A stretch of DNA of 47,097 nt from positions 1 through 47,097 of IMG/VR virus record IMGVR_UViG_3300017963_000093; one strand, written 5' to 3'. Source of the stretch: a virus. The translations under genes were made by a program, and so were the position numbers. Positions within the stretch are counted from its first letter, which is position 1. The number at the start of each line of letters is the position of its first letter. The notes beneath the pieces are model-generated. The model was not told the origin of the DNA and ran no database searches. It saw nothing but the letters and a program-made list of their open reading frames with translations. Positions 1 through 47,097 of this stretch are shown here, in pieces.

Positions 1-123
1 ACAGTTCCCTGATCAAGAAGGAAGACCTTCAGGAGTCCCCCAAGGTCTACACGATCACGGGCTCCGAGATCCAGGAGTTCGAGAACAAGAAGAAGGGCGG
101 GGTAGATCGGAAGATCATCCTGC
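1..123. repeat. Left copy of the 123-bp terminal direct repeat
   Basis: Bases 1-123 are identical to 46975-47097. The repeat lies inside a coding sequence that reads without a break from one copy into the other. This is what a circular assembly with an overlap at the cut looks like, rather than a biological terminal repeat, although a short terminal redundancy cannot be excluded. Confidence 0.97.
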
Positions 124-305
124 GCCTTGAGGAAGAGGAACGGGGGTTCCCCCTCAACAAGACGAACGCCAGCGTGCTGGCCTCGATCTTCCAGTCGCAG
201 AACACCGACGACTGGGTCGGGAAGCAGTTCGAGGCGTTTTTCGACCCGACCGTCCGGTTCGGGGGCCAGGTGGTCGGCGGGCTCGGTGTCCGCCCCGTGA
301 AGTAG
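1..305 (+). CDS. OB-fold-like phage replication/recombination protein, C-terminal part (continues from 46953)
   Basis: This is the 3' part of a 108-residue protein whose ATG is at 46953; the frame crosses the window junction and stops with TAG at 303-305. Seen: a middle segment LNKTNASVLASIFQ followed by DDWVGKQFEAFF and a C-terminal VRFGGQVVGGLGVRP. This LNKTN / DDWxGK / (I/L)RV(R) pattern is typical of a small OB-fold-like protein common in phages beside recombination nucleases. It follows the RecB/Cas4-like nuclease (45910) and two small ORFs, which fits a role in DNA replication or recombination, perhaps single-strand binding. The exact function is inferred from the family pattern and context only. 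An upstream ORF starting at 46676 overlaps it out of frame as far as base 130. Confidence 0.8.
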   Translation, partial: SSLIKKEDLQESPKVYTITGSEIQEFENKKKGGVDRKIILRLEEEERGFPLNKTNASVLASIFQSQNTDDWVGKQFEAFFDPTVRFGGQVVGGLGVRPVK

Positions 306-317
306 AAGCCCCACTGT

Positions 318-355
318 CCAGGCCGGGCCTGCTCCTTTCCCGGCCTGGGCTATTT
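318..355 (+). terminator. Hairpin, probable terminator after the OB-fold-like gene
   Basis: A perfect 10-bp GC-rich stem, CCAGGCCGGG (318-327) with CCCGGCCTGG (339-348), encloses an 11-base loop and is followed by a short T-containing run. It starts 13 bases after the stop codon at 305. The U-tract is weak, so termination may be partial. Confidence 0.6.
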
Positions 356-370
356 ACTGTGCGAGTAAAT
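352..370. repeat. 7-bp inverted repeat before the deoxyribosyltransferase-like gene
   Basis: ATTTACT (352-358) and AGTAAAT (364-370) form an inverted repeat with a 5-base spacer, ending 7 bases before the ATG at 378. No Shine-Dalgarno site is visible in front of that ATG. The repeat could be an operator or an RNA hairpin that hides the start; neither is shown. Confidence 0.5.
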
Positions 371-377
371 TGCCCTC

Positions 378-782
378 ATGTACAAAATATACCTATCATT
401 TCCGATGACCAGAGCCCGGCCGTCCGAGAAAGCCATAGTTCAGCAGATGCGCCATGAGCTGGCCGAGCGCGGATTTCATTATTTTGATCCGGCGCTCAAG
501 GTCGGGGAGCACTCGCTTCTAGCGGAGCAGGAAATTGACTTTTTGGAAATGGGCAGCTGTGACGGGCTGGTGGCGGTGTGGACTCCTACCGCTTACCTGT
601 CGTACGGGGTGTGTGCAGAATTAGAGTGGGCCCGGCGCCATTTCAAGCTCCCATTCCGGGTATGGAAGCCCGGACCCGCTCAGATGTCGGAGTGGACCAA
701 GTGCACGATCGGGAACCGTCTCCGGACTGCTATTGGTATGGTGTTCGACCCAGATTTTTATGAGAAGTTGGAGTATAGATGA
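378..782 (+). CDS. Nucleoside 2-deoxyribosyltransferase-like / DUF4406-like protein
   Basis: 134 residues. The N-terminus IYLSFPMT resembles the substrate-loop start of the nucleoside 2-deoxyribosyltransferase superfamily (usually YLAGPM). Residues 62-68 (DGLVAVW) match the 'ADxVVA' strand, and GVCAELEWA (77-85) matches the 'G(T/V)xxEIxxA' helix carrying the catalytic glutamate (E81 or E83). Members exchange or hydrolyse the base-deoxyribose bond; phage members may work in nucleotide salvage or on sugar-nucleotide-like ligands. The stop overlaps the next ATG (ATGA at 779-782), so it is translationally coupled to the MazG-like gene. Its start has no clear ribosome site. The superfamily is fairly safe; the substrate is unknown. 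Confidence 0.65.
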   Translation: MYKIYLSFPMTRARPSEKAIVQQMRHELAERGFHYFDPALKVGEHSLLAEQEIDFLEMGSCDGLVAVWTPTAYLSYGVCAELEWARRHFKLPFRVWKPGPAQMSEWTKCTIGNRLRTAIGMVFDPDFYEKLEYR

Positions 783-1213
783 GCGGTCAGAAGAACGATC
801 AAGATAAGATCCAGCTCGAGCTCCTGGACCCGGCCTTCTTGATGGGAGTTGGCGAGATCATGACCTTCGGCGCCAAGAAGTACGCCAAGTACAATTGGAT
901 GGAGGGGATCGAGGCGAGCCGGTTGTTCGGGGCCCTCATGCGGCACATGTGGGCGTTTTGGGATGGGGAGGACATGGACCCGGAGAGTGGCAAGCCCCAC
1001 CTGTGGCACGCCGGGTGCTGTCTCATGATGCTGAACCGGATGTTTCACAACCGGCCGGACCTGGACGACCGGCCTAACTTTAACGGGATGGTTCCCTCAA
1101 ATTACTGTCATATATGCGGAACGACAGTGAAACATGACTATTTAGGGATGGACAAGCCGGCGCAGTGCTACTGTGGAGAATTGAAAAATGAAACTACTGA
1201 TAGTGGGAAGTGA
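779..1213 (+). CDS. DUF5664 (dATP/dGTP diphosphohydrolase-like, MazG-type) protein with C-terminal zinc ribbon
   Basis: 144 residues. The N-terminal two thirds show the DUF5664 pattern: LLDPAFLMGVGEIMTFGAKKY near the start, then YNWMEG, an R-x-x-x-A-(L/x)-x-R-H helix (LFGALMRHMWAFW), DxExG and HLWHAGCCLMML. This all-alpha MazG-like family removes pyrophosphate from purine dNTPs in the members studied. The C-terminus adds a CHIC...CYC pair that looks like a zinc ribbon. It is coupled by ATGA overlap to the gene before and overlaps the SDR gene after it by 26 bases. Role inferred: dNTP-pool adjustment. The related MazZ of 2-aminoadenine phages comes with PurZ and DatZ, which are not seen here. 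Confidence 0.75.
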   Translation: MSGQKNDQDKIQLELLDPAFLMGVGEIMTFGAKKYAKYNWMEGIEASRLFGALMRHMWAFWDGEDMDPESGKPHLWHAGCCLMMLNRMFHNRPDLDDRPNFNGMVPSNYCHICGTTVKHDYLGMDKPAQCYCGELKNETTDSGK

Positions 1214-2099
1214 GGGCTACATTGGACGCGCCTTATGCCGCCGGTTTACTTTCCGGGATGATATTGAGCTGTTCCGTGTTGATCCTTGTGTTTACGGTCA
1301 GCCGCCTGCTACACCCGCAGTCCAGAAAATTTTCAAAACCAAAGACGTCGTCCGGTATATTGACAAAATCGTCCCGGACCATATCGTCTGGCTCGGCGCC
1401 TACGCACACGACCCGTCCGGGCGCATCAATACCACCATCGCTATTCGGAATAATGCTCGAAGGGTCGCCGTGGCTCTCTCCGGGACAGGCTGTCCTTACA
1501 CCGCTGTCTCGTCACTCTCCGTCTTCGCTGAAGGTGCATACCCAGAGTCTAAACGATATCTCGAGCAAGCTCTTGTCGCGGCCGGGGACTTTGGTGCCCG
1601 TGGATCCCTTCTTCGGTTCGGGACAGTGTTCGGCGTCCCGAATCCCGGCGACGCAGAGTCTTTTCGCGCACACCTCCTGCTCAATCGGATGTCCATCGAC
1701 GCGGTCACCAAAGGAAAGATTACCGTTACGCATCCAACTAAAAGGCGACCAGTCCTGGCTCTGCGTAAGGCCGTCCACGCCCTGGAGCGGGACATTTTCT
1801 CGGAGGGCCCCCGCGGCACCATTTCGAACCACTACGACACATGTGGCACACTTCAGGAGTTTGCCCAGCTCGTCCAGCTCAAGGTCGCCATGAAGAAGCC
1901 AGACAGTCCTGTTGAGATCGTGGTCCCCGACAACGCGCCGGACCTTGACAACCGGGACTACGGGTGGGGCGAGTTCGAGCCGATGGAGATTAACCTGGAG
2001 CTCAGTACCCTGATCCATTCGGTCGGAGTGTACGACGGCGCCGATCAGTTCAAGGCCCTGTACGGATTTGTGGAAAAGAATGAGGATGGAACGCTCTAA
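1188..2099 (+). CDS. NAD(P)-dependent sugar-nucleotide epimerase/dehydratase (extended SDR)
   Basis: 303 residues, normal for the extended short-chain dehydrogenase family. The Rossmann dinucleotide motif GSEGYIG is at residues 7-13, a serine stretch (VSSLS, 107-111) sits where the catalytic Ser/Thr belongs, and the YxxxK pair is Y118/K122 (YPESK). These enzymes epimerise, dehydrate or reduce nucleotide-linked sugars. A GGAGAA site precedes the ATG at 1188, which lies inside the end of the DUF5664 gene. The DegT aminotransferase two genes downstream is the usual partner: SDR makes a keto-sugar nucleotide and the transaminase aminates it. The precise sugar cannot be read from the sequence. Confidence 0.85.
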   Translation: MKLLIVGSEGYIGRALCRRFTFRDDIELFRVDPCVYGQPPATPAVQKIFKTKDVVRYIDKIVPDHIVWLGAYAHDPSGRINTTIAIRNNARRVAVALSGTGCPYTAVSSLSVFAEGAYPESKRYLEQALVAAGDFGARGSLLRFGTVFGVPNPGDAESFRAHLLLNRMSIDAVTKGKITVTHPTKRRPVLALRKAVHALERDIFSEGPRGTISNHYDTCGTLQEFAQLVQLKVAMKKPDSPVEIVVPDNAPDLDNRDYGWGEFEPMEINLELSTLIHSVGVYDGADQFKALYGFVEKNEDGTL

Positions 2100-2322
2100 A
2101 ACAATTATATTTACCCAGCCGGATCCCGCCGAGGTGAGGGCCACCTGGACGGGGTTTATGGCACAAGAGGATCTGATTGTTCCAGGATACGGTCGTTACT
2201 CGTACTGGGACATTGCACAAGCCCTCCACGCGGTGGAGTTTATCAAAACTAACCGGACTCTCCTTCATAAGCGAGGGTTCCAGCGTCGAATGAAAAAGGC
2301 AGGATGTAATGGAATTGTATAA
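2080..2322 (+). CDS. Small protein of unknown function between SDR and DegT genes
   Basis: 80 residues from the ATG at 2080 (GGAAAAG upstream; a second ATG lies at 2086 and a TTG at 2068). Not recognised. It is basic at the C-terminus (KRGFQRRMKKAGC), has an aromatic mid-section (GRYSYWDIAQALHAVEF) and no predicted membrane segment. It overlaps the SDR gene by 20 bases and the DegT gene by 14, so it is co-translated with the sugar enzymes and may serve the same pathway, but nothing in its sequence proves this. Confidence 0.6.
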   Translation: MRMERSKTIIFTQPDPAEVRATWTGFMAQEDLIVPGYGRYSYWDIAQALHAVEFIKTNRTLLHKRGFQRRMKKAGCNGIV

Positions 2323-3328
2323 ACCACCGCGACTTACGGGAAAGTACCTCGACAAAGTCTTGGCCTCCCGGTGGTTGACCGCGGGGCCCATGTGCGAGAG
2401 GTTCAGAGAGGCTGTAGCAGAGAAGCTAAAGGTGGGGCCCGACCGGATCGCGCTCGCGGCCCGGGCTACGAGTGGGTTCCAGGCGGTGCTGGATATGATT
2501 TGCTACCATGACGCGCTGGGGGAGGAGCCGGAGGACTATCCGACAATTGATTGTACGCACGCGACCTTTGTCGGGATTCGGCATGCGATCTCACATGCTG
2601 GGATGTGTACGGGCTGGGACCGGGACTGGCGGTCTCGGCCTGATATTGTGGTCAAAACTGATATTGGAGGACGGAGGCTGGCAATTGAAGATGAAGATAT
2701 GTCTTCCCGCTACTTTGTGGCGAATCGCTTACCTTATCCGAAATGGTATATTCACGACGCGTGTCACTCTTGGCTGCCTGATCCTGCCGCCGACTTTGCG
2801 GTCCTCTCTTGCTATCCAACGAAACCTGTGCCGGGCGCTGAAGGCGGGGTCGTGGTTTGTAAAGACCCAGAACACGCCCGGGAGATTGAATCTTGGTGTT
2901 CTTCTGGACTTTCTCCAGCGTTTAACCCCACAAGACTTGGAGGCACTGAACCAAGCGTACCTGGCCGAGAAACGCATCTCACAGACGTGGCGGCCGCGCT
3001 CAATCTTGAGGCGTTGGAGGTGTCGGATCGTTACATGGCTGGGATTCGGCTTTCGTGGCAGAAGCTGGCGCGTGCTGGACAGAATTGGGAGGTCCCTTTT
3101 CGGTGTCAGCCGTTGGTACCGTATCTCTTTCAAGTGGAAGTACGGGATGTGGCCGAAGTTCGTGCGGAGTTGGCGAAATGGGGCGTCCCGACTGCGTGGA
3201 ATTTTCCGCCGGCGCCGCTCGTGACTCTCCCGTGCCGGCCCGACATGGGGATCCGGGAGGCCGAGCTGATTATCAAGTTTACCCGGCGGGCCATTGAGGC
3301 TGTGGAAAGTCGACGAGTCGCAAACTGA
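2309..3328 (+). CDS. DegT/DnrJ/EryC1/StrS-type sugar aminotransferase
   Basis: 339 residues, slightly short for this PLP-dependent family (about 360-390). The N-terminal SRWLTAGP (20-27) matches the family's 'WLTTGP' signature, the PLP phosphate-binding stretch is ARATSGFQAVL (51-61), HDACHSW (149-155) matches the 'xDAAQS' motif with the PLP-ring aspartate at 150, and YPTKPVPGAEGG (169-180) holds the Schiff-base lysine K172. These enzymes aminate keto-sugar nucleotides with glutamate as donor. It ends the plus-strand block and is preceded by the SDR gene that would supply the keto substrate; the formyltransferase at 34668 could act on the new amine. The region around position 100 looks condensed compared with bacterial members. 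Confidence 0.85.
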   Translation: MELYKPPRLTGKYLDKVLASRWLTAGPMCERFREAVAEKLKVGPDRIALAARATSGFQAVLDMICYHDALGEEPEDYPTIDCTHATFVGIRHAISHAGMCTGWDRDWRSRPDIVVKTDIGGRRLAIEDEDMSSRYFVANRLPYPKWYIHDACHSWLPDPAADFAVLSCYPTKPVPGAEGGVVVCKDPEHAREIESWCSSGLSPAFNPTRLGGTEPSVPGRETHLTDVAAALNLEALEVSDRYMAGIRLSWQKLARAGQNWEVPFRCQPLVPYLFQVEVRDVAEVRAELAKWGVPTAWNFPPAPLVTLPCRPDMGIREAELIIKFTRRAIEAVESRRVAN

Positions 3329-3382
3329 TTTGTGTAAAGTAGAAGGCAATGAGCTTACTAATCTGGGAGGAATGGTGTAGAC

Positions 3383-3877
3383 TTACATGGTGGGAACGTG
3401 AGGGTATACTACTTGATCAATCACCCCATGCCGACGCGCCTCTTCTGAGCCGAAGTAGGTCGTCGCCGCAATCCGCTTCCGCCACCAATTCTTCCGGTGG
3501 TTGGTGCACTTGGAAAGAATATTCAGATATTCTTGTTCAAGCCAATCGAGCTCATCTCGCTCGGCATCGATCTCTCCTTTGCCGTGAATGCCCGTCATCT
3601 CTGCTGAGGAGGGGTGGACCATGAACCTGGTCCGGGGTGTGGCCAGTCGCTTGGCGGCCACGGCCAGGATCGGGACCGCGGCCGAGAAGCACTGTCCGGT
3701 GGCGATCACGCAGCAGTCATGTTCCTGGAGGGCGTCAATACAGGCACACATAGTGTACAAACACCCACCCTCACTGCTGAGGTAGATCACGTCCGGTTTC
3801 TGTTTAATACAGGTCAGTAACCCACCTCCTACATCGCCGGTGTAAACCGCGATCTTAGGCCTCTTTGTGACGCTCAC
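3383..3877 (-). CDS. ClpP-like serine protease (possible prohead or regulatory protease)
   Basis: 164 residues, close to the ClpP core. The triad is visible: Ser65 in GQCFSAAVPI, His88 in RFMVHPSS, and Asp154 in EEARRHGVIDQVV. The SSEGG at 34-38 corresponds to ClpP 'NSPGG'. Phage ClpP-like proteins usually process the prohead and lie beside portal or capsid genes; this one is instead the last gene of the late block, about 20 kb away, next to a holin-like protein. It overlaps the preceding gene by 23 bases. It could be the head protease moved out of place, or act on host or lysis targets. It converges on the DegT gene, and the 54 bases between them show no clear terminator. Confidence 0.8.
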   Translation of the reverse strand: MSVTKRPKIAVYTGDVGGGLLTCIKQKPDVIYLSSEGGCLYTMCACIDALQEHDCCVIATGQCFSAAVPILAVAAKRLATPRTRFMVHPSSAEMTGIHGKGEIDAERDELDWLEQEYLNILSKCTNHRKNWWRKRIAATTYFGSEEARRHGVIDQVVYPHVPTM

Positions 3878-4061
3878 GGCACCCCGCTTCCAGGACCGAA
3901 ATCCTACAGCTGTGATCGTCCAGGGTAGTGTCTTGCCGGCCCATTTTGTTGTCGATCGATTTCAGAGTGGTGTCGATTGACTTGAGGCGGGCCCTGAAGG
4001 TTCCGATCACAACTCCGGCACTGAATATGATCCCCCCGATCGTTGCGGCGGTCTCAACCAT
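3855..4061 (-). CDS. Small membrane protein, holin candidate
   Basis: 68 residues with one N-terminal hydrophobic segment (about residues 4-22, rich in Gly/Ala/Ile/Val) followed by a charged region with heptad-like spacing (LKSIDTTLKSIDNKM). This layout resembles small single-span phage holins or XhlA-like proteins. It lies at the very end of the late block, as lysis genes often do, but no endolysin accompanies it. It overlaps the giant virion gene by 8 bases and the ClpP-like gene by 23. The lysis role is inferred from topology and position only. Confidence 0.5.
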   Translation of the reverse strand: MVETAATIGGIIFSAGVVIGTFRARLKSIDTTLKSIDNKMGRQDTTLDDHSCRISVLEAGCRERHKEA

Positions 4062-7000
4062 CGAACTTTCTCCTTATTGCTTCTTTCCGGGCGTCTTGTA
4101 ACTGAAGTCGGTACGGCTCGAACATGCGGCGCACCTCGGACATGGGAAGTACGACCTCCTTAAGGTAGTTGCGGAGTTCCAGCACCCGCTGGTTAGTGGG
4201 CCGCTCCATGGCCTTCTCGAGGTGGTCGATTGCTTCCTGGACCTTGCCCGGGTCGTTGATGACACGGTCATTGCCCAGTTCAGTGAACTTGATGATGTTG
4301 GACTGCTCGCGGAGGAGCCGGTCGTGGACCCCGGCCTGCTCGTTCAGGATGAAGGCCAGGACCTGTTGTACGATCGGTTGCTTGGCCATGAAGTTCTGCC
4401 ACCCGTTCTCTTCCATGGAGCGTTTTTCCATCTCCACCTCGCGTTCGGTCCGGGTCCGCTTCACTACCAGGCGACCCTGGCGCTCGGTGATCTCCTCCTT
4501 CAATTTCTCGTCGAGTTGTTTTTCGGCCTCGGCCCGTTCCTCTGGCGAAAAGGAGCTGTCGATGGCGCGGTTGTAAAGCTCGCGGACCTCCCGGTCGGGG
4601 CCGTAGATAGGGTAGTCCGGACGGTCCGGGTTCATCAGGCCGCTCACCTTGTACAGGTTGTTAAGGATAATGTCCTCGTCTTTGGTCAGCACCGACTTCC
4701 GGCCACGCCCAACACCGATCAGGTTTCCAACGTCGTCGGCCGCCTGACCCTTCAGGCCGATACCCGAGGCGGCCCGGATCAGGGCCGTGGCCGGCTGCTG
4801 TGAGTGGAACGGGCGTCCGGTCCGAGGGTTGAGCGGGGCGTGCCAGGCCTCCTCGTATGCCGTGAAGTCCCGACCCCCAGGCATCCACGGAGGTATAAAG
4901 GTCTTGCCGGCGATCTTCACACCCTCCTGGACCTTCTGGAGCAGGGGAGCGCCCGGCGAGAGCAGGGGCCGGCCCGTGACCGGGTCGGTCCCGGACAAGA
5001 AGAACTGGCCGATGTTGTAGATCGGGTGGTTGAAAAGAAAGTTGGAAGCGATGGTCCCGCCGACGGCCGCTGCGTGCTGGAGCCCGTCCCGCTTCTCGGG
5101 AGGCATCATGTTGTCCATGGCCTGAGCGATCATGCCGTGCCCATTGGCTACGAGGTCCTCGAACGGCAAGAGACCGCTCAGGTCAACTTCTGACGTAATA
5201 TTCTTGGTCCTTGGGTCGATCAGGTACATACTGGACATCATGCTGAGCAGGCCCTGTGTCGGGGTCCGTTTTCCACGGGCCTCCAGCATCTGGTCCCATC
5301 GGTCCCAGCTCACGCCGGCCTGGGCCAGCTGCATCATATTGAACATTGGCAGGGTCGCCAAGAGCCCGACCAGCCGGTGTGGCCGATAACGCGCCGCGTT
5401 ACCCGTGATCCTCATAAGCTCGTAAGGGAAGCTCACGACCATACCACGGACGGCCGGGTGGATCCCCCGGAGCCAGTACGGGACCTCTGCGTAGTTCTGA
5501 CTGAACGTCTTCACGACCTTGACGGCCTGGTTCTCGCTGAGTCCCTGCCGGCGAAGGTTCGCGTACTGGGCCAGCTTGAAGAACTCGTCGTAGAAGTTGT
5601 ACCACCGGCGCATGAACCGGGCGGTCTTGTTCCTGGGGCGCCCAAAGGCGTCTCGGTTACGGACCCAGAGCCCGACGAATTTCTTGAAGCCGATCTTCAA
5701 CCGGCTCTGGTCGAGCTCGGCCAGTGCCGCCTCCAGGGCCTGGAGCTTCTTCTGCACCGTCAGGAGCAGGGGCGGGTCCTCGCCCTTTAAGAGCAGCTGC
5801 CGGTACTTCTCGTGCAGCACCTTGGTCTTACCCATGAGGTTCCGCACCTGGGCGATATTCTGCTTATTGATCCCCATCACGTCGAGGGACAGGTTCCGGA
5901 GCGCGTCGTCCTCGGTCTCAAACAGACCGGTGACAAGGTTGTTCCGGCGGGCTTCCTGGAAGATCGGGTCCCGCGTGAGCCGGCCCTTGCCGGTCGGGCC
6001 CGCCTGTTTGGCGGCCCAGAGCAGGTTGTCGAGGTTCTCGGACGAGTACACCCGGGTGCCGGCCAGGTAGTCAGAGATAATGTTGAACAGGGGGTTGACA
6101 ATGTGGGACCGAATGGAGTGGGTGATCAGCGAGCTCCGGGCCGCGTCGGCGACCCAGTCGAAGGCTTTGTATACGGCCCCGGGCGTGAACGGCTTGATCG
6201 CGTCCGGGACGTCGGCCTGGAAGGCCTCGCGCATACCGGCCACGACACTGTTGAGGCTGTCGTACAGTTTCGACGCCCGGTTGAGCTCGGCCAGGATCTG
6301 CTTATGGACGTACTTGCCGGCCATGTTCCCAAACGCCCGCTTGTTCTCCGGTACGAAGTGGAACCTGGAGGTGACCGAGTTCCCGTACTTCTGCTGGAGC
6401 AGGGCGTGCTGGGCCTTGTCGAGCACGTACCCACCGTGCATATTGTAGGTGTCGATCAGTGACGAGGCCGTCACGTCCTTCAACACCTCCGACATCCTCT
6501 TCAATCGGCGGGCGGCCGTGTGCATCTTGGCCCGCTTGGTTCCGTATTCGCCGCGGAGGCTCTCCTCACCGGCACTGCCGAAGAACCCACGCGCCTCCTT
6601 CTCCGCTGCGGAGAGGGGCGGGGCCAGGCGGACCTCGTCCCCGTACGGGTTCTTGCCGATCAGGCCACCCTTGTGCTTGTCCAGGGTCCCAATAATGTCG
6701 TCCCCGTACCGGTCCTTCAGGAACTTCTCGGCCTGCTGCCGGGTCAGGAACGTCTCATCCAGTACCAGGTCGGGCTCGTTCACACGTACCCGCCAGAGCT
6801 GGTGGTGTCGCTTGAACTGGAAGGCCCGGCCCCTGGCGTGCAGGAACGGCTGGGTGGGTAGGACAGACTGGACACGCCCCCGCCCCATGGCCTTTCGGGC
6901 GGTCTCTTCCACGATCAGTTCCGAGAGCTCGTCCGCCACGTCAAGTCGCGGATCGTAGCCCATCTTCCGCCACGACTTCAAGACGTGCGGGGGCAGCTTC

Positions 7001-10000
7001 CCAGACTTCTCGAGGAAGTCCATGAGCTGATCGAATCCCAACTGCTCCTCCTCGAAGAACAACTGGAGCGTGTCGAGGTCCTCGTTCGCTAGGTGCTTGA
7101 ATGCCCGGGCAATCATCGGGCGCTTCATCAGGTCCCGGGGTGAGACCTGCCGGCGCTGAGCCAGGGACAGTAGGCGCTTCTGCTCGTCCGGGAGTTTCCG
7201 GAGTATGGCCGTGAGCTCCTCGATCCGGGCGCCAGCGTCCATTTCACGGGCCATCGTCGACCGGACCGTGTCCGCCACATGCTGGCCTCGCTTCCATGCC
7301 GGGAGCCACTTCAGGTGGAACGGGTTCCCCCGACTGCCGGCGTACCGCTCGCCCTCGATCGCGGCGAGCCGCTGTTTCATCCAGGTCAGGTCGTCCCGCA
7401 TCGCGTCGGTGGCGCCACGGTGTCGGATCAGGTCCTCGAACATCTTCTTGCCCTCTTCACTGATCGTGGGCCGGGCGATCCCGTTGGCCAGTTCCGTGTA
7501 CCGGGCCTGGGCCCGACGGTGGTCGGCAATCACGGCGTCCTGCTCGGCCATGATCACGTCCTCGCGGGTGGCCCGGACCTCGCGGTTCCGGAGGTGCCGG
7601 AGCCGGTTGGCCAGGTACTGGCGCATGACGGTAATGTCGGAGGCCAGCTTCGGATCTTCCAGGCCATCGGCGGCCTTGTATGCAGCCTGTTGCTTTTGCA
7701 TCTCCGCGAGATTCTCATGCAGGTCGGCTACGACCCGATCGTTACCGATCGGATCCTTTCGCACATTGTTGAGTTCCTCCTGGAGCTGAAAGATCCGTTT
7801 CCGAAACCCTTCGGCCCGACGTTTGGCCGTCTCGATCGTGGGCTTGCCCGTCTTGGAGATTTTGTAGTCGTAGAGGATCTCCTTGGAGAAGCCACTGAAC
7901 AGCTCTGGGTGCGTGTCCAGGATCAGTTCCACGGCTGCGTCATCCAGCTCAGCCCAGACCATGGCAGAGGGGCCCTCCCAACTCTCTCGGAACGAATGCC
8001 GGGAGAGCCGGTCCTGCTCTGCCTCAAGCCGCTGGAGCTCCAGCTTCTGTTGTTTGATGCGGGTGTCTACCGTTGGGTCCTTGGGTAGTCCGTGTGCCTC
8101 GTCAATGGCCTTGGCCAGTTCGGTACTTCTCAGCGCGTTCCGTTTTCGGTTGGTAGCCACATTGGTAAGGACCTGGCTCCGGAGCCGTTTCACGCCCCAC
8201 CGGCGCTGGAGCATGACATCGTCGACCGCGAACTGGGCTGTACGGGCCAGTTCGTTGTCGGCGCTGTCCACCAAGGATTGGAGTATCTTGGTGTCCCGCC
8301 ACCCGAACACCGCCGCGGCAGCCCGGGATATGACAGAGTTCTGGAGCGGGACCCGTTCGGCGGCCAGCATCAGTCCCGCAAAGGTCGCGTACTGCTCCGG
8401 CATCATGTCCACCAACTCTTCAGTGCGGGGCCGGCGCTCGTGCTTCGACACGAAGTCCAGGTACTTGTTCGTCATCACCTCGGCCTCCGGGCCGGTGCCG
8501 AGTATGGACCGGATCGCGTTGGCCGCGTCGTCGAGCGGTTGTTGGGTGATGGAAATGGCCAGGTTCTTGTCGATGCCCTTCGGAGACCCACCTAAAGCCT
8601 GCCAGGCAAACCGGAGGCGCTCGGTGATGCCTTTCGGGAACTTACTCTCGGTAATGGCCTGCCCGACCGCGCCCAGCTCGTTCTTGATGTCCGGCCAAGC
8701 ATCCAGTACCCGGGAGAAACCCTTCGCGTCTTTAATGTGCCCGGTCCGGTTCACCTGCTTGACCACCTCTTCCGCCACCGCGGCGGCAGAGCTCAGGTCC
8801 GGGTTCCGTGCGACCGACTTCTTGATCGCATCCCGGAAGATCTTGGCCTGTTCCGGGGCATGGGTCCAGATCTGGTTCAAGGAGTTTTTTATCCGGGTGC
8901 CGTACGTGATCTGATCGATACCACGCACCATGGCCGCCCGGCCCCGGGCCGCGATCTTTTCGCCGGCCAGGCCGGTTCCGAGGAAGACCGGGAGCTGGGC
9001 CGGGTCGTCAGCGATCATGGCAAAGGGCTCGGCGGCCCCGTGCCAGACCTGGCCCATAACGGTATAGGCGAGTTCCCACATGAACTTGCCGGGCCGAAAT
9101 TCTTGCTTTCCAGTGATCATATCATTCATTATCCTGGAACTTTCGTCCAGTTGCTTGAAGGACTCACTGTGGTACTCGCGGTAGAACCGGAGCGGGTCGT
9201 TCGACACGTCCATCAGGGCCTTCATCTCTTCCGGGGAGGCGTTGAGAAACTCCTGATAGCTCCGAACGGCTTCGGGAGTGAACGTGTCCCCGAGGCCCTT
9301 GCCTTCCATGTAAAGGGTCGGCAGGAGCTTGAACAGGTCCGTGATGGTCTTGGTCTGGTTGGCGATGTCCTTGTTTCCGGTGGCGCCCCAGGCATTGAGC
9401 TTGATCAGCTCCTGGACCTGAGGGATCGCGCTAATCCGCTTGTCGAGCTCGTGGGTGCCGCGGACGGCTGTGTTCCACATGTCGCCCATACGCTCCATGA
9501 CGGCCCCGACATCGGCCCAGACCCCGGCCTTTTTCCGCTCGAACGGGGTCATGCCCCGTACCAGGGTCTCGTCGTCGGGTACCGCCACACCCTTGGCCAC
9601 CTGCTCGGCCATGTACTGGAGACCTTGCTGGTTGACCTGGCGCAGGTAGTCCTGGGCCGCGGGCTCACCGTGCTGGGATTTGATTTCAAGAAAGGTGGGC
9701 TGTTGGGAAGGGTACCGGTCCAGGATCTCCTTGATCGGTTCCTGGTCCGACTTGAGCTTGAGGAGGAGATCGAGATCGCCCTTGGGCGCGAGCGGCATGA
9801 ACGTGTACCCGTCCGCGGTCTGGCCGGCGCCCATGGTGCCGTCTTCCCGGACCTCGACATTGAGCTGGCCCAGAACGTACCGGGCCTTTCGCTTCTCAAA
9901 CTCGGCGTTGATTGCACTCGGGGCGTTGTCGCCAAAGATCTCTTGCAGGACTCCGAGCTTCTGTCCGGTTGGGATCTTTGTCGTTGCTGCGGTGACGTAG

Positions 10001-10767
10001 GGCTGGACGATGTTGATGCCCACGTCCAGGACGGTCTTGCCTGGGAGGGTTTCGTTGCCGGTGAAGCGCCGGAACACCGCCGCGTCGAAATCATTGACCG
10101 GGGTCTCGGTCGCCAGGAACCGGGCCAGCTTGTACACGTCGTCGAGCTCGTCGTCGGACCACTGCGAGACCATTTGGCCCAGGGCCGCGATCCGCTCCTT
10201 GGACTCGATCGGGCCGTCCTCTTCCAGGATCCGACTCACGCGCTCTTTGGTGAGGTTGCGGACCACCGCACCGGCCATCTTGGCCCGGTCCGTGCCGAAC
10301 AGGGGCTGGTTTTTTACCGTAGTAATTGCGGTGAATGAGTTCCGTATTCGCCGCTTGGCGTCGGCCGCCCCGGGCCCGTCCACATCCAGGATCCCCATCC
10401 CGTTCATGAATTCGTAGTAATCATTCACCGCAGATTTCTGGATCTGCTCGGAGTAGGGGTAGTCCGCGAGCCGCTGCGCACCTGGGAACCCCGCGGCCGC
10501 GAGCCGGTTCGCGTAGGTCACGACAGCCTCGTGGCCGCCTTCCATGGCACCGGAGGCCAGGCGCTGGACAGGTATGGTCAGGTCTTGGGGAGCAACGGGT
10601 AGGGCTTTGAGCCGGTCCTCAGCCTCGGCTTCGACGCCGCCGAGCCGAGGACTGGTCAGGTTGGTCCACTCGGCGTCCGGGATGACGAAATGGCCACTGT
10701 CGATCGGGGAGGACGGGACGAGGGCGTCCCACTCCTGGTCTGGGATTCGGAAGGTGTTTTCGGGCAT
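4054..10767 (-). CDS. Giant (2237-residue) putative internal virion / DNA-ejection protein
   Basis: At 6.7 kb this is the largest gene and is read without interruption. Two copies of a short motif, FRIPDQEWDALVP (about 6-18) and FVIPDAEWTNLTS (about 27-39), open the protein. Long charged alpha-helical and coiled-coil-like stretches fill the centre. A C-terminal third carries less polar segments, including one around LVGLLATLPMFNMMQLAQAG and an aromatic stretch near YAEVPYWLRGIHPAVRGM. Very large proteins next to smaller Q/A-rich virion proteins are typical of podovirus internal-core or ejection proteins. No lytic transglycosylase, peptidase or RNA polymerase motif was recognised by eye, so an N4-type virion polymerase is not supported. 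It follows the 10774 gene after a 6-base gap. Confidence 0.65.
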   Translation of the reverse strand: MPENTFRIPDQEWDALVPSSPIDSGHFVIPDAEWTNLTSPRLGGVEAEAEDRLKALPVAPQDLTIPVQRLASGAMEGGHEAVVTYANRLAAAGFPGAQRLADYPYSEQIQKSAVNDYYEFMNGMGILDVDGPGAADAKRRIRNSFTAITTVKNQPLFGTDRAKMAGAVVRNLTKERVSRILEEDGPIESKERIAALGQMVSQWSDDELDDVYKLARFLATETPVNDFDAAVFRRFTGNETLPGKTVLDVGINIVQPYVTAATTKIPTGQKLGVLQEIFGDNAPSAINAEFEKRKARYVLGQLNVEVREDGTMGAGQTADGYTFMPLAPKGDLDLLLKLKSDQEPIKEILDRYPSQQPTFLEIKSQHGEPAAQDYLRQVNQQGLQYMAEQVAKGVAVPDDETLVRGMTPFERKKAGVWADVGAVMERMGDMWNTAVRGTHELDKRISAIPQVQELIKLNAWGATGNKDIANQTKTITDLFKLLPTLYMEGKGLGDTFTPEAVRSYQEFLNASPEEMKALMDVSNDPLRFYREYHSESFKQLDESSRIMNDMITGKQEFRPGKFMWELAYTVMGQVWHGAAEPFAMIADDPAQLPVFLGTGLAGEKIAARGRAAMVRGIDQITYGTRIKNSLNQIWTHAPEQAKIFRDAIKKSVARNPDLSSAAAVAEEVVKQVNRTGHIKDAKGFSRVLDAWPDIKNELGAVGQAITESKFPKGITERLRFAWQALGGSPKGIDKNLAISITQQPLDDAANAIRSILGTGPEAEVMTNKYLDFVSKHERRPRTEELVDMMPEQYATFAGLMLAAERVPLQNSVISRAAAAVFGWRDTKILQSLVDSADNELARTAQFAVDDVMLQRRWGVKRLRSQVLTNVATNRKRNALRSTELAKAIDEAHGLPKDPTVDTRIKQQKLELQRLEAEQDRLSRHSFRESWEGPSAMVWAELDDAAVELILDTHPELFSGFSKEILYDYKISKTGKPTIETAKRRAEGFRKRIFQLQEELNNVRKDPIGNDRVVADLHENLAEMQKQQAAYKAADGLEDPKLASDITVMRQYLANRLRHLRNREVRATREDVIMAEQDAVIADHRRAQARYTELANGIARPTISEEGKKMFEDLIRHRGATDAMRDDLTWMKQRLAAIEGERYAGSRGNPFHLKWLPAWKRGQHVADTVRSTMAREMDAGARIEELTAILRKLPDEQKRLLSLAQRRQVSPRDLMKRPMIARAFKHLANEDLDTLQLFFEEEQLGFDQLMDFLEKSGKLPPHVLKSWRKMGYDPRLDVADELSELIVEETARKAMGRGRVQSVLPTQPFLHARGRAFQFKRHHQLWRVRVNEPDLVLDETFLTRQQAEKFLKDRYGDDIIGTLDKHKGGLIGKNPYGDEVRLAPPLSAAEKEARGFFGSAGEESLRGEYGTKRAKMHTAARRLKRMSEVLKDVTASSLIDTYNMHGGYVLDKAQHALLQQKYGNSVTSRFHFVPENKRAFGNMAGKYVHKQILAELNRASKLYDSLNSVVAGMREAFQADVPDAIKPFTPGAVYKAFDWVADAARSSLITHSIRSHIVNPLFNIISDYLAGTRVYSSENLDNLLWAAKQAGPTGKGRLTRDPIFQEARRNNLVTGLFETEDDALRNLSLDVMGINKQNIAQVRNLMGKTKVLHEKYRQLLLKGEDPPLLLTVQKKLQALEAALAELDQSRLKIGFKKFVGLWVRNRDAFGRPRNKTARFMRRWYNFYDEFFKLAQYANLRRQGLSENQAVKVVKTFSQNYAEVPYWLRGIHPAVRGMVVSFPYELMRITGNAARYRPHRLVGLLATLPMFNMMQLAQAGVSWDRWDQMLEARGKRTPTQGLLSMMSSMYLIDPRTKNITSEVDLSGLLPFEDLVANGHGMIAQAMDNMMPPEKRDGLQHAAAVGGTIASNFLFNHPIYNIGQFFLSGTDPVTGRPLLSPGAPLLQKVQEGVKIAGKTFIPPWMPGGRDFTAYEEAWHAPLNPRTGRPFHSQQPATALIRAASGIGLKGQAADDVGNLIGVGRGRKSVLTKDEDIILNNLYKVSGLMNPDRPDYPIYGPDREVRELYNRAIDSSFSPEERAEAEKQLDEKLKEEITERQGRLVVKRTRTEREVEMEKRSMEENGWQNFMAKQPIVQQVLAFILNEQAGVHDRLLREQSNIIKFTELGNDRVINDPGKVQEAIDHLEKAMERPTNQRVLELRNYLKEVVLPMSEVRRMFEPYRLQLQDARKEAIRRKFDG

Positions 10768-10773
10768 GTGTCA

Positions 10774-11694
10774 TTATTTCTGTTGACGAGCCTGGACCTT
10801 GGCCCAGACGCTCGCGGCGGCTTCTGCTCCTAACTGGTTGAGAAAGTTTTCGATGTTGGCACGGGCCACCCCATTATTGAGCATACCGATGACTGTTTCG
10901 GCCGCGAGCTCCTTTGCGGACTCCATTTGTTTCGGGTCCTGGCTGGTGACCGCGGCCTGGATCTGTTCGTTCGGGTCCACGTCTGGGGACGCGACTGTGG
11001 CTTCTGGGTTCGGGACCGACACGCCGATGGCCGACTGCATCCGTGGGCCGAGCGACTGAGCGGCTTGCCAGAACTGCTGGTTCCGCTCGGTGCGGGCACT
11101 GCGAAGGTTCGTGAGCTGCTGGTTCAGCCGCTGGATCGAAGACTGACCCGCCGGGGTCATCGACGTCATGGCCGTTGTGGCCCGGCTCAGGGCCGTCTTG
11201 GTCTCGCTTATGGAGGCTTCGATTTGTTTCCGTGTTAGGCCCTGCATGGTCGGATCCTGAACCGTCTGGAGCGGCTGCCGAGCAATCGTGCGGTCGATCC
11301 GGTCGATCTGGAACTTGGCACTGGCCCGCTCCTGGGGCGTGAACATGTCTGCACTGGTGGGCATCCCGATCTCATTGGCCAACCGTTCCTCGCGCTTCTC
11401 CGCAACGGCTACGGTCCGCTCCCGGACGGCCTGTTCAGCCTGGCCCTCGGCGGCCCGACGTTGTTCCGCCTGCTGCGACAACGCCAGCTGCTCCTCTCGG
11501 ATCTTCAGAGACTCGGCCTCCATTTTGAGCCTTTGTTCCCGGGCCTTCATCAGATCGGCCTGTTCTTTTTCACGCAAGAGCATGTTCTGCTTCTGCATCT
11601 GTACCTGTTGGGCCTGGGCCATTGTGTGGCTGAGAAATTGCACACCCTGGCTCAGGATCTGAACTAGGTCTGGATTCCCAAAAATATCTGCCAT
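10774..11694 (-). CDS. Coiled-coil internal virion protein candidate
   Basis: 306 residues. From about residue 20 to 110 the sequence is a long coiled coil rich in Q, E, K and A (AQAQQVQMQKQNMLLREKEQ and following). The C-terminal half is rich in A, Q, S and P. No catalytic motif is seen. The composition and its place between two other virion-like genes and the giant protein fit an internal (ejection) protein of a short-tailed phage. It starts 3 bases after the stop of the gene before it in the transcript. Confidence 0.55.
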   Translation of the reverse strand: MADIFGNPDLVQILSQGVQFLSHTMAQAQQVQMQKQNMLLREKEQADLMKAREQRLKMEAESLKIREEQLALSQQAEQRRAAEGQAEQAVRERTVAVAEKREERLANEIGMPTSADMFTPQERASAKFQIDRIDRTIARQPLQTVQDPTMQGLTRKQIEASISETKTALSRATTAMTSMTPAGQSSIQRLNQQLTNLRSARTERNQQFWQAAQSLGPRMQSAIGVSVPNPEATVASPDVDPNEQIQAAVTSQDPKQMESAKELAAETVIGMLNNGVARANIENFLNQLGAEAAASVWAKVQARQQK

Positions 11695-11697
11695 GTC

Positions 11698-12432
11698 TTA
11701 TCCTGCAAAGCGTCCGAACCCGAATTGAACCCGTCGGGGCCCGGTGGTTTTGGCCCGCGCTCGTTGAAGTCGCTGGAACGCATTGATACTTCCTGCCGCC
11801 TCTCGGAGTGACGGGAGAAGTTGGTTCTGAAATTGCGTTTGGAAACCAGCCTGGCCGGCCGCCCCCGCAACCGCGGAGGCCTGCCCGAAGATTCCGCGCC
11901 CACCCTGGGCCTTTTGTATGTCTTGGCCATACTGTTGAATCGCGGTCGTGATCGGACCCTCCATGCCTTCAAATGCCTGGGCCCCGGCACTGACCAGGCG
12001 CTGTATTTCCTGTAGTTTGTTGCGGGACTGCTCTGTGAGTTTTCCACTGACCATCCGGGTCTGGCCGGGCAGCATTTGTTGTCCAAAAACCTGCCCCTTT
12101 TCCAGCGCATTGAGGCGCCGTTCGCCGGCCTGGTACGTACCGGTTAATGGATTCTGGATCTGTTGGTTTCCACGGGCGATCCGTTCGTACTGGGGCTGGT
12201 ACCGCATCCCGAACCGGGCGGCATATTTTTGTCCGATTTCTTCTGGTGTGGCGGGGCCAATTCCAAACGTGCCGCGGATAAAGGACGAGTAATGTGGTAG
12301 GCCAAGGTTTCCGGCCATGAGACTTCTGGAACGTAACGTGGTTTGTTCGTCCAATCTTTGGCCCACCACATCTCCGATGACACCTTGTGCCAATTGGCCC
12401 GGAGAAAAGAACTGTTTTCGGGGCATGACCAT
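11698..12432 (-). CDS. Internal virion protein candidate, Gln/Gly/Arg-rich
   Basis: 244 residues, not recognised by family. It is rich in Q, G, R and A, with a glycine/alanine segment near the C-terminus (FGQASAVAGAAGQAGFQTQF) and a basic end. Two ATG codons are possible (12432 and 12426); the first overlaps the stop of the preceding gene. The C-terminal stretch (QFQNQLLPSLREAAG) resembles a stretch of the next upstream gene (FRTQLQMQMLPQLFELAS), which hints that the two are distant paralogues or share a binding surface. Structural role inferred from position. Confidence 0.5.
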   Translation of the reverse strand: MVMPRKQFFSPGQLAQGVIGDVVGQRLDEQTTLRSRSLMAGNLGLPHYSSFIRGTFGIGPATPEEIGQKYAARFGMRYQPQYERIARGNQQIQNPLTGTYQAGERRLNALEKGQVFGQQMLPGQTRMVSGKLTEQSRNKLQEIQRLVSAGAQAFEGMEGPITTAIQQYGQDIQKAQGGRGIFGQASAVAGAAGQAGFQTQFQNQLLPSLREAAGSINAFQRLQRARAKTTGPRRVQFGFGRFAG

Positions 12433-13286
12433 TAGAAATACCCCGCATTCATGAGGTTAGCACTACCATAGCCAGGCGGCGGTGATTGCGGCCTATACAT
12501 GGGGTCTTCCATCGGCTGTACCGCTTGGGGCTGGTTTGCCTGGGCCTGGATGCCAAGTCCGGCGCCTTGTAGACCACCGGACAATAATCCGCCCAGGGCC
12601 GAGGTCCACGGACTTCCGCCTACTGCCAGGGGCGTGGGTTGACCGTAAGCCACGGCTCCGCCGGTGGACCGGAACACGCCCTTTTGTAGGTTGTGCGGCT
12701 CGAATCTCTGCGCGTATGTCACGGGCGCGGACGCGAGCTCGAACAGCTGCGGTAGCATTTGCATTTGTAGCTGGGTCCGGAACGCGGCCAGTCCCGATGC
12801 CTCGGCGGCCGATCCGACCTGGGACTGAAACAGTCCCCGGGACGCCTGGGCCTGTCGCAGGCTTTTAGCGAAGTTCTGCGTCAGTGGGTCGAAGGACGAG
12901 GCCGCCATGGCATCCCCGCCGGCCGGGGTGTCCAACCGTTCCTCCAGGAACCGCTGTGTGTACGGGTCGACCGCTTCCACCCCTTCACCGGTCTGTCGGA
13001 AAGCGACCGGCCCGATCGCGCCCGCCAGTTGCTGTTGGATCTCCTGCCCGGACAGCTCGGGCCCGCCGTAGAAACCCCGCAAGAAGTTGGTACCGGCACG
13101 AAACTCGGGGCTGGAGAGGGTCAGTGCCAGTTGCCGCCCGGTGTCGCGCTCGCCGGCCGCGATCCCTTCCCGGACCTGGTTACGAATTCGACGGGCTTCC
13201 CGGTCTCGGGCAAACCCCCCAACCAGGCCCGCGATTCCCCCTACTACGCTGCCAAGGGCACCGCCGGTTAAAGGTCCAAACACCAT
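12432..13286 (-). CDS. Gly-rich membrane-active virion protein candidate (ejection protein)
   Basis: 284 residues. The N-terminus is a glycine-zipper-like hydrophobic segment (residues 1-25, LTGGALGSVVGGIAGLVGG) followed by a basic helix. The centre is Q/A-rich, and a second Gly-rich stretch (LGGLLSGGLQGAGLGIQAQA) precedes a Pro-rich tail. Gly-zipper segments at the N-terminus are typical of phage DNA-transfer proteins that enter the host envelope. It has end-to-end overlap with the gene at 11698. Function is inferred; no enzymatic motif is visible. Confidence 0.5.
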   Translation of the reverse strand: MVFGPLTGGALGSVVGGIAGLVGGFARDREARRIRNQVREGIAAGERDTGRQLALTLSSPEFRAGTNFLRGFYGGPELSGQEIQQQLAGAIGPVAFRQTGEGVEAVDPYTQRFLEERLDTPAGGDAMAASSFDPLTQNFAKSLRQAQASRGLFQSQVGSAAEASGLAAFRTQLQMQMLPQLFELASAPVTYAQRFEPHNLQKGVFRSTGGAVAYGQPTPLAVGGSPWTSALGGLLSGGLQGAGLGIQAQANQPQAVQPMEDPMYRPQSPPPGYGSANLMNAGYF

Positions 13287-13296
13287 TTCTCCTCCG

Positions 13297-14076
13297 TTAT
13301 TGTACTGCGTTCTGGATACGCCCCCTGCGTGCGCCCCAGAAGGGTTGATGAATTAAATCATTGTAAAAGGCACTGGCGTCGTATACACCAAATGTCAGAC
13401 CAACATTTCCGATGGTGGCCACCGAAGAGTACGCGCCCTTGGTGAGGCCGCCCCGTACATCAGTTATCGAGGTTGGGGACGTGATGCCAGTATAGCCGGA
13501 GATCAATGAGTCGAACCCGGTGCCGCTCCCGAGGGAGTTTCGGCCAGCGAAATCGCACGGATGCCAGGTCCAGACAATACCGTCTACCGCCATGGCAATC
13601 CAGGTTCCACTTTCGGCCGTTGCGCGGTTCGACGTGAGCCCGTTGTTATTGAACCCCACGACCTTCCAGTGCTCCCACATGCCGTCGGTCCAGTGCTTGT
13701 CCTTGAGCACGTCCGGGGCGACCGAGAGCTTGACCTTTCGGCCTTCACCGGCCCAACATAAGCACGCTCCGAACGGAATCGGTTCGGTCGTCAGCGCTGC
13801 AATTTCAAACCGGTCGGGCCCGATCGCGGTCCAGACAGAGACTCCGGTCCCGTCCAGTTCATCCACAAACACCTTGGCCACTTTATCATTCTTGTCGTAC
13901 CAGATCTTGCCGGGGGCCGCGACCGGTGGGGACGTATCAGACACCAGGGTCAAGGTCGTGGCAGACAGATCACTGGCTTGGACGGTACTACCAATTGCGT
14001 TGGCGACCAGGTCCCATAAGGTCTGACGCGTGACGGTATCGCCAGGTTCTATAGTTACGCCAGGAGTTAAATTCAT
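13297..14076 (-). CDS. Tail fibre/appendage protein with N-terminal docking module
   Basis: 259 residues. It opens with MNLTPGVTIEPGDTVTRQTL, a short leader resembling those of the next two genes. Residues about 45-110 (KIWYDKND ... VWTAIGPDRFEIAALTTEPIPFGACLCW) align by eye with the N-terminal domain of the 633-residue propeller fibre at 14795 (MMWFARGE ... NWIALSDRKEIWCWATHEIPKGAPVSF), so the two share a domain. The rest is Gly/Ser/Thr-rich beta-like sequence. It overlaps the preceding fibre gene by 4 bases (14073-14076). The call is structural, from similarity to its neighbour and position. Confidence 0.6.
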   Translation of the reverse strand: MNLTPGVTIEPGDTVTRQTLWDLVANAIGSTVQASDLSATTLTLVSDTSPPVAAPGKIWYDKNDKVAKVFVDELDGTGVSVWTAIGPDRFEIAALTTEPIPFGACLCWAGEGRKVKLSVAPDVLKDKHWTDGMWEHWKVVGFNNNGLTSNRATAESGTWIAMAVDGIVWTWHPCDFAGRNSLGSGTGFDSLISGYTGITSPTSITDVRGGLTKGAYSSVATIGNVGLTFGVYDASAFYNDLIHQPFWGARRGRIQNAVQ

Positions 14077-14798
14077 TGCGTTGCCATGGCTCCACCAAAG
14101 GCCCAGTATAGAATGATCGGGCCGGTTTGTCGCAATGCCAGTCCTCGGTTCCGGACACCTTGGGTAGCGTTCTGTGCGGGGAAGTACTGGGTGTTAGCAT
14201 TGGTCACACCGATGCCCGTGTAGGTTGCCACATAGTCTGGGAACCCATAACGCCAGGCCCATTTCCCTACTTCCGTGGACCCGCCGCGGCCCGCAACCCG
14301 TGTGTGAAGTCCGGTGAGTCCCGTTTCCATGGTCTTGAGCGACATCGTGTCGGCACCGGCACCGTTTTTACCACGGATGAAAACGTTGGACGGGTTCGTG
14401 TCGTTGTTCGGAACCGGCTGGAGAATACCACGGAACCGGGAAATGTCAATGGCCGAGTAGGTGAAGGTGTCCCGCTCGTTTTCCATCTTGTACCGGTTTG
14501 ACTCCCATCCGCCCCAGTTGGCCCGGAACAAGCGGACCCGGCCGTAGTCGAACTCGCCTCCCGGAGAGGCGGTGATTTCTGCCTCGGTTTTGATCCAGAT
14601 CCCGTTCGCGTCATCGCGCTGCATCCAGCCCACGTCCGGAAGCGAGGTGTCCGTGTTCCCGTGTTTGATCCCAAGAATTGTGGTGGCGATCTGGCTGATG
14701 TCAATGCCGGTCAGGGACATCCCCGCGACTGACAGGGCGAGGGTGGCATTTTTGGGAACCTCCGTCGCGCCAAAGTTGTAGCCCGGTGTAATATTCAT
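14073..14798 (-). CDS. Tail fibre/appendage protein
   Basis: 241 residues from the ATG at 14798, chosen because it forms an ATGA overlap with the stop of the propeller fibre gene and because MNITPGYNF then matches the leader of the 13297 gene (MNLTPGVTI). A longer reading to 14855 is possible but lacks support. The body is beta-rich with many W, G, N and T residues; no enzymatic motif is seen. With the genes on both sides it forms a three-gene fibre set with similar leaders. Confidence 0.6.
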   Translation of the reverse strand: MNITPGYNFGATEVPKNATLALSVAGMSLTGIDISQIATTILGIKHGNTDTSLPDVGWMQRDDANGIWIKTEAEITASPGGEFDYGRVRLFRANWGGWESNRYKMENERDTFTYSAIDISRFRGILQPVPNNDTNPSNVFIRGKNGAGADTMSLKTMETGLTGLHTRVAGRGGSTEVGKWAWRYGFPDYVATYTGIGVTNANTQYFPAQNATQGVRNRGLALRQTGPIILYWAFGGAMATQ

Positions 14799-16696
14799 AC
14801 TTGGGATGCTCCTGCTGTCATGGCCGTAATACGTACGTATGCCGGTTGGAGCCATTCAGCTCCGGTCGTATACCCAGTAGGGTTCGACGTGAGTGTGTGA
14901 AATACCATGATGTGCGGGCACTGAGAACCACAGGTTTCCTCGATCCGGGTGACATAGCCGGGGAGTCGTTCATCAACGGAAGCAGCCCCGGCAGATCCAT
15001 CTCGGACAGTTTCAAAGAAATAGGCAGCGCCCGCGTCAGCTGCTTCGTCATCGTCCTCGTAAGCCCCACATACGATGTGAACGCGACCGCGGTTGGAAAT
15101 AGCCAGGCCATACCCCATGTAGTCGTCGTCCGAACTGGCCGGGGGCAGTAGCTTGTCGATGGCGTAGTAGGTACCGTTTTCGAGCCGATACACATGAGCC
15201 GCACCGGCATTCGATCCTGAGTCATCGTCTCGCCACTCACCAATTACCAGGCGGTCTTGGTCCAGGCCCAAACCCGCACCAAATTTGTTCCCGGCCGTAC
15301 CGTCCGCAATTTTTTGAGATTGGGACCAGGTCGCGCCGGAACCGGTAAAGATGTATACCGCTTCTTTCCCGATGGCCGAAACCGCAATGGTGTTGCCCTG
15401 TACGCGACAGAACGCACCGAACTGGTCAATGGTTGCCGCGTCCGAGGCAGTGAGCTTTGCCTGTTGGGTCCAGGTGCCGCCCACTTTTGTGAAGACGTAG
15501 ACCGCGCCGGTAAAGGTGTTTTGGAGCCAGGCGCCAACGACAATTGTGGTGCCATCGGTATGCACGCCCCAGCCGAAGTAGTCACCGGCGGTGACGTCAT
15601 CACCCTCGAGCTTGGCCACTTGCGACCAGCTCCCGCCACTGTACTCGAACACGTAGGCCGCGTCATTTACCGGAGCGCCCACGACCAATACGTCGCCGGC
15701 CAAACAAACACAAGACTCTTCGCCAAATTTGTCACCGGTCGCCGCGTCGCTGGCAGTGAGAATGTCCGTTTCAGACCAGACTTTGTCCCGGTCCGTACGA
15801 TCAAAGATATACACGGCCCCGGTGGAACTGTTACGTTTTGGTGCCCCGACCGCCACCCGCTGGCCGGAAATAGACAGGCCTTGGCCGAATCTATCATCCT
15901 GTGCCGCGTCCGACGCCGTAAGGGTTGCCTCCAGGGCCCAACCGACCCCAGTTCGCTCGTAGATAAAGGCTGCGCCGGCTTCCGAATCGGCGGTATTGGC
16001 CTTGGCGGCGCCGATTAAGGCATAATTACCGTCCACTCCTACTTCTTTACCGAATACGGCACCGGCATTTCCCGATACGGTATCGGTGACCTTCTGGTAC
16101 CTGGTGTACGAATCCGTGACCGTAGTGGGCATTAAAACATCACAGATCCCAATATCACAGGCCCGGAACAGCGACCCACTGTTGGCGGTTTCCATTGCGA
16201 CCCAGATGATATCTGAGATCGTGTTCGTAACACCACTGCCATTAGACTGGGTCGATACGCGCCAGAGAGGGCGAGCGAATGGCATGTCACCGAACACTTG
16301 TGTGTCATTTGTAATGAGGTCGACCGCTTCCGAGTTGGTCGTACTCACAAAGGATACAGGTGCACCCTTCGGGATTTCATGGGTGGCCCAACACCAAATC
16401 TCTTTACGGTCGCTGAGCGCGATCCAGTTCTGATCCGAAAATGTCAGTGCCGAGGGCAGGTCCGGCTGATCCCACATGTACAGTCGGCCCTCGCCCCGGG
16501 CGAACCACATCATTCCGTTGAACCGGTCCGCGGCCGCCGGTGGTTCGGTTTGGCTGTACACAAACTGGAGGGTCCCACCAGAGAACTGTGCCGCTCCCAG
16601 ATCGTAAATTTCGGTGCCGGCAATCCAGGCTTCCAGGAATGTAGCCGGGTCCACGGTCTGGCCGTCACTGGGTAGAGGTCCTTGGTTAATTATCAT
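14795..16696 (-). CDS. Tail fibre with seven-bladed FG-GAP beta-propeller
   Basis: 633 residues. The N-terminal ~200 residues hold the leader and a domain shared with the 13297 protein. From about residue 205 to 565 seven successive repeats of about 50 residues occur, each with the FG-GAP pattern: an (F/M)G near the start, then a (V/I)x(V/I)G(A/x) strand and a GA(A/V)(Y/F)(V/I)(F/Y) strand. Examples are RFGQGLSISGQRVAVGAP, YFGWGVHTDGTTIVVGAW and FTGAVYVF. Seven FG-GAP repeats are what closes an integrin-alpha-type propeller. Such domains bind proteins or glycans, so this is a good receptor-binding candidate. It overlaps the nozzle gene by 4 bases. Confidence 0.85.
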   Translation of the reverse strand: MIINQGPLPSDGQTVDPATFLEAWIAGTEIYDLGAAQFSGGTLQFVYSQTEPPAAADRFNGMMWFARGEGRLYMWDQPDLPSALTFSDQNWIALSDRKEIWCWATHEIPKGAPVSFVSTTNSEAVDLITNDTQVFGDMPFARPLWRVSTQSNGSGVTNTISDIIWVAMETANSGSLFRACDIGICDVLMPTTVTDSYTRYQKVTDTVSGNAGAVFGKEVGVDGNYALIGAAKANTADSEAGAAFIYERTGVGWALEATLTASDAAQDDRFGQGLSISGQRVAVGAPKRNSSTGAVYIFDRTDRDKVWSETDILTASDAATGDKFGEESCVCLAGDVLVVGAPVNDAAYVFEYSGGSWSQVAKLEGDDVTAGDYFGWGVHTDGTTIVVGAWLQNTFTGAVYVFTKVGGTWTQQAKLTASDAATIDQFGAFCRVQGNTIAVSAIGKEAVYIFTGSGATWSQSQKIADGTAGNKFGAGLGLDQDRLVIGEWRDDDSGSNAGAAHVYRLENGTYYAIDKLLPPASSDDDYMGYGLAISNRGRVHIVCGAYEDDDEAADAGAAYFFETVRDGSAGAASVDERLPGYVTRIEETCGSQCPHIMVFHTLTSNPTGYTTGAEWLQPAYVRITAMTAGASQV

Positions 16697-18339
16697 GTGA
16701 TTGCGTTATCGTACTCGTCTTCAATTGGCTCGCCCTTGACGGCCACGTCGACTACGGTTGGAATGGAAAGGTCCGCGTTCAGGTACCGGATCTGGATCGA
16801 GTAGCCTGGGGGTGCGTCATTCAAGGCAAATTTCTGTGTCGTAATCGTGGCTTCACGGGACGCCCACGGTAACGGGTCCTCCCCCAGGATAATGGGGGTC
16901 GCCTGCCCGATCGTGGTCATACTGGCGGCTGTGACCCAGCCCTCCTGGTCCACATTGTAGAGCATGGTGAATGCGGCGGTCGCTGACGCGGCGTTCTTGA
17001 CAGAGATCCGGAACGAATCCCACACGCACTTCTGTTGGATGTCGCCCGTAAGTAGGAACGCCCGGGTGTCTTCCTGGAACTGGATTGGGGCACCGCTGGG
17101 ATCCAACACCCCCGTATCACACTGGAAGACATGGTACCCCTCAAACGCTCCTGTGACGCTACAGTCCGTGGACAGTTCGCTGTACTGGCTCCACATCCAG
17201 TTCCGTTCCAGACCCCGTTGAGCCACGACCAGATCTTTCGTGCTCCAGGTGTTTAGATACCAGCTGCCAGTTTCCAGATCCAGCGTCAGAATGTAGTTAT
17301 TCTCTTCGGCTCCGTCTAAGGGAACGGCGCAGTGGTAGAAGTTCTCGTGGACGCAGCTGACAGCCTTGTGCACGTACGAGTAATTGATCCGCCGAATCGT
17401 GTCGTGTATATTGTCGGACAGGGGTGGGGAGGCACCAGCCACTACATCTGTGGCGTCGCGCTGGATCGACCGAAACCCGTCCCGTCCCAGGAATATAATG
17501 TCCCCGGCCTGGGATCCTGGCACGTACTGAACCGACCGAGTGGCTACACAGCCTACGTTCTGGGACAGTATCCGGACCCGGGAGTTGGTGGTGTCGAGCG
17601 CGTCCCCGGCCTGAGGAATGTATCCTTCCGAGCCCCATCGCGGCTCCAGGACTGCCAGGGCCTCCCGCTTCAGTACCAGGAGCTTGGGCACATCCTCGCG
17701 GAGGGGCACCAGGGCCATGATGTCCCCACCAATTCCCGGTTCGATCTGGAGCGAGTTGCTGAGGCTGTATGACAGCCCGTCATTCAGTTCGGAGAACCAG
17801 ACGGTTTCCCGATTTTCAGCGTACAGATTGTTGGCGCACCACAGACGGTACTGGAACCAGGCGGCACAGGTTGGAGCCATGCTGGCGGTCTGTGAGTACT
17901 GATTGTCATCGGTAATGACAAACAGGTGCGTTGCCAGAGACAAGGCCGTGTCGTGCGTCTGGGCCATACACACGTACTGGGACCGTCGATTCTCCCAGTA
18001 CCCTTCTATCGCCATGTGGAGTGAATGAGAGGTCAAGGACACACCGGAGGCCCGCTGAGCGACCACACCTGCGCCCGGTACAATATAGACCTTCCCACCA
18101 TAGGCCGCAAACAATGCCTGTTGGTTCAGGGTCGTGTCCTGTGCTCGCCAGAGCCCTTGGGGGAACGCATTTGCCCCGCCCTGGTCCGCGACCCCGCCCC
18201 GGCGCTTCCGCGAAAACGGCTGCGTAGGGTCGGAGTTCTGAAGCAGGACCGTCTGCTGCTGGTCGAGGTAGAACGGTTCGACCTTGTCGACCATCCCACC
18301 GCGGACCGTTGCTGAATGTACCGTGATCTTTTCAGGCAT
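16693..18339 (-). CDS. Tail nozzle / packaged-DNA stabilisation-type protein
   Basis: 548 residues. The N-terminus has the pattern of phage stabilisation or nozzle proteins: an early 'RGGMVDKVEPFYL' stretch, then a DPTQPFSRKRRGG loop. The body is beta-rich with repeated short strands and a late DAxxVVAGASPPLSD segment. P22 gp10-like and T7 gp12-like proteins of similar size lie directly after the adaptor gene, as here (the adaptor at 18339 overlaps its start by one base). It should form the lower tail tube below the adaptor ring. The assignment rests on order, size and general pattern. Confidence 0.6.
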   Translation of the reverse strand: MPEKITVHSATVRGGMVDKVEPFYLDQQQTVLLQNSDPTQPFSRKRRGGVADQGGANAFPQGLWRAQDTTLNQQALFAAYGGKVYIVPGAGVVAQRASGVSLTSHSLHMAIEGYWENRRSQYVCMAQTHDTALSLATHLFVITDDNQYSQTASMAPTCAAWFQYRLWCANNLYAENRETVWFSELNDGLSYSLSNSLQIEPGIGGDIMALVPLREDVPKLLVLKREALAVLEPRWGSEGYIPQAGDALDTTNSRVRILSQNVGCVATRSVQYVPGSQAGDIIFLGRDGFRSIQRDATDVVAGASPPLSDNIHDTIRRINYSYVHKAVSCVHENFYHCAVPLDGAEENNYILTLDLETGSWYLNTWSTKDLVVAQRGLERNWMWSQYSELSTDCSVTGAFEGYHVFQCDTGVLDPSGAPIQFQEDTRAFLLTGDIQQKCVWDSFRISVKNAASATAAFTMLYNVDQEGWVTAASMTTIGQATPIILGEDPLPWASREATITTQKFALNDAPPGYSIQIRYLNADLSIPTVVDVAVKGEPIEDEYDNAIT

Positions 18340-19304
18340 CAGATGTTTCCGTTGTACGGTACCGTATACTCGTCTTCATTGCCCCAGTAGGTTGGCTCCG
18401 GATATGAACGGATGTCTTGGTCCCCGTGTCCCCTTTCCTTGGATGCCCGCCGTTCGAGGATCGCTTCGGCATGGGCGCGTTTGAGTTGACTGTTTTGGTC
18501 TTTTCCTTGTGCCAGATCTATCAAAGAGGCCGCGTACCAGATCATGTACTCGGTGTCGACGGTTGCGGGCGGGACCTGATAGTTCTCGACCAGGGCCGGG
18601 GGGCGCTGGTAATAGCTGATCTGGATCTCAGTGTTGGCCGGCGGCTTCATCAGGAAGTCGATCTTCCGGTACCGGGCCTCGTAGTTGTGTTTCGAGATCC
18701 GAGCCAACCGGTTCCCGCTGCTATCCGCTACCGTCACATCACCGGTGGTGTTTGCGTTCTTGCCGATGGACGTGATCTGGTAGTACGAGTTTGTGGTCGT
18801 GTACGTCCCATCGGCCGTGATACTGACCTCTTCCTCGACCGGGTAGTAGGCGTCCGCGGTGCCGGAGGCGTTGCTGTCATAGGACAAGCCAGACACGTAC
18901 GCGGAGAAGACCTCAGACACGGTGGTGGTGAGCTGGACCGGGGCTATCGCCGCCGGGTCCCTTTGGGTGGCAAAGATGCCCCGGTCCTTCCAGAACAGGG
19001 CTTGGCCGGAAACCTCACCAAAGTAAGTGGCGGGGAGCTCTCGGTCCCAGGCGCCGCCGGCATCGAGAGGGTTCTTGTTGGTCTTGTCGCCGACCCAGTC
19101 AATGGTCAGTACGCGCTGTGGCAGAACCAGCGTCTTGCTTCCGTCGGAGTAGAACGACTCGATCTTTTTCAGGGTTGGCCAAGGGAGTTCTATGGCCCAC
19201 TGTTTGACGGCTTCATTCAGGAAGCGTTTCGTCCGACTGTTCCAGTCCGAGTCAACGCGCCCCGCCAGGCGCTGAGCTTCGGTCACCAGGGTTCCAAAAT
19301 TCAT
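18339..19304 (-). CDS. Head-to-tail adaptor (P22 gp4 / T7 gp11-like)
   Basis: 321 residues. The N-terminal helices (FGTLVTEAQRLAGRVDSDW, RTKRFLNEAVKQWAIELPWP) are typical of phage adaptor proteins that bind the portal ring. A beta-rich insert with Thr/Ser-rich strands (about 130-200) follows, then a C-terminal helical part (MIWYAASLIDLAQGKDQNSQL) common to adaptors. Position between capsid/portal genes and the nozzle protein agrees. It ends directly where the nozzle gene starts. Confidence 0.65.
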   Translation of the reverse strand: MNFGTLVTEAQRLAGRVDSDWNSRTKRFLNEAVKQWAIELPWPTLKKIESFYSDGSKTLVLPQRVLTIDWVGDKTNKNPLDAGGAWDRELPATYFGEVSGQALFWKDRGIFATQRDPAAIAPVQLTTTVSEVFSAYVSGLSYDSNASGTADAYYPVEEEVSITADGTYTTTNSYYQITSIGKNANTTGDVTVADSSGNRLARISKHNYEARYRKIDFLMKPPANTEIQISYYQRPPALVENYQVPPATVDTEYMIWYAASLIDLAQGKDQNSQLKRAHAEAILERRASKERGHGDQDIRSYPEPTYWGNEDEYTVPYNGNI

Positions 19305-19462
19305 TGTAGTCTTTCAAAGGAAATAGCCGAATACTGCCGTATTTGACAAATTTTACACGCTCGTACATATTGACAACGAGCCGGATCACGCCAGGAAACC
19401 CACTCGTGCGGACACCGGTTCGGAGGAGGTTTCCGACGCAGGATTTTGCCTAGCCAGCTCAT
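19301..19462 (-). CDS. Small zinc-ribbon protein
   Basis: 53 residues from the ATG at 19462, which has a strong GGAGGT site 3-8 bases upstream and an ATGA overlap with the stop of the gene before. CPH...C...CKIC (Cys at about 18, 30, 36, 39) suggests a zinc-binding knuckle. The N-terminus is basic (LGKILRRKPPP). It resembles in layout the 83-residue zinc-ribbon protein at 30231. Function unknown; it lies inside the structural block just before the adaptor. Confidence 0.65.
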   Translation of the reverse strand: MSWLGKILRRKPPPNRCPHEWVSWRDPARCQYVRACKICQIRQYSAISFERLQ

Positions 19463-19653
19463 GTTACCTCCTGGTCCGTAATGACCTTGATTCGTTTGAA
19501 TTTCACCGTGCACTGTATCAACATTTTGTGCCGATCCAGATTTGCGGTGTCGAATTCGTCTTCGGCGGCGGACTGGAGAGTAAATTCTTGATCGTCCTGG
19601 TTTGTTTCCCGAACGACATAGAAGACTTCATTTTTATCTGGTATGAGCGCCAT
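19459..19653 (-). CDS. Small protein, paralogue A of a tandem pair
   Basis: 64 residues from the ATG at 19653, which overlaps the stop of its upstream neighbour. It shares FYVVRETNQDD and FKRIKVITDQE with IYIVRETGQPD and VQRVKVQVITEQE of the adjacent gene, so the two arose by tandem duplication. No known domain is recognised; it is short, soluble and beta-like. It ends in an ATGA overlap with the zinc-ribbon gene. Possibly a small virion decoration or chaperone-like factor, but this is a guess. Confidence 0.65.
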   Translation of the reverse strand: MALIPDKNEVFYVVRETNQDDQEFTLQSAAEDEFDTANLDRHKMLIQCTVKFKRIKVITDQEVT

Positions 19654-19835
19654 TACTGCTCCTGTTCCGTGATCACCTGCACCTTTACCCGTTGTACTGT
19701 TGCCAAGATGCCCACCTTTTCGGCACCAATGAGCGGCTCGGCGTAGGCGCGTAAGGCCTCGTCTTTGGTGTTGAAGACCCGATCTGGCTGGCCAGTTTCC
19801 CGCACGATGTAGATTTGGGTTCCTTTGTCTAACAT
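19653..19835 (-). CDS. Small protein, paralogue B of a tandem pair
   Basis: 60 residues from the ATG at 19835 (start placed by overlap with the stop of the LamG-like gene and by alignment with paralogue A). It keeps the two shared blocks (YIVRETGQPD and RVKVQVITEQE) with a different middle section (NTKDEALRAYAEPLIGAEKVG). No domain recognised. Keeping both copies intact suggests both are used, perhaps as partners. Confidence 0.65.
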   Translation of the reverse strand: MLDKGTQIYIVRETGQPDRVFNTKDEALRAYAEPLIGAEKVGILATVQRVKVQVITEQEQ

Positions 19836-20551
19836 TATTGAATAAAGCAGTAAGGCTCCTCCAAAAGTTTTCGTAAATGGTTCGGCGCAAGAAAATGATC
19901 CCATAAACAGAAGTACAAAATATGTGAGCGGGTCGCCATTTCTATGCCCGGAGCAGTAAATTTGAGTGAGGAGTACGTGGCGGATAATGGCGTGGCTGTG
20001 TTTCGCACCACACTTTCTTCCACGGCACCGGTTGTGAGATTTTTCATCATCCCAATTTGCTGGTCCTTATAGCGGAAGGCCCCGACGACTAAAATGGTAT
20101 CACCATTGGCGACTTTCGTAAATGTGGGGCAGCTCCCGTAACCGGGCCACATACGTACGCGAACATCCGGCGTAGCGGCTGACAGAATTTGCAGGCTCGC
20201 ACGGGTGCTCCCCTGATAATCCTGACTGTAGGCTTGCAAGTAATAGCGTGTGGATCCATCTAAGGTCGGCTTGAACAACATCAAAACGGTTGCGTCTTTG
20301 TAGGCCGGCCCCGATTCCTTAAAGCTCGACTCATTCCGCCAGATCGTATTGTACCCACTCATGGCCGGGCCTTCACGGATTGTTTCTTTCAGCTTTACAC
20401 CCCCGGCGTCCATCTTTGCCATCTGGAGCCCGCCCCCGGTAATGTCGTACGCATAATTATCACTCCTACAGATCGTACACTCTTGGAGTCCCCGCGCTAG
20501 TGGGTGTGTGAAATCAACGCGGCGCCCTTCCGGAGGCCTATCAACCCTCAT
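19835..20551 (-). CDS. LamG/concanavalin-like jelly-roll structural protein
   Basis: 238 residues. The opening VDFTHPLARGLQEC matches the 'x(N/D)xxHPLAxGLxxC' start of many phage proteins with a LamG-like jelly-roll, and the end (HLRKLLEEPYCFIQ) matches their 'LxxxPYxF(L/I)' close. The interior alternates short strands typical of the fold (ATVLMLFKPTL, YYLQAYSQDY). Such proteins are carbohydrate-binding or stabilising parts of phage tails. It overlaps the 20541 gene by 11 bases. Confidence 0.6.
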   Translation of the reverse strand: MRVDRPPEGRRVDFTHPLARGLQECTICRSDNYAYDITGGGLQMAKMDAGGVKLKETIREGPAMSGYNTIWRNESSFKESGPAYKDATVLMLFKPTLDGSTRYYLQAYSQDYQGSTRASLQILSAATPDVRVRMWPGYGSCPTFTKVANGDTILVVGAFRYKDQQIGMMKNLTTGAVEESVVRNTATPLSATYSSLKFTAPGIEMATRSHILYFCLWDHFLAPNHLRKLLEEPYCFIQ

Positions 20552-20999
20552 AGCTCGCTAATGCCTCGGCTTTCCACATGACCAGGCCACTGGATCCAAT
20601 ATTATTATGACACACCGCACGGAGTCGTTTAATAGCGGAGCAGTCGATGTGCGATACGAACTCCTCACATTTGTTGTACACCGACGAGCTCTCCTGGGTG
20701 TTTTGGAGCCCGTCCACCAACTCGAGATGCACATTGGCGTCAATGTCTGCGAGCCGATGCCACTCACTTTTGGTAATGTCAATAATGTTCTGAAAGGCCA
20801 CAATATCGGTTGTGGTGTAAGACGGCGTCGGATTAAACTCGATCAGGGTCTGCGCCGGATTCTCGGCCTGTGTGATAGCCGTGGCAGCCGCGGCAACAAA
20901 GGTGCGGAAAGAATGGAGGGTACGCCAAGCGTTAGCTGACTCCGTGCTGTTTACCTCAATTCGGTACTCAGTTCCGAATGTCGGGGTAGCGGTATTCAA
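20541..20999 (-). CDS. Hypothetical structural-region protein
   Basis: 152 residues if read from the TTG at 20999; an in-frame stop lies 10 codons upstream and no ATG or ribosome site was found, so the start is unsure. Contents: a beta-like N-terminus (TPTFGTEYRIEVNSTES), a helical middle and five cysteine/histidine-bearing spots near the end. No family recognised. It lies between a short Gly-rich protein and the LamG-like gene, so it is probably a virion or assembly component. Confidence 0.5.
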   Translation of the reverse strand: MNTATPTFGTEYRIEVNSTESANAWRTLHSFRTFVAAAATAITQAENPAQTLIEFNPTPSYTTTDIVAFQNIIDITKSEWHRLADIDANVHLELVDGLQNTQESSSVYNKCEEFVSHIDCSAIKRLRAVCHNNIGSSGLVMWKAEALASYEG

Positions 21000-21029
21000 T
21001 GGTGCGTGTAGGATCGAAAGCAGGACATC

Positions 21030-21224
21030 TTAGTAATTGGTCACGTCCAGTTCATCGCTGGCAAGTACCAATCCACCTGAAACCGTCGTGACTTCCTGCA
21101 CATCTGAAAGCACGGCCTTGGTCAGACTCGCCGTACCGCCACCGCCACCGCCGCTTCCCGTATCCGGGATCCACTTCTGTGCCGTGGCGTCCCAGATGTG
21201 TGCGTGAATGTCTCTGTTTTCCAT
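21030..21224 (-). CDS. Short Gly-rich tail-associated protein
   Basis: 64 residues from the ATG at 21224 (a TTG lies 12 bases earlier). It opens with ENRDIHAHIWDATAQKWIP, has a run of six glycines and a short hydrophobic C-terminus. Small proteins of this form (HIWD...W, then a Gly run) occur in other phage tail regions, and the Gly run may be a hinge. It is the first gene after the terminator at 21235-21284. Confidence 0.5.
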   Translation of the reverse strand: MENRDIHAHIWDATAQKWIPDTGSGGGGGGTASLTKAVLSDVQEVTTVSGGLVLASDELDVTNY

Positions 21225-21234
21225 TAGTTTATCC

Positions 21235-21284
21235 AAAAAGACGGGCGGGGCAGGGGCCGCCGCTACCCACTGCCCTCGTCCGTC
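21235..21284 (-). terminator. Rho-independent terminator after the double glycosyltransferase
   Basis: Read on the minus strand: GACGG and GGGCAG pair with CTGCCC and CCGTC around a small internal loop, and five Ts follow (AAAAA at 21235-21239 on the plus strand). It lies 8 bases after the stop at 21292 and just before the ATG at 21224, separating head/glycosyltransferase genes from tail genes. Confidence 0.75.
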
Positions 21285-21291
21285 ATAGGGT

Positions 21292-23871
21292 CTAAGTTGT
21301 GATCAATGTTTTCATCTGATCGGCGAGGTCTTCAAAATTGAATCGTGCACACGCATCCAGGTGTATAGGAGTTCGGGTGTGCGTGCCTTCCAGGGCATTC
21401 GCCAGAACATTCGCGGCGTCCGACGGGTTATTAGGGTCGATAACCATCGCACCTCGGCATGTCTCTTTAAGGGCGGCCTTATCGGAGCAGAGTACAACCA
21501 GCCCCGCGGCCTGTGCCTCCATGGCTGCCATGCAGCTGATCTCCGGGAACCGTGTCGGATACAGCCACACACCAGCCGAGCAGAACTCCTTGGCGAGCTC
21601 CTCCCAGCCGACGTTCCCGTGCCACACGATCCGGTCGTCGGCGTCGCACGCCGCCGCGACGGCCTGCATGTACTCGTACATGTTTGCCTCCCGGGCTATA
21701 TCCGGTATGTGACAATACTCGTACTTTTGGGCATTCGTGAGGTACAGCTTGTTGAAGCCATAGAACAGATGAAGTTCACTATCCGGTACGTTGGCGGCCT
21801 GAAAGATCTGGATCGCGGAGAGGATACCACGGTCCGGTGAGGAGGCGTATACCACCTTGCGGGGGTTCCGGGGGATCCCGAAGTAGCGCTTGAACAGATC
21901 TGCGTCGATCCCGTTCCGGGTCACCTTCACTTTGTCGCCCAACATATTCAGGACCGGCCCGAGCGTCGATTTATGGTACTCGGACTGGACCCATACCTGG
22001 TCGGCCAGGGCTACCCGGGCCTTGGTCCATCGCTGGGGCGACTGGACGTCGTGACACCACAGGATCCGTTTCTTGGTCTTGTACGGCATCTCGAGCATTT
22101 CCGGGGCCCGCCAGTACACGATCGTATCCCGGGGCACGGCCTTGTCAAATGCGCCGAAGTGCTGCCAGTTAGCCCCGGTCTTGCTATCAATTCCACGCTG
22201 GTTCCGGGGAACGTTGGCGTAAACGGTAATGCAGAGGTCTCGCGCCTGTAAGCGTTTTGCGATCTCGATAACCATTTTTTCCGAGCCCCCGATCCCGATC
22301 TCGCCTGACCTCGGACCCCAGGCAGTAGGGGTGTCGCCGCAGTAAATGGTCACCTTCGGACCATCGCGGCCATCAGTCGGCTCGGTCTTGGCCAGGTGCA
22401 GCTTCTCGAGCGTGTCTGGGACCGCGTCCAAGTGAGACACGATCGCTCGCCCGATCCGCTGCGCCTCCTCCCCGCCCTTGGGCCGGGCGTTCACGACAAC
22501 ACGCTGAACGGACTTGATGAGATCCGTCTCGGCCACCCAGGAATTGATCACCTGTTCGATGTTGGCGGTGTCGGGATGGTTCGGATACCGTTCCTTCAGG
22601 TAATTGATCATCTGGAGGGCGAGTTCGGGCTGGTTCAGTTCCTTGTATGCCAGCGCAGCGATCTGGTACGGTAAGAAATGGATCTGGAGCGGGTTGTAGT
22701 TGTGCAGGCTACCGGACGGCTCCGGTAGCATTTTCCCAACATTGAACCAGTGGATCGCCTCCTGAAACCGGCCTAAGTGGTAGTACGCCCGTGCCATCTC
22801 GAAGTAGGCACGGGGATCTTCCGGTTTGATGACCTGACATTTCTGAAGCCAATCGATCGCGTCCAGGTGTCGCTTCGTCTTCTCGGTCTGGTAGATGATG
22901 GCAATGTACAGGGCCGCCGCGAACCGGTCGTCCCGGCTCCCGGACAGTTTGATCAGCTCCTTGTAGTAGTTGATCGCGTCGCCATCCAGGTCCAGGCCCC
23001 GGCACGCATTGCCGAGGTAGAAGATCGAGCGCGGATCTGGGTTGTTTCCGGCCTCCTCGAGCTCTCGGCGGATGATGACATAGTTCCGGATGTCGGACGC
23101 CCGGTCCTCGGAATGGTCCCTGAGGTGCTTGATCCCGGCCTTCAGGTCCTGGTAGAAGGCGGCGCCTTTCATTTGGGCGCCCTCCCGGGGGATGGCCGTT
23201 TCATGACACCGGCCCACCCAGCGGTACACGCGCCGGTCGATGACCCGTTCCCGCTTCAGGATCGAGGAAAGCGACCCATCATGCTTGTCAAAGCTGTATT
23301 GGTACGGGAGGAAAATGGCATCATACCGGCCCACGTCACGGTTGATCATGGCCCGGAAAGTGCCAGGATGTTCCTCGATGAAAATGTCATCGGCATCGAT
23401 CCAGAACTGGATGTCGTGTTTGGCGGCGTCCATTAGGATCTGCCGCGCTTCCGCAAAGTCCAGGACACAGCCTTCGGTCAGCTTCGTTTTCCCGTAGTGC
23501 TCAACCCAATCGGGGAGCCACTTCTCGACGTAGGGTTTGAAATCGTGGGACAGATCCGGACGCTCCAGGACCGTGGCCCCGAGCTTCCTGGCAACTTTAG
23601 CTGTCTTGTCCGTGCTTCCTGTGTCGAGAACTAAAAGCTCGTCGCAGGCGTGCAAAAAGTTCGCTTTCAGGCTCTTGATCGTCTCCGGAAGCGTCGTCTC
23701 GGCATTCTTGGCGATGATCGTTACTGAGACCGGGATTGAAGACTGCCCGATCTGAGTTGAAGGGCCGATCCGAATTGTCCTGACGGGTGCGGTGGTCCGC
23801 TCCTTCTTCTGAGTCGGTCCGCGATTGGCTTTTCTTCGAGCCTTTCTTTTTGCCTTTGTTTTGCGCGACAC
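21292..23871 (-). CDS. Double glycosyltransferase: GT2 + TPR + GT4
   Basis: 859 residues. After a very basic N-terminus (residues 1-25), a GT2 domain begins at about 46: SVTIIAKNAETTLPETIKSL, LVLDTGSTDKTAKVA and the metal-binding FWIDADDIF. A helical TPR-like region follows (about 300-440; YLGNACRGLDLDGDAINYY, AYYHLGRFQEAIHWF). A GT4 (GT-B) domain fills the rest: GIGGSEKMVIEIAKRL, WCHDVQSP, RNGIDADLF and the family glutamates in FPEISCMAAMEAQAAGLV. Two transferases in one chain could add two sugars in turn. The start is a GTG at 23871 with AGGAG upstream, inside the end of the previous ORF (275-base overlap). The setting between capsid and tail genes suggests virion glycosylation. Confidence 0.9.
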   Translation of the reverse strand: MSRKTKAKRKARRKANRGPTQKKERTTAPVRTIRIGPSTQIGQSSIPVSVTIIAKNAETTLPETIKSLKANFLHACDELLVLDTGSTDKTAKVARKLGATVLERPDLSHDFKPYVEKWLPDWVEHYGKTKLTEGCVLDFAEARQILMDAAKHDIQFWIDADDIFIEEHPGTFRAMINRDVGRYDAIFLPYQYSFDKHDGSLSSILKRERVIDRRVYRWVGRCHETAIPREGAQMKGAAFYQDLKAGIKHLRDHSEDRASDIRNYVIIRRELEEAGNNPDPRSIFYLGNACRGLDLDGDAINYYKELIKLSGSRDDRFAAALYIAIIYQTEKTKRHLDAIDWLQKCQVIKPEDPRAYFEMARAYYHLGRFQEAIHWFNVGKMLPEPSGSLHNYNPLQIHFLPYQIAALAYKELNQPELALQMINYLKERYPNHPDTANIEQVINSWVAETDLIKSVQRVVVNARPKGGEEAQRIGRAIVSHLDAVPDTLEKLHLAKTEPTDGRDGPKVTIYCGDTPTAWGPRSGEIGIGGSEKMVIEIAKRLQARDLCITVYANVPRNQRGIDSKTGANWQHFGAFDKAVPRDTIVYWRAPEMLEMPYKTKKRILWCHDVQSPQRWTKARVALADQVWVQSEYHKSTLGPVLNMLGDKVKVTRNGIDADLFKRYFGIPRNPRKVVYASSPDRGILSAIQIFQAANVPDSELHLFYGFNKLYLTNAQKYEYCHIPDIAREANMYEYMQAVAAACDADDRIVWHGNVGWEELAKEFCSAGVWLYPTRFPEISCMAAMEAQAAGLVVLCSDKAALKETCRGAMVIDPNNPSDAANVLANALEGTHTRTPIHLDACARFNFEDLADQMKTLITT

Positions 23872-24256
23872 GGCGAATGTCTCCTGTAACGTACAGCCTG
23901 GTGCGGCGGCGGTAGTCCTTGGTTGGATGGATCAGGTCGCACCAAACCCGAGCCAACAGATCCAGATCCTTGTCGTCACGGCCGAAGTCTGGGATCCAAC
24001 GTTGGATGAACATCATGAGCTCTGTCGGTACCCGGTACCGGAGATACATTTCCCGGCCCTTGCCGAGGTCCACCCGGCCGTGTTCGACCGTGACCTCTTT
24101 CATACGTTTCAGCCAGGTCCGAAAGAAGTCGGCCTTGGCGGGGTACATTTTGTGCCACCAAGTTCCTAACTCCTGGAGGAACTGTTCCTTGCCGGTCTTC
24201 ATGTGGATGTCGAACCGGCCGAGCTCTTGACGATAATCTTTCTTGCGGCTTGACAT
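23597..24256 (-). CDS. Hypothetical protein with charged run-on C-terminus
   Basis: 219 residues. Residues 1-130 look like a folded helical protein with many W, R and K residues (FLQELGTWWHKMYPAKADFF, LLARVWCDLIHP). The last ~90 residues are low-complexity and highly charged, and lie entirely over the start of the glycosyltransferase gene in another frame. Either the overlap is real or an indel removed the true stop. It is the first gene after the capsid terminator. No family recognised. Confidence 0.5.
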   Translation of the reverse strand: MSSRKKDYRQELGRFDIHMKTGKEQFLQELGTWWHKMYPAKADFFRTWLKRMKEVTVEHGRVDLGKGREMYLRYRVPTELMMFIQRWIPDFGRDDKDLDLLARVWCDLIHPTKDYRRRTRLYVTGDIRRVAQNKGKKKGSKKSQSRTDSEEGADHRTRQDNSDRPFNSDRAVFNPGLSNDHRQECRDDASGDDQEPESELFARLRRAFSSRHRKHGQDS

Positions 24257-24264
24257 TTTCTTTA

Positions 24265-24295
24265 CAAAAAAGGCCTGGACCGGCCTGAAGGCCCG
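24265..24295 (-). terminator. Rho-independent terminator after the major capsid gene
   Basis: On the minus strand AGGCC-GGTCCA-GGCCT forms a 5-bp stem directly followed by a T run (AAAAAA at 24266-24271 on the plus strand). A neighbouring GGCC-TTCA-GGCC hairpin could stack on it. It lies 29 bases after the capsid stop, a usual place for a terminator that limits downstream genes relative to capsid protein. Confidence 0.75.
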
Positions 24296-24323
24296 TCAGC
24301 ATACGGCCGGCCCAAGCAAAGGG

Positions 24324-25259
24324 TTAAGCGATGTAGGGCACGAACCCCGTCCCGCCTCCACCGGCCTTCTCGGTCCGGTAGATCATGGTCGCCTCGGCGC
24401 TGACCTGGAACCTGGTCCGGAGACCGTCCCTGGCGAGCGTCTCGGTTCTCAGCGGGGTGAGGAACCCAACCTCGAAGTAGCTCGGGTCGAGCAGGACCAC
24501 GGAGTTTCCGTAGGTCGTCTTCGAGGCACTTTTCAGCTGGTCGCGGCTGAAGTAGATGTCGACGTTGCCGAAGTCGCTCTCGTACTTGTCGACCACAAGC
24601 ATCTGCGTCTTCGCCATCGCGGGGATGTTGTAGCGCAGCTTCGTGGAGTAGAGCGAAATCGTCCGCTTGATGAGAGCGTTGACAAACGCCGTGTTGGGCC
24701 GGATGTCAACGTTGTTGTCCACGTACAGCTGGATCAGATCGCCGAAGACTTCCTCGGTGAGGGTCGTTCCGGAACTGTCCGTGAAGTTCGTGGAGAGGAC
24801 GTTCAGGAGCCCGCCGAACTGCCGGGCTGCACTGGTGGCACCGGTGGCCGCCGATCCGCGGTGGAGGGCGTGCTCGATGTCATTCAGTGTCGATTCGACA
24901 GCCTTCTGCTCCTGGTAGAGGTACATATCGTTGAAGCCCTTGTGCTCCACCGACCTCTGGGTGTCGGACACGTACCCCCAGCGAGCGAACTGCTGGACGT
25001 GCGTGAACGTACGGGAAGGAGTCGTTTGCGCCTGGTCGGTCGCCTGGACACCTTCGATGTAGGCGTTGTGCGCCCTGGAAGGAAGGGAATCCTCCATCCA
25101 CTCGATGAAGGTTGTGTTGACCCGGGACTTCCGGAAAAGGCCAAGCGCCGGCCGGTCGACCGGGCTGACATTCTCCACGAAGTCACGCAGGTCCTCAGGG
25201 ATCGACCCACCCTGCGGGCGGGCCGCGGCAGTAAACTCCTGCCAAGTCAAAAGAGCCAT
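24324..25259 (-). CDS. Major capsid protein, SU10-like (DUF5309 type)
   Basis: 311 residues, typical for this HK97-fold family. The pattern agrees: FVENVSPVDRPALGLFRKSRV near the start, EWMEDSLP, an EG(V)QATD loop, YVSDTQRSVEHKG, then DIEHALHRGSA and a long helical/beta C-terminal half. The C-terminus has a Gly-rich tail. It follows the scaffold gene after 3 bases and is followed by a terminator, the classical arrangement. AGGTAA precedes the ATG. Subunits build the icosahedral head; there is no large N-terminal delta domain, consistent with a separate scaffold. Confidence 0.85.
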   Translation of the reverse strand: MALLTWQEFTAAARPQGGSIPEDLRDFVENVSPVDRPALGLFRKSRVNTTFIEWMEDSLPSRAHNAYIEGVQATDQAQTTPSRTFTHVQQFARWGYVSDTQRSVEHKGFNDMYLYQEQKAVESTLNDIEHALHRGSAATGATSAARQFGGLLNVLSTNFTDSSGTTLTEEVFGDLIQLYVDNNVDIRPNTAFVNALIKRTISLYSTKLRYNIPAMAKTQMLVVDKYESDFGNVDIYFSRDQLKSASKTTYGNSVVLLDPSYFEVGFLTPLRTETLARDGLRTRFQVSAEATMIYRTEKAGGGGTGFVPYIA

Positions 25260-25262
25260 AGG

Positions 25263-26165
25263 TTACCTGTTGAGTTTGTTGATCTCCCCTCTGATCTTCC
25301 GCGCAGCTGCATAAGCAGCCTTGTCGCCCTGGCTGTAGGCCTGCATAGCCTTGGCATAAGCCTGCTCAAGCTGCTGGCGTCCGATCTCCGGGACATCCGT
25401 TGTTGAAGGTTTTGGAGCAAAGGTCGCGGCCTGGAGTTTCTGCGTTTCCGTTGCTCGAGACGGTTGGCCATTTCCAGCGCCGTCAGCCAACAGGCCTCTG
25501 ACAGTCATGGCAACGTGGAACGGCCCGTTCGGGTCATTCCGCAGGGGCGATTGGGCCCACAGCTGGTTGAACAGCTTTCCGGCCTGGGTGCGTCCGTCTG
25601 CCAGGTCCGGAATATCTTCCAGGGCTTCCCCGAAAGACTCTTCCTGCTGGAGTCGGAGCGTGTCGGCCTTTTGCTGCGCCTGCTGCTGCTGCTGTGCATA
25701 GCCGTTGAGCTGTTGTAACACAATAGCCGCAATTTCCTCAGCCGATGGCGCGGCCGGGGGCGCGGGGGGCTGACCCTCGCCACCGCCGAAAGCGTCTATA
25801 GGCGTACCAGCAGGCGCAAGAGGCGGCTGCTGAACCACTGGCTGACGTGCCTGCCGGCGCAGGTCTTCCAGCTGCTGAGTCACAAAGTTGAGCTGCTGGG
25901 ACAGAACCGAGTTCTGTTCCTCTGCCTCCCTACGCTTGCGAGTCAGGCTGTTGATCCGGGACTGAAAATCCCGTTTTGGTTTCGGTTGGATGACACCAGC
26001 ATCGGCGTCCACTTCCGGGGCCACAGCGCCTTCCTTCACAGGCGACGCCGGGACCTCTTCCGGGTCCGATAGGCTGGGTAATTTCACTCCTGTAATGTCC
26101 GCTCCCTTTTCAAGAACGGTCTCTTCCGGTATGGGCAATGCGTCTGGAAGTACGTCGTCCGGCAT
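25263..26165 (-). CDS. Scaffolding protein
   Basis: 300 residues. An acidic N-terminal third (PDDVLPDALPIPEETVLEKG) is followed by a basic coiled coil (RINSLTRKRREAEEQNSVLS), Q/P/A-rich linkers with a run of glutamines, and a C-terminal helical basic segment (AARKIRGEINKLNR). This acidic-coil-basic layout directly upstream of the capsid gene is the hallmark of phage scaffolds. The start codon overlaps the stop of the 26165-26527 gene (TAATG). Confidence 0.8.
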   Translation of the reverse strand: MPDDVLPDALPIPEETVLEKGADITGVKLPSLSDPEEVPASPVKEGAVAPEVDADAGVIQPKPKRDFQSRINSLTRKRREAEEQNSVLSQQLNFVTQQLEDLRRQARQPVVQQPPLAPAGTPIDAFGGGEGQPPAPPAAPSAEEIAAIVLQQLNGYAQQQQQAQQKADTLRLQQEESFGEALEDIPDLADGRTQAGKLFNQLWAQSPLRNDPNGPFHVAMTVRGLLADGAGNGQPSRATETQKLQAATFAPKPSTTDVPEIGRQQLEQAYAKAMQAYSQGDKAAYAAARKIRGEINKLNR

Positions 26166-26527
26166 TATTCTTCTTCCCCTTCACCCGATGGTTGCGACTC
26201 GTCCATAATGAGGAACGCTTCCTCTTCTTCATTGGACCAATCGAGAGTCGTCTGAGCACTCTCGGGTAGTTGCGAAGTAATCAGACGACGGATTTCGCTA
26301 ATACAGTGAAGCCAGCCGAGGAAGTACTGCGGGTCATCTCGACGGACACGAAGCATGTCCAGGGCGAACTTCTCTTGATTCCGCAGGAGACCAGTAATGA
26401 GCTGGAATCCGCGAGTTTTGAGCGTTTCTACCAAGTAGGCGGATCGAGCTTTAAAGAACGCTTCTTTGTCTTCTTGTTCTACCCGTTCGAGCTCATCCTC
26501 GAGGGGCAGGCGGCGGTAGCGCATCAT
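26165..26527 (-). CDS. Hypothetical protein before the scaffold
   Basis: 120 residues, mostly helical and highly charged, with an acidic Ser/Gly/Glu-rich tail. No family recognised. Placed between an Fn3-like protein and the scaffold and translationally coupled to the latter, it may be a head-assembly factor. The first two codons are both ATG. Confidence 0.5.
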   Translation of the reverse strand: MMRYRRLPLEDELERVEQEDKEAFFKARSAYLVETLKTRGFQLITGLLRNQEKFALDMLRVRRDDPQYFLGWLHCISEIRRLITSQLPESAQTTLDWSNEEEEAFLIMDESQPSGEGEEE

Positions 26528-26530
26528 TGG

Positions 26531-26812
26531 TTACACGATCTCCACGTTGATCGGGGCCGACAGGCCCTCGAGTGTGAACTGAACCTTGATGGACCAGACG
26601 CCGGGGCCGAGGGGGCCGATGGCCCGGACCCGGACCTTATAGACCGACCCGACCACCACAGCCGCGCCGTCGATCACACTGCCGATTGGGATCGAGGTCC
26701 CGGCCACTGTTTTCACAGCCAGAACATTCCCGCTGGTGTCCGAGAGCTCGACTTCATAGTTGATGGCGCCGCCCACGGCATCCCAGGTAACAACACTGTT
26801 GATGTTTGCCAT
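26531..26812 (-). CDS. Fibronectin type III-like head protein
   Basis: 93 residues covering one Fn3-like domain: VTWDAVGGAINYEVELSDTS carries the family W and Y positions, and YKVRVRAIGPLGPG matches the 'YxVRVRAxxxxGxG' strand. A strong AGGAG site precedes the ATG. Single Ig/Fn3 domains encoded between portal and capsid genes are usually head decoration or cell-surface adhesion proteins. Confidence 0.65.
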   Translation of the reverse strand: MANINSVVTWDAVGGAINYEVELSDTSGNVLAVKTVAGTSIPIGSVIDGAAVVVGSVYKVRVRAIGPLGPGVWSIKVQFTLEGLSAPINVEIV

Positions 26813-26820
26813 TTCTTCTC

Positions 26821-28923
26821 CTACGGAGGGTTTGCAGGCTGCTGCCCGGACTGGGCAACAGTCTGGAACATTTGTTGAATCAGTGCGGCCTGTTCCGGCG
26901 TACGCACCACGAGCTTGGCCATGTTGCGGTCAAGGGTATTGAAGTACCACTTGATGAGTTCGTGTTTGTTCACCAGCCCCGATGTGTCGTTCAGGAACGC
27001 CCCCAGAGCCTCTCGGGCGCGGGCCATGGCCAGCTGTCGGGACGTATTCGCCGGGGTGCCCGCCGGGACGATGTCATAGTCGTGGGCAATCTCGTGCTTC
27101 TTCATGAGCCGGGGCATGTCTTCGCCGATCACTCGGAAGTACTCCTCGTCCGGGCCGAAATCAAGCAGGAGGTGCCACAGCTGTTTGTGGACCTTTTTCA
27201 TGTTGGCCTGGAGCAGCCTCGCGTCCTGGCCGAATATGGACTGGGTCTGCTGCATGATCGCGTCGACCTCGGTGGCGGTCCGGCGCTCGGCCGTGCCTTC
27301 CGCCAGGACACCCGGGTCGAAGACCCCGATGTACTCCTCCGCGTCTCGGGACGTGATGTTTTCTTCGTTGATCGAGGCCAAGAGATTGGACGTGTCGAAT
27401 GTGAGCGGGGCGATATCGCCGGGTTGTGAAACTGGGATGATCGAGCCCGGCATGTACTTGATGTTCCGCTTCATCTCGTTGCCCGTCACGCGCATCGCCA
27501 TCATCGGTGAGAGCATGATCTGACCGGCGTCGAGCCGAGCATTATGGAGCTTGTTCTTTGTCGCCTGGTGGACCGAAAGGTGCTCTGCAATTCCGCGGGA
27601 ACCATAGGGGCGGTTCGATCGGTGCTCGAACTCGTGGCGTACCACCGGCCACTCGGAAAACGAGAACGGCAACGCATACAGAGCCAGAATAGTCCCCCCG
27701 AACGGTCCTGTATCGGAGCCCTCTCTCGGCTCGGTGCGGAGATCGGGATGGTACCAGAGCCGGCACCGTTCCTTGATACCGTCCCCGTTGATATCGATCT
27801 TACAGTACACTTCGAGAAAGTCGTCCTGGTTCGGCTCCTCGACCCGACCGTTATCGATTCCGTCCGATCGGTCCAGGACCGTGGTGATATTGAGCCGATT
27901 CCCAACGCTCAGGCCCTCGAAGTTGTTGTTCCGTTCCGGGTCGCTCATGGCCCGGGACTTCATCTTCTCTACCACGCCGGCGACCGCTTGTGGGATGAAG
28001 TGCCCGTCGACGGCCATTTTCATCAGGTCATCGGCGCTGAACCGGTGACGGAAGGCAATGTACTCGGCGTCGTCCACTTTCTGATTCCGGGGCGGCTCGA
28101 TCGCGTCCAGGGGGCTGACAGCAACCCAGGACAGCTTGTCGTGCCGCACGATCCGGTAGTAGATCTTGACTTTCTCGGCCCCGGCCAGGATCTTCTCGGT
28201 GACTTGGACGATCTGGTCGTACTCTAAAGGGTTGTCTTGTCGAAGGTTATATTCGTCCTGGAGCGTGTCCATGACGAATTGTTCGGGGGTTGTCGGTGCC
28301 GGGATCTGGTCCAACGCGTTCGCGGGCGCCTGTCCCGCGTCAATGGCCTGCTGGGCTTCAGTGCGGGCCTGCTCAACCCGGGCGTTAAACTGCTCCACCG
28401 CGGCCTCGACACCTTGCGGGAACAGGGACCGAGCGAAAATGATCCGGCATTGGCGCTCGGTCTGATAGTTCCAGCCCTGGATCGTATAGCCCTTGCCGTG
28501 CTGGGCCACGTACTCGAGGAGCTCCATAACGGTGTCCTCGACGTTCTCGATCGAATTGAACTTGTAGTGATAGTACGCCTCGACGTCGTCCTTGGCCCGG
28601 ACCCCCGCGGTGTTGAGTGGGAAAAAGTGGGCCACCGGATCGGACTGGGTAATGAGCGCGGCCATGGACGGTTTCCACCGGCGGATCACTTTATCGACCA
28701 GGGGCCAGTTGTGGTTGTTGGCCCCTGGCCAGGGGAACACTTTCTTGCGCCGGATCCCGAGTCTTTGACGGAACAGCTTCTCCTGCTTATGCATCCAGGT
28801 GTGTCGGGCCGAGGCGGCCTGCTTGATGCGCCGGTCCAGGTCCTTGACCTGGATCAAAATGGACTCACCGCCCATGTTCCCGAGCGTGCTCAAATCGAGC
28901 GGATTCTGTCTTGAAAGACTCAT
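26821..28923 (-). CDS. Portal protein
   Basis: 700 residues, in the range of P22/SU10-like portals. Typical features: an N-terminal helical part with FPWPGANNHNWPLVDKVIRR and TQSDPVAHFFPL, a central beta/helix region (LSWVAVSPLDAIEPPRN), and a wing followed by the clip/stem helices (FDTSNLLASINEENITSRDAEEYIG). It ends with a Q/P-rich tail. A 12-subunit ring would carry the packaging motor and adaptor. Its ATG overlaps the stop of the glycosyltransferase-like gene at 28920 (ATGA), so modification cassette and head genes share one transcript. Confidence 0.8.
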   Translation of the reverse strand: MSLSRQNPLDLSTLGNMGGESILIQVKDLDRRIKQAASARHTWMHKQEKLFRQRLGIRRKKVFPWPGANNHNWPLVDKVIRRWKPSMAALITQSDPVAHFFPLNTAGVRAKDDVEAYYHYKFNSIENVEDTVMELLEYVAQHGKGYTIQGWNYQTERQCRIIFARSLFPQGVEAAVEQFNARVEQARTEAQQAIDAGQAPANALDQIPAPTTPEQFVMDTLQDEYNLRQDNPLEYDQIVQVTEKILAGAEKVKIYYRIVRHDKLSWVAVSPLDAIEPPRNQKVDDAEYIAFRHRFSADDLMKMAVDGHFIPQAVAGVVEKMKSRAMSDPERNNNFEGLSVGNRLNITTVLDRSDGIDNGRVEEPNQDDFLEVYCKIDINGDGIKERCRLWYHPDLRTEPREGSDTGPFGGTILALYALPFSFSEWPVVRHEFEHRSNRPYGSRGIAEHLSVHQATKNKLHNARLDAGQIMLSPMMAMRVTGNEMKRNIKYMPGSIIPVSQPGDIAPLTFDTSNLLASINEENITSRDAEEYIGVFDPGVLAEGTAERRTATEVDAIMQQTQSIFGQDARLLQANMKKVHKQLWHLLLDFGPDEEYFRVIGEDMPRLMKKHEIAHDYDIVPAGTPANTSRQLAMARAREALGAFLNDTSGLVNKHELIKWYFNTLDRNMAKLVVRTPEQAALIQQMFQTVAQSGQQPANPP

Positions 28924-29633
28924 TTTTTACCGTTCAGTAACTGCTTGTAGGCCGGCATCTCCGACTCAAATTTCACCAGCTGGGGGTCCTCCACCAGCGC
29001 CATGGTCGCGGCGTCTATTTTTCCTGCTTCTTTGTAGGCTGCCCAGACTCGGGCCCGCTCGGCGGCGTCGAGGTATCCGACGTCGAGGAGCCGGCTATTT
29101 GTGACCACGCGCACGGAGGCAGGGTCGTCATGGATTCCCACTGGGCAGTGTATGATCCGACTTTCGGTGTCCGGGAAGGACGTACCAGGGCGGTCCTTAA
29201 AAAAGACAGGCGAGACATGCGGTGGGATCCTTTCGTTTGTGTGTTCCAAGTCGTCCCAAAAGAACGCCTTCTTCATGTCGATGATGTCGGCGCCCATGGT
29301 CATGTACTGCTTCACTTCGTCCGGGTCCTCCAGGAGGTGGTCGTCGTCCCAGAAGCCAATGTACTTGGGATTGTACTTACGGATCTGTTCGAGCTGCCAC
29401 TGGCGCATGACCATAAAGTGCTCGCCGTTCTCGTCGACGACGGGAAACGGAGCCCTTTGACTAACAGCGCCCTCAGTACCATCCAAGATCGAGGCGATGT
29501 CCAACTCGCACCGGTCCTCTGTCAGCTGAATAATGCTATTGGGCCAGGCCTCACTGATCTGTTCCACGATCAGCCGGAGCGGCCACGGGCGCTTGTGGAC
29601 CAGGATCATCACGCCGAGGTCAACGTTCTGCAT
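28920..29633 (-). CDS. Glycosyltransferase-like protein (GT-A fold)
   Basis: 237 residues. It opens with a beta strand (LGVMILVHKRPWPLRLIVEQ) like GT2-type transferases and carries a DDDH metal-site candidate in YIGFWDDDHLLEDPDEV at about residue 90-105. A second acidic stretch (FFWDD) follows. The nucleotide-sugar donor cannot be told. It overlaps the methyltransferase gene by 14 bases and the portal start by 4. It may be one of the enzymes that decorate the virion or the DNA. Confidence 0.55.
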   Translation of the reverse strand: MQNVDLGVMILVHKRPWPLRLIVEQISEAWPNSIIQLTEDRCELDIASILDGTEGAVSQRAPFPVVDENGEHFMVMRQWQLEQIRKYNPKYIGFWDDDHLLEDPDEVKQYMTMGADIIDMKKAFFWDDLEHTNERIPPHVSPVFFKDRPGTSFPDTESRIIHCPVGIHDDPASVRVVTNSRLLDVGYLDAAERARVWAAYKEAGKIDAATMALVEDPQLVKFESEMPAYKQLLNGKK

Positions 29634-30234
29634 AAATCATCCCCAGCTTCGTGTCGATCTCGGTCAGCTTCCAGTCTCCCAAGTGGTTTAGTACTGCCCG
29701 GCGCACGTCTATGAACTGACCCGGGTCGAACTCCTGGCCTTGGACGGCCTTGCCGCAGTCGTGGAACAACATGATATCGATCCGGGTCTCGTCCCGGATC
29801 TGTTTGATGTCCTTCGCGGCCCCCTCGTAGCTATGGTCACCGTCAATGAAGGCCCAGTTGCACTTCCAGTGCCCGATCGGCATGTCCTCGGCCTTGGCCG
29901 AAAGGGCCCAGATCTCAGGCCATTCCGGGTGGTCTTTCCAACGCTGGAGACAGTCAATTGTGTAGACCGTGCTGGCCAAGGTGGCGCCGTCGATGTCGTT
30001 TCCGCGCCGGAGCCCTTCGGCAATATACCGTGTGGAGACGGCCTGATCAGTGCCGATCTCTACAGCCGAGCCCTGCATGAAAGCCAGATTGGCCAGGACC
30101 TTGCCCTCGTCGTGAAACACCGAACCGTGCCCTTCAGGCTGGTGGAACTGAGGGGGTCCCGTAAAGTGATGGTCCTGTGGCTCGAACGAGCACCCAAAAG
30201 ATTTTATGAACTCGTCAACTGAAACCTTCCTCAC
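29620..30234 (-). CDS. SAM-dependent methyltransferase, class I (sugar O-methyltransferase-like)
   Basis: 204 residues from a GTG at 30234, which overlaps the previous stop as GTGA. The SAM site is AVEIGTDQAVSTRYIAEGL, and AFIDGDHSYEGAAKDIKQI matches the acidic 'DGDHxYxxxxxD' signature of the macrocin-O-methyltransferase / Methyltransf_24 group; DIMLFHDCG follows. Members methylate sugar hydroxyls or act near glycan genes. It sits in a cassette with two glycosyltransferase-like proteins and a HAD phosphatase, which supports a glycan substrate. Not a DNA methyltransferase: the NPPY/DPPY-type motif is absent. Confidence 0.75.
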   Translation of the reverse strand: MRKVSVDEFIKSFGCSFEPQDHHFTGPPQFHQPEGHGSVFHDEGKVLANLAFMQGSAVEIGTDQAVSTRYIAEGLRRGNDIDGATLASTVYTIDCLQRWKDHPEWPEIWALSAKAEDMPIGHWKCNWAFIDGDHSYEGAAKDIKQIRDETRIDIMLFHDCGKAVQGQEFDPGQFIDVRRAVLNHLGDWKLTEIDTKLGMIYAER

Positions 30235-30482
30235 GGCTTCCGTTCCCAGCGGGTACCCCGCCAAATGCCGGTGCCTTCCCGACGGATTCCTCCGCACAGG
30301 TGACAGGGGCTGGCCGGATGGTAGGACCAATAATAACCAGTAGCGCCGCAGTCTTGGCAAACCGTTACATTGGTCCAGCCAAGACAAGCACCGTCCCCAC
30401 GAGCCCAAGCCGACGGTTTGAATTGGCCAGGTTCCGGCGGTGGGCCGTAGAGCCTCCGCCACAATTTAGAAAGTAGCTTCAT
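30231..30482 (-). CDS. Small zinc-ribbon protein in the glycan cassette
   Basis: 83 residues. CQDCG and CHLCG (about residues 42 and 59) make a four-cysteine zinc ribbon; the N-terminus is basic (KLLSKLWRRLYGPPPEPG), the C-terminus Arg/Trp-rich. It resembles the 53-residue protein at 19301. Overlaps both neighbours by a few bases. Function unknown; perhaps a nucleic-acid- or partner-binding accessory. Confidence 0.6.
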   Translation of the reverse strand: MKLLSKLWRRLYGPPPEPGQFKPSAWARGDGACLGWTNVTVCQDCGATGYYWSYHPASPCHLCGGIRREGTGIWRGTRWERKP

Positions 30483-31083
30483 ACGCGGCGATCCTACTGT
30501 CTACCTTTTCAAGGATATCCCCGAGGTTAAAACCGGCTGGACGAGCCCATACCGGATCGTTATAGTGTCGTGACCAGAAGAGGTGCTCCCCTTTGTCACC
30601 GACCACCGTACCGTAGCTATCAGGCCAAGGGTCCCGATTAGCCAAGAGCGTCGCCCCTTCGAGGAGATTTGCTGGGTCATTGCACGGGCCACCGGCAGCG
30701 AGATTGACTGGGAGGCGATCACGATGTATCGCTTCGAGGTCGAACCCGAGCCACCAGGCGCCGGGGTAGCCGTGGGCGGTTTGTTTTCCGTCTGGGGTTC
30801 TTGTGACATACTCTGCGGCCTCGATCGGGGCCCGCGGCGGGTCGAGCCCGCCGGGGCCGGGTAGAAAGTCGTGTTCCGTGATAACGTGGTACCGGCCCGG
30901 GAGTTCTTGGATCCCTTCCCAGATCAGAGCCAGGCAGTGTTGATGTTGTAACTGGGCGCCAGGATTTTCCCACCAGACCAGCCCCATGCGGTCCCGGTGT
31001 TGGTACGCGAGCTTGTTCCAGATGGCCCTGAGCCTATCGTGACGCGGGCCCTCAAAGCACTTGATTAGATGGAACGTGATCAT
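30466..31083 (-). CDS. Putative glycosyltransferase (GT-A-like)
   Basis: 205 residues from the ATG at 31083, chosen for its ATGA overlap with the HAD gene. The N-terminus (MITFHLIKCFEGPRHDRLRAI) and YHVITEHDFLPGPGG at about residue 66-80 suggest a GT-A fold with an E-H-D metal motif, and AYPGAWW-like GYPGAWWLGFDL follows. The family is not certain. Context (HAD phosphatase before, methyltransferase after) supports a carbohydrate role. Confidence 0.4.
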   Translation of the reverse strand: MITFHLIKCFEGPRHDRLRAIWNKLAYQHRDRMGLVWWENPGAQLQHQHCLALIWEGIQELPGRYHVITEHDFLPGPGGLDPPRAPIEAAEYVTRTPDGKQTAHGYPGAWWLGFDLEAIHRDRLPVNLAAGGPCNDPANLLEGATLLANRDPWPDSYGTVVGDKGEHLFWSRHYNDPVWARPAGFNLGDILEKVDSRIAAYEATF

Positions 31084-31361
31084 TCCGGGAACCCTGTGGT
31101 ACTGTCCAGGAGATTGATCTTGTCGTCTACGATCAGATACTCGTCCGCCAAGGGTTTGGCGATTGCTCCGTGGATCCGGACAAATGACGTGAGCTGGGCG
31201 ACCCGGCACTTGTTAGCCCCGCACGAGAACAGATAGATATCGTAACCGTCCTCCGCGAGCTTGAGAATGCCTTCCTTGGCATTGGGCAGCATCTCATCGG
31301 AGCCGTTTGGGAACACGACCCCATCCAGATCAAGGAGTGCAACTTTGCGCGGCGAGCTCAT
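31080..31361 (-). CDS. HAD-superfamily phosphatase (short)
   Basis: 93 residues from the ATG at 31361, fixed by the ATGA overlap with the stop of the small basic gene. Motif I is LLDLDGVVFPNG (D-x-D), motif II lies in YLFSCGANK, and a late acidic DEYLIVDDK is motif IV. Such short HAD proteins without a cap domain hydrolyse small phosphorylated substrates, including sugar phosphates. Its place in the modification cassette suggests a sugar-phosphate or nucleotide-sugar step. Shorter than most HAD enzymes. Confidence 0.7.
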   Translation of the reverse strand: MSSPRKVALLDLDGVVFPNGSDEMLPNAKEGILKLAEDGYDIYLFSCGANKCRVAQLTSFVRIHGAIAKPLADEYLIVDDKINLLDSTTGFPE

Positions 31362-31492
31362 CGCCCCCGTTTCGGCTTCCACCCGGTCTCCCGCAACGTG
31401 CCATAAATGTACCGACGCGCCCTCTCCGAAGTAGTGGAACCGAACTTCTTTTTTGCTTTTTGTTTCAGTTCGCGTTCCAATTTCTTAGGCAT
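31358..31492 (-). CDS. Small basic phage protein (44 residues)
   Basis: 44 residues with GGAGG 8 bases before the ATG and an ATGA overlap with the HAD gene. Sequence pattern MPKKLERELK ... GTLRETGWKPKRGR resembles a widespread tiny phage protein found near packaging genes. Highly basic, probably nucleic-acid-binding. Function not known. Confidence 0.7.
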   Translation of the reverse strand: MPKKLERELKQKAKKKFGSTTSERARRYIYGTLRETGWKPKRGR

Positions 31493-31528
31493 CGTCGTCG
31501 CCTCCAAATAATGGATCCAGAATCAACA

Positions 31529-31771
31529 TTACTTCAACTTTTTCTGGATCTTACGCACCAGAACGTACCCGCCCGCCAACAGACCGAGCGCCCCGGCCAC
31601 AATGGCGCCCCAGGGACCGAAACCCTCAGCGGTATCGATCACAGTATTGATAGGCGCGTCCGGGGCCACCACGCCAGTTGTGGGATCGTACCCAACCACC
31701 CCGTCAATGGTCCCGCACCCGTACAGGAACGTAACCATAAACACAAAAATCGCTGCGTAGAGCTTCTTCAT
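31529..31771 (-). CDS. Small lipoprotein with C-terminal membrane segment
   Basis: 80 residues. A type II signal peptide is seen: basic start (MKK), hydrophobic core and lipobox LYGC at about 16-19. A second hydrophobic segment (GAIVAGALGLLAGGYVLV, about 55-72) and a basic tail follow. One lipid anchor and one membrane span are compatible with a spanin-like, superinfection-exclusion or holin-like role. It is encoded between terminase and glycan genes. The stop overlaps nothing downstream; a 36-base gap follows. Confidence 0.6.
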   Translation of the reverse strand: MKKLYAAIFVFMVTFLYGCGTIDGVVGYDPTTGVVAPDAPINTVIDTAEGFGPWGAIVAGALGLLAGGYVLVRKIQKKLK

Positions 31772-31968
31772 TTTCCTTTTCTCCGTCGGGCCTTTGTTGC
31801 CGCCCGGTTTGCGGCACCTGTTACGTCACCGTGCCGGCGGCGCATCTCTTTATCAAGGGCCCTTTGAAGGGCACTGTCTTTGTACTCTGAACCGAGCTGT
31901 TTTTTAATTCCCTCTACGGTGTACTTGTTGTCACGCCCAAATCCTTGTGGTCTGCGTTTCTTACCCAT
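31768..31968 (-). CDS. Small basic protein after the large terminase
   Basis: 66 residues from the ATG at 31968 (GGAGTG site upstream). Rich in K and R, especially at both ends (GKKRRPQGFGRDNK, NRAATKARRRKGK); probably binds nucleic acid. It overlaps the terminase stop by 8 bases and the lipoprotein gene by 4. No family recognised. Confidence 0.55.
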   Translation of the reverse strand: MGKKRRPQGFGRDNKYTVEGIKKQLGSEYKDSALQRALDKEMRRRHGDVTGAANRAATKARRRKGK

Positions 31969-33517
31969 AATCACTCCATAGATCGTCAGCTGTGTTTTCC
32001 TTTTCCAAATCTTCGGGCGTCCAGCGTTGGAGCGCCTTTACCTCGGCGGCGGTTAGCGGCGGTGGACACAGGACAGTGTACGCGACAGTGTCCATGGGGT
32101 CCTTGAATTCTTCACTGACCTTCTTGAACAGGCCCTTGACGGGGTTGTCCACGTCGAGGTACCCGTAGTGGCGAAAGGCCTTGTCTAAGTTCGTCAGGCT
32201 CCGGAACACCATGATCTGGGGCTGGTTCGACGGCCCGATCTCGAACCGTTTGTCCCACCGGAGCATCTTGGAAATTACTTGGTGTCGGTACTCGAGGTTC
32301 CCGGTGTTCGGGACGTGTGCGTCGAAGTCGAGCCCGACGTCGGCCATTTGGTCGACCCAGCACGTTTCTTTGTACCCGTGCCGTTGATGCTCTGCTTTAC
32401 CAAATCGTGGATCGCAGATGCGACGGCTTGCTGGAAAACGGCCCTCGGCATTTCTAATGATTGTTGCGTACTCGACAGGTGTAAGACCACCCGACCGCGC
32501 TTTGAAGAAATCGTAATTGGGCCACTCTCGGTAAAAATAGTAAGATTGTGTGTTGGGATCATATGCCCACCAGAGCATGAACGCCGGCCGCTTGTGGTGC
32601 GGGTCAACCGTCAAGCCACGGACCCAGTCCCTGGGGATGGCAAAGTCGTCGACCAGGTGCACATCGGGATCGTACTCTTCATAGACCCGGTCGCCCATTA
32701 CCTCGAACTCGCCCCGGAGCCGGGCGGCCTTCTCCCGTTCCGGCCACTCGCCGGCCTCCTCGAACGCCTTCCGCTTGTCGGCGGTCATGGCCGGGTTGTC
32801 CCGCTGCACCACCTGGACGATGTACACGTCGTCGGGCGGCTCCCGGTAGAATGGCATCATCCAGGCGGACCGGGCCCCGAGCGGCGTTAGGGTGAACCAC
32901 ATCGGCCCCAGGTTCGCTGCGAGCCGGGCCTGCATGGCGTTGTAGATCTTTTGCCGGACTGGTTCGTCGCACCACCACCAGTCCGCCACAAACCCCTCAA
33001 ACTGGAAATCGTCCTGCTCCTCGGAACTGAAAATTACCCGGCTCCCGTTCGGGAGCGTGAACTTCTCCGGGATCCCACCCTGGCCCCGGACTACGTGGAG
33101 TCCGGACTTTCGGCGTCGCAAAGCCTGAGGTAGAATCCCTTCAAGGAACGGCCACAGGTTCTCACCAATTCCCCTTCCACGAGAAAGTCCGGTGGTAATG
33201 ACTCCAAGATTCGGGACTTTGATGGGGATCCCGTCCGGACGTCGGATCCAGAAGGCTGGATCGATGTGATCTCGAGGAGGAAGGTCACCATCCGGGGTGA
33301 GTCGGAGATCTGGAATTTCCCAGAAACGGTACCCGTAACTATGTCCGAGCGCTTCGTGACCCCCGGCAGTAGTCTTGCCACTCTGGTTAGCACCGAAGAA
33401 AAACCGGCGACGATACGTTTTACCAGCTTCATGAAACTGTGTCTGTTTCCTGTGGTTCTTGATCAGGTTCCGGTAGTACAGTAGGGGCGCCGCTTTGATC
33501 CTCCGGTCCAGGATCAT
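31961..33517 (-). CDS. terL: Terminase large subunit (packaging ATPase/nuclease)
   Basis: 518 residues from the ATG at 33517 (AAGGCG upstream); a GTG at 33595 would add 26 residues. Walker A is FGANQSGKTT (about 41-50), Walker B WWWCDEP (about 180-186), with the catalytic glutamate, and the coupling stretch FTLTPLG follows. The C-terminal RNase H-like nuclease shows acidic sites in GLTVDPHHKR, ICDPRFG and DPMDTVAYTV. The enzyme drives DNA through the portal and cuts the concatemer. It overlaps the small terminase by 89 bases. Confidence 0.9.
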   Translation of the reverse strand: MILDRRIKAAPLLYYRNLIKNHRKQTQFHEAGKTYRRRFFFGANQSGKTTAGGHEALGHSYGYRFWEIPDLRLTPDGDLPPRDHIDPAFWIRRPDGIPIKVPNLGVITTGLSRGRGIGENLWPFLEGILPQALRRRKSGLHVVRGQGGIPEKFTLPNGSRVIFSSEEQDDFQFEGFVADWWWCDEPVRQKIYNAMQARLAANLGPMWFTLTPLGARSAWMMPFYREPPDDVYIVQVVQRDNPAMTADKRKAFEEAGEWPEREKAARLRGEFEVMGDRVYEEYDPDVHLVDDFAIPRDWVRGLTVDPHHKRPAFMLWWAYDPNTQSYYFYREWPNYDFFKARSGGLTPVEYATIIRNAEGRFPASRRICDPRFGKAEHQRHGYKETCWVDQMADVGLDFDAHVPNTGNLEYRHQVISKMLRWDKRFEIGPSNQPQIMVFRSLTNLDKAFRHYGYLDVDNPVKGLFKKVSEEFKDPMDTVAYTVLCPPPLTAAEVKALQRWTPEDLEKENTADDLWSDYG

Positions 33518-34076
33518 CTGCGCCTTGTACGTCTGTTCCAGCCTCTGTCTGGTCGATAATTCTAAACTCGGCGGGGAGTCGGGCTGCGTTTTCACGAATA
33601 ATCCGGCGTAGGTCCTCGTCAGAGCAGGTGTCCAGCTTCACCCCTCCGGAGTATGAGTGCTTGTGTTCAACGACGCGACTGAGCTGGCCCATGCGTTCGT
33701 AGAACAGTTTGATCGCCGGCACGTCACCGCGCATGGCGGCCTGGAACAGGGCGGCATCGACCAGCCCGGCCCGGTGCCGGAAAATTTGATGAATCTGGCG
33801 ACTGACCCAGGCCATGGCCAGTGGATCAGCTATCGTGTCCCGGACCTCCGGCTCTGTCATCCCGGAGTAATCGGCGATCGCTACGAGCGTCGTACTCCCG
33901 GCAAGGAGGGCCTCCCCCATCCGGAGCACCGGTTCCGTAGGTACGAACCGGGCGAGCTCCTGATCGTCCACATTGAGGGCGGCTTCCCAGGCCTTCGCTA
34001 CTGCGGGCGAGAGCGCCGTGCGACGCTGGGGCTCGTTCTTTTTCTTTTGGCGGGTCCCGACCCGCTTCTTCGCCAT
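33429..34076 (-). CDS. terS: Terminase small subunit-like protein
   Basis: 215 residues. After a basic N-terminus, a helical region (LVAIADYSGMTEPEVRDTIA) looks like an HTH DNA-binding domain. RAGLVDAALFQAAMRGDVPA followed by IKLFYERMGQLSRVVE is the oligomerisation motif common in small terminases. The C-terminus is acidic and Pro/Gln-rich. It lies directly before the large subunit. The first part overlaps the GIY-YIG gene by 79 bases; GGGAAG precedes the ATG. Confidence 0.75.
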   Translation of the reverse strand: MAKKRVGTRQKKKNEPQRRTALSPAVAKAWEAALNVDDQELARFVPTEPVLRMGEALLAGSTTLVAIADYSGMTEPEVRDTIADPLAMAWVSRQIHQIFRHRAGLVDAALFQAAMRGDVPAIKLFYERMGQLSRVVEHKHSYSGGVKLDTCSDEDLRRIIRENAARLPAEFRIIDQTEAGTDVQGADDPGPEDQSGAPTVLPEPDQEPQETDTVS

Positions 34077-34396
34077 TTAACTTCCCAGACCTTGCCTTTA
34101 CAGAGACCGAGGTTCATTCCGCGGTTGAGCTCAGGTAGGAGCCATAAAATCAGGATCCCCTCTACTCGAAGCCTTGACACCAGCTCGTTGATGTGGTATA
34201 CTATAGCATGAGTAAATGGTTTCTCCTGGTGCTGGATCAGTCGCTGATTCACATTGTACGTTTGTCCGACGTAAAGCAACTTGTCCTTCTGATACAGCAG
34301 GTAAACGCCGGCGATGTTGTCAACCACAGCGCCCCTCTGGTACTCTGACCGTGCCGTCTGGCCGAGGGTGGCATTGACCATGTCTGTAACAGTCAT
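33998..34396 (-). CDS. GIY-YIG endonuclease
   Basis: 132 residues. The N-terminal GVYLLYQ and LLYVGQT are the GIY and YIG strands; the catalytic Arg lies in NVNQRLIQH, the Glu in RLRVEGILI, and LLPELNRG follows. After about residue 105 the sequence is a basic run-on that lies over the small terminase start. Freestanding GIY-YIG nucleases of phages act as homing enzymes or in packaging and host-DNA cleavage; this one is the first gene of the late block, directly before the terminase. Confidence 0.8.
   Translation of the reverse strand: MTVTDMVNATLGQTARSEYQRGAVVDNIAGVYLLYQKDKLLYVGQTYNVNQRLIQHQEKPFTHAIVYHINELVSRLRVEGILILWLLPELNRGMNLGLCKGKVWEVKWRRSGSGPAKRKRTSPSVARRSRPQ
34174..34202 (+). promoter_or_regulatory. 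Sigma-70 promoter for the plus-strand block
   Basis: TTGACA (34174-34179), a 17-base spacer and TATACT (34197-34202) with a TGG just before the -10. It lies antisense inside the GIY-YIG gene and points at the first plus-strand gene (34426), giving a leader of about 215 bases. Confidence 0.8.
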
Positions 34397-34425
34397 CTCA
34401 CCCTTATGGAGTTTTGACGGAAGTA

Positions 34426-34674
34426 ATGAAACTGGAACGTGTTATAGAGCTTGCAGGTAAGTGGGGGTATGACGAGGAGTTAGGTCAGATATGGCTGGAG
34501 CGGGAAATGATCCTGAAAAAGGTGAACCGGGTCCCGCCACCGTGCCGGGAACGACGGCTCCGGTCTGTACTTAGGACAATCCAGGCCCGGATGCACCGGA
34601 AGGACCGGCCGCCCCAGGAGCGGACCGCGGGCCTGGCCGACTTCAGCCCAGACAAGATCCGGAGGAAATGGTGA
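34426..34674 (+). CDS. Hypothetical first gene of the plus-strand block
   Basis: 82 residues from the ATG at 34426 (CGGAAG upstream; a TTG lies 12 bases earlier). Rich in R, E and K, helical, with no recognised family. The stop overlaps the start of the formyltransferase gene. As the first gene behind a strong promoter it may be made early and act on the host, but its sequence gives no hint of how. Confidence 0.55.
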   Translation: MKLERVIELAGKWGYDEELGQIWLEREMILKKVNRVPPPCRERRLRSVLRTIQARMHRKDRPPQERTAGLADFSPDKIRRKW

Positions 34675-35261
34675 ACATACTCCTGCTCACATCCCCCTCA
34701 CGGCCCCGTACTTCGCCGCTGTGCGACTTTTTGGCCGTCCAGGGCTCGTTGAAGGTCGAAACCCGCAAACCCCGCCTGTGGGCTCCTGAGGCTCCTCAGT
34801 GGGATCTGATAATTAGCGACGGGTACCGGTGGATCATACCCCCCGACATGCTCGGGGCGGTCCGGCGCCCCCCGATCAACATCCACCTCGGGAACCCCCA
34901 GAACCGGGGCGTCTTCCCGAACTTCTTCTGTTGGCTAGAGGACCGGGCCCCGGGCTTCATGATCCACGAAATGACCAACACGATCGACAACGGGCGCCTG
35001 TACGCGGCCGGTTGGCACCAGTACAAACCCAAGGTCCTGGAAGACGAGACCTTACGAACCACCTGGAAAGATTTGTGGGAGTACGCCTTTATGCGGTTCC
35101 GAAAGTCTTGGGTCCACATTGAACGGGGCGTCCCGTTAAGTAACAGGATCCTAGCGGTCCATGACAAACCCCACACTATGAAAGAATTCAGGCGTTGGTT
35201 TTCTCAGTGCTCGAAAGGCTGGGACACGCCTGTGGAGGAAGTGAGATGTCTGAAGATATGA
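34668..35261 (+). CDS. N-formyltransferase (sugar or methionyl-tRNA formyltransferase fold)
   Basis: 197 residues, matching the catalytic domain only. INIHLGNPQNRGVFPNFF (70-87) matches the 'INxHxSLLPxxRGxxP' signature; the catalytic triad N71, H73 and D107 (in TIDNGRL) is present, and DLIISDGYRWIIPPDML precedes it as in formyltransferases. The donor would be N10-formyl-tetrahydrofolate. There is no C-terminal tRNA-binding domain, which argues for a sugar-amine substrate such as that made by the DegT enzyme at 2309. Start at ATG 34668 or GTG 34671 after GGAGG. Confidence 0.8.
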   Translation: MVNILLLTSPSRPRTSPLCDFLAVQGSLKVETRKPRLWAPEAPQWDLIISDGYRWIIPPDMLGAVRRPPINIHLGNPQNRGVFPNFFCWLEDRAPGFMIHEMTNTIDNGRLYAAGWHQYKPKVLEDETLRTTWKDLWEYAFMRFRKSWVHIERGVPLSNRILAVHDKPHTMKEFRRWFSQCSKGWDTPVEEVRCLKI

Positions 35262-35488
35262 ACGAGATCCTGAAACAGGCCGCGGCCCAGAACGACGACA
35301 CTGGCCGCGCCGCTCGGTGGTGGCAGGAACAGATCCGGCAAAGCACCAAAATCACCGAAGACGGTGTCGTATGCCACCACACCACCATGGCCGTGACCGC
35401 GGGCCAGTCGCACCCGTTTGTGTGCCTGGCCTGCGGCGCCAAGTTCAAAAAGGACCCCCACGATGGCTACCACCTACGAACCCCATGA
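35246..35488 (+). CDS. Small zinc-ribbon-like protein
   Basis: 80 residues from the ATG at 35246 (GGAGG upstream, 16-base overlap with the formyltransferase). N-terminal half helical and acidic; C-terminal CHH and CLACG (about residues 45 and 63) suggest a zinc site. No family recognised. Confidence 0.55.
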   Translation: MSEDMNEILKQAAAQNDDTGRAARWWQEQIRQSTKITEDGVVCHHTTMAVTAGQSHPFVCLACGAKFKKDPHDGYHLRTP

Positions 35489-35816
35489 CTTCACCAACTG
35501 GTGCTGGCGCCTCCGGAAGGACTACCCCGGGGCCCGAGTGGAGATCTACACGGTCCCGGGGTGGGCCCCGCGACTGAAAAAACTCCTGATCGACACGTAC
35601 GGGCTGCGGGGCGTGATCCAGCACAGCCTGAGCTCACTCCGGATCAAGGGCCCGATCAACGTCGAGAAGGCGGTCCTGCTCTTTTCAGACGACGAGAAGT
35701 TGCGGGCCCTGGCCGGCGAGTACCGGCTCGCGTGTCGGTCGCTGCGTGACATGGGGCACCAGCAGGACCTGGTGCGCCGCCTGATCAAGGAGGACGAAGC
35801 GCGGTGGCCCGTATGA
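35463..35816 (+). CDS. Hypothetical early protein
   Basis: 117 residues from the ATG at 35463 (AAAGGA upstream). Mixed alpha/beta look, with many R and L residues and a basic C-terminus. Not recognised. It overlaps the gene before by 26 bases and the HNH gene by 4, within a tightly coupled early operon. Confidence 0.55.
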   Translation: MATTYEPHDFTNWCWRLRKDYPGARVEIYTVPGWAPRLKKLLIDTYGLRGVIQHSLSSLRIKGPINVEKAVLLFSDDEKLRALAGEYRLACRSLRDMGHQQDLVRRLIKEDEARWPV

Positions 35817-36151
35817 GTATTGGCGCCTGGGTCGATGAAGTGTATCAACGAATAGATCAGCTGAACCGCCGCCAGTACAAGCGCCGATGGATGGCGGCCC
35901 ACCGCCGGTTCATCGCGGAACTGAAACTAAGCTGCGGCTGCTGCTTCTGTCGGTACCGGTGCTGCGCCGCGGCCCTCGAGTTCCACCATGTACAGGGCAG
36001 AGACAGGTCAGAGCAGTTTAGTAACATGGGCATGGACCGGCTCAGGGACGAGGTGAGTAAGTGCCTGGTCGTTTGCGCGAACTGTCATAGAGAGTTACAT
36101 GACTCGGAAAGGAAAAGACCAGGACAGAGCAAGAGAAGAAATATGCCTTAG
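35813..36151 (+). CDS. HNH endonuclease
   Basis: 112 residues from the ATG at 35813 (ATGA overlap). Two zinc-type cysteine pairs (CGCCFC and CANC), the first catalytic His in LEFHHVQG and the C-terminal LVVCANCHRELH form an HNH (beta-beta-alpha-metal) site. Phage HNH proteins serve in packaging, homing or host DNA nicking. It lies at the other end of the early operon from the formyltransferase; the terminase and the GIY-YIG nuclease are just across the divergent promoter region. Confidence 0.8.
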   Translation: MSIGAWVDEVYQRIDQLNRRQYKRRWMAAHRRFIAELKLSCGCCFCRYRCCAAALEFHHVQGRDRSEQFSNMGMDRLRDEVSKCLVVCANCHRELHDSERKRPGQSKRRNMP

Positions 36152-36180
36152 AGCAGATTCTGGCACAGATCAATGTCGGT

Positions 36181-36294
36181 ATGGATCGGCTCAATACGTA
36201 CAATGACCAGCTGAGCCGAATGCTGACAATCGTTGAAAGGATGGTCAACCAACAGGACCAGCTCCTGAAACTCCTTGCGGTCCGAGGAAAGTGA
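36181..36294 (+). CDS. Small coiled-coil ORF (start unsure)
   Basis: 37 residues from the ATG at 36181. An amphipathic open frame (LEQILAQINVGMDRLNTYND ...) extends upstream to 36103 without a start codon, so a non-ATG start or a lost base is possible. No ribosome site at 36181. Low support. Confidence 0.3.
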   Translation: MDRLNTYNDQLSRMLTIVERMVNQQDQLLKLLAVRGK

Positions 36295-36540
36295 TTGGGG
36301 CCCACAAAGGACCCAGTAGTGACTTATTTACATAACCACATACTAAGTACATATATGCGCGGAAACCCCCCGGGCCCCACCCCCACCCCGGCACTGCTGT
36401 GTGCACAGCGCCAGGTGCAGGCCAGGACAGGACTTAGGCAGTAGGAACAGGGCGCTGGGCCGGAGGCCTGTATGATTTCCATACACTGGTGAATCTGTCA
36501 AATTCTGGTACATACAGGCTCTGTATCTGTACAAGCACTG

Positions 36541-36600
36541 CACCAGCCCTGCACCAGCCCTGCACCAGCCCTACACCAGCCCTGCACCAGCACCAGCACC
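36541..36600. repeat. Tandem 11-bp repeats (CACCAGCCCTG)
   Basis: Four consecutive 11-base units (one with a final A) start at 36541, 36552, 36563 and 36574, followed by CACCAG half-units to about 36600 and preceded by a partial unit. They may be iterons bound by an initiator protein. Confidence 0.8.
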
Positions 36601-36758
36601 ATACCACACCGGGACCAACCTACCACACCACACTACAGTATCTGGCCCTGTTACGGAACAGATTTAATTCTTGGCCTAATTCTTGCATTCTATTAAATAA
36701 ATTTTAATTTGTTGGGCGCCGCCCTAAATCCTTTTCTTTTTTGTTCTTAAAAAATTTT

Positions 36759-36787
36759 TTGACAAAACCTTGCTTTCATGGTAAATT
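36759..36787 (+). promoter_or_regulatory. Sigma-70 promoter for the 36827 operon
   Basis: TTGACA (36759-36764), 17-base spacer and TAAATT (36782-36787), at the edge of the AT-rich stretch. A 5' leader of about 33 bases with AAAGGAG leads to the ATG at 36827. Confidence 0.75.
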
Positions 36788-36826
36788 TGCTTGACTCGAA
36801 AAAACAAAAAACGAAAGGAGCAAACT

Positions 36827-36955
36827 ATGAAGCATACCATGGCTGCCTGTCTCGTGTACTGGGCCCTGCGCCAGGACGGCCTGTCGCACCGCATGGCTAT
36901 CATGGCTGCGCGGCGTGTGTTCTATGGCTATGACTCAATATGGGAGGTACTATGA
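36827..36955 (+). CDS. Small early protein (42 residues)
   Basis: 42 residues with AAAGGAG upstream and an ATGA overlap with the next gene. Sequence (MKHTMAACLVYWALRQDGLS ...) contains several M, A and R residues and no clear domain. First gene of a strong early promoter; unknown function. Confidence 0.6.
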   Translation: MKHTMAACLVYWALRQDGLSHRMAIMAARRVFYGYDSIWEVL

Positions 36956-37647
36956 AGCTACTAAGTGAATCCAGCGCGAAGATCGCCAAGACCAACAAGG
37001 GCACAGGCTACCTTACTGCGGTACTGTTCCTGGCGCCGCACAAGGAGTCAGGGTGCATGAATACCTGTCCGTATGCGGATGGGTGTGAGGCAACATGCCT
37101 GAATACGTCCGGGCGCCTCAAGTTCGACAGTGCCAGGGCCGCAAGGGTGCGTCGTACGGAATGGTTCAAGAACGACAGGGCCGGGTTCGTTGCCCAGCTG
37201 CACAAGGATATCACGGTCCTGGAACGCAAGGGAAAGCGACTGGGCAAACCCGTTGCGGTACGCCTGAACGGCCTGTCGGATCTGAGGTGGGAACGTATCG
37301 CTCCGGATCTGTTCACCGAACACCCTGACGTACAGTTTTACGATTACACCAAAGGGTTAGTGAGATACCAAGAATGGCGCAGAACTTCTGTTTTCCCAAA
37401 GAACTATCATTTGACCTTTTCTGCCAGTCCAAGTAGTTCAAGGCATTTGAGCGCTATACTACGGTGGGGAGGAACCGTCGCCATGGTATTCCACGACGTA
37501 CCACCCGGACTCGAAATGGAACACGGACATGTGCCCGTGATCGACGGAGACACCCATGACGCCCGCTGGCTGGATCCCAAGGGCGTGATCGTGGGCCTGA
37601 AGGCAAAGGGCGCCGCGGTCAAGAGTTCGGTACAATTTGTGAGGTAA
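36952..37647 (+). CDS. DUF7227-like (phage GP88-type) cysteine-rich protein
   Basis: 231 residues from the ATG at 36952 (GGGAGGT upstream). A CxxTCPYADGCEATC-type cysteine cluster near residue 35-50, KPVAVRLNGLSDLRWE, FYDYTKG, NYHLTFSAS and VIDGDTHDARWLDP ... VGLKAKG match a phage/plasmid family of unknown function. The four cysteines may bind a metal or Fe-S cluster. Family recalled from pattern; no enzymatic role is established. Confidence 0.7.
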   Translation: MKLLSESSAKIAKTNKGTGYLTAVLFLAPHKESGCMNTCPYADGCEATCLNTSGRLKFDSARAARVRRTEWFKNDRAGFVAQLHKDITVLERKGKRLGKPVAVRLNGLSDLRWERIAPDLFTEHPDVQFYDYTKGLVRYQEWRRTSVFPKNYHLTFSASPSSSRHLSAILRWGGTVAMVFHDVPPGLEMEHGHVPVIDGDTHDARWLDPKGVIVGLKAKGAAVKSSVQFVR

Positions 37648-37649
37648 CT

Positions 37650-37850
37650 ATGAGCGACCACATGTTGATACCGATCAGGAAAGAACTGGTTGCCCGCATG
37701 AAAGATTGGGCAGCTTACCGCAGTTCACTTTGTCGCCGTGAGGAGGATTTGTCCAAACCAAGAGTGCCTCCAAGAGACTGGGAAAACTCGGACGAGGAAG
37801 GTACCGATCTTCTCTGGGAAGTTTTAGAGATCCTGAAAGCGCACACGTAG
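37650..37850 (+). CDS. Small hypothetical protein
   Basis: 66 residues with GAGGTAA before the ATG, 2 bases after the DUF7227-like stop. Charged, helical (IRKELVARMKDWAAYRSSLC, EGTDLLWEVLEILKA). No family recognised; likely co-transcribed with the gene before. Confidence 0.6.
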   Translation: MSDHMLIPIRKELVARMKDWAAYRSSLCRREEDLSKPRVPPRDWENSDEEGTDLLWEVLEILKAHT

Positions 37851-37872
37851 TGGGCTTGGGGGCGTAACAGAT

Positions 37873-37909
37873 TTATACGCAAGTCCGTATCGTTAACCAT
37901 TATACGCAA
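37873..37909. repeat. Direct repeat TTATACGCAA before the 37922 gene
   Basis: TTATACGCAA occurs at 37873-37882 and again at 37900-37909, 27 bases apart, with a GTTAAC palindrome between. The second copy ends just before the AAGGAG ribosome site. It may be an operator or a pair of protein-binding sites. Confidence 0.6.
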
Positions 37910-37921
37910 AGGAGTATAGCA

Positions 37922-38074
37922 ATGGACGATCATGTTGCACTCGACCTGATTCAAGACGTCATTAACGACCAGGACCAGGAAGTCCTTGACGCCCTGGAAC
38001 GGATCCGCGACCTTGTGAAGGACACGGGCCGCGACGTAGTCAGACCGGACATGAAAGCCTACGAGGAGGCGTAA
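37922..38074 (+). CDS. Small acidic protein (50 residues)
   Basis: 50 residues with AAAGGAG 8 bases upstream of the ATG. Rich in D and E, one amphipathic helix (DLIQDVINDQDQEVLDALER). Small acidic early phage proteins often mimic DNA or bind host factors, but nothing specific is visible here. Confidence 0.6.
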   Translation: MDDHVALDLIQDVINDQDQEVLDALERIRDLVKDTGRDVVRPDMKAYEEA

Positions 38075-38104
38075 CCGGAACGTGGGCGGGGCTTTGGATA
38101 TTTC

Positions 38105-38133
38105 TGGACAATTTTACGGTTATGTGTTACACT
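38105..38133 (+). promoter_or_regulatory. Sigma-70 promoter for the DUF932-like gene
   Basis: TGGACA (38105-38110), 17-base spacer and TACACT (38128-38133); the ATG at 38155 follows with an AAAGGAG site. Confidence 0.65.
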
Positions 38134-38154
38134 GGTAGTGAAAGGAGCAAAAAC

Positions 38155-38850
38155 ATGCTTTATGTCGTATCCCACCAGAACCGTCTCGTTCGGAACTCAC
38201 TGGGCCTCCTCGAAGCTGAGGAAAAACTTGCCCACAAGAACTACACCGCTTGCTGCCCCGAGGACATAGCTAAGAAGCTCGAGGGGCGCGGCTATGGGGT
38301 TTCCCGGCAGATCAGGGGCCGCCAGGCCTTCCTGGAGGCGCGGCTCCCTGGGGGCAACCTCGGGGACTACAGGGCAACCGCCAAGATTGCCTTTGATCAC
38401 GCGGGTAAGCGCTCGGTCCGGATCGCACCGGGCGCCTTGAGGATGGCATGCTACAACCAGTTCACGAGTGCGAACCAGATCCGGCTCCACCACTGCGGGG
38501 CGGACATCAAGCGGTTCAATGAGAGGCCCTGGGAGTTCCTGGAGGATCTGCTGGCCCCGGCCGTGGAAATGGCGAACCGTATCGAGGCCCTCCGGCCCGT
38601 CATAAGTAACAACCTGGGCCGCCGCTGGATCCACTGCCTGCTCGGCGGGTACCCGAAGCTCTTGGGTAAGGTCCTGCCCCGGTTCTCCCGGTACTCCCTC
38701 GAGAACAGGTGGATCCCCGGCCCCTGGGCGGTGCTACAGGCCTTCACCGACACCCACTCGCCCACGCTCGAGCGGGCCGTGGGGGAGCTCGTGACGGACC
38801 ACTACCAGGAGCTGGCCGCCGGAATTGTCCCCGAATACCAGCTGAACTAA
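38155..38850 (+). CDS. DUF932-like phage protein
   Basis: 231 residues from the ATG at 38155 (AAAGGAG upstream). The central stretch RSVRIAPGALRMACYNQF ... RLHHCGADIKRF matches the 'RxxPxxxRxxCxNxx...xxxH' core of DUF932/phage-plasmid-like proteins, which are widespread in mobile elements and of unproven function (a role near DNA repair or replication is often suggested). It has its own promoter. Confidence 0.6.
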   Translation: MLYVVSHQNRLVRNSLGLLEAEEKLAHKNYTACCPEDIAKKLEGRGYGVSRQIRGRQAFLEARLPGGNLGDYRATAKIAFDHAGKRSVRIAPGALRMACYNQFTSANQIRLHHCGADIKRFNERPWEFLEDLLAPAVEMANRIEALRPVISNNLGRRWIHCLLGGYPKLLGKVLPRFSRYSLENRWIPGPWAVLQAFTDTHSPTLERAVGELVTDHYQELAAGIVPEYQLN

Positions 38851-38857
38851 GCCCGGG

Positions 38858-38924
38858 GAGCGTGGGTTGGGGGCCCGGCCCCGGGAGCTATGGACCTATG
38901 GAGGTTCGAATCCTCCCACGGTCT
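38858..38924 (+). ncRNA. tRNA-like element after the DUF932-like gene
   Basis: A clear T-arm (GGAGG-TTCGAAT-CCTCC, 38900-38916) is followed by CACGGTC, which pairs with GAGCGTG (38858-38864) with one mismatch, as an acceptor stem. Between them only 35 bases occur instead of about 41; they can form GGGG/CCCC but no standard anticodon arm. It is a degenerate tRNA or a tRNA-like structure; no CCA is encoded. Confidence 0.4.
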
Positions 38925-38961
38925 CTTAACCAGGTAAAAATTACACGGTGTCAAGATTTGG

Positions 38962-38967
38962 TATACT
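38962..38967 (+). promoter_or_regulatory. Extended -10 promoter candidate in front of a stem-loop RNA
   Basis: TGG-TATACT (-10 at 38962-38967), with a weak -35 ATTACA 16 bases upstream. Transcription from here would cover the 12-bp inverted repeat (39019-39104). Confidence 0.45.
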
Positions 38968-39018
38968 ACCCATATTGGTAGGTTTTGAGTGACTGACCAC
39001 GGAAACAAACGACTTATG

Positions 39019-39104
39019 GTGCGGCGGGGAGTAGGATACTCTCCCCCCTTCCCCCGTTTAATTAAAGACAGGGAATATATAATATAGGAAAATCCCCGCC
39101 GCAC
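39019..39104 (+). ncRNA. Candidate structured RNA with a perfect 12-bp closing stem
   Basis: GTGCGGCGGGGA (39019-39030) pairs perfectly with TCCCCGCCGCAC (39093-39104). Inside, GGGGAGTA and TACTCTCCCC can form a second hairpin, followed by an AT-rich loop. No gene fits the region 38925-39124. It could be a regulatory RNA, a processing signal or a terminator for upstream genes. Confidence 0.5.
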
Positions 39105-39124
39105 TGTAAATCGTTATTTTTCGA

Positions 39125-39153
39125 TTGACCACCAGTCTAAAATGTTGTATACT
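39125..39153 (+). promoter_or_regulatory. Sigma-70 promoter for the pentapeptide-repeat gene
   Basis: TTGACC (39125-39130), 17-base spacer and TATACT (39148-39153). The ATG at 39171 is preceded by GGAGGTGA, so the leader is short (about 10 bases). Confidence 0.8.
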
Positions 39154-39170
39154 CTTACTGGAGGTGACTT

Positions 39171-39779
39171 ATGAAAAACGGGTACAAAATCGAACCGGGG
39201 GCCAACCTGAGCGGAGCCGACCTGCGCGGAGCCGACCTGCGCGGAGCCAACCTGAGCGGAGCCGACCTGCGCGGAGCCAACCTGAGCGGAGCCGACCTGC
39301 GCGGAGCCGACCTGTACGAAGCCAGCCTGTGCGGAGCCAACCTGTACGAGGCCGACCTGTACGGAGCCATCCTGTACGAGGCCGACCTGAGCGGCGCCAA
39401 CCTGCGCAGAGCCAACCTGCACGAGGCCAGCCTGCGCGAGGCCAACCTGTATGGGGCCAAACTCCCCCACTACAAAATCTGTCCCGAAACCGGCGCCTTT
39501 GACGCCTGGAAGGCAGTCCACCACCGGGGTGGGAAGGCCGTGATCAAGATCCGGATCCCAAAACGCGCTAAGAGGTGCTCGTCGTTGGTAGGGCGTAAGT
39601 GCCGGGCCTCTTTTGTTAAAGTCCTGGAGGGTGCCGGGATTTCCCCTACCCACTCAAGGAAACTAACTTACATAAAGGGCCAAATTGTGAAGGCCCACGA
39701 TTTTTCCGACGATCCCCGTGTCGAGTGTGCACCGGGGATCCACTTTTTCATGACCAAGCAAGAAGCCGAGGAGTGGTAA
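39171..39779 (+). CDS. Pentapeptide-repeat protein with C-terminal DUF5758
   Basis: 202 residues. Residues about 10-100 are uninterrupted pentapeptide repeats of the A(D/N)LxG/xA type ([20 protein letters not shown] ...), which fold into a right-handed quadrilateral helix that can mimic DNA. The C-terminal half ([36 protein letters not shown]) matches DUF5758, often attached to such repeats in phages. Possible roles are gyrase or host-enzyme binding, or protection; not shown. It has its own strong promoter and ribosome site. The DNA repeats of 15 bases are coding, not CRISPR-like. Confidence 0.85.
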
Positions 39780-39781
39780 AT

Positions 39782-40027
39782 ATGGACGAGGTGTGCCGTT
39801 TCATCCTGACCGGCTGTAACGATTGCCCGACCGCAATACGAGAGACTGCTTTGGAGCTCATGCTCCTTTCTCGGGCCCAATGCCCGATCGCCGCGCTCGA
39901 AGAGATCGCCGTCGAGCTCAAGGCGGGCCGGAAAATCTCTGCAATCAAACTGATCCGGACCCTGACCGGCGCCGGGCTGGTCGCATCCAAGCACCTGGCC
40001 GAGGATTTTTTGGGTGCCCGGCCGTGA
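39782..40027 (+). CDS. Small protein with ribosomal L7/L12 C-terminal-like motif
   Basis: 81 residues from the ATG at 39782, 2 bases after the previous stop. The C-terminal part (KAGRKISAIKLIRTLTGAGL then VASKHLAEDF) resembles the L7/L12 C-terminal 'KxxAIKxxRxxTGxGLxxAKxLVE' helix pair, seen in some small phage proteins. The N-terminus has three cysteines. Such a protein could touch the translation factor site of the ribosome or simply reuse the fold; uncertain. Confidence 0.5.
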   Translation: MDEVCRFILTGCNDCPTAIRETALELMLLSRAQCPIAALEEIAVELKAGRKISAIKLIRTLTGAGLVASKHLAEDFLGARP

Positions 40028-40329
40028 GCGTCCTGTCCGACTTCATCGCCGACCAGCACCGCCGACACCCCGGGGCCCAGCGCCGGCCACCGCACCGGCG
40101 CGGGCGCCCCCGGAACCTGAAGCTCAGCGACGTGGAGCGCCAGGCCCTGGACTACTTGGCCCGGGCCTGGGGCGTCCCGCACGCGGAAGCGTTCCGTCAG
40201 TGCCTCCGTGCGGTGCTGGGGGCCGACTTCCACTATCGACTGACCAGGCAGTCCAAACTACAAAAAGGCGCCTATTTCCTGGAGCCTGACAAGGCGCCCG
40301 AGATGCCCTACAGGGAGGTAAAGCCATGA
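40024..40329 (+). CDS. Possible ribbon-helix-helix DNA-binding protein
   Basis: 101 residues from a GTG at 40024 (GTGA overlap with the previous stop). A basic N-terminus (RRPPHRRGRPRNLKLSDVER) and the following helices (QALDYLARAWGVPHAEAFRQ) look like the strand-helix-helix of RHH/CopG-like repressors. May regulate the early genes; the fold is a guess. Confidence 0.4.
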   Translation: MSVLSDFIADQHRRHPGAQRRPPHRRGRPRNLKLSDVERQALDYLARAWGVPHAEAFRQCLRAVLGADFHYRLTRQSKLQKGAYFLEPDKAPEMPYREVKP

Positions 40330-40469
40330 ACGTCCGCACCGCACAAGAGCTCGCCAAGGAGCTGTACTACGCCCGGGCCAGGATCGGCGGCCGGCGGCTC
40401 AAGATTAAGGACCTGTACGCCCTGCCTGGCGACAAGTTCGAGGTGACCTGGTCGGAGGAACCGGAGTGA
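40326..40469 (+). CDS. Small hypothetical protein (47 residues)
   Basis: 47 residues with GGGAGGT upstream; ATGA overlap with the stop before and GTGA overlap with the next reading frame. Basic, one helix (RTAQELAKELYYARARIGGR). Unknown function. Confidence 0.55.
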   Translation: MNVRTAQELAKELYYARARIGGRRLKIKDLYALPGDKFEVTWSEEPE

Positions 40470-40718
40470 AGCTCGAAGACATTGGCTTCTACACCCTCAG
40501 CGACGAGCGTGCCCGGGGTCCAACACAACACGTTCCATGTCCTGGCGATGCGGGACGCGATCCGGCGCCACGCCATTGCCTGGTGCGAGGGGGACGAGGT
40601 GGTGTGTCGGCCCAAGCCGTTCACGGTGGCCGTCATGTTCCTCCAGGGGGACTGGGAGTGGTGGACGCACCTGACCCTGGAGGAATTTTTCGCTTGCTTT
40701 TCGGACAGAATATGTTAA
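40466..40718 (+). pseudogene. Small gene split by an apparent +1 frameshift near 40512-40516
   Basis: Starting at the GTG 40466 (coupled by GTGA), the first frame reads MKLEDIGFYTLSDERA and then becomes low-quality, while the second frame from about 40509 to 40718 reads a sensible protein (HNTFHVLAMRDAIRRHAIAW ... GDWEWWTHLTLEEFFACF). Removing one base in the CCCGGGG tract joins them into one 83-residue protein. Either a sequencing/assembly indel, a true mutation or a programmed shift. The opening IGFYTLSDERA resembles the leader of some phage radical-SAM proteins, but no CxxxCxxC is present. Confidence 0.5.
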
Positions 40719-40786
40719 TCTTATGTATCGTGGTTTTTCTGGTCGCCCACCCGATCTTCTTGGTGTGGGCAGCACACAGGAGGTAA
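40712..40786 (+). CDS. 24-residue single-span membrane peptide
   Basis: MLILCIVVFLVAHPIFLVWA followed by AHRR. It starts inside the end of the gene before; its stop lies in AGGAGGTAA, the ribosome site of the next gene. The topology (one hydrophobic helix, basic C-terminus) fits a tiny membrane effector. Confidence 0.4.
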   Translation: MLILCIVVFLVAHPIFLVWAAHRR

Positions 40787-40788
40787 AT

Positions 40789-41118
40789 ATGCTGTATATT
40801 TTCAGAGACGGGCTGGACAACCAACTTGGGATTTCGGAGCAGGAACCGAGGCGCCGCACGTATGGCCCAGGTCTGATCGCTGAAGACGTGGTCTGGAACA
40901 ATGCCGCGGCGGAAGTGGTACTGGCTGGTCTGGCCCTCGGACGGTCGCCGGACACGGACGAGATCTTCGAGATCGGCTCACTCTCGACGGGGGTCAACAC
41001 GTACCGACTCGTGGAGAAGAAGGTCGAGGTCAAGCCCGAATACGTCCGGGAGCACACGGAACCCAACCTGGATCCGAAGACGGAGCGTCTCTGTACCCGG
41101 TGTGGGAACCGGCGATGA
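40789..41118 (+). CDS. Hypothetical protein before the ATPase
   Basis: 109 residues with AGGAGGTAA before the ATG at 40789. Mixed sequence ending in CTRCGNRR (zinc-knuckle half). The stop overlaps the ATPase ATG (ATGA at 41115). No family recognised; perhaps an accessory of the replication ATPase. Confidence 0.55.
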   Translation: MLYIFRDGLDNQLGISEQEPRRRTYGPGLIAEDVVWNNAAAEVVLAGLALGRSPDTDEIFEIGSLSTGVNTYRLVEKKVEVKPEYVREHTEPNLDPKTERLCTRCGNRR

Positions 41119-42572
41119 CCCATTTCCTTGACACTTCCCTCATTGACGCCGGGAACCCCTCCGCGGCGGCCGAGGTGGAGCGAGCGCTCCGCGAGTACCA
41201 GAACGGTTCGTTCTACCGGGACGAAGCGGGGAACTTCCTCCACCTCGGCACCAAGGACGGGCTCCCCTTCGCCCACCGGATCGCTCCGCGTCGGGGCATC
41301 GGCCCGGCGGTCCGGGACATGGGAGTGATTTGTTTCGGGCGGGCCAATCAACACGGCACCGTCACACCCCTGCCCTACTTTCAACAAGGTCCGTACATCA
41401 AGTGGCTCGGGAACCTATTGGAGGGCGAGCTCCTGTCACTGTTCCCGCTCGCCCGGGGGCTCTACAACCTCCCGGCGGCGGTCCTCGATGAGGGGCGCCT
41501 GGTGCAGGCCCACGCCGGGTACCACCACGAACTCCTCTTCACCGGTAAGATGACCACCCCGAAGCCGGGGCCGCACCTGAAGGCGTGGCTGTCCGCGCTC
41601 GAGTACGCGGAGCCAATTTATAGGGACAACCTCTATGGTTACATTCTATCAAGTTTTGCAAGAGCCAGCTGTCCGTACTTCCCTTTCCTCGTGGTGGACG
41701 GCGTCTCCCGAAAGGTCGGGAAATCTTCTCTCGTTGATAGCCTTTGCTATCTCCTTACGGGACAAATTAAAGCACCTTTCACACTCTCCGGAGGTGAACA
41801 AGAGCTCGAGAAAAGAATTGCAGGGAGTTGTGGAAACGCTGGCCCTAATGTTATATATGTTGACAATGTGCGACCGCTTCGCGGCCAGACCCGCGCAATT
41901 CGATCACAACTACTGGCTCAAGCAGCTACCTCCCCAACTGTGTCAGTCCGACCAGTCTACGGAAAGCGACCCGAAGTCCTCGACTACCCCATCCTGATCT
42001 TCACCATGAACGGGGCCGCGGTCGAGCACGACCTGCACGATCGCGTGGTCCGGGTGGTCCTGGCCGGCGAGAGCGGCCGGTACTTTAAGCCGCACCCGCT
42101 CGAGTACGTCAAAGCGCACCGAGAGGAGCTGCTCCAAGAGATCATCCACGCACTCACAACTGCCGAGATGGACACGAGTTATGCCAAGTCCAGGTTCGGC
42201 CAGTTCGAGTGGATTGCCCGGGCCGCGGCCAAGACGATCGGGCTCGAGCCGGACTACGACCCGGACGTGGCCGACTCGACCGACAGCACGGTCCAGGAGC
42301 TCCGAGTCCTGGTCGAGGACATGGTGCAGGACGCCGGGGGCCAGCCAGTGGCGCTCTCGAAAGTCGCCAACATGGTGTTCTTTAACCAGTCGCTTCAGGA
42401 GTTGGCCGCGGCGCTCTCGATCGGGCCCACGCCCACGGACCGGTCCCGGACCGAGGCGTTGCGGCGGTTCGTCGAGAAGCTCACCGGCCGGAAGCTGTTC
42501 AGTGAGGGGCGGTCGTTTGAGTTCGTGCTTGACAAGTCGGAAGAAAAAGGGTATACTTTAGGTGTGAAATGA
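41115..42572 (+). CDS. SF3-like replication ATPase/helicase
   Basis: 485 residues from the ATG at 41115. Walker A is GVSRKVGKSSLVDSL (about 195-209), Walker B NVIYVDNV (about 245-252), and YPILIFTMNG follows as the sensor strand with a polar residue (N). An arginine-finger candidate is RVVRVVL. The layout agrees with superfamily 3-like or D5-type phage helicases; no primase domain is obvious in the first 190 residues, though it may be degenerate. Codons in 41620-41960, which contain the Walker motifs, are less GC-rich than the rest. A promoter lies in its 3' end. Confidence 0.7.
   Translation: MTHFLDTSLIDAGNPSAAAEVERALREYQNGSFYRDEAGNFLHLGTKDGLPFAHRIAPRRGIGPAVRDMGVICFGRANQHGTVTPLPYFQQGPYIKWLGNLLEGELLSLFPLARGLYNLPAAVLDEGRLVQAHAGYHHELLFTGKMTTPKPGPHLKAWLSALEYAEPIYRDNLYGYILSSFARASCPYFPFLVVDGVSRKVGKSSLVDSLCYLLTGQIKAPFTLSGGEQELEKRIAGSCGNAGPNVIYVDNVRPLRGQTRAIRSQLLAQAATSPTVSVRPVYGKRPEVLDYPILIFTMNGAAVEHDLHDRVVRVVLAGESGRYFKPHPLEYVKAHREELLQEIIHALTTAEMDTSYAKSRFGQFEWIARAAAKTIGLEPDYDPDVADSTDSTVQELRVLVEDMVQDAGGQPVALSKVANMVFFNQSLQELAAALSIGPTPTDRSRTEALRRFVEKLTGRKLFSEGRSFEFVLDKSEEKGYTLGVK
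42529..42557 (+). promoter_or_regulatory. Sigma-70 promoter for the tRNA-like genes
   Basis: TTGACA (42529-42534), 17-base spacer and TATACT (42552-42557), inside the end of the ATPase gene. The predicted start (about 42564) is some 12 bases before the first tRNA-like gene. Confidence 0.8.
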
Positions 42573-42575
42573 ACC

Positions 42576-42648
42576 TCTGCCATCATCTAACAGGCAAGAC
42601 CGTCGCGTGTACACGGGCGGAATGGGGGTTCAAGTCCCTCTGGCAGAG
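42576..42648 (+). tRNA. tRNA-like gene 1 (Tyr GUA? anticodon arm disturbed)
   Basis: Acceptor TCTGCCA (42576-42582) pairs with TGGCAGA (42641-42647); an eighth pair is possible. D-arm TCT-AACAGGCA-AGA with the canonical A14, GG and A21; T-arm GGGGG-TTCAAGT-CCCTC; five-base variable loop. Numbering puts GUA (Tyr) at 34-36 with U33, but the anticodon stem keeps only three of five pairs (two mismatches next to the loop). Total length (73) is standard. No CCA encoded. It may be a functional unusual tRNA, a decayed one, or a decoy. Confidence 0.5.
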
Positions 42649-42705
42649 TCTCGTTGGCCGCGAATTGGGACAGCGCAGGCTGGAACCTTGGAGCGGCCCC
42701 TTTAT

Positions 42706-42833
42706 CGCGGTGGTAGCTTAATGGAAGGGCAACGGAGTCAAATATGGAGGCCAGTACGGAAGCCCGCTGGTCGGCTCTATAAAAGCACCGGCAGTTAGAG
42801 CCGGAGATCAGGGTTCGATTCCCTGCGCCGCGA
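42706..42833 (+). tRNA. tRNA-like gene 2 with a ~55-base insertion before the anticodon arm
   Basis: Acceptor CGCGGTG (42706-42712) pairs with CGCCGCG (42826-42832); a D-arm AGCTTAATGGAAGGGC and a T-arm CAGGG-TTCGATT-CCCTG are clear. An anticodon-type hairpin CCGGC-AGTTAGA-GCCGG (42788-42804) exists, but a ~55-base insertion, itself able to form GGCCAG/CTGGTC, lies between D-arm and this hairpin, and position 33 would be G rather than U. It may be split by an intron-like insertion or be non-functional. Between the two tRNA-like genes GGCCGC/GCGGCC (42656-42698) forms a further hairpin. Confidence 0.45.
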
Positions 42834-42843
42834 TCTTTAAACT

Positions 42844-43155
42844 ATGAAATACCTTAACAAATCATTCAGTGTCGGCGTATCAATGTCCGAAGAGGACTAC
42901 GACAGAATTTTTAACAAAGGGCGTCCACCGACCCTACACGCCGGGTGTGGTTATTGGGGAACCACCGATCATAAAGTATGGCGGTGTTGCCGGTGCGGGG
43001 CCGAATGGAAACCGAAAGGAGCAGGAGATGGAATTTCCAAAGGACAAGACGATCTACCGGGAGGTGACGATCAAGTCGAGCGACCCGGCGATCGAGGACG
43101 CGACGTGGGTGCTGGGGTTCAGCATCAACGGGATGACGATTCGTCGGAAGGGTGA
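42844..43155 (+). CDS. Zinc-ribbon protein with run-on C-terminus
   Basis: 103 residues. The first ~62 look real: CGYWGTTDHKVWRCCRCGAEW is close to a zinc-ribbon (two CxxC-like pairs). The rest lies over the start of the 43028 gene in another frame. No ribosome site is visible before the ATG at 42844, directly behind the tRNA-like genes (an alternative ATG is 42883). Overlap of 128 bases with the next gene. Confidence 0.45.
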   Translation: MKYLNKSFSVGVSMSEEDYDRIFNKGRPPTLHAGCGYWGTTDHKVWRCCRCGAEWKPKGAGDGISKGQDDLPGGDDQVERPGDRGRDVGAGVQHQRDDDSSEG

Positions 43156-43222
43156 GCAGGACCAGTTGCGGCTGTCCTGGCGGTCGATCGTTGGGCATGC
43201 GTTGATTCATAGGGGGAAGTAA
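43028..43222 (+). CDS. Small hypothetical protein (64 residues)
   Basis: 64 residues from the ATG at 43028 (AAAGGAG upstream). Beta-like and basic at the end. Its stop overlaps the next ATG (TAATG). No family recognised; co-transcribed with the DNA polymerase. Confidence 0.6.
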   Translation: MEFPKDKTIYREVTIKSSDPAIEDATWVLGFSINGMTIRRKGEQDQLRLSWRSIVGHALIHRGK

Positions 43223-43416
43223 TGGAAGTCACAATTACAGCATGGACGCAGTACGCAACGAAGGGCTCTCGCTGGTTGTGTACGGTAGACGGAAGCCGTG
43301 AGGGCCGGGTGCCGGGCTGGCTACTTCAGAAGCTCATGGGCGGAGAAAAACCTGATCCTAACAAGACGTATGAGATCACCGTCCGCACCGAAAGGGTCGT
43401 AGACAATGGACTTTAG
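43222..43416 (+). CDS. Small hypothetical protein before DNA polymerase
   Basis: 64 residues with GGGGGAAG before the ATG. Overlaps the polymerase start by 11 bases. Beta-like (EVTITAWTQYATKGSRWLCT) with a basic middle. May be a polymerase accessory; no recognised domain. Confidence 0.55.
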   Translation: MEVTITAWTQYATKGSRWLCTVDGSREGRVPGWLLQKLMGGEKPDPNKTYEITVRTERVVDNGL

Positions 43417-45553
43417 TAACGTCGTCGCCTTCGACACCGAGACAACCCTGATCCCTGACCGGACCTCGATCACCTCGAAGTCCGGGCGGGCGGTGAACAC
43501 GTCGCCGTACGAGACGCCGAAGTTGGTGCTTGGTTCAGTGGCGGACGGTAAAGGTGCCGATGTGGCGCCGACCTACGAGTACGTGCGCTGGATCAAGGAT
43601 CTCCTATCAAATCCGGACATGCACCTGGTCGCTCACAACCTGGCCTTCGACCTCGACGTCCTCCGGGCCGCCGGCCTGGACTGGTCCCTGGTCGAGCGAG
43701 CCGTCGAAGAGGGCCGCCTGCACGACACCATGTACTTGGACCTCCTGTACAGGATCGCCACCGGCCAGTTCGATGAGCCACACTACAACCCAACCACCAA
43801 GAAGTGGGCGCCCTACCCCCTGCACTCCAGGTCCCGGCCCGGGAGCTCCCTCGACGCCCTGGCCCAACGGTACCTCGGGCGGGAGTTGGATAAGAACCCA
43901 CATATCCGGTTGGGGTACGGCCAGTTCCTGGGCCAACCGATCGCGGCCCTCCCGCGGGAGTTCATTGACTACGCCAAGCAGGACGCGGAGGCCACCTATG
44001 ACATCTTCGTCAAGCTCATGGAGCTCTACGAGGAGCTCGGTGCCAAACACCTCCTGTCTGAGAACCTCCAGGTGAAGGCGGCCCTGGCGATCCACGAGAT
44101 GGACAAGCGGGGGGTTGCCGTGAACCGGCCCCTCGCTGGCAAGCTCCTTGACGAGTTCAAAAAGGAGATGCTCCCTCTCCAACACAGGATGGTGGAGATC
44201 GGGCTGGGGCAGTGGAAGGCCAAGCCAAATACTACAACGCGAAGCCCTGCCCTGTCACTGGATCGGAAGTTTACAACGTGGACTTATCAGGACAATATGC
44301 TTCAGCGGTTTAAGGTGACCCGTAAAGGAAAGTTTGTGGAAAAAGCGGAGCCGTCCTTCCACACCAAAACGAAAGCCATCCAAGCCCTGCTCGCCCCCTT
44401 CGCCGACACAGACACCCCTACGCGGAAGGACGGCTCCCTCGCTTTAGAGTACGATTACTGGCACGAAAAGCTCCCGAAGTCCGAGGAGCGCCTACAGGAG
44501 TGGTTGAAATATGGAAAGTTGCAAAAAGTCATCAACACCTATCTCGATCTGTACAGTCGTTGTGATGAAGTCTTTCCACGCTGGTTTACTATTGGTGCGC
44601 GGAGTGGACGAATGGCTGCCGGGCGCCCTAATCTCCAGAACATCCCTAAAAGACGAGCTGGTATCCGTGCGTTATTTGTACCGAGGCCTGGTAAGCGGTT
44701 TATTCGGGCAGATTACTCAGCCATGGAAATGTACACTCTGGCTGAAGTCCTCGCTCATCGTGATGTCCGAGGCCCGCTCTACGACATCCTCACGAAAACC
44801 GACGCCGACATCCACCGCGAAGGCGCTGCGCTCGTGCTTGGCAAGCAACCAGAAGATGTTACTGGGGAGGAGCGCCAGGGACAAAAAGTCCTACATTTCG
44901 GCGTGCCTGGCGGACTCGGCCCGACTAAACTGGCAGATTACGCTCATACAACCTATGGTGTCTCGTGGACGGTGGAGGAAGCTAAAAAGAAGCGTGCGGC
45001 GTTTCTTGACAAGTTTTGGGACATCCAGGCGTACCTGAACTTCTTCCGGAAGGGCATGGACTACGCGCTTCGGCAGGTGTCCGGGAAGGGCAAGCGAGAG
45101 TGGGCCCAGCAGCTCGGGATCACCGACTGGAACGTCCTCCGGGCCATGGTGAATCACCCCGACCCGGACGTGGCGGCGGTCGGGATCGCGGCCGAGCGGC
45201 TCCCGTCGATCGAGCTCCCGACCGGGTTGCGGCGCTCGAAGGCCCGGTTCACTGAGGTGGCCAACACCGGCTTCCAGGGGCTCGCTGCGGCGGTGCTGAA
45301 GGAGGCGCTGTGGCGGTGCCAAAAGGCCGGGCTGCGGACTGTCCTGGTCGTTCACGACGAGATTGTAGTGGAGACCTATAACGATCCAGGCTATTATGAA
45401 GGGACCAAACAAGTTCTGGCCAAGTGTATGCTTACCGCATTCTCCGACGTCTGCCCCGAACTCGGCCCCCACGCGGGCGTCGAGATCGAGGGCCCGCTCG
45501 ACTGTTGGGGGAAGGCGACGGACCTGGACGGGAAACCGCTTGACATTATATAG
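43406..45553 (+). CDS. polA: Family-A DNA polymerase with 3'-5' exonuclease
   Basis: 715 residues. Exonuclease: FDTET (9-13), HNLAFDLDVL (about 76-85), and YAKQDAEATYD (about 188-198). Polymerase: motif A ADYSAMEMYTLAEVL (about 434), motif B QGQKVLHFGVPGGLG (about 492, where the sugar-selecting aromatic is F) and motif C VHDEIVVE (about 649). All catalytic aspartates are present. Motif A lacks the usual Q-I-E (SAMEM instead of SQIEL). The replicative enzyme of many podoviruses. Bases 44215-45020, including motifs A and B, are visibly less GC-rich than the flanks. A promoter follows directly. Confidence 0.9.
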   Translation: MDFSNVVAFDTETTLIPDRTSITSKSGRAVNTSPYETPKLVLGSVADGKGADVAPTYEYVRWIKDLLSNPDMHLVAHNLAFDLDVLRAAGLDWSLVERAVEEGRLHDTMYLDLLYRIATGQFDEPHYNPTTKKWAPYPLHSRSRPGSSLDALAQRYLGRELDKNPHIRLGYGQFLGQPIAALPREFIDYAKQDAEATYDIFVKLMELYEELGAKHLLSENLQVKAALAIHEMDKRGVAVNRPLAGKLLDEFKKEMLPLQHRMVEIGLGQWKAKPNTTTRSPALSLDRKFTTWTYQDNMLQRFKVTRKGKFVEKAEPSFHTKTKAIQALLAPFADTDTPTRKDGSLALEYDYWHEKLPKSEERLQEWLKYGKLQKVINTYLDLYSRCDEVFPRWFTIGARSGRMAAGRPNLQNIPKRRAGIRALFVPRPGKRFIRADYSAMEMYTLAEVLAHRDVRGPLYDILTKTDADIHREGAALVLGKQPEDVTGEERQGQKVLHFGVPGGLGPTKLADYAHTTYGVSWTVEEAKKKRAAFLDKFWDIQAYLNFFRKGMDYALRQVSGKGKREWAQQLGITDWNVLRAMVNHPDPDVAAVGIAAERLPSIELPTGLRRSKARFTEVANTGFQGLAAAVLKEALWRCQKAGLRTVLVVHDEIVVETYNDPGYYEGTKQVLAKCMLTAFSDVCPELGPHAGVEIEGPLDCWGKATDLDGKPLDII

Positions 45554-45568
45554 AAAGGGTGGTATACT
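45540..45568 (+). promoter_or_regulatory. Sigma-70 promoter after the DNA polymerase
   Basis: TTGACA (45540-45545), 17-base spacer and TATACT (45563-45568) preceded by TGG. The next ATG is at 45574, so transcription would begin at or beside the start codon, giving a leaderless mRNA. Confidence 0.8.
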
Positions 45569-45573
45569 GTAGT

Positions 45574-45906
45574 ATGAAGAACGTCAGTCCTGAGTTGATC
45601 GGCCTCACCAACGCGCCTGGTGCTTCGCCGATCGAGAAGCAGATCGCAACCCTTCTGGCGCTGAACCTGGAGGTACTCCTCGATGTTCAAAAGGATCTTC
45701 GAGACCTTTTTGCTTTGCTTGGTGATCGTGGCAGCACTGTCCGTGGCGGTGATTCTGGTGACCGGCCCGTTCGTGGTGATCAGCAACGCGATCAAGTACA
45801 AGTCCGACGCCCCGATTCGGTATATGGAAAAGCAATTCCAGCTTCAGATGTACTTCCGGGCGCTGGAAACAAAGCGTCTCCGCGCCGAAAAAGGACTTCG
45901 AAGTGA
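45574..45906 (+). CDS. Small protein, possibly translated from a leaderless mRNA
   Basis: 110 residues. The first ~54 look like a normal helical protein (MKNVSPELIGLTNAPGASPI, TLLALNLEVLLDVQKDLRDL); from 45740 onwards it is R/G/D-rich out-of-frame-looking sequence lying over the membrane-protein frame. It stops 3 bases before the nuclease ATG. Its true end may be earlier. Confidence 0.45.
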   Translation: MKNVSPELIGLTNAPGASPIEKQIATLLALNLEVLLDVQKDLRDLFALLGDRGSTVRGGDSGDRPVRGDQQRDQVQVRRPDSVYGKAIPASDVLPGAGNKASPRRKRTSK

Positions 45907-46243
45907 CCTATGGGCGCCGTTAGACACAGCCCCACAGCTCTCCAACAGTTCCTCGACGTCTGCGAGCGACAGTTCTATTACAAGAGAGTGCTCAAGCTCC
46001 CCGAGCCGTCCAGTGAGTACCTCGAGAAAGGCAACATCTACCACGACGCCCTTGCTACCGTACTGGGTAAGAAAATATGCCCTCCACTCCAGGCCATACC
46101 CAACCTCGAAGCAAATATTGAACGGCTTAAAGAGAAAGTCTTCCCGTGGCTCGATCCCGAGGCTATTGAGGAATGGGCCAAGAAGTACTATTGCGGCAAG
46201 ATTGATCTCATTTCCAAGGTTACCCCGGTCACCAACGAGCTGA
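45683..46243 (+). CDS. Membrane-anchored protein, end uncertain
   Basis: A GGAGG site 9 bases before the ATG at 45683 and a strong hydrophobic helix (FETFLLCLVIVAALSVAVIL and on to about residue 35) followed by a charged helical part support a real protein of about 75 residues. After that the frame runs over the nuclease gene as S/T/R-rich sequence to 46243. A one-base change in the AAAAA at about 45889 would end it at 45906. Function unknown. Confidence 0.45.
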   Translation: MFKRIFETFLLCLVIVAALSVAVILVTGPFVVISNAIKYKSDAPIRYMEKQFQLQMYFRALETKRLRAEKGLRSDLWAPLDTAPQLSNSSSTSASDSSITRECSSSPSRPVSTSRKATSTTTPLLPYWVRKYALHSRPYPTSKQILNGLKRKSSRGSIPRLLRNGPRSTIAARLISFPRLPRSPTS

Positions 46244-46611
46244 ACGAGATCGTGTCGAACCGTCCTGGGCGGTGTGTTGTCGACTGGAAGATAGTGTTTA
46301 AGAAGCCGAAATGGTCCCAGAAGAAAGCCGACGAGTCGATCCAGCTGGCCTTGTATGCGATCGAGACGGGCGCTCACAGTGCTGCTTACGTCGAGATCCC
46401 GGACAACCCTGTGTGGCCGATCCGGACATTCGTGACACACTACCCGGACTATTACCTGAAGCGGTGGAAGCGGTGGCTCGACGCCCAGTTTGCGGCCATG
46501 GACTCTCGGGGGACCGACGAGGCAGCTTACCGTCTCGCCAGTGTAAACCACGGGCTCTGTTCCCCGCGGTGGTGCCCGTACTGGAAGCGGTGCCCGGGAG
46601 GTGAAGGATGA
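45910..46611 (+). CDS. PD-(D/E)XK nuclease, RecB/Cas4-like, with four cysteines
   Basis: 233 residues. His45 in GNIYHDALA, Asp99 in GKIDLIS, the DWK (125-127) that replaces the usual ExK, and QLALYAIETG (145-154) as the QxxxY motif. Cys18 plus Cys217, 222 and 228 at the C-terminus form the four-cysteine pattern that holds an Fe-S cluster in Cas4 and AddB-type nucleases. Probably resects DNA ends in phage recombination; no other CRISPR genes exist here. The OB-fold-like protein downstream is a frequent partner. Confidence 0.85.
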   Translation: MGAVRHSPTALQQFLDVCERQFYYKRVLKLPEPSSEYLEKGNIYHDALATVLGKKICPPLQAIPNLEANIERLKEKVFPWLDPEAIEEWAKKYYCGKIDLISKVTPVTNELNEIVSNRPGRCVVDWKIVFKKPKWSQKKADESIQLALYAIETGAHSAAYVEIPDNPVWPIRTFVTHYPDYYLKRWKRWLDAQFAAMDSRGTDEAAYRLASVNHGLCSPRWCPYWKRCPGGEG

Positions 46612-46679
46612 TGAGTGATGAGGTTTTCTTAGTCATTGCTGTTTTATTCATCGCCTCGATGTTGTTGGGGGACAGATGA
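46608..46679 (+). CDS. 23-residue membrane peptide
   Basis: ATG at 46608 (a second at 46611) overlaps the nuclease stop, and the TGA overlaps the next ATG at 46676. The peptide MMSDEVFLVIAVLFIASMLL plus GDR is a single hydrophobic helix. It may be a small membrane effector or only a translational coupling peptide. Confidence 0.4.
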   Translation: MMSDEVFLVIAVLFIASMLLGDR

Positions 46680-47097
46680 AAGACTGTCTCCCAGAGCTCA
46701 ACACCCTCGCCGCAGTGGCGGTTGCTGAGGCGGTCAAGTACGTTGCCGAAGTCGAAGGCGTGCAGGACGGCGCCGAGAATATAAGCCCGGAGAAGGCCGA
46801 GCGTTTCAAAACCGTCCTGGTCCTCATGTTACAGAACATGATGATCTACCTGTTAAGGAATCTACCAGAGCCTGTCGCCTGGCAGCTTATCAACAGTTCC
46901 GTCGGCTTTGCAAAACGCATAGTCGAACAAACCAGTTCAGAAGGAGGCCCAGATGCCGAACATCAACGATACCTACAGTTCCCTGATCAAGAAGGAAGAC
47001 CTTCAGGAGTCCCCCAAGGTCTACACGATCACGGGCTCCGAGATCCAGGAGTTCGAGAACAAGAAGAAGGGCGGGGTAGATCGGAAGATCATCCTGC
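46676..47097 (+). CDS. Hypothetical helical protein, runs over the junction to base 130
   Basis: The ATG at 46676 overlaps the previous stop. About 90 residues before 46953 look like a genuine helical protein (ELNTLAAVAVAEAVKYVAEV; LVLMLQNMMIYLLRNL). The frame has no stop before the OB-fold-like gene and continues out of phase, through the junction, to TGA at 128-130 (142 residues in all). No family recognised. Confidence 0.5.
   Translation, partial: MKDCLPELNTLAAVAVAEAVKYVAEVEGVQDGAENISPEKAERFKTVLVLMLQNMMIYLLRNLPEPVAWQLINSSVGFAKRIVEQTSSEGGPDAEHQRYLQFPDQEGRPSGVPQGLHDHGLRDPGVREQEEGRGRSEDHP
46953..47097 (+). CDS. OB-fold-like phage protein, N-terminal part (continues at base 1)
   Basis: ATG at 46953 with AAGGAGG 7 bases upstream. 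Reads MPNINDTYSSLIKKEDLQES and on through the repeat, then continues at base 3 of the window to the stop at 303-305. See the entry for 1-305 for the domain description. Confidence 0.8.
   Translation, partial: MPNINDTYSSLIKKEDLQESPKVYTITGSEIQEFENKKKGGVDRKIIL
46975..47097. repeat. Right copy of the 123-bp terminal direct repeat
   Basis: Identical to bases 1-123. Removing one copy gives a 46,974-bp circle. Confidence 0.97.

Follow-up and report, generated by a model that had tools for sequence, protein, structure and literature searches.

The closest described relatives of the enzyme reported here are protein glycosyltransferases in which a catalytic domain is joined to a TPR or TPR-like region. 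The Listeria flagellin O-GlcNAc transferase GmaR, which adds GlcNAc to flagellin (PMC9638930), carries a GT2 domain followed by TPRs. In Clostridioides difficile, SgtA transfers GlcNAc onto Thr of the GPT repeats of the collagen-like protein BclA3, which is encoded next door; the enzyme that extends the BclA3 glycan was not identified in that study (PMC7157674). The peptide S-glycosyltransferases SunS and ThuS combine a GT-A domain with a helical, TPR-like half and modify a Cys residue of a bacteriocin peptide. Protein O-glycosylation guided by TPRs is also carried out by O-GlcNAc transferase, SPINDLY and FlmG, enzymes of TPR plus GT-B architecture; the TPR domain of FlmG confers substrate binding and can supply acceptor specificity (PMC7591256).

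Most of what is known of virion glycosylation in phages concerns mycobacteriophages. There, glycans on capsid and tail-tube subunits have been ascribed to phage-encoded glycosyltransferases (Freeman et al. 2023, as cited in PMC12619734 and PMC10955285). A phage-encoded glycosyltransferase near virion genes is what the locus described below shares with such systems. The mycobacteriophage enzymes are reportedly encoded by separate glycosyltransferase genes and not by a GT2-TPR-GT4 fusion.

We analyzed a 47,097-nucleotide stretch of viral DNA, referred to in its entirety as the window, in which GT2, TPR and GT4 are joined in this order within one 859-residue protein (minus strand, 23871–21292; GTG start). 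The HE, H, and RN motifs are common to this protein and GmaR; GmaR, however, possesses an antirepressor domain at the place of the phage GT4, is cellular, and acts on flagellin. By description rather than by sequence, SgtA is alike in its GT-A and TPR composition and in the position of its gene beside that of a collagen-like acceptor (PMC7157674), but it is 358 residues long and adds a single sugar. By analogy, a linked GT4 would be the kind of activity needed to extend an SgtA-type glycan. A second glycosyltransferase is likewise absent from SunS and ThuS, while O-GlcNAc transferase, SPINDLY and FlmG rely on a single GT-B domain of another family without a GT-A domain. The fusion represents a new form of established systems for protein and virion glycosylation, one that is widespread in uncultured phages; no description of it was found in a literature search, key subscription papers aside.

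Domains and predicted structure of the fusion protein

The earlier note had described two full transferase signatures and a TPR link within one 859-residue protein, a description borne out by the open reading frame, Pfam, and structure modeling. The plus-strand reading of 21292–23871 was rejected, as stops occur throughout. Three Pfam families scored above their curated cut-offs: Glycos_transf_2 (E 2e-10, from residue 49), TPR_2 (E 1.9e-8, repeats at about 280–432), and Glycos_transf_1 (E 3.9e-8, residues 731–833; 33.5 bits against a cut-off of 26.4). Two PHROGs glycosyltransferase families also matched, one per half. The GT4 half bears the motifs GxGGSE (526–531), R588, HD (607–608), NGI (653–655), SSPDRG (677–682), and E777; together with E785, the latter constitutes the E-x7-E element of GT4. 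No membrane segment was evident from the model or the Pfam results.

An AlphaFold model of the fusion, built with 43 viral sequences (pLDDT 92.3, pTM 0.87), has a GT-A domain extending as far as about residue 250, followed by a TPR superhelix (residues 258–490) and a two-lobed GT-B domain (residues 504–859). Such a model had been proposed as a check in the earlier note, and the loss of a catalytic domain was not seen; both the GT-A and the GT-B domains are complete. When the whole model was queried with Foldseek, OGT and SPY ranked top with high rmsd (mostly above 20 Å) and TM scores of only 0.23–0.30, for which reason a function read from these whole-model OGT matches was rejected; single-domain structural matches were used in their place. 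GT4 enzymes, sucrose-phosphate synthase and MshA among them, aligned with the GT-B half at Z scores of about 29–31 (31.2 for 6kih), and the Pfam matches listed for this half include GT4 and none to GT41, the family of OGT, SPY, and FlmG.

The GT2-TPR half, modeled separately (pLDDT 94.4), aligned to SunS with a Z score of 24.0 and an rmsd of 2.4 Å over 272 residues, far ahead of the next family. The phage GT2 profile matched the GT domain of GmaR (E 1.1e-40), SunS (E 7.9e-27), and ThuS (E 2.3e-20); against the NCBIfam SunS family itself (TIGR04195), the fusion scored 18.3 bits, below the cut-off of 350. These sequence and model comparisons place the GT2-TPR half with the GmaR/SgtA/SunS group of protein and peptide glycosyltransferases. 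Taken together, model and sequence support a TPR scaffold bearing two glycosyltransferase domains that look active, and the fusion protein is almost certainly a bifunctional glycosyltransferase. As inversion is the rule for GT2 enzymes and retention for GT4 enzymes, the first sugar would be expected in beta linkage and the second in alpha linkage.

Position of the gene in the head/tail block

Minus-strand genes of the block are ordered as terminase, portal, a gene at the scaffold position, major capsid, a small ORF, the fusion, a stop-split gene, and head-tail/tail genes (Table 1). The placement of the fusion between capsid and tail genes, as noted earlier, thus stands: capsid and portal genes lie upstream, and head-tail and tail genes downstream, where an SU10-adaptor-like gene and a gene with a weak amidase-family match (its homologue is annotated as a phage stabilization protein) are also located. 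The small ORF, absent from the earlier note, overlaps the start of the fusion gene by 275 nt, and homologues occupy the equivalent position in L001, L007, L008, L009, L010, L011, L013, and L015. A terminator had also been claimed on each side of the gene; the downstream one is strong, but the capsid-side one is weaker. Across the region, 14 terminator-like sites were counted versus 9.5 in shuffles (sd 3.4), a modest excess.

Table 1 Coordinates of features in and around the fusion gene and of candidate sugar genes in the window
Feature	Position	Strand	Basis or remark
NAD-dependent sugar epimerase/reductase, candidate donor-sugar gene	1188..2099	+	PF01370 E 1e-8
DegT/DnrJ/EryC1 sugar aminotransferase	2309..3328	+	PF01041 E 1.3e-13; PseC-like TIGR03588 E 2e-9, under family cut-off
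Intrinsic terminator 3′ of fusion gene	21244..21261	-	-30.3 kcal/mol, z -2.7, T run
GT-B domain (GT4), residues about 504-859	21295..22362	-	Pfam; GT4 enzymes aligned at Z about 31
TPR superhelix, residues about 258-490	22402..23100	-	Pfam and helices in model
GT-A domain (GT2), residues about 46-250	23122..23736	-	DxDD 159-162, HE 223-224, H249, R262
Small ORF, 219 aa, between capsid gene and fusion	23597..24256	-	Conserved in relatives
AGGAG ribosome-binding site	23881..23885	-	9 nt 5′ of GTG; seen in sequence
Terminator-like site 3′ of capsid gene	24271..24294	-	T run; fold z -0.76, stability not above that of shuffles
Major capsid protein (phrog_1328)	24324..25259	-	E 3.4e-41
Portal / head-tail adaptor	26821..28923	-	PHROG match
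Methyltransferase (PF13578) in head block	29620..30462	-	Pfam
Terminase large subunit	31961..33595	-	PHROG match
Sugar N-formyltransferase	34668..35261	+	Nearest solved structure PseJ, 6ci2 E 5e-17

The gene 3′ of the fusion (20541–21236, minus strand) has its reading frame split by an in-frame TAA at 21030–21032. Its counterparts in L001 (8598 on), L007 (10665–11381), and L010 (10639–11436) are uninterrupted and possess a linker rich in Ser, Thr, and Gly near the N-terminus.

Viral and cellular relatives

Viral contigs searched with a profile gave 79 loci; once a Manatee Spring phage record is included, 66 ORFs hold both halves. The GT2-TPR-GT4 order is found in a single ORF in about 58 viral contigs, a count that leaves out the window, duplicates, one truncated protein, and two reverse-order proteins; a chance fusion or assembly chimera was rejected on the strength of this recurrence of identical domain order. 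We aligned 43 phage proteins with 25–58% identity to the query (42 clusters at 70% identity). Invariant in all 43 are DxDD, HE, H249, and R262 on the GT2 side, and GxG(G/A)SE, R588, HD 607–608, N653, S677, R681, Y704, and E777 on the GT4 side; the alignment was partly picked by two sequence patterns, so that conservation at 784–790 and around 138–144 is biased. Residue 785, the second Glu of E-x7-E, is Lys in 10 of the 43 relatives and Glu in the window. Pairwise distances of the GT2 half correlate with those of the GT4 half (r 0.82; 0 of 2000 permutations), as expected if the halves evolved mostly together. One phage protein (L005:3472-5175) comprises GT2, TPR, and the N-terminal lobe of GT4 only, stopping at NGI, either by natural truncation or by degeneration.

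The fusion gene begins 347–1687 nt 3′ of the capsid gene, and in the same orientation, at 23 loci of podovirus-like phages that carry the capsid family of the window. This capsid family is present in 20 of 50 records, and the capsid-gene linkage could be synteny inherited from one lineage's ancestor. At some capsid-linked loci, more glycosyltransferases and methyltransferases follow the fusion. The larger phages contain, among the matches listed, at least 26 ORFs with at least 10 Gly-X-Y repeats, at no fewer than 15 loci near the fusion and with Thr mostly at Y. Likewise among the matches listed, ten genomes of 42–427 kb all had their nearest collagen-like cluster 1.5–19.5 kb from the fusion (within about 12 kb in nine), a proximity that random placement, again for the matches listed, reproduced in an estimated 1 or fewer of 100,000 simulated trials. 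No flagellin gene was present in the viral loci of the fusion. In the large phages L017, L018, L022, L024, L033, L045, L054, L056, and others, collagen-like fibre ORFs reach great length, and most of their Y positions are Thr. As many as 411 Gly-X-Y repeats were seen in one such ORF, and the fibre ORFs adjoin clusters of glycosyltransferase, methyltransferase, and FkbM genes.

In cellular organisms, 67 loci were recovered when 84,980 species genomes were scanned, all matching the GT2-TPR half alone; flagellin was nearby at seven, and a collagen-like ORF at 19, with Thr the commonest Y residue in nearly all. The GT4 half was found in 28 of the 1,679 genomes searched, which came from five phyla other than Pseudomonadota, and the GT2-TPR-GT4 order was not seen among these 28 to the extent that their matches were viewed. 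All four planctomycetes examined (L168–L171) encode flagellin, then a GT2-TPR gene, then a TPR-GT4 gene, with FliD near the row in all three checked; the row appears to be a two-enzyme flagellin glycosylation locus. The window GT4 is 27–29% identical to the planctomycete TPR-GT4. The planctomycete pair, for which we know of no report of function, resembles the phage protein in bringing both enzyme types together, adjacent and behind flagellin, but consists of two separate genes at a cellular flagellin locus. In three genomes of a non-planctomycete phylum, the GT2-TPR gene and the GT4 gene have overlapping ends. Judged from such adjacent or overlapping genes, the GT2-TPR and GT4 enzymes therefore behave as a functional pair, one that is fused in phages.

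A double fusion confined strictly to viruses was rejected in its strong form, given that a Bacteroidota chromosome (L183:8725-11136, minus strand) encodes both enzymes in one 803-aa protein, there arranged the other way round as TPR-GT4-GT2. Among the bacterial relatives of the GT4 half, some reside in sugar-nucleotide or polysaccharide loci (L172). Elsewhere (L173:2473-5076, minus strand), an 867-aa GT2-TPR-GT25 double glycosyltransferase is encoded beside a separate GT4 gene.

Proposed function and competing explanations

The best explanation for these observations, and a reasonably likely one, is sequential O-glycosylation of a virion protein by a bifunctional cytoplasmic phage enzyme. The TPR superhelix would grip a structural protein of the phage ahead of its assembly; the GT2 domain at the N-terminus, a metal-dependent inverting fold, would place the first sugar onto Ser/Thr, and the C-terminal GT4, a retaining fold, would add a second sugar to the first before the protein joins the particle. 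The enzyme may have originated by fusion of two enzymes, often encoded by neighboring genes in bacteria, that act on flagellin or other repetitive surface proteins. Glycosylation of this kind during assembly is suggested because GmaR, SgtA, and SunS act on proteins and because a TPR domain can give specificity, as in FlmG. We infer the Ser/Thr linkage, the sequence of the two transfers, an acceptor in the virion (the capsid protein or a head/tail protein encoded nearby), its binding by the TPR region, and the use of phage sugar genes.

Two lines of evidence make it very probable that the acceptor is a protein: i) the GT2-TPR half falls in the GmaR/SgtA/SunS group, and ii) its neighbors recurrently include flagellin or Thr-rich collagen-like proteins. 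This acceptor protein probably belongs to the virion. The capsid protein in particular, to which gene position only points, is a tentative candidate. Neither a collagen-like nor a strongly Ser/Thr-rich protein was found among the window's proteins. The capsid C-terminus was rejected as a conserved acceptor, as relatives share no Ser/Thr motif there, and the Gly-rich capsid tail is restricted to the window's own clade; the gene 3′ of the fusion was rejected as a general acceptor since it has homologues in near relatives only. In the window's phage, at least one donor would probably be an amino or N-formyl-amino sugar made by the phage (Table 1). Relatives of the window's amino- and N-formyl-sugar genes occur, clustered, in the L010 record, whose fusion is 52% identical; this is the only other record with them out of 34 related records, many of which are fragments.

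An unlikely alternative is that the enzyme acts on a surface protein of the host, with flagellin the simplest case, and thereby blocks adsorption of competing phages or alters motility during infection. Cellular relatives do adjoin flagellin, and GmaR acts on it (PMC9638930). The viral loci, however, lack a flagellin gene, and the fusion gene is situated in a late head/tail block, or beside collagen-like tail fibres in other phage lineages, rather than beside host-takeover genes. Building or remodeling of a host surface polysaccharide, resulting in serotype conversion or a glycan coat, would fit with the bacterial GT4-half relatives in sugar-nucleotide and polysaccharide loci (L172), but we judge it distinctly improbable: the model and Pfam results reveal no evident membrane segment, the half most telling of acceptor class resembles soluble protein glycosyltransferases, and the gene is linked to structural genes. 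There is slightly less still to recommend an enzyme that transfers one sugar only, with the other half serving as an inactive scaffold. Fusions can keep a domain merely for binding, and Lys replaces Glu785 in 10 of 43 relatives, though not in the window; the main active-site residues of both halves are nevertheless invariant across the 43 proteins, and in bacteria the two activities are encoded by distinct neighboring genes. Glycosylation of hypermodified phage DNA bases, as by the T-even glucosyltransferases, is highly improbable despite reports of phage DNA glycosyltransferases, some adding further sugars (as cited in PMC12619734), and a dATP/dGTP diphosphohydrolase-like gene in the window, given that Pfam scans of the main window genes found no hydroxymethylase or thymidylate-synthase-like gene, that the GT2-TPR half is kin to protein glycosyltransferases, and that the gene is in the late block, away from replication genes.

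Extending sequential glycosylation of virion proteins beyond the window, we propose more tentatively that the fusion could define a widespread and hitherto unrecognized phage enzyme family that installs a disaccharide on structural proteins, with both transfers on one polypeptide: on head proteins in podovirus-like phages and on Thr-rich collagen-like fibres in large phages, and here with a phage-made N-formyl amino sugar. If true, the fusion would be a single-gene marker from which virion glycosylation could be predicted in many uncultured phages, among them large phages that bear collagen-like fibres, and its neighborhoods suggest Gly-X-Thr fibres and capsid-region proteins as acceptors. Three systems usually kept apart would be tied together: the glycosylation of flagellin, that of BclA-type spore hairs, and the decoration of phage particles. 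A compact enzyme able to attach two sugars to a protein inside the cytoplasm would also have practical value as a tool.

Other genes of the window merit mention. The head-operon methyltransferase (Table 1) may modify the glycan; its L007 homologue (7020–7688) sits between the capsid gene and the fusion. The dATP/dGTP diphosphohydrolase-like gene (779–1213, plus strand) is accompanied in the window by a gene for a family A DNA polymerase (43406–45553, plus strand), and the two possibly take part in modified-base nucleotide metabolism. A pentapeptide-repeat protein with a DUF5758 tail is encoded at 39171–39779 on the plus strand.

Follow-up and report, generated by a model that had tools for sequence, protein, structure and literature searches.

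Few tailed phage isolates are documented to glycosylate their virions, and the best evidence comes from mycobacteriophages. Freeman et al. 2023, cited by both PMC11256854 and PMC12619734, reported glycosylated capsid and tail-tube proteins in mycobacteriophages, Che8 among them, and phage Maravista, related to Che8, has glycosyltransferase (GT) genes near its genome end (PMC11256854). Two further systems offer points of comparison: A064R of PBCV-1, a GT-GT-methyltransferase protein of the capsid glycan (PMC9614988), and FlmG, a TPR-GT protein that picks a structural protein for glycosylation, its TPR binding the acceptor (PMC7591256).

The window analyzed here is the whole 47,097-nt record IMGVR_UViG_3300017963_000093, from an uncultured SU10-like podovirus. 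On its minus strand, the gene of the terminase large subunit (TerL, 31961..33595; Terminase_6N, 4.7e-8) and that of the SU10-type portal (26821..28923; SU10_portal, 5.4e-16) form the upstream and downstream boundaries of an insert of ~3.0 kb holding eight packed ORFs on the same strand. The original prediction, which described a compact cassette of six genes wedged between terminase and portal, was right on the presence, strand and position of all six; the insert is larger, with two more ORFs on the TerL side, a basic 68-aa ORF overlapping the TerL end (31768..31974) and an 80-aa lipobox protein with a C-terminal hydrophobic segment (31529..31771). No homologue was found for the 68-aa ORF, nor any sequence homologue for the lipobox protein; ORFs resembling the latter come after TerL in many relatives. 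Terminase and portal are indeed normally adjacent, the median gap being 7.5 bp at 42 loci outside the clade. Neighboring insert ORFs overlap by 4-25 nt (4 nt for both HAD/GTb and GTa/portal), and GC content is the same in insert (0.57-0.60) and genome (0.587). Late expression, as had been proposed, agrees with the strand shared with the head genes, the overlap with portal, and the lack of a minus-strand terminator or an above-chance promoter between 26.5 and 34.5 kb, where the promoter scan covered the sigma-70 consensus only.

The ORF closest to the portal, GTa (28920..29633, minus strand, 237 aa), ends in a stop codon that shares 4 nt with the start of the portal gene. Both it and the second GT-like ORF, GTb (30466..31083, minus strand, 205 aa), were without match in sequence-family libraries, and yet the two GT-like calls made earlier are backed by AlphaFold (AF2) models, with pLDDT of 92.0 and 92.6 respectively, and by structure search. 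For GTa, Foldseek gave E values of 5.9e-7 to COLGALT1 and 1.4e-6 to SunS, VIA matched WrtF (Z 14.7, rmsd 3.5, 173 aligned), and 860 of 997 chains scored at Z of at least 8; a phmmer match to COLGALT1 (E 0.09) was trusted only after the structure search agreed. H13, R15 and D96-D98 are invariant, and the predicted GT-A fold comes with a DxD-type motif, DDD, that is unchanged in all 13 members aligned, whose identity goes down to 18%. Homologues were found in 18 further contigs, dN/dS between close relatives is ~0.09, and the divergence of GTa tracks that of the portal (Mantel r 0.83, permutation p 1e-4). From the model and its neighbors we are confident in predicting that GTa is a GT-A-fold glycosyltransferase to which family libraries are blind.

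GTb, also from a confident model, is a probable GT-A-fold glycosyltransferase. Its best PDB match is domain 1 of the PBCV-1 capsid glycosyltransferase A064R, with a Foldseek value of 1.6e-4 and, by VIA, Z 10.0, rmsd 4.0 and 164 aligned residues at 6% identity, against Z 9.2 for UGGT; a weak fold match to gp87 of Mycobacterium phage Ardmore was taken as a lead only. The motifs TExDFLP and HLFWSRH are conserved in the family, in which ExD replaces the classical DxD. Homologues occur in 13 further contigs and dN/dS is ~0.12 between close relatives; the divergence of GTb does not track the portal (r 0.18, p 0.23). Searching 50,697 phage records by tblastn yielded no match to GTa or GTb.

Between the two GT genes lie a SAM-dependent methyltransferase (29620..30234, start approximate) and a zinc-ribbon-like protein of 83 aa (30231..30482), both on the minus strand. 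The methyltransferase, whose GTG start at 30234 was inferred from relatives, matched Methyltransf_24 (PF13578; 1.3e-7) with 32.9 bits, above the curated cut-off of 26.3, and was without match by tblastn in the phage collection. The earlier view that the insert encodes glycan-decorating enzymes is supported. Upstream of GTb, a minimal HAD-like phosphatase of 100 aa (31080..31382, minus strand) carries a DLDGVV motif and has weak Pfam, NCBIfam and PHROG matches, those to Pfam Hydrolase_6 (0.003) and NCBIfam HAD-IIIA (0.0016) falling under the curated cut-off. No homologue was found for the zinc-ribbon protein, recognized by CxxC...CxxC in its sequence, nor, without profile searches, for the basic 44-aa ORF preceded by GGAGG (31358..31492, minus strand); from their packing among the other ORFs, both may be genes. 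Families of the methyltransferase and the HAD protein, which lie in the TerL-portal gap here, are found beside the major capsid protein (MCP) and GTC genes in L017, L085 and L019-L021: a 44% identical methyltransferase sits between the capsid gene and GTC in L017, and HAD homologues, 37% identical, directly 3' of GTC in L019-L021. Being found at either site, the two families link the TerL-portal gap with the MCP/GTC locus.

GTC is a GT2-TPR-GT4 protein of 859 aa (21292..23871, minus strand; Pfam GT2 2e-10, TPR 1.9e-8, GT group 1 3.9e-8), encoded downstream of the SU10-type MCP, a candidate acceptor (24324..25259, minus strand; SU10_MCP 4.9e-51). Its N-terminal domain is nearest to protein glycosyltransferases (profile matches of 1.9e-24 to GmaR and 1.7e-18 to SunS), and thus a SunS/GmaR-type GT2 domain is joined to a TPR segment. 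In 72 of 73 contigs, a set selected for GTC, the gene lies 0.3-5 kb downstream of MCP and never upstream, and its divergence tracks the portal (Mantel r 0.93). The position near MCP could also reflect the mere convenience of late expression. The MCP profile found no relative in GTDB genomes, so no host was assigned.

Sugar-nucleotide genes lie on the plus strand, in the early region. An epimerase/dehydratase-like, NAD-dependent sugar-nucleotide enzyme (1188..2099; Pfam Epimerase, 1e-8), which has a homologue (38%) beside DegT in G009, lacks a close solved relative from which to name the sugar. It is followed by a DegT/PseC-like sugar aminotransferase (2309..3328; Pfam 1.3e-13; best NCBIfam match PseC, 2e-9), with weak solved relatives and present in 6/7 clade records of at least 40 kb. 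A PseJ-like sugar N-formyltransferase (34668..35261; phmmer 5e-17 to PseJ 6ci2; NCBIfam Qui4N formyltransferase 3e-8) aligns with PseJ across the catalytic NxH...D region, which places it at family level; it was seen in only 2/15 records and gave no tblastn match in the phage collection. In G009, formyltransferase, epimerase and DegT genes are contiguous. The GTa/GTb insert is part of a dispersed pathway that includes GTC after the capsid gene and the early sugar-nucleotide genes; the original prediction left out both the larger GT2-TPR-GT4 gene and these sugar-nucleotide genes.

The reading that we favor draws on what the genes are and on their folds, catalytic motifs, conserved places in the head operon and purifying selection: this phage probably encodes a system for glycosylating the proteins of its own virion, and the insert would be the half of it on the portal side. 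In the model, whose order of steps we infer, the epimerase-like protein and the PseC-like aminotransferase would early on make an NDP-4-amino-4,6-dideoxy sugar, which the PseJ-like enzyme would N-formylate. Late in infection the TPR segment of GTC would bind a structural protein, its GmaR/SunS-like GT2 domain would attach the first sugar and its GT4 domain would perhaps extend it; GTa and GTb, produced in step with the portal, would append further sugars, possibly the formamido sugar, and the Methyltransf_24 enzyme would O-methylate the glycan. Genes and predicted structures, rather than chemistry, suggest that virion proteins carry an amino sugar that is formylated, methylated or both, and it is from them that the acceptor and the sugar are predicted. 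The benefit may be masking, stability or adsorption. PADLOC gave no match, so no defense role is indicated by family.

It is unlikely that the same enzymes instead act late in infection on the LPS or capsule of the host, keeping released virions from sticking to debris or shutting out other phages. O-antigen pathways typically include genes for an amino-sugar aminotransferase, an epimerase and a formyltransferase, GtrB and ArnC are among the structural neighbors of GTa, and the lipobox protein adjoins the insert; but the GTs are without membrane-spanning stretches, no flippase or polymerase is among the annotated genes, and GTC resembles protein GTs, with the genes locked among those of the head. 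The co-location with head genes, the GmaR/SunS-like GT beside the capsid gene and the GTs without membrane helices uphold the earlier proposal that the virion is a likelier target than the host.

Glycosylation of modified bases in the phage DNA is a quite improbable function for these GTs. Phage GTs often act on DNA (PMC12619734), and a dATP/dGTP diphosphohydrolase domain gene and a nucleoside deoxyribosyltransferase-like gene at 378-1213 would fit; however, a thymidylate-synthase-type (hydroxymethylase) gene and a PurZ-family gene are absent from the genome, the GT genes are part of the head operon and not of the replication region, and GTC has a TPR and a protein-GT-like domain.

Moreover, we compared the insert across 16 portal lineages of the clade, most comparison records being fragments. 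Single-protein searches of IMG/VR with GTa or TerL returned the same virus alone, and relatives came to light with profiles of portal, GTC and MCP. The TerL-portal gap measures 1.1-3.3 kb in the 16 clade lineages, a difference from loci outside (Mann-Whitney p 1e-7) that ignores relatedness and is not taken as proof. In 15/16 lineages the gap holds GTa, which overlaps or abuts the portal in 12, and GTb occurs in 9/16; the methyltransferase, HAD and zinc-ribbon genes are variable cargo. The idea of an accessory island may hold for these last three, which vary or move, but is not supported for GTa and, less strictly, GTb, which keep their position across the clade; nor do the genes come and go together, since GTa, GTb and the rest differ in occurrence and the methyltransferase and HAD genes turn up elsewhere. 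Of the two features said to speak against an island when combined, conservation in position was found, and no structural role is known. A mobile cargo island gained as a unit between TerL and portal, without a fixed tie to the virion, has little probability. In its favor, most other SU10-like contigs have TerL next to portal, the gap of L042 and L050, which are more distant, is occupied by another GT4-like gene, and relatives differ in where they carry the methyltransferase, HAD and a 93-aa gene; but GTa keeps its place and tracks the portal, and the insert has the GC of the genome and neither a promoter above chance of its own nor a minus-strand terminator. For GTa, cargo of this kind is refuted; the methyltransferase, HAD and zinc-ribbon genes may be of this kind.

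That GTa or GTb are catalytically dead GT-fold structural or assembly factors near the portal, as tight portal overlap, co-divergence and the ExD of GTb might hint, is extremely unlikely given the DDD invariant in GTa and the methyltransferase and sugar-nucleotide genes that accompany both GTs.

Returning to virion glycosylation as the favored reading, an uncultured SU10-like lineage has GTs that hold constant positions in the head operon and are under purifying selection, one of them overlapping the portal; GTa, GTb and GTC form a three-gene core. If the virion is their target, particle glycosylation would be a permanent character of an entire lineage of environmental phages instead of cargo carried now and then, and would affect adsorption, recognition and the stability of the particle. 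More tentatively, and with less than even confidence, a 47-kb podovirus might possess a largely self-contained pathway, in one early and two late loci, by which an N-formylated, O-methylated 4-amino-4,6-dideoxy sugar is mounted on its own head or tail proteins through a flagellin-type protein GT and a chlorovirus-capsid-type GT fold, converging on giant-virus-style capsid glycosylation.

With the mycobacteriophages this locus would have in common GTs, encoded by a tailed phage, that decorate its head and tail proteins, glycans being shown there and genes only here; GTa and GTC are phage GTs with intact motifs, supported also by fold or profile, and GTb is recognized by its fold. Here, in contrast, two GTs fill part of the TerL-portal gap and a third follows MCP, accompanied by sugar-nucleotide, methyl-transfer and formyl-transfer enzymes. 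A064R combines the same activities, two GTs and a methyltransferase, which are separate genes here; it belongs to an algal virus with N-glycans, and its likeness to GTb is one of fold alone, at 6% identity and within 1 Z of other GT-A families. With GmaR, SunS and FlmG, GTC shares the GT2 profile match (GmaR, SunS) and the TPR segment, whereas it adds a C-terminal GT4 half and sits in a phage head operon, and FlmG has an N-terminal TPR and a GT-B domain. In ctKR88 (MW202524), a SU10-like uncultured podovirus, a GTC homologue likewise follows MCP, with annotated GTs and methyltransferases after it in the late operon, while TerL and portal are directly adjacent and neither GTa nor GTb was found there.

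The record carries direct terminal repeats of 123 bp and is thus probably complete, and its portal (26821-28923), capsid (24324-25259) and adaptor proteins matched SU10 families of Pfam. All six reading frames of the original prediction were found on the minus strand between TerL (31961-33595) and portal; since two more adjoin TerL, one with a lipobox and one basic, the insert measures ~3.0 kb. Among its ORFs only the methyltransferase passed a curated family cut-off, and sequence family searches gave no family support for the "GT-like" calls on GTa (28920-29633) and GTb (30466-31083).

For both proteins, AlphaFold models built from clade alignments reached high confidence (pLDDT 92.0 for GTa, 92.6 for GTb). 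GTa broadly matched GT-A enzymes (Z of at least 8 for 860 of 997 chains), its best match being WrtF (Z 14.7, rmsd 3.5, 173 aligned), with SunS/ThuS, TarP, GtrB and ArnC as further matches. For GTb, Foldseek and VIA alike ranked first 2p73, a capsid-glycan enzyme of PBCV-1 (Z 10.0, rmsd 4.0, 164 aligned, 6% identity), with UGGT reaching Z 9.2; this modeled likeness is one of fold kinship, less than 1 Z from other families, and does not establish a shared substrate. A third gene, GTC (859 aa, 21292-23871), has an N-terminal domain nearest to GmaR (1.9e-24) and then SunS (1.7e-18), both protein glycosyltransferases, as well as TPR repeats and a GT4 half; DxDD in GT2 and the EISC region in GT4 are conserved in an alignment of three members.

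Single-sequence scans returned nothing beyond L001, another contig from this same virus (99.98% over 14 kb). A GTC profile search gave 80 kept loci, and portal and capsid profiles gave further ones; most of all these relatives are fragments from a single collection. A capsid profile search of GTDB genomes detected no relative and so pointed to no host. GTC lies within 5 kb downstream of the capsid gene in 72 of 73 contigs, a figure valid for GTC-bearing phages since the loci were partly chosen by GTC itself; in a sample chosen by capsid, and for a few loci by portal, a GTC-like gene was present at 8 of the 48 loci whose downstream sequence extended for at least 4 kb. Within the clade, sixteen portal lineages, window included (mutual portal identity <90%), show TerL and portal together.

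All 16 have a TerL-portal gap of 1.1-3.3 kb. Across 42 loci from outside the clade the gap has a median of 7.5 bp, bearing out that these genes are normally adjacent, and it exceeds 1 kb at only 3 of them. In two of these three (L042, 2178-3137; L050, 1678-2589) a different, GT4-like gene fills the gap, so the place beside the portal may, judging from sequence, have been taken by a glycosyltransferase repeatedly. That gene, from more distant phages, has the YASS motif of the C-terminal half of GTC. Following TerL, the window encodes a short lipobox protein whose C-terminal part includes a hydrophobic segment (31529-31771), possibly a lysis or exclusion protein; most of the clade (also L016, L017, L092, L023, L026-L031) keeps its place and layout, without detectable sequence conservation. 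The 93-aa gene g93 (26531-26812) shifts place, lying in the TerL-portal gap in L030, after the capsid gene in L019 and L020 and after GTC in L025.

For the glycosyltransferases, the idea of an accessory island that is either wholly present or wholly absent does not hold. GTa occupies the gap in 15/16 lineages, its stop within ~35 nt of the portal start in 12, mostly overlapping (by 4 nt in the window, L016, L019 and L029); GTb occurs in 9/16, once upstream of TerL (L023). Divergence follows portal distances for GTa and GTC (Mantel r 0.83 and 0.93, respectively), unlike that of GTb (0.18). Between L019 and L021, dN/dS of GTa (0.09) and GTb (0.12) is above that of the portal (0.02) and far below 1. 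Methyltransferase homologues lie between capsid gene and GTC in L017 (44%) and downstream of GTC in L085, HAD homologues immediately after GTC in L019-L021, and other Methyltransf_24 genes, placed by coordinates, within the late operon of L016, L022, L026 and L092. From this occurrence and placement, GTa is core and GTb common, and methyltransferase, HAD and zinc ribbon are exchangeable.

Host-surface modification and a dead scaffold were considered as rival readings. That the glycosyltransferases modify phage DNA is weakened by the absence of PurZ-family and thymidylate-synthase-family genes, both looked for; that the insert is mobile cargo is weakened by its fixed position, co-divergence and ordinary GC content.

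Three sugar-supply genes lie outside the insert. The first (1188-2099) encodes an epimerase-like protein and the second (2309-3328) a DegT aminotransferase (best curated match PseC); of the 7 clade records that reach 40 kb, 6 carry DegT. The third (34668-35261) encodes a formyltransferase near PseJ (5e-17) and Qui4N formyltransferases. Such matches point to a 4-amino-4,6-dideoxy sugar, which may be formylated. The related record G009 has contiguous deoxyribosyltransferase-like, dGTP-diphosphohydrolase-like, formyltransferase, epimerase and DegT genes, and the window keeps this order minus the formyltransferase, located elsewhere. In both, nucleoside deoxyribosyltransferase-like and dATP/dGTP diphosphohydrolase domain genes (378-1213 in the window) directly precede the sugar genes. 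The window also encodes a tail-region protein with seven FG-GAP repeats (14795-16696; similar genes in L018, L019, L023, L031 and L092), a 2237-aa protein at the late-region end (4054-10767) that has homologues in both G009 and G003 and may be ejected or lie inside the virion, and pentapeptide repeats from a gene whose DNA is itself strongly repetitive internally (39171-39779).

Enzyme families, gene order, conservation and selection are direct observations. As originally predicted, the insert genes are likely co-expressed late with the head genes, because they overlap on the same strand and no promoter above chance or terminator was detected on the minus strand around the insert. The glycosyltransferases likely act in the cytoplasm, as a scan for membrane helices found none. 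Glycosylation of the virion would begin with GTC using its TPR segment to prime a structural protein, much as FlmG acts on flagellin (PMC7591256); GTa and GTb would lengthen the glycan and the methyltransferase would cap it. In the open-access literature searched, two papers cite precedent for phage capsid and tail-tube proteins carrying glycans (PMC11256854, PMC12619734), and a model for the putative capping step is A064R of PBCV-1, which provides two glycosyltransferases and a methyltransferase (PMC9614988).

Follow-up and report, generated by a model that had tools for sequence, protein, structure and literature searches.

PseJ of Anoxybacillus kamchatkensis (PDB 6ci2, 6ci4 and 6edk) is a compact N-formyltransferase of 192-197 aa, and its size, fold, N/H/D triad, SxGYR motif and C-terminal GWDTPV are common to the viral protein described here. 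The two are about 33-36% identical over the aligned part, but PseJ has HISYLP where the viral protein has HLGN-P, and relatives of the PseJ pathway genes PseB, NeuB and cytidylyltransferase are absent here, leaving only a distant DegT. VioF, Rv3404c, WbkC and other sugar 4-N-formyltransferases also share the triad, the NPxNRG motif and the N10-formyl-THF class with the viral protein; they differ in their lower scores (1e-5 or weaker) and in a longer C-terminal region that falls outside the alignment. Among viruses, Mimivirus has a viosamine pathway with the L136 aminotransferase (Piacente 2012, cited in PMC10117803). Virus-encoded 4-amino-sugar synthesis is thus a shared theme, but Mimivirus is a eukaryotic giant virus, and formylation is not reported in the two reviews consulted.

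We analysed a viral sequence of 47,097 nucleotides from IMG/VR (the window), whose features are collected in Table 1. Positions 1-123 are identical to 46975-47097, and because these 123-bp ends match exactly, the record represents a circle of 46,974 bp, very probably a complete genome, even though the class given for it might be taken to mean a linear one. Circularity also bears out the placement, in an earlier note on this DNA, of an SDR and a DegT gene at the far end of the plus-strand block that holds the formyltransferase gene; the two are separated from it by 12,901 bp. No known phage gave a whole-genome DNA match to the window, and close relatives of the SDR, DegT and terminase were absent from IMG/VR, apart from the near-identical contig L002/L025. 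L002 (IMG/VR record 3300017971_003168) is 99.98% identical to window positions 25152-39303 (14.2 kb) and carries a formyltransferase gene 100% identical to that of the window.

Table 1. Positions of the window features discussed in the text.
Feature	Position	Strand	Remarks
Nucleoside deoxyribosyltransferase-like and dATP/dGTP diphosphohydrolase genes	378..1213		head-to-tail overlap with the SDR gene
Extended SDR, epimerase/reductase type	1188..2099	+	SSLSVFA...YPESK, without the 4,6-dehydratase TDE/TSE
DegT/DnrJ/EryC1 sugar aminotransferase	2309..3328	+	catalytic K172 and D150 kept
FG-GAP repeat protein, 633 aa	14795..16696	-	seven repeat stretches (4e-67); among late genes
GT2 + TPR repeats + GT1/GT4 fusion, 859 aa	21292..23871	-	weak match to peptide glycosyltransferase SunS
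Major head protein	24324..25259	-	
Candidate GT-A glycosyltransferase, 237 aa	28920..29633	-	DDD acidic motif (FWDDDH); no family match
Methyltransferase (Methyltransf_24)	29620..30120	-	between terminase and portal genes
Candidate glycosyltransferase, 205 aa	30466..31083	-	by eye only; no family match
Endonuclease genes (GIY-YIG and HNH)	33998..34396 and 35804..36151	- and +	flank the formyltransferase region
Sigma-70-like promoter match	34174..34202	+	TTGACA-17-TATACT, TG before -10, 11/12; consensus match only
82-aa ORF, function unassigned	34426..34674	+	directly upstream; stop within GTGA of the formyltransferase start
N-formyltransferase, PseJ-like	34668..35261	+	196-197 aa; likely start GTG 34671
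80-aa ORF	35246..35488	+	no family match; overlaps the formyltransferase gene at its 3' end
Pentapeptide-repeat protein	39171..39779	+	DUF5758 domain at C-terminus

The open frame of the formyltransferase is present as 197 aa when counted from ATG 34668. GTG 34671 is the more likely start, however, because it has GGAGG 5 nt ahead, forms a GTGA overlap with the upstream stop, and gives an N-terminus (MNILLLTS) that resembles that of the relatives (MKILFLS). The GTGA overlap also suggests that translation of the 82-aa ORF and the formyltransferase is coupled. The promoter match lies upstream of this operon, divergent terminase genes are close by, and codon composition is normal for the phage (GC3 0.76). 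Judging from the flanking endonuclease genes, the formyltransferase gene may have arrived together with homing elements.

The active-site residues N71, H73 and D107 are intact and line up with those of every relative and of PurN, Fmt and ArnA from E. coli; the NRG signature lies at 79-81 and GWDTPV at 184-189. Pfam identified Formyl_trans_N (E 1.3e-5; 25.5 bits, against a slightly higher curated cut-off of 26.1) as the only domain in the 197 aa, so the tRNA-binding C-terminal domain is absent, as the earlier note had stated along with the triad and signature. Chance does not explain this match, given the PDB hit to PseJ below and the relatives on 43 other viral contigs. NCBIfam gave dTDP-4-amino-4,6-dideoxyglucose formyltransferase (3e-8, far below that model's own cut-off), and at E<=1 only sugar-type models appeared, the PurN model not among them. 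In a PDB sequence search PseJ came first (E 5e-17), followed by VioF and Rv3404c (about 1e-6 to 1e-5), with Fmt at 0.27. The PseJ alignment pairs residues 45-191 with PseJ 41-183 and extends to the C-terminal GWDTPV. The protein keeps 26 of 38 conserved positions of the PseJ-like family, including S50, G52, Y53, N79, N85, F144, W148, H169, G184 and T187; apart from G52, these are mostly absent from PurN, Fmt and ArnA.

Against an HMM of 15 PseJ-like proteins from which it was left out, the window protein scored 93 bits, compared with 81 for the formyltransferase of L003 (a huge phage described below), 77 for ArnA, 59 for Fmt and 35 for PurN. The reverse search ranked PseJ-like proteins at 41-66 bits, the L003 enzyme at 27, Fmt at 10, ArnA at 7 and PurN at 3. 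In a wider tree, the protein falls on a long branch with L030, L044, L029, L031, L035 and L049 (FastTree support 0.73-0.91); in several of these neighbours, as read by eye, the formyltransferase cluster adjoins a divergent terminase/portal-like pair, much as the window gene lies near its own divergent terminase genes. Sugar N-formyltransferase was the class proposed in the earlier note, and the sequence comparisons, a Foldseek fold search and, weakly, the tree make this assignment very likely correct. Within the class the enzyme is PseJ-like and divergent; we do not file it as a PseJ orthologue, because family members left out singly score 168-264 bits against its 93.

The structural comparison suggested earlier gave a similar picture. 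The AlphaFold model (pLDDT 85, pTM 0.83) was built from an alignment with 14 relatives obtained by profile scans of IMG/VR and bacterial genomes. Foldseek against the PDB returned PseJ entries as the top three matches (TM 0.74-0.79), including a complex soaked with UDP-4-amino-4,6-dideoxy-L-AltNAc. PurN and tRNA formyltransferases were clearly more distant, and grouping with them, which the earlier note had named as a refuting outcome, was not seen. The fold result depends on the sequence result, since the model alignment contained PseJ-like proteins. In BFVD, the matches were to giant-virus formyltransferases only.

The earlier note had further proposed that SDR, DegT and formyltransferase together yield an N-formylated sugar nucleotide. 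Part of this stands: the three genes share a block, and in the DegT the Schiff-base K172 and PLP-binding D150 are invariant in alignments. Its best NCBIfam model is PseC (2e-9, far below the cut-off of that model), and its AlphaFold model (pLDDT 45) was unusable. ArnB led a PDB profile search for the DegT subfamily because ArnB was itself in the alignment, and this was not used as evidence. The SDR fits the proposal less well. It has SSLSVFA at the site occupied by TSE in the GMD of L003 and in the C-terminal domain of ArnA, it gave no PDB match at E<=0.1, and a set of 299 genomes from L018's phylum yielded one weak match. Without the dehydratase motif in the SDR, the 4-keto sugar would have to come from the host or from an unrecognised gene. 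The acceptor could then be an amine that DegT makes from a 4-keto sugar of the host, or it could be one of the host's own amino sugars. The SDR-DegT operon also holds the dATP/dGTP diphosphohydrolase and the deoxyribosyltransferase-like gene. Given also the 12.9 kb between the genes, and that IMG/VR yielded no second, independent phage linking all three, we consider the exact three-gene pathway unlikely in this phage.

Other phages offer fuller gene sets. A scan of IMG/VR with the 15-protein profile found PseJ-like genes on 44 viral contigs, L002 among them. Of the 43 others, 33 carry at least two of PseB, DegT (PseC/ArnB), NeuB and cytidylyltransferase around the gene (tblastn E<=1e-6, up to 10 kb either side within the sequence around the gene), the independent number being lower because of the near-duplicates L011/L012, L046/L047, L052-L054 and L056/L058. 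Several of these clusters adjoin terminase and portal genes. L007 encodes PseB (1e-105), a PseC-like DegT (3e-52), a GNAT, the formyltransferase, a cytidylyltransferase, a short NeuB-like protein and a glycosyltransferase of Maf/PseD type (3e-49), with terminase and portal genes next in line. Gene content is nearly constant across L006, L007, L009, L010, L027, L028, L032, L034, L038 and L042: radical SAM, cytidylyltransferase, oxidoreductase, PseC-like DegT, GNAT, PseJ-like formyltransferase, short NeuB-like protein, PseB and Maf-type glycosyltransferase, then terminase and portal, although not every contig has every gene. From its gene content, this set resembles a pseudaminic-type pathway that the phages carry together with a transferase for it.

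A second cluster type (L008, L011, L012, L033, L036, L040, L043, L050, L051, L055 and L056, on contigs of up to 158 kb) has NeuB and cytidylyltransferase, often with PseB and a PIG-L deacetylase, around the PseJ-like gene; NeuB is full-length on L008 and L011. L014 carries a PseJ-like gene in broken pieces around 10001-10183. The phage nonulosonate clusters (L007, L009, L010, L027, L042, L008, L011, L029 and L044) thus resemble the window in having a PseJ-like gene, often by terminase/portal, but they carry PseB, PseC-like, NeuB, cytidylyltransferase and often Maf-type glycosyltransferase genes that the window lacks. L003, the 735-kb huge phage LR756501, likewise encodes a DegT and a sugar N-formyltransferase. 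It differs in having a GDP-mannose-4,6-dehydratase (GMD)-like gene, in the VioF type of its formyltransferase, and in the closeness of its genes, since GMD-like, formyltransferase, GT, DegT and methyltransferase genes all lie within 3599-8925; this cluster suggests an N-formylperosamine-like sugar. In phages RcZahn and RHph_Y1_11, SDR, DegT and GT genes form operons that include no formyltransferase. Gene content therefore strongly suggests formyl-sugar/nonulosonate pathways in other phages, and the earlier statement that no established phage pathway of the kind was known needs revising in view of L003, with GMD, DegT and sugar formyltransferase within 5 kb, and the 33 contigs with nonulosonate-type clusters. 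Among the open-access papers searched, the only literature covered, none dealt with PseJ, with nonulosonate synthesis by phages or with sugar formyltransferases of phages, which is weak evidence of novelty.

We propose that the product of 34671-35261 would be a compact PseJ-type sugar N-formyltransferase. It would take its formyl group from host N10-formyl-tetrahydrofolate and, through N71, H73 and D107, pass it to the amine of a 4-amino-deoxy sugar carried on a nucleotide. The fold class, the family affinity and the intact triad are established, and from them we infer catalysis, the sugar that accepts the formyl group and where that sugar comes from. The phage DegT would most likely make the amine from a host-provided 4-keto sugar, and the phage GTs would most likely use the product to decorate a virion protein. 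The GT2-TPR-GT4 fusion is a plausible user of the activated sugar: its gene shares a strand with that of the major head protein, with only small ORFs between. The methyltransferase and the two candidate glycosyltransferases of Table 1 are further plausible users. Phage-run modification is favoured because the window has a DegT with its catalytic lysine, a GT fusion and a methyltransferase, and because PseJ-like genes sit in nonulosonate clusters on most of the other phage contigs. The proposal is weakened by the low family score, the loop deletion discussed below, the absence of PseB, NeuB and cytidylyltransferase, the SDR without a dehydratase motif, and the position of the gene, remote from SDR and DegT and bordered in its block by homing endonucleases. 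On balance, we put the chances about equally for and against the enzyme formylating an amino sugar as part of glycan modification run by the phage. The broader idea that tailed phages use their own enzymes to make N-formylated amino sugars, many of them nonulosonic (sialic-acid-like) acids, and attach them to virion proteins, with the window phage as a reduced version using a PseJ-like enzyme and its own GTs, is tentative and rather less probable.

The alternative that survives best, although we think it improbable by a fair measure, is that the substrate is an amino-sugar nucleotide from a surface pathway of the host, and that the enzyme has nothing to do with the SDR and DegT. For example, a pseudaminic-acid precursor would be formylated instead of acetylated by PseH, and the altered flagellar, capsule or LPS sugars would shut out other phages. 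The missing PseB, NeuB and cytidylyltransferase fit this, as does the place of the gene at the head of the plus block, where it has a promoter-like site to itself and is away from the late GT genes. Lone PseJ-like genes near terminase genes also occur on L013, L041, L046/L047 and L059; however, these contigs are partly fragments, so that absent partners are weak evidence, and the phage owns a sugar aminotransferase, a methyltransferase and GTs.

The protein might instead retain the formyltransferase fold without the activity, as a decaying or repurposed form. The HxSxLP loop has lost one residue and carries an S to G change (NIHLGN-PQNRG), unique among 48 aligned PseJ-like proteins, and the deletion could impair catalysis or alter the substrate; the long branch in the tree points the same way. 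However, the triad is intact, the protein is full length, the operon overlaps are tight, codon composition is normal and an identical copy exists on a second contig, all of which make decay or repurposing a distinctly unlikely reading.

Still less probable is that the formylated amine does not belong to a sugar but to an aminoacyl or peptide group, for which the NRPS LgrA offers a model, or to an amino-modified DNA base. In VIA-align the LgrA formylation domain is level with PseJ as a whole-domain match (Z about 20, remaining formyltransferases 16 or less), which makes the fold alone insufficient to fix the substrate, and the gene lies within the early DNA-metabolism block. On the other hand, LgrA, whose substrate is a carrier-bound amino acid, is only about 20% identical compared with 28-36% for PseJ, and neither NRPS nor recognisable DNA base-modifying enzymes were among the window genes scanned. 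Finally, a PurN- or Fmt-like enzyme boosting purine synthesis or initiation, for which one PHROG match (3.4e-4), its family labelled cyanobacterial PurN, and the dATP/dGTP diphosphohydrolase in the SDR operon could be cited, is highly improbable. Sequence, profile and fold comparisons led us to reject PurN or Fmt as the identity: PurN was always the weakest relative, Fmt scored lower and lacks the C-terminal match, and the window protein has no tRNA-binding domain.

If formyl-sugar and nonulosonate pathways do lie beside the packaging and head genes of phages, virions may wear bacterial-type rare sugars, which would matter for the ways in which phages escape or attach to hosts and immune systems. 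The window gene would broaden the range of phage sugar chemistry, and the clusters on related contigs are candidates with nearly complete gene sets. Elsewhere among the late genes of the window, the FG-GAP protein is a possible receptor-binding protein.

Follow-up and report, generated by a model that had tools for sequence, protein, structure and literature searches.

We found two adjacent tRNA-like genes on the plus strand of an uncultivated podovirus-like phage, at positions 42576-42648 (gene 1) and 42706-42833 (gene 2) of the window, by which we mean the whole 47,097-base virus record analyzed here (G+C content, 58.7%). Both genes keep a seven-pair acceptor stem, a five-pair T stem, and the elbow residues U8, A14, G18, G19, U54, U55, C56, and A58, but neither has the standard anticodon arm of five pairs with U33 and a purine at position 37: gene 1 has C37 and 3 of the 5 pairs, and gene 2 has G33. 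The features needed by RNase P, the CCA enzyme, and elbow-binding proteins are kept in both genes, and U33 and purine 37 are near-universal rules for decoding tRNAs. Because both genes keep the processing and elbow features and both break the anticodon-arm rules, we tentatively favor the reading that they are tRNA-derived genes giving RNAs that undergo tRNA processing but take no part in decoding. Nor is this phage alone in having an interrupted tRNA gene; such genes are frequent in viral contigs.

The tRNA-like gene pair and its promoter

The window holds a podovirus-like gene set with a terminase, a portal, a 2,237-residue protein, and a DNA polymerase A gene, the last of which (43406-45553) lies downstream of the tRNA-like pair. 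The upstream neighbor is a primase/helicase-like frame ending at 42572, whose sole match among 50,697 phage records was Pas55 of phage phiAsp2 (27.8% identity; two records of phiAsp2). Downstream, a small frame that we named zinc-ribbon-like from its sequence starts at 42844; the frames at 42844-43155 and 43028-43219 overlap by 128 bases, and an early end or a sequence indel is possible. Elsewhere in the window, 3386-3877 and 36940-37644 encode a Clp-protease-like protein and a Gene product 88 family protein, and 39171-39776 a protein that reads as pentapeptide-repeat-like.

A sigma-70-type promoter, TTGACA-N17-TATACT, lies on the plus strand at 42529-42557, inside the 3′ end of the upstream frame (stop at 42572). 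It matches the consensus at 11 of 12 positions, and gene 1 begins 18 bases past the −10 box; the first-pass annotation, which had a perfect promoter about 20 bases upstream, was thus right about the position and not about the perfection. The exact sequence occurs three times in the window (42529, 34174, and 45540) and in none of 20 shuffles, and the promoter at 42529-42557 looks real as judged from these counts. At the other two copies (34174-34208 and 45540-45574), an ATG stands five bases past the −10 box, which suggests leaderless mRNAs in this phage, and the sigma-70-like form of the promoters suggests a bacterial host. Between the end of gene 2 and the frame at 42844 we saw nothing like a terminator on the plus strand, so transcription from this promoter probably continues through the downstream genes as far as the DNA polymerase. 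The promoter had been called dedicated, which was not borne out, and its strength had been taken to argue against decay of the tRNA-like genes; since it is probably shared with downstream replication genes, that argument is weak. The spacer that separates the genes (42656-42698) also has a stem-loop, GGCCGC...GCGGCC (z = −1.4), perhaps a third element in a worn-down state or a site of processing.

Gene 1 comprises 72 bases plus G73 and does not encode CCA. Its acceptor stem, TCTGCCA/TGGCAGA, forms 7/7 pairs and is followed by T8 and C9, and behind a variable region of GGAAT the T arm, GGGGG TTCAAGT CCCTC, has a stem of 5/5 pairs (one G-U). The D stem, ATCT/AGAC, with the D-loop AACAGGCA, forms 3/4 pairs and has an A-C at 10-25; of the perfect acceptor, D, and T arms described earlier, the acceptor and T arms therefore stand and the D arm does not. 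The two mismatches reported in the anticodon stem were confirmed. In the arm GTCGC GTGTACA CGGGC (42602-42618), the stem GTCGC/CGGGC has 3/5 pairs, and the mismatches, at 30-40 and 31-39, adjoin a loop, GTGTACA, with U33, GUA, and C37. The tip of this arm is a 10-base perfect palindrome, CGTGTACACG (42606-42615), and RNAfold preferred a longer anticodon-side stem with a GUAC tetraloop. Gene 1 scored 25.9 bits against the Rfam tRNA family (RF00005), below the curated cut-off of 29. By our own cloverleaf scoring it was the top candidate on both strands of the window (39; next, 30), against 30-38 for the best of each of eight shuffled windows; taken alone, gene 1 is only modestly significant. All three of its non-standard pairs fall outside the acceptor and T stems, a placement with a chance of 0.063 if random, which is weak evidence.

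Gene 2 carries A73 at 42833 and likewise does not encode CCA. It reached 34.6 bits with the Rfam tRNA family over 42707-42832, 5.6 bits in excess of the cut-off of 29 (E = 0.0013 for the 47-kb window and 4227 families). Its acceptor, CGCGGTG/CGCCGCG, pairs 42706-42712 with 42826-42832 (7/7), with an extra base, G42713, before T8; the T arm of the Rfam alignment, CAGGG TTCGATT CCCTG (42809-42825), has a 5/5 stem; and the anticodon arm, CCGGC AGTTAGA GCCGG (42788-42804), has a 5/5 stem with G33, UUA at 34-36, and G37. The good acceptor and T arms and the insertion of about 55 bases noticed on first reading were thus upheld, the extra length being 51-57 bases depending on placement. Its location before the anticodon hairpin fared less well: the Rfam alignment puts the extra bases in the D-loop directly after G18G19 (42725-42780; 55-56 bases), with GCUU paired with AAGC, and the alternative, in which GCUU pairs with GGGC and the insert sits at the 26/27 junction (42732-42787), came second (score of 18 versus 21). 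The borders are not fixed, since any start of the cut from 42725 to 42733 gives an equally good score.

Removal of the insert restored all D- and anticodon-stem pairs of gene 2, and the best cut scored 25; when the core was dinucleotide-shuffled 2000 times, 5 shuffles scored as high. The restored gene has the perfect stem CCGGC/GCCGG, but also G33 in the loop AGTTAGA and the extra base before T8. Left uncut, gene 2 has a minimum-energy fold of −49.9 kcal/mol (z = −2.1; 3/200 shuffles as good) with acceptor, D, extra, anticodon, and T arms, which matches the 26/27 arrangement. Folded alone, the insert did no better than shuffles (z = −0.85), and no copies of it were found elsewhere in the window or in the loci retrieved. 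In Rfam searches of the tRNA-like region, no group I or II intron matched at the cut-off or at E values up to 10, and tmRNA models, standard or permuted, stayed below the cut-off (tmRNA_permuted, 9.7 bits versus 47). Standard ARAGORN called no tRNA on the locus; run with introns allowed, as had been proposed as a check, it called only 42705-42835, the gene 2 region, with a different parse.

Interrupted tRNA genes in other viral contigs

We scanned viral contigs for D-arm and T-arm motifs separated by 76-106 bases, which yielded at least 121 matches in at least 120 stretches; 120 segments were usable, one having been dropped as too close to an end. Among these matches listed, the acceptor stem closed over the gap with 7/7 pairs in 34 of the 120 segments, compared to 0.94 expected when the 3′ ends were permuted. 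Removing the insert beat all 60 shuffles in 23 of these 34 and did not in the other 11; two of the closing segments (L024 and L082) are near copies. The proposal of an intron-like or interrupted tRNA is thus supported for gene 2, given its restored fold and the many interrupted viral tRNA genes.

A second, more general scan covered 213 loci plus the window (2.03 Mb) and gave 75 hits, from which 61 unique cores were left after 8 hits ending on a normal tRNA had been dropped. The strict acceptor rule kept gene 2, with its extra base, out of this count. For the 27 unique cores with a score of at least 25, the insert lay in the 5′ anticodon stem (14), in the anticodon loop (10), across the loop and the 3′ stem (2), or in the D arm (1). 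The last, L026, is a D-arm/D-loop case with a clean anticodon loop, CTCTAAA (CUA), which would read UAG; L091 is a further case of a D-loop insert, with one acceptor mismatch. U33 and purine 37 were restored in 22 of the 27 well-scoring cores, a count to be read in light of the scoring, which itself rewards these letters.

One insert recurs and was defined by a hairpin with five or more pairs whose end lies 0-3 bases ahead of [AC]CNGC[AG]A. This hairpin-ACNGCAA element was present in 18 of the 61 unique interrupted cores, compared to 0.05 expected from shuffles; the letters of the hairpin vary while the pairing is kept. It sits in the anticodon arm, where it often follows position 29 and is flanked by exon ends such as ACG and GC. 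Loci with it include L090:4656-4952, L128:310-395, L050:551-940, L018:10690-10783, L019:9507-9818, and L129:190-408, among others. The element is carried by the cultivated Aeromonas phages Aeh1, PX29, Ah1, phiAS5, and phiWae14, and also by a 735-kb uncultured phage, where it occurs among normal tRNAs. In the stretches examined, Aeh1, phiAS5, and PX29 have three consecutive interrupted or doubled tRNA-like genes. The records annotate these interrupted genes as tRNA-Val, tRNA-Leu, tRNA-OTHER, or tRNA-Ala, or not at all. Gene 2 of the window lacks the element.

Other kinds of insert were seen as well. Those at L018:8080-8190, L024:928-1013, L077:455-543, and L129:49-165 have a second T-arm-like hairpin; each seems to be a minimal tRNA half nested in a tRNA, like the Lak intron that possibly encodes a tRNA. 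Another type, at L031:1031-1257, L120:3863-3957, L095:881-977, and L034, has GGTTA near the 3′ end in all cases and AACATC or a variant near the 5′ end in several. The genes at L042:4541-4653, L042:12000-12091, and L121:6617-6919 have the acceptor stem AGTCAGG in common, similar T arms, and unrelated middles, as if one tRNA frame held different cargoes. Four related tRNA-like genes (L059:6143-6236, L088:10383-10474, L107:3902-3993, and L115:5923-6015) have a common insert that centers around GTTGCGATTTAAG and CTTCGGAAC, with variants.

Relatives of the locus and known systems

Searches of viral contigs with the DNA polymerase, the primase-like protein, and the terminase returned only L002, a near-identical 14-kb contig; placed by its terminase match, it covers ∼25.1-39.3 kb of the window and leaves out the tRNA-like locus. 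Portal alignment gave 80 loci at 20-28% identity, and no polymerase match was found in 30 chosen records (3 named phages and 27 of the 80 portal loci). With the primase, 11 loci aligned at 25-29% identity. On these 11 loci, L002, and L132, ARAGORN called no tRNAs, and Rfam gave no matches on 10 of the 11 (all except L221) and L132. BLAST of 38000-47097 against phages had no match. Thus, no close relative covering the locus or carrying the tRNA-like pair was found in these viral searches.

BLAST of genes 1 and 2 against phages gave mostly T-arm matches (E values of 0.05-0.6). The pattern of the gene 2 3′ half had no match in viral sequences and matched two bacterial loci, a tRNA-Ala in an array of 36 tRNAs on a planctomycete (Isosphaeraceae) contig (L212:4387-7817) and a tRNA-Arg of an actinobacterium, neither of which is convincing as the parent of gene 2. 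In the small Curtobacterium phage Parvaparticeps (L226:868-1256), two odd tRNA-like genes lie behind a promoter-like site and upstream of a primase; one, a tRNA-OTHER of 67 bases, has a shortened anticodon arm, and the other, unannotated, weakly resembles the anticodon part of gene 1 (26/5000 shuffles as good). We rejected this phage as a relative: it is the best pick of 50,697 records and has no detectable polymerase or terminase in common with the window.

Phage tRNA introns are already known. In the part of the work available to us, those of the Lak megaphages, ∼540-kb phages that infect Prevotella, were reported in 2019 and called "enigmatic," and one of the introns possibly contains a tRNA gene of its own (Devoto et al. 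2019, PMC6784885). As far as that text goes, the Lak genes and gene 2 alike are phage tRNA genes with an intervening sequence that a standard bacterial tRNA search misses; unlike the Lak case, the contig here is 47 kb, the insert lies in the D-loop or at 26/27 and holds no inner tRNA, and the loop has G33. The gene pair is thus an unusual member of a reported kind. The accessible sections of a 2021 Lak paper mention tRNA introns only as the reason for eukaryotic tRNA search settings (PMC8346664), and those of a jumbo-phage review treat RNA ligases as tRNA repair tools and do not discuss tRNA introns (PMC7824862).

The genes of the Aeromonas T4-like phages resemble the locus in having a single acceptor stem over an insert and odd tRNA-like genes side by side; their inserts lie in the anticodon arm and carry the hairpin-ACNGCAA element, whereas gene 2 is without it. 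The Aeh1 genome paper, in the portion at hand, lists tRNA-Asn(GUU), tRNA-Val(CAC), and three predicted tRNA pseudogenes, and the only introns in that portion are group I (PMC1524935); the parts seen of a T4-related genome review likewise treat introns as group I (PMC2993671). Phage tRNAs with altered anticodon loops evade host nucleases, according to the available text of van den Berg et al. (2023, PMC10264068). Those tRNAs are like genes 1 and 2 in having an altered anticodon arm with the rest of the tRNA kept, but as described there they are decoding tRNAs with mutations, whereas the arm of gene 1 is broken and that of gene 2 has no U33. Theta ribozymes also are RNA elements linked to phage tRNAs; in the excerpts available they sit at tRNA 3′ ends, the words "insert" and "intron" do not appear (PMC10879173), and the gene 2 insert is internal. 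These excerpts gave no support for a link between them and gene 2. Among the matches listed in the open-access literature (bioRxiv aside), we saw neither a description of an insert in the D-loop of a phage tRNA nor one of the hairpin-ACNGCAA element.

Readings of the gene pair

On the reading that we tentatively favor, the two tRNA-derived genes would head an early operon and would both be transcribed from the TTGACA-TATACT promoter. Their RNAs would be cut at the ends as tRNAs are and receive CCA from the host; neither would decode, and gene 2 would keep its insert as an extra arm. Any function might then rest on the tRNA fold by itself, for example if the RNAs served tRNA-binding proteins as decoys or as substrates; a decoy, proposed on first reading against anticodon nucleases, is one possible use of a non-decoding tRNA. 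Alternatively, they might mark where processing frees the downstream mRNA, 10 bases ahead of its ATG (42844). The G33 of gene 2 and the C37 of gene 1 break decoding rules, whereas in most of the interrupted viral tRNAs that score well, cutting out the insert brings back U33 and purine 37. Against this reading, the promoter may serve the downstream genes only, and a tRNA pair in mid-decay would look much alike. Decay and a spliced intron stand close behind as serious rivals.

Decay, to which we give somewhat less credence, would make these former phage tRNAs, one hit by an insertion and the other by anticodon-arm mutations, retained only through their position at a transcribed operon head. Gene 1 lies below the Rfam cut-off and gene 2 only slightly above it; G33, C37, the extra base before T8, and the A-C pair at 10-25 point the same way, and gene 2 would have G33 even without its insert. 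It also fits that no relative with a conserved pair was found in the viral searches and that tRNA pseudogenes are predicted in Aeh1 (PMC1524935, as far as available). Less easily explained by decay are the pairs of gene 2, all intact once the insert is removed, and the complete acceptor and T stems of both genes, with lesions in the anticodon region (0.063 for gene 1). Splicing, in which a host or phage nuclease and ligase, or the RNA itself, would remove the 51-57 bases of gene 2 to leave a working tRNA, we consider unlikely on balance. Cutting does restore the fold, interrupted viral tRNA genes are far more frequent than in permutations, L026 is another D-loop case with a clean CUA loop, and Lak phages have tRNA introns (PMC6784885, in the part available). 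However, the spliced product would carry G33 and an extra base, and the insert has neither the recurrent element nor a match to a group I or II intron in Rfam. Moreover, searches of 20 window proteins with Pfam and 10 with PHROGs, a part of all frames, found no RNA ligase or kinase, and 26 of the 27 well-scoring inserts elsewhere are in the anticodon arm. That both cloverleaves are accidental is highly improbable: for gene 1 alone, one of eight shuffled windows comes within a point of its score, but gene 2 exceeds a curated cut-off with a low E value over the 47 kb and 4227 families, and two adjacent same-strand matches lie just behind a promoter. For gene 2, a chance fold is already refuted by the Rfam score.

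A broader proposal, which we regard as doubtful, counts gene 2 as a divergent representative of a broad and hardly described class, the compact (∼45-60 base) tRNA introns of bacterial viruses. Several unrelated insert types would all act alike in that class, breaking the anticodon or D arm of a phage tRNA and then being removed or deliberately kept; gene 1 would be the non-decoding partner of gene 2.

Standard tRNA finders overlook interrupted genes of this kind or label them pseudogenes. The lists behind phage tRNA counts, and behind the debate over what phages carry tRNAs for, are therefore incomplete. If the inserts are excised, bacterial viruses possess a route of tRNA splicing of which we found no account in the literature searched; if the inserts stay in, phages produce non-decoding RNAs with the shape of tRNAs.
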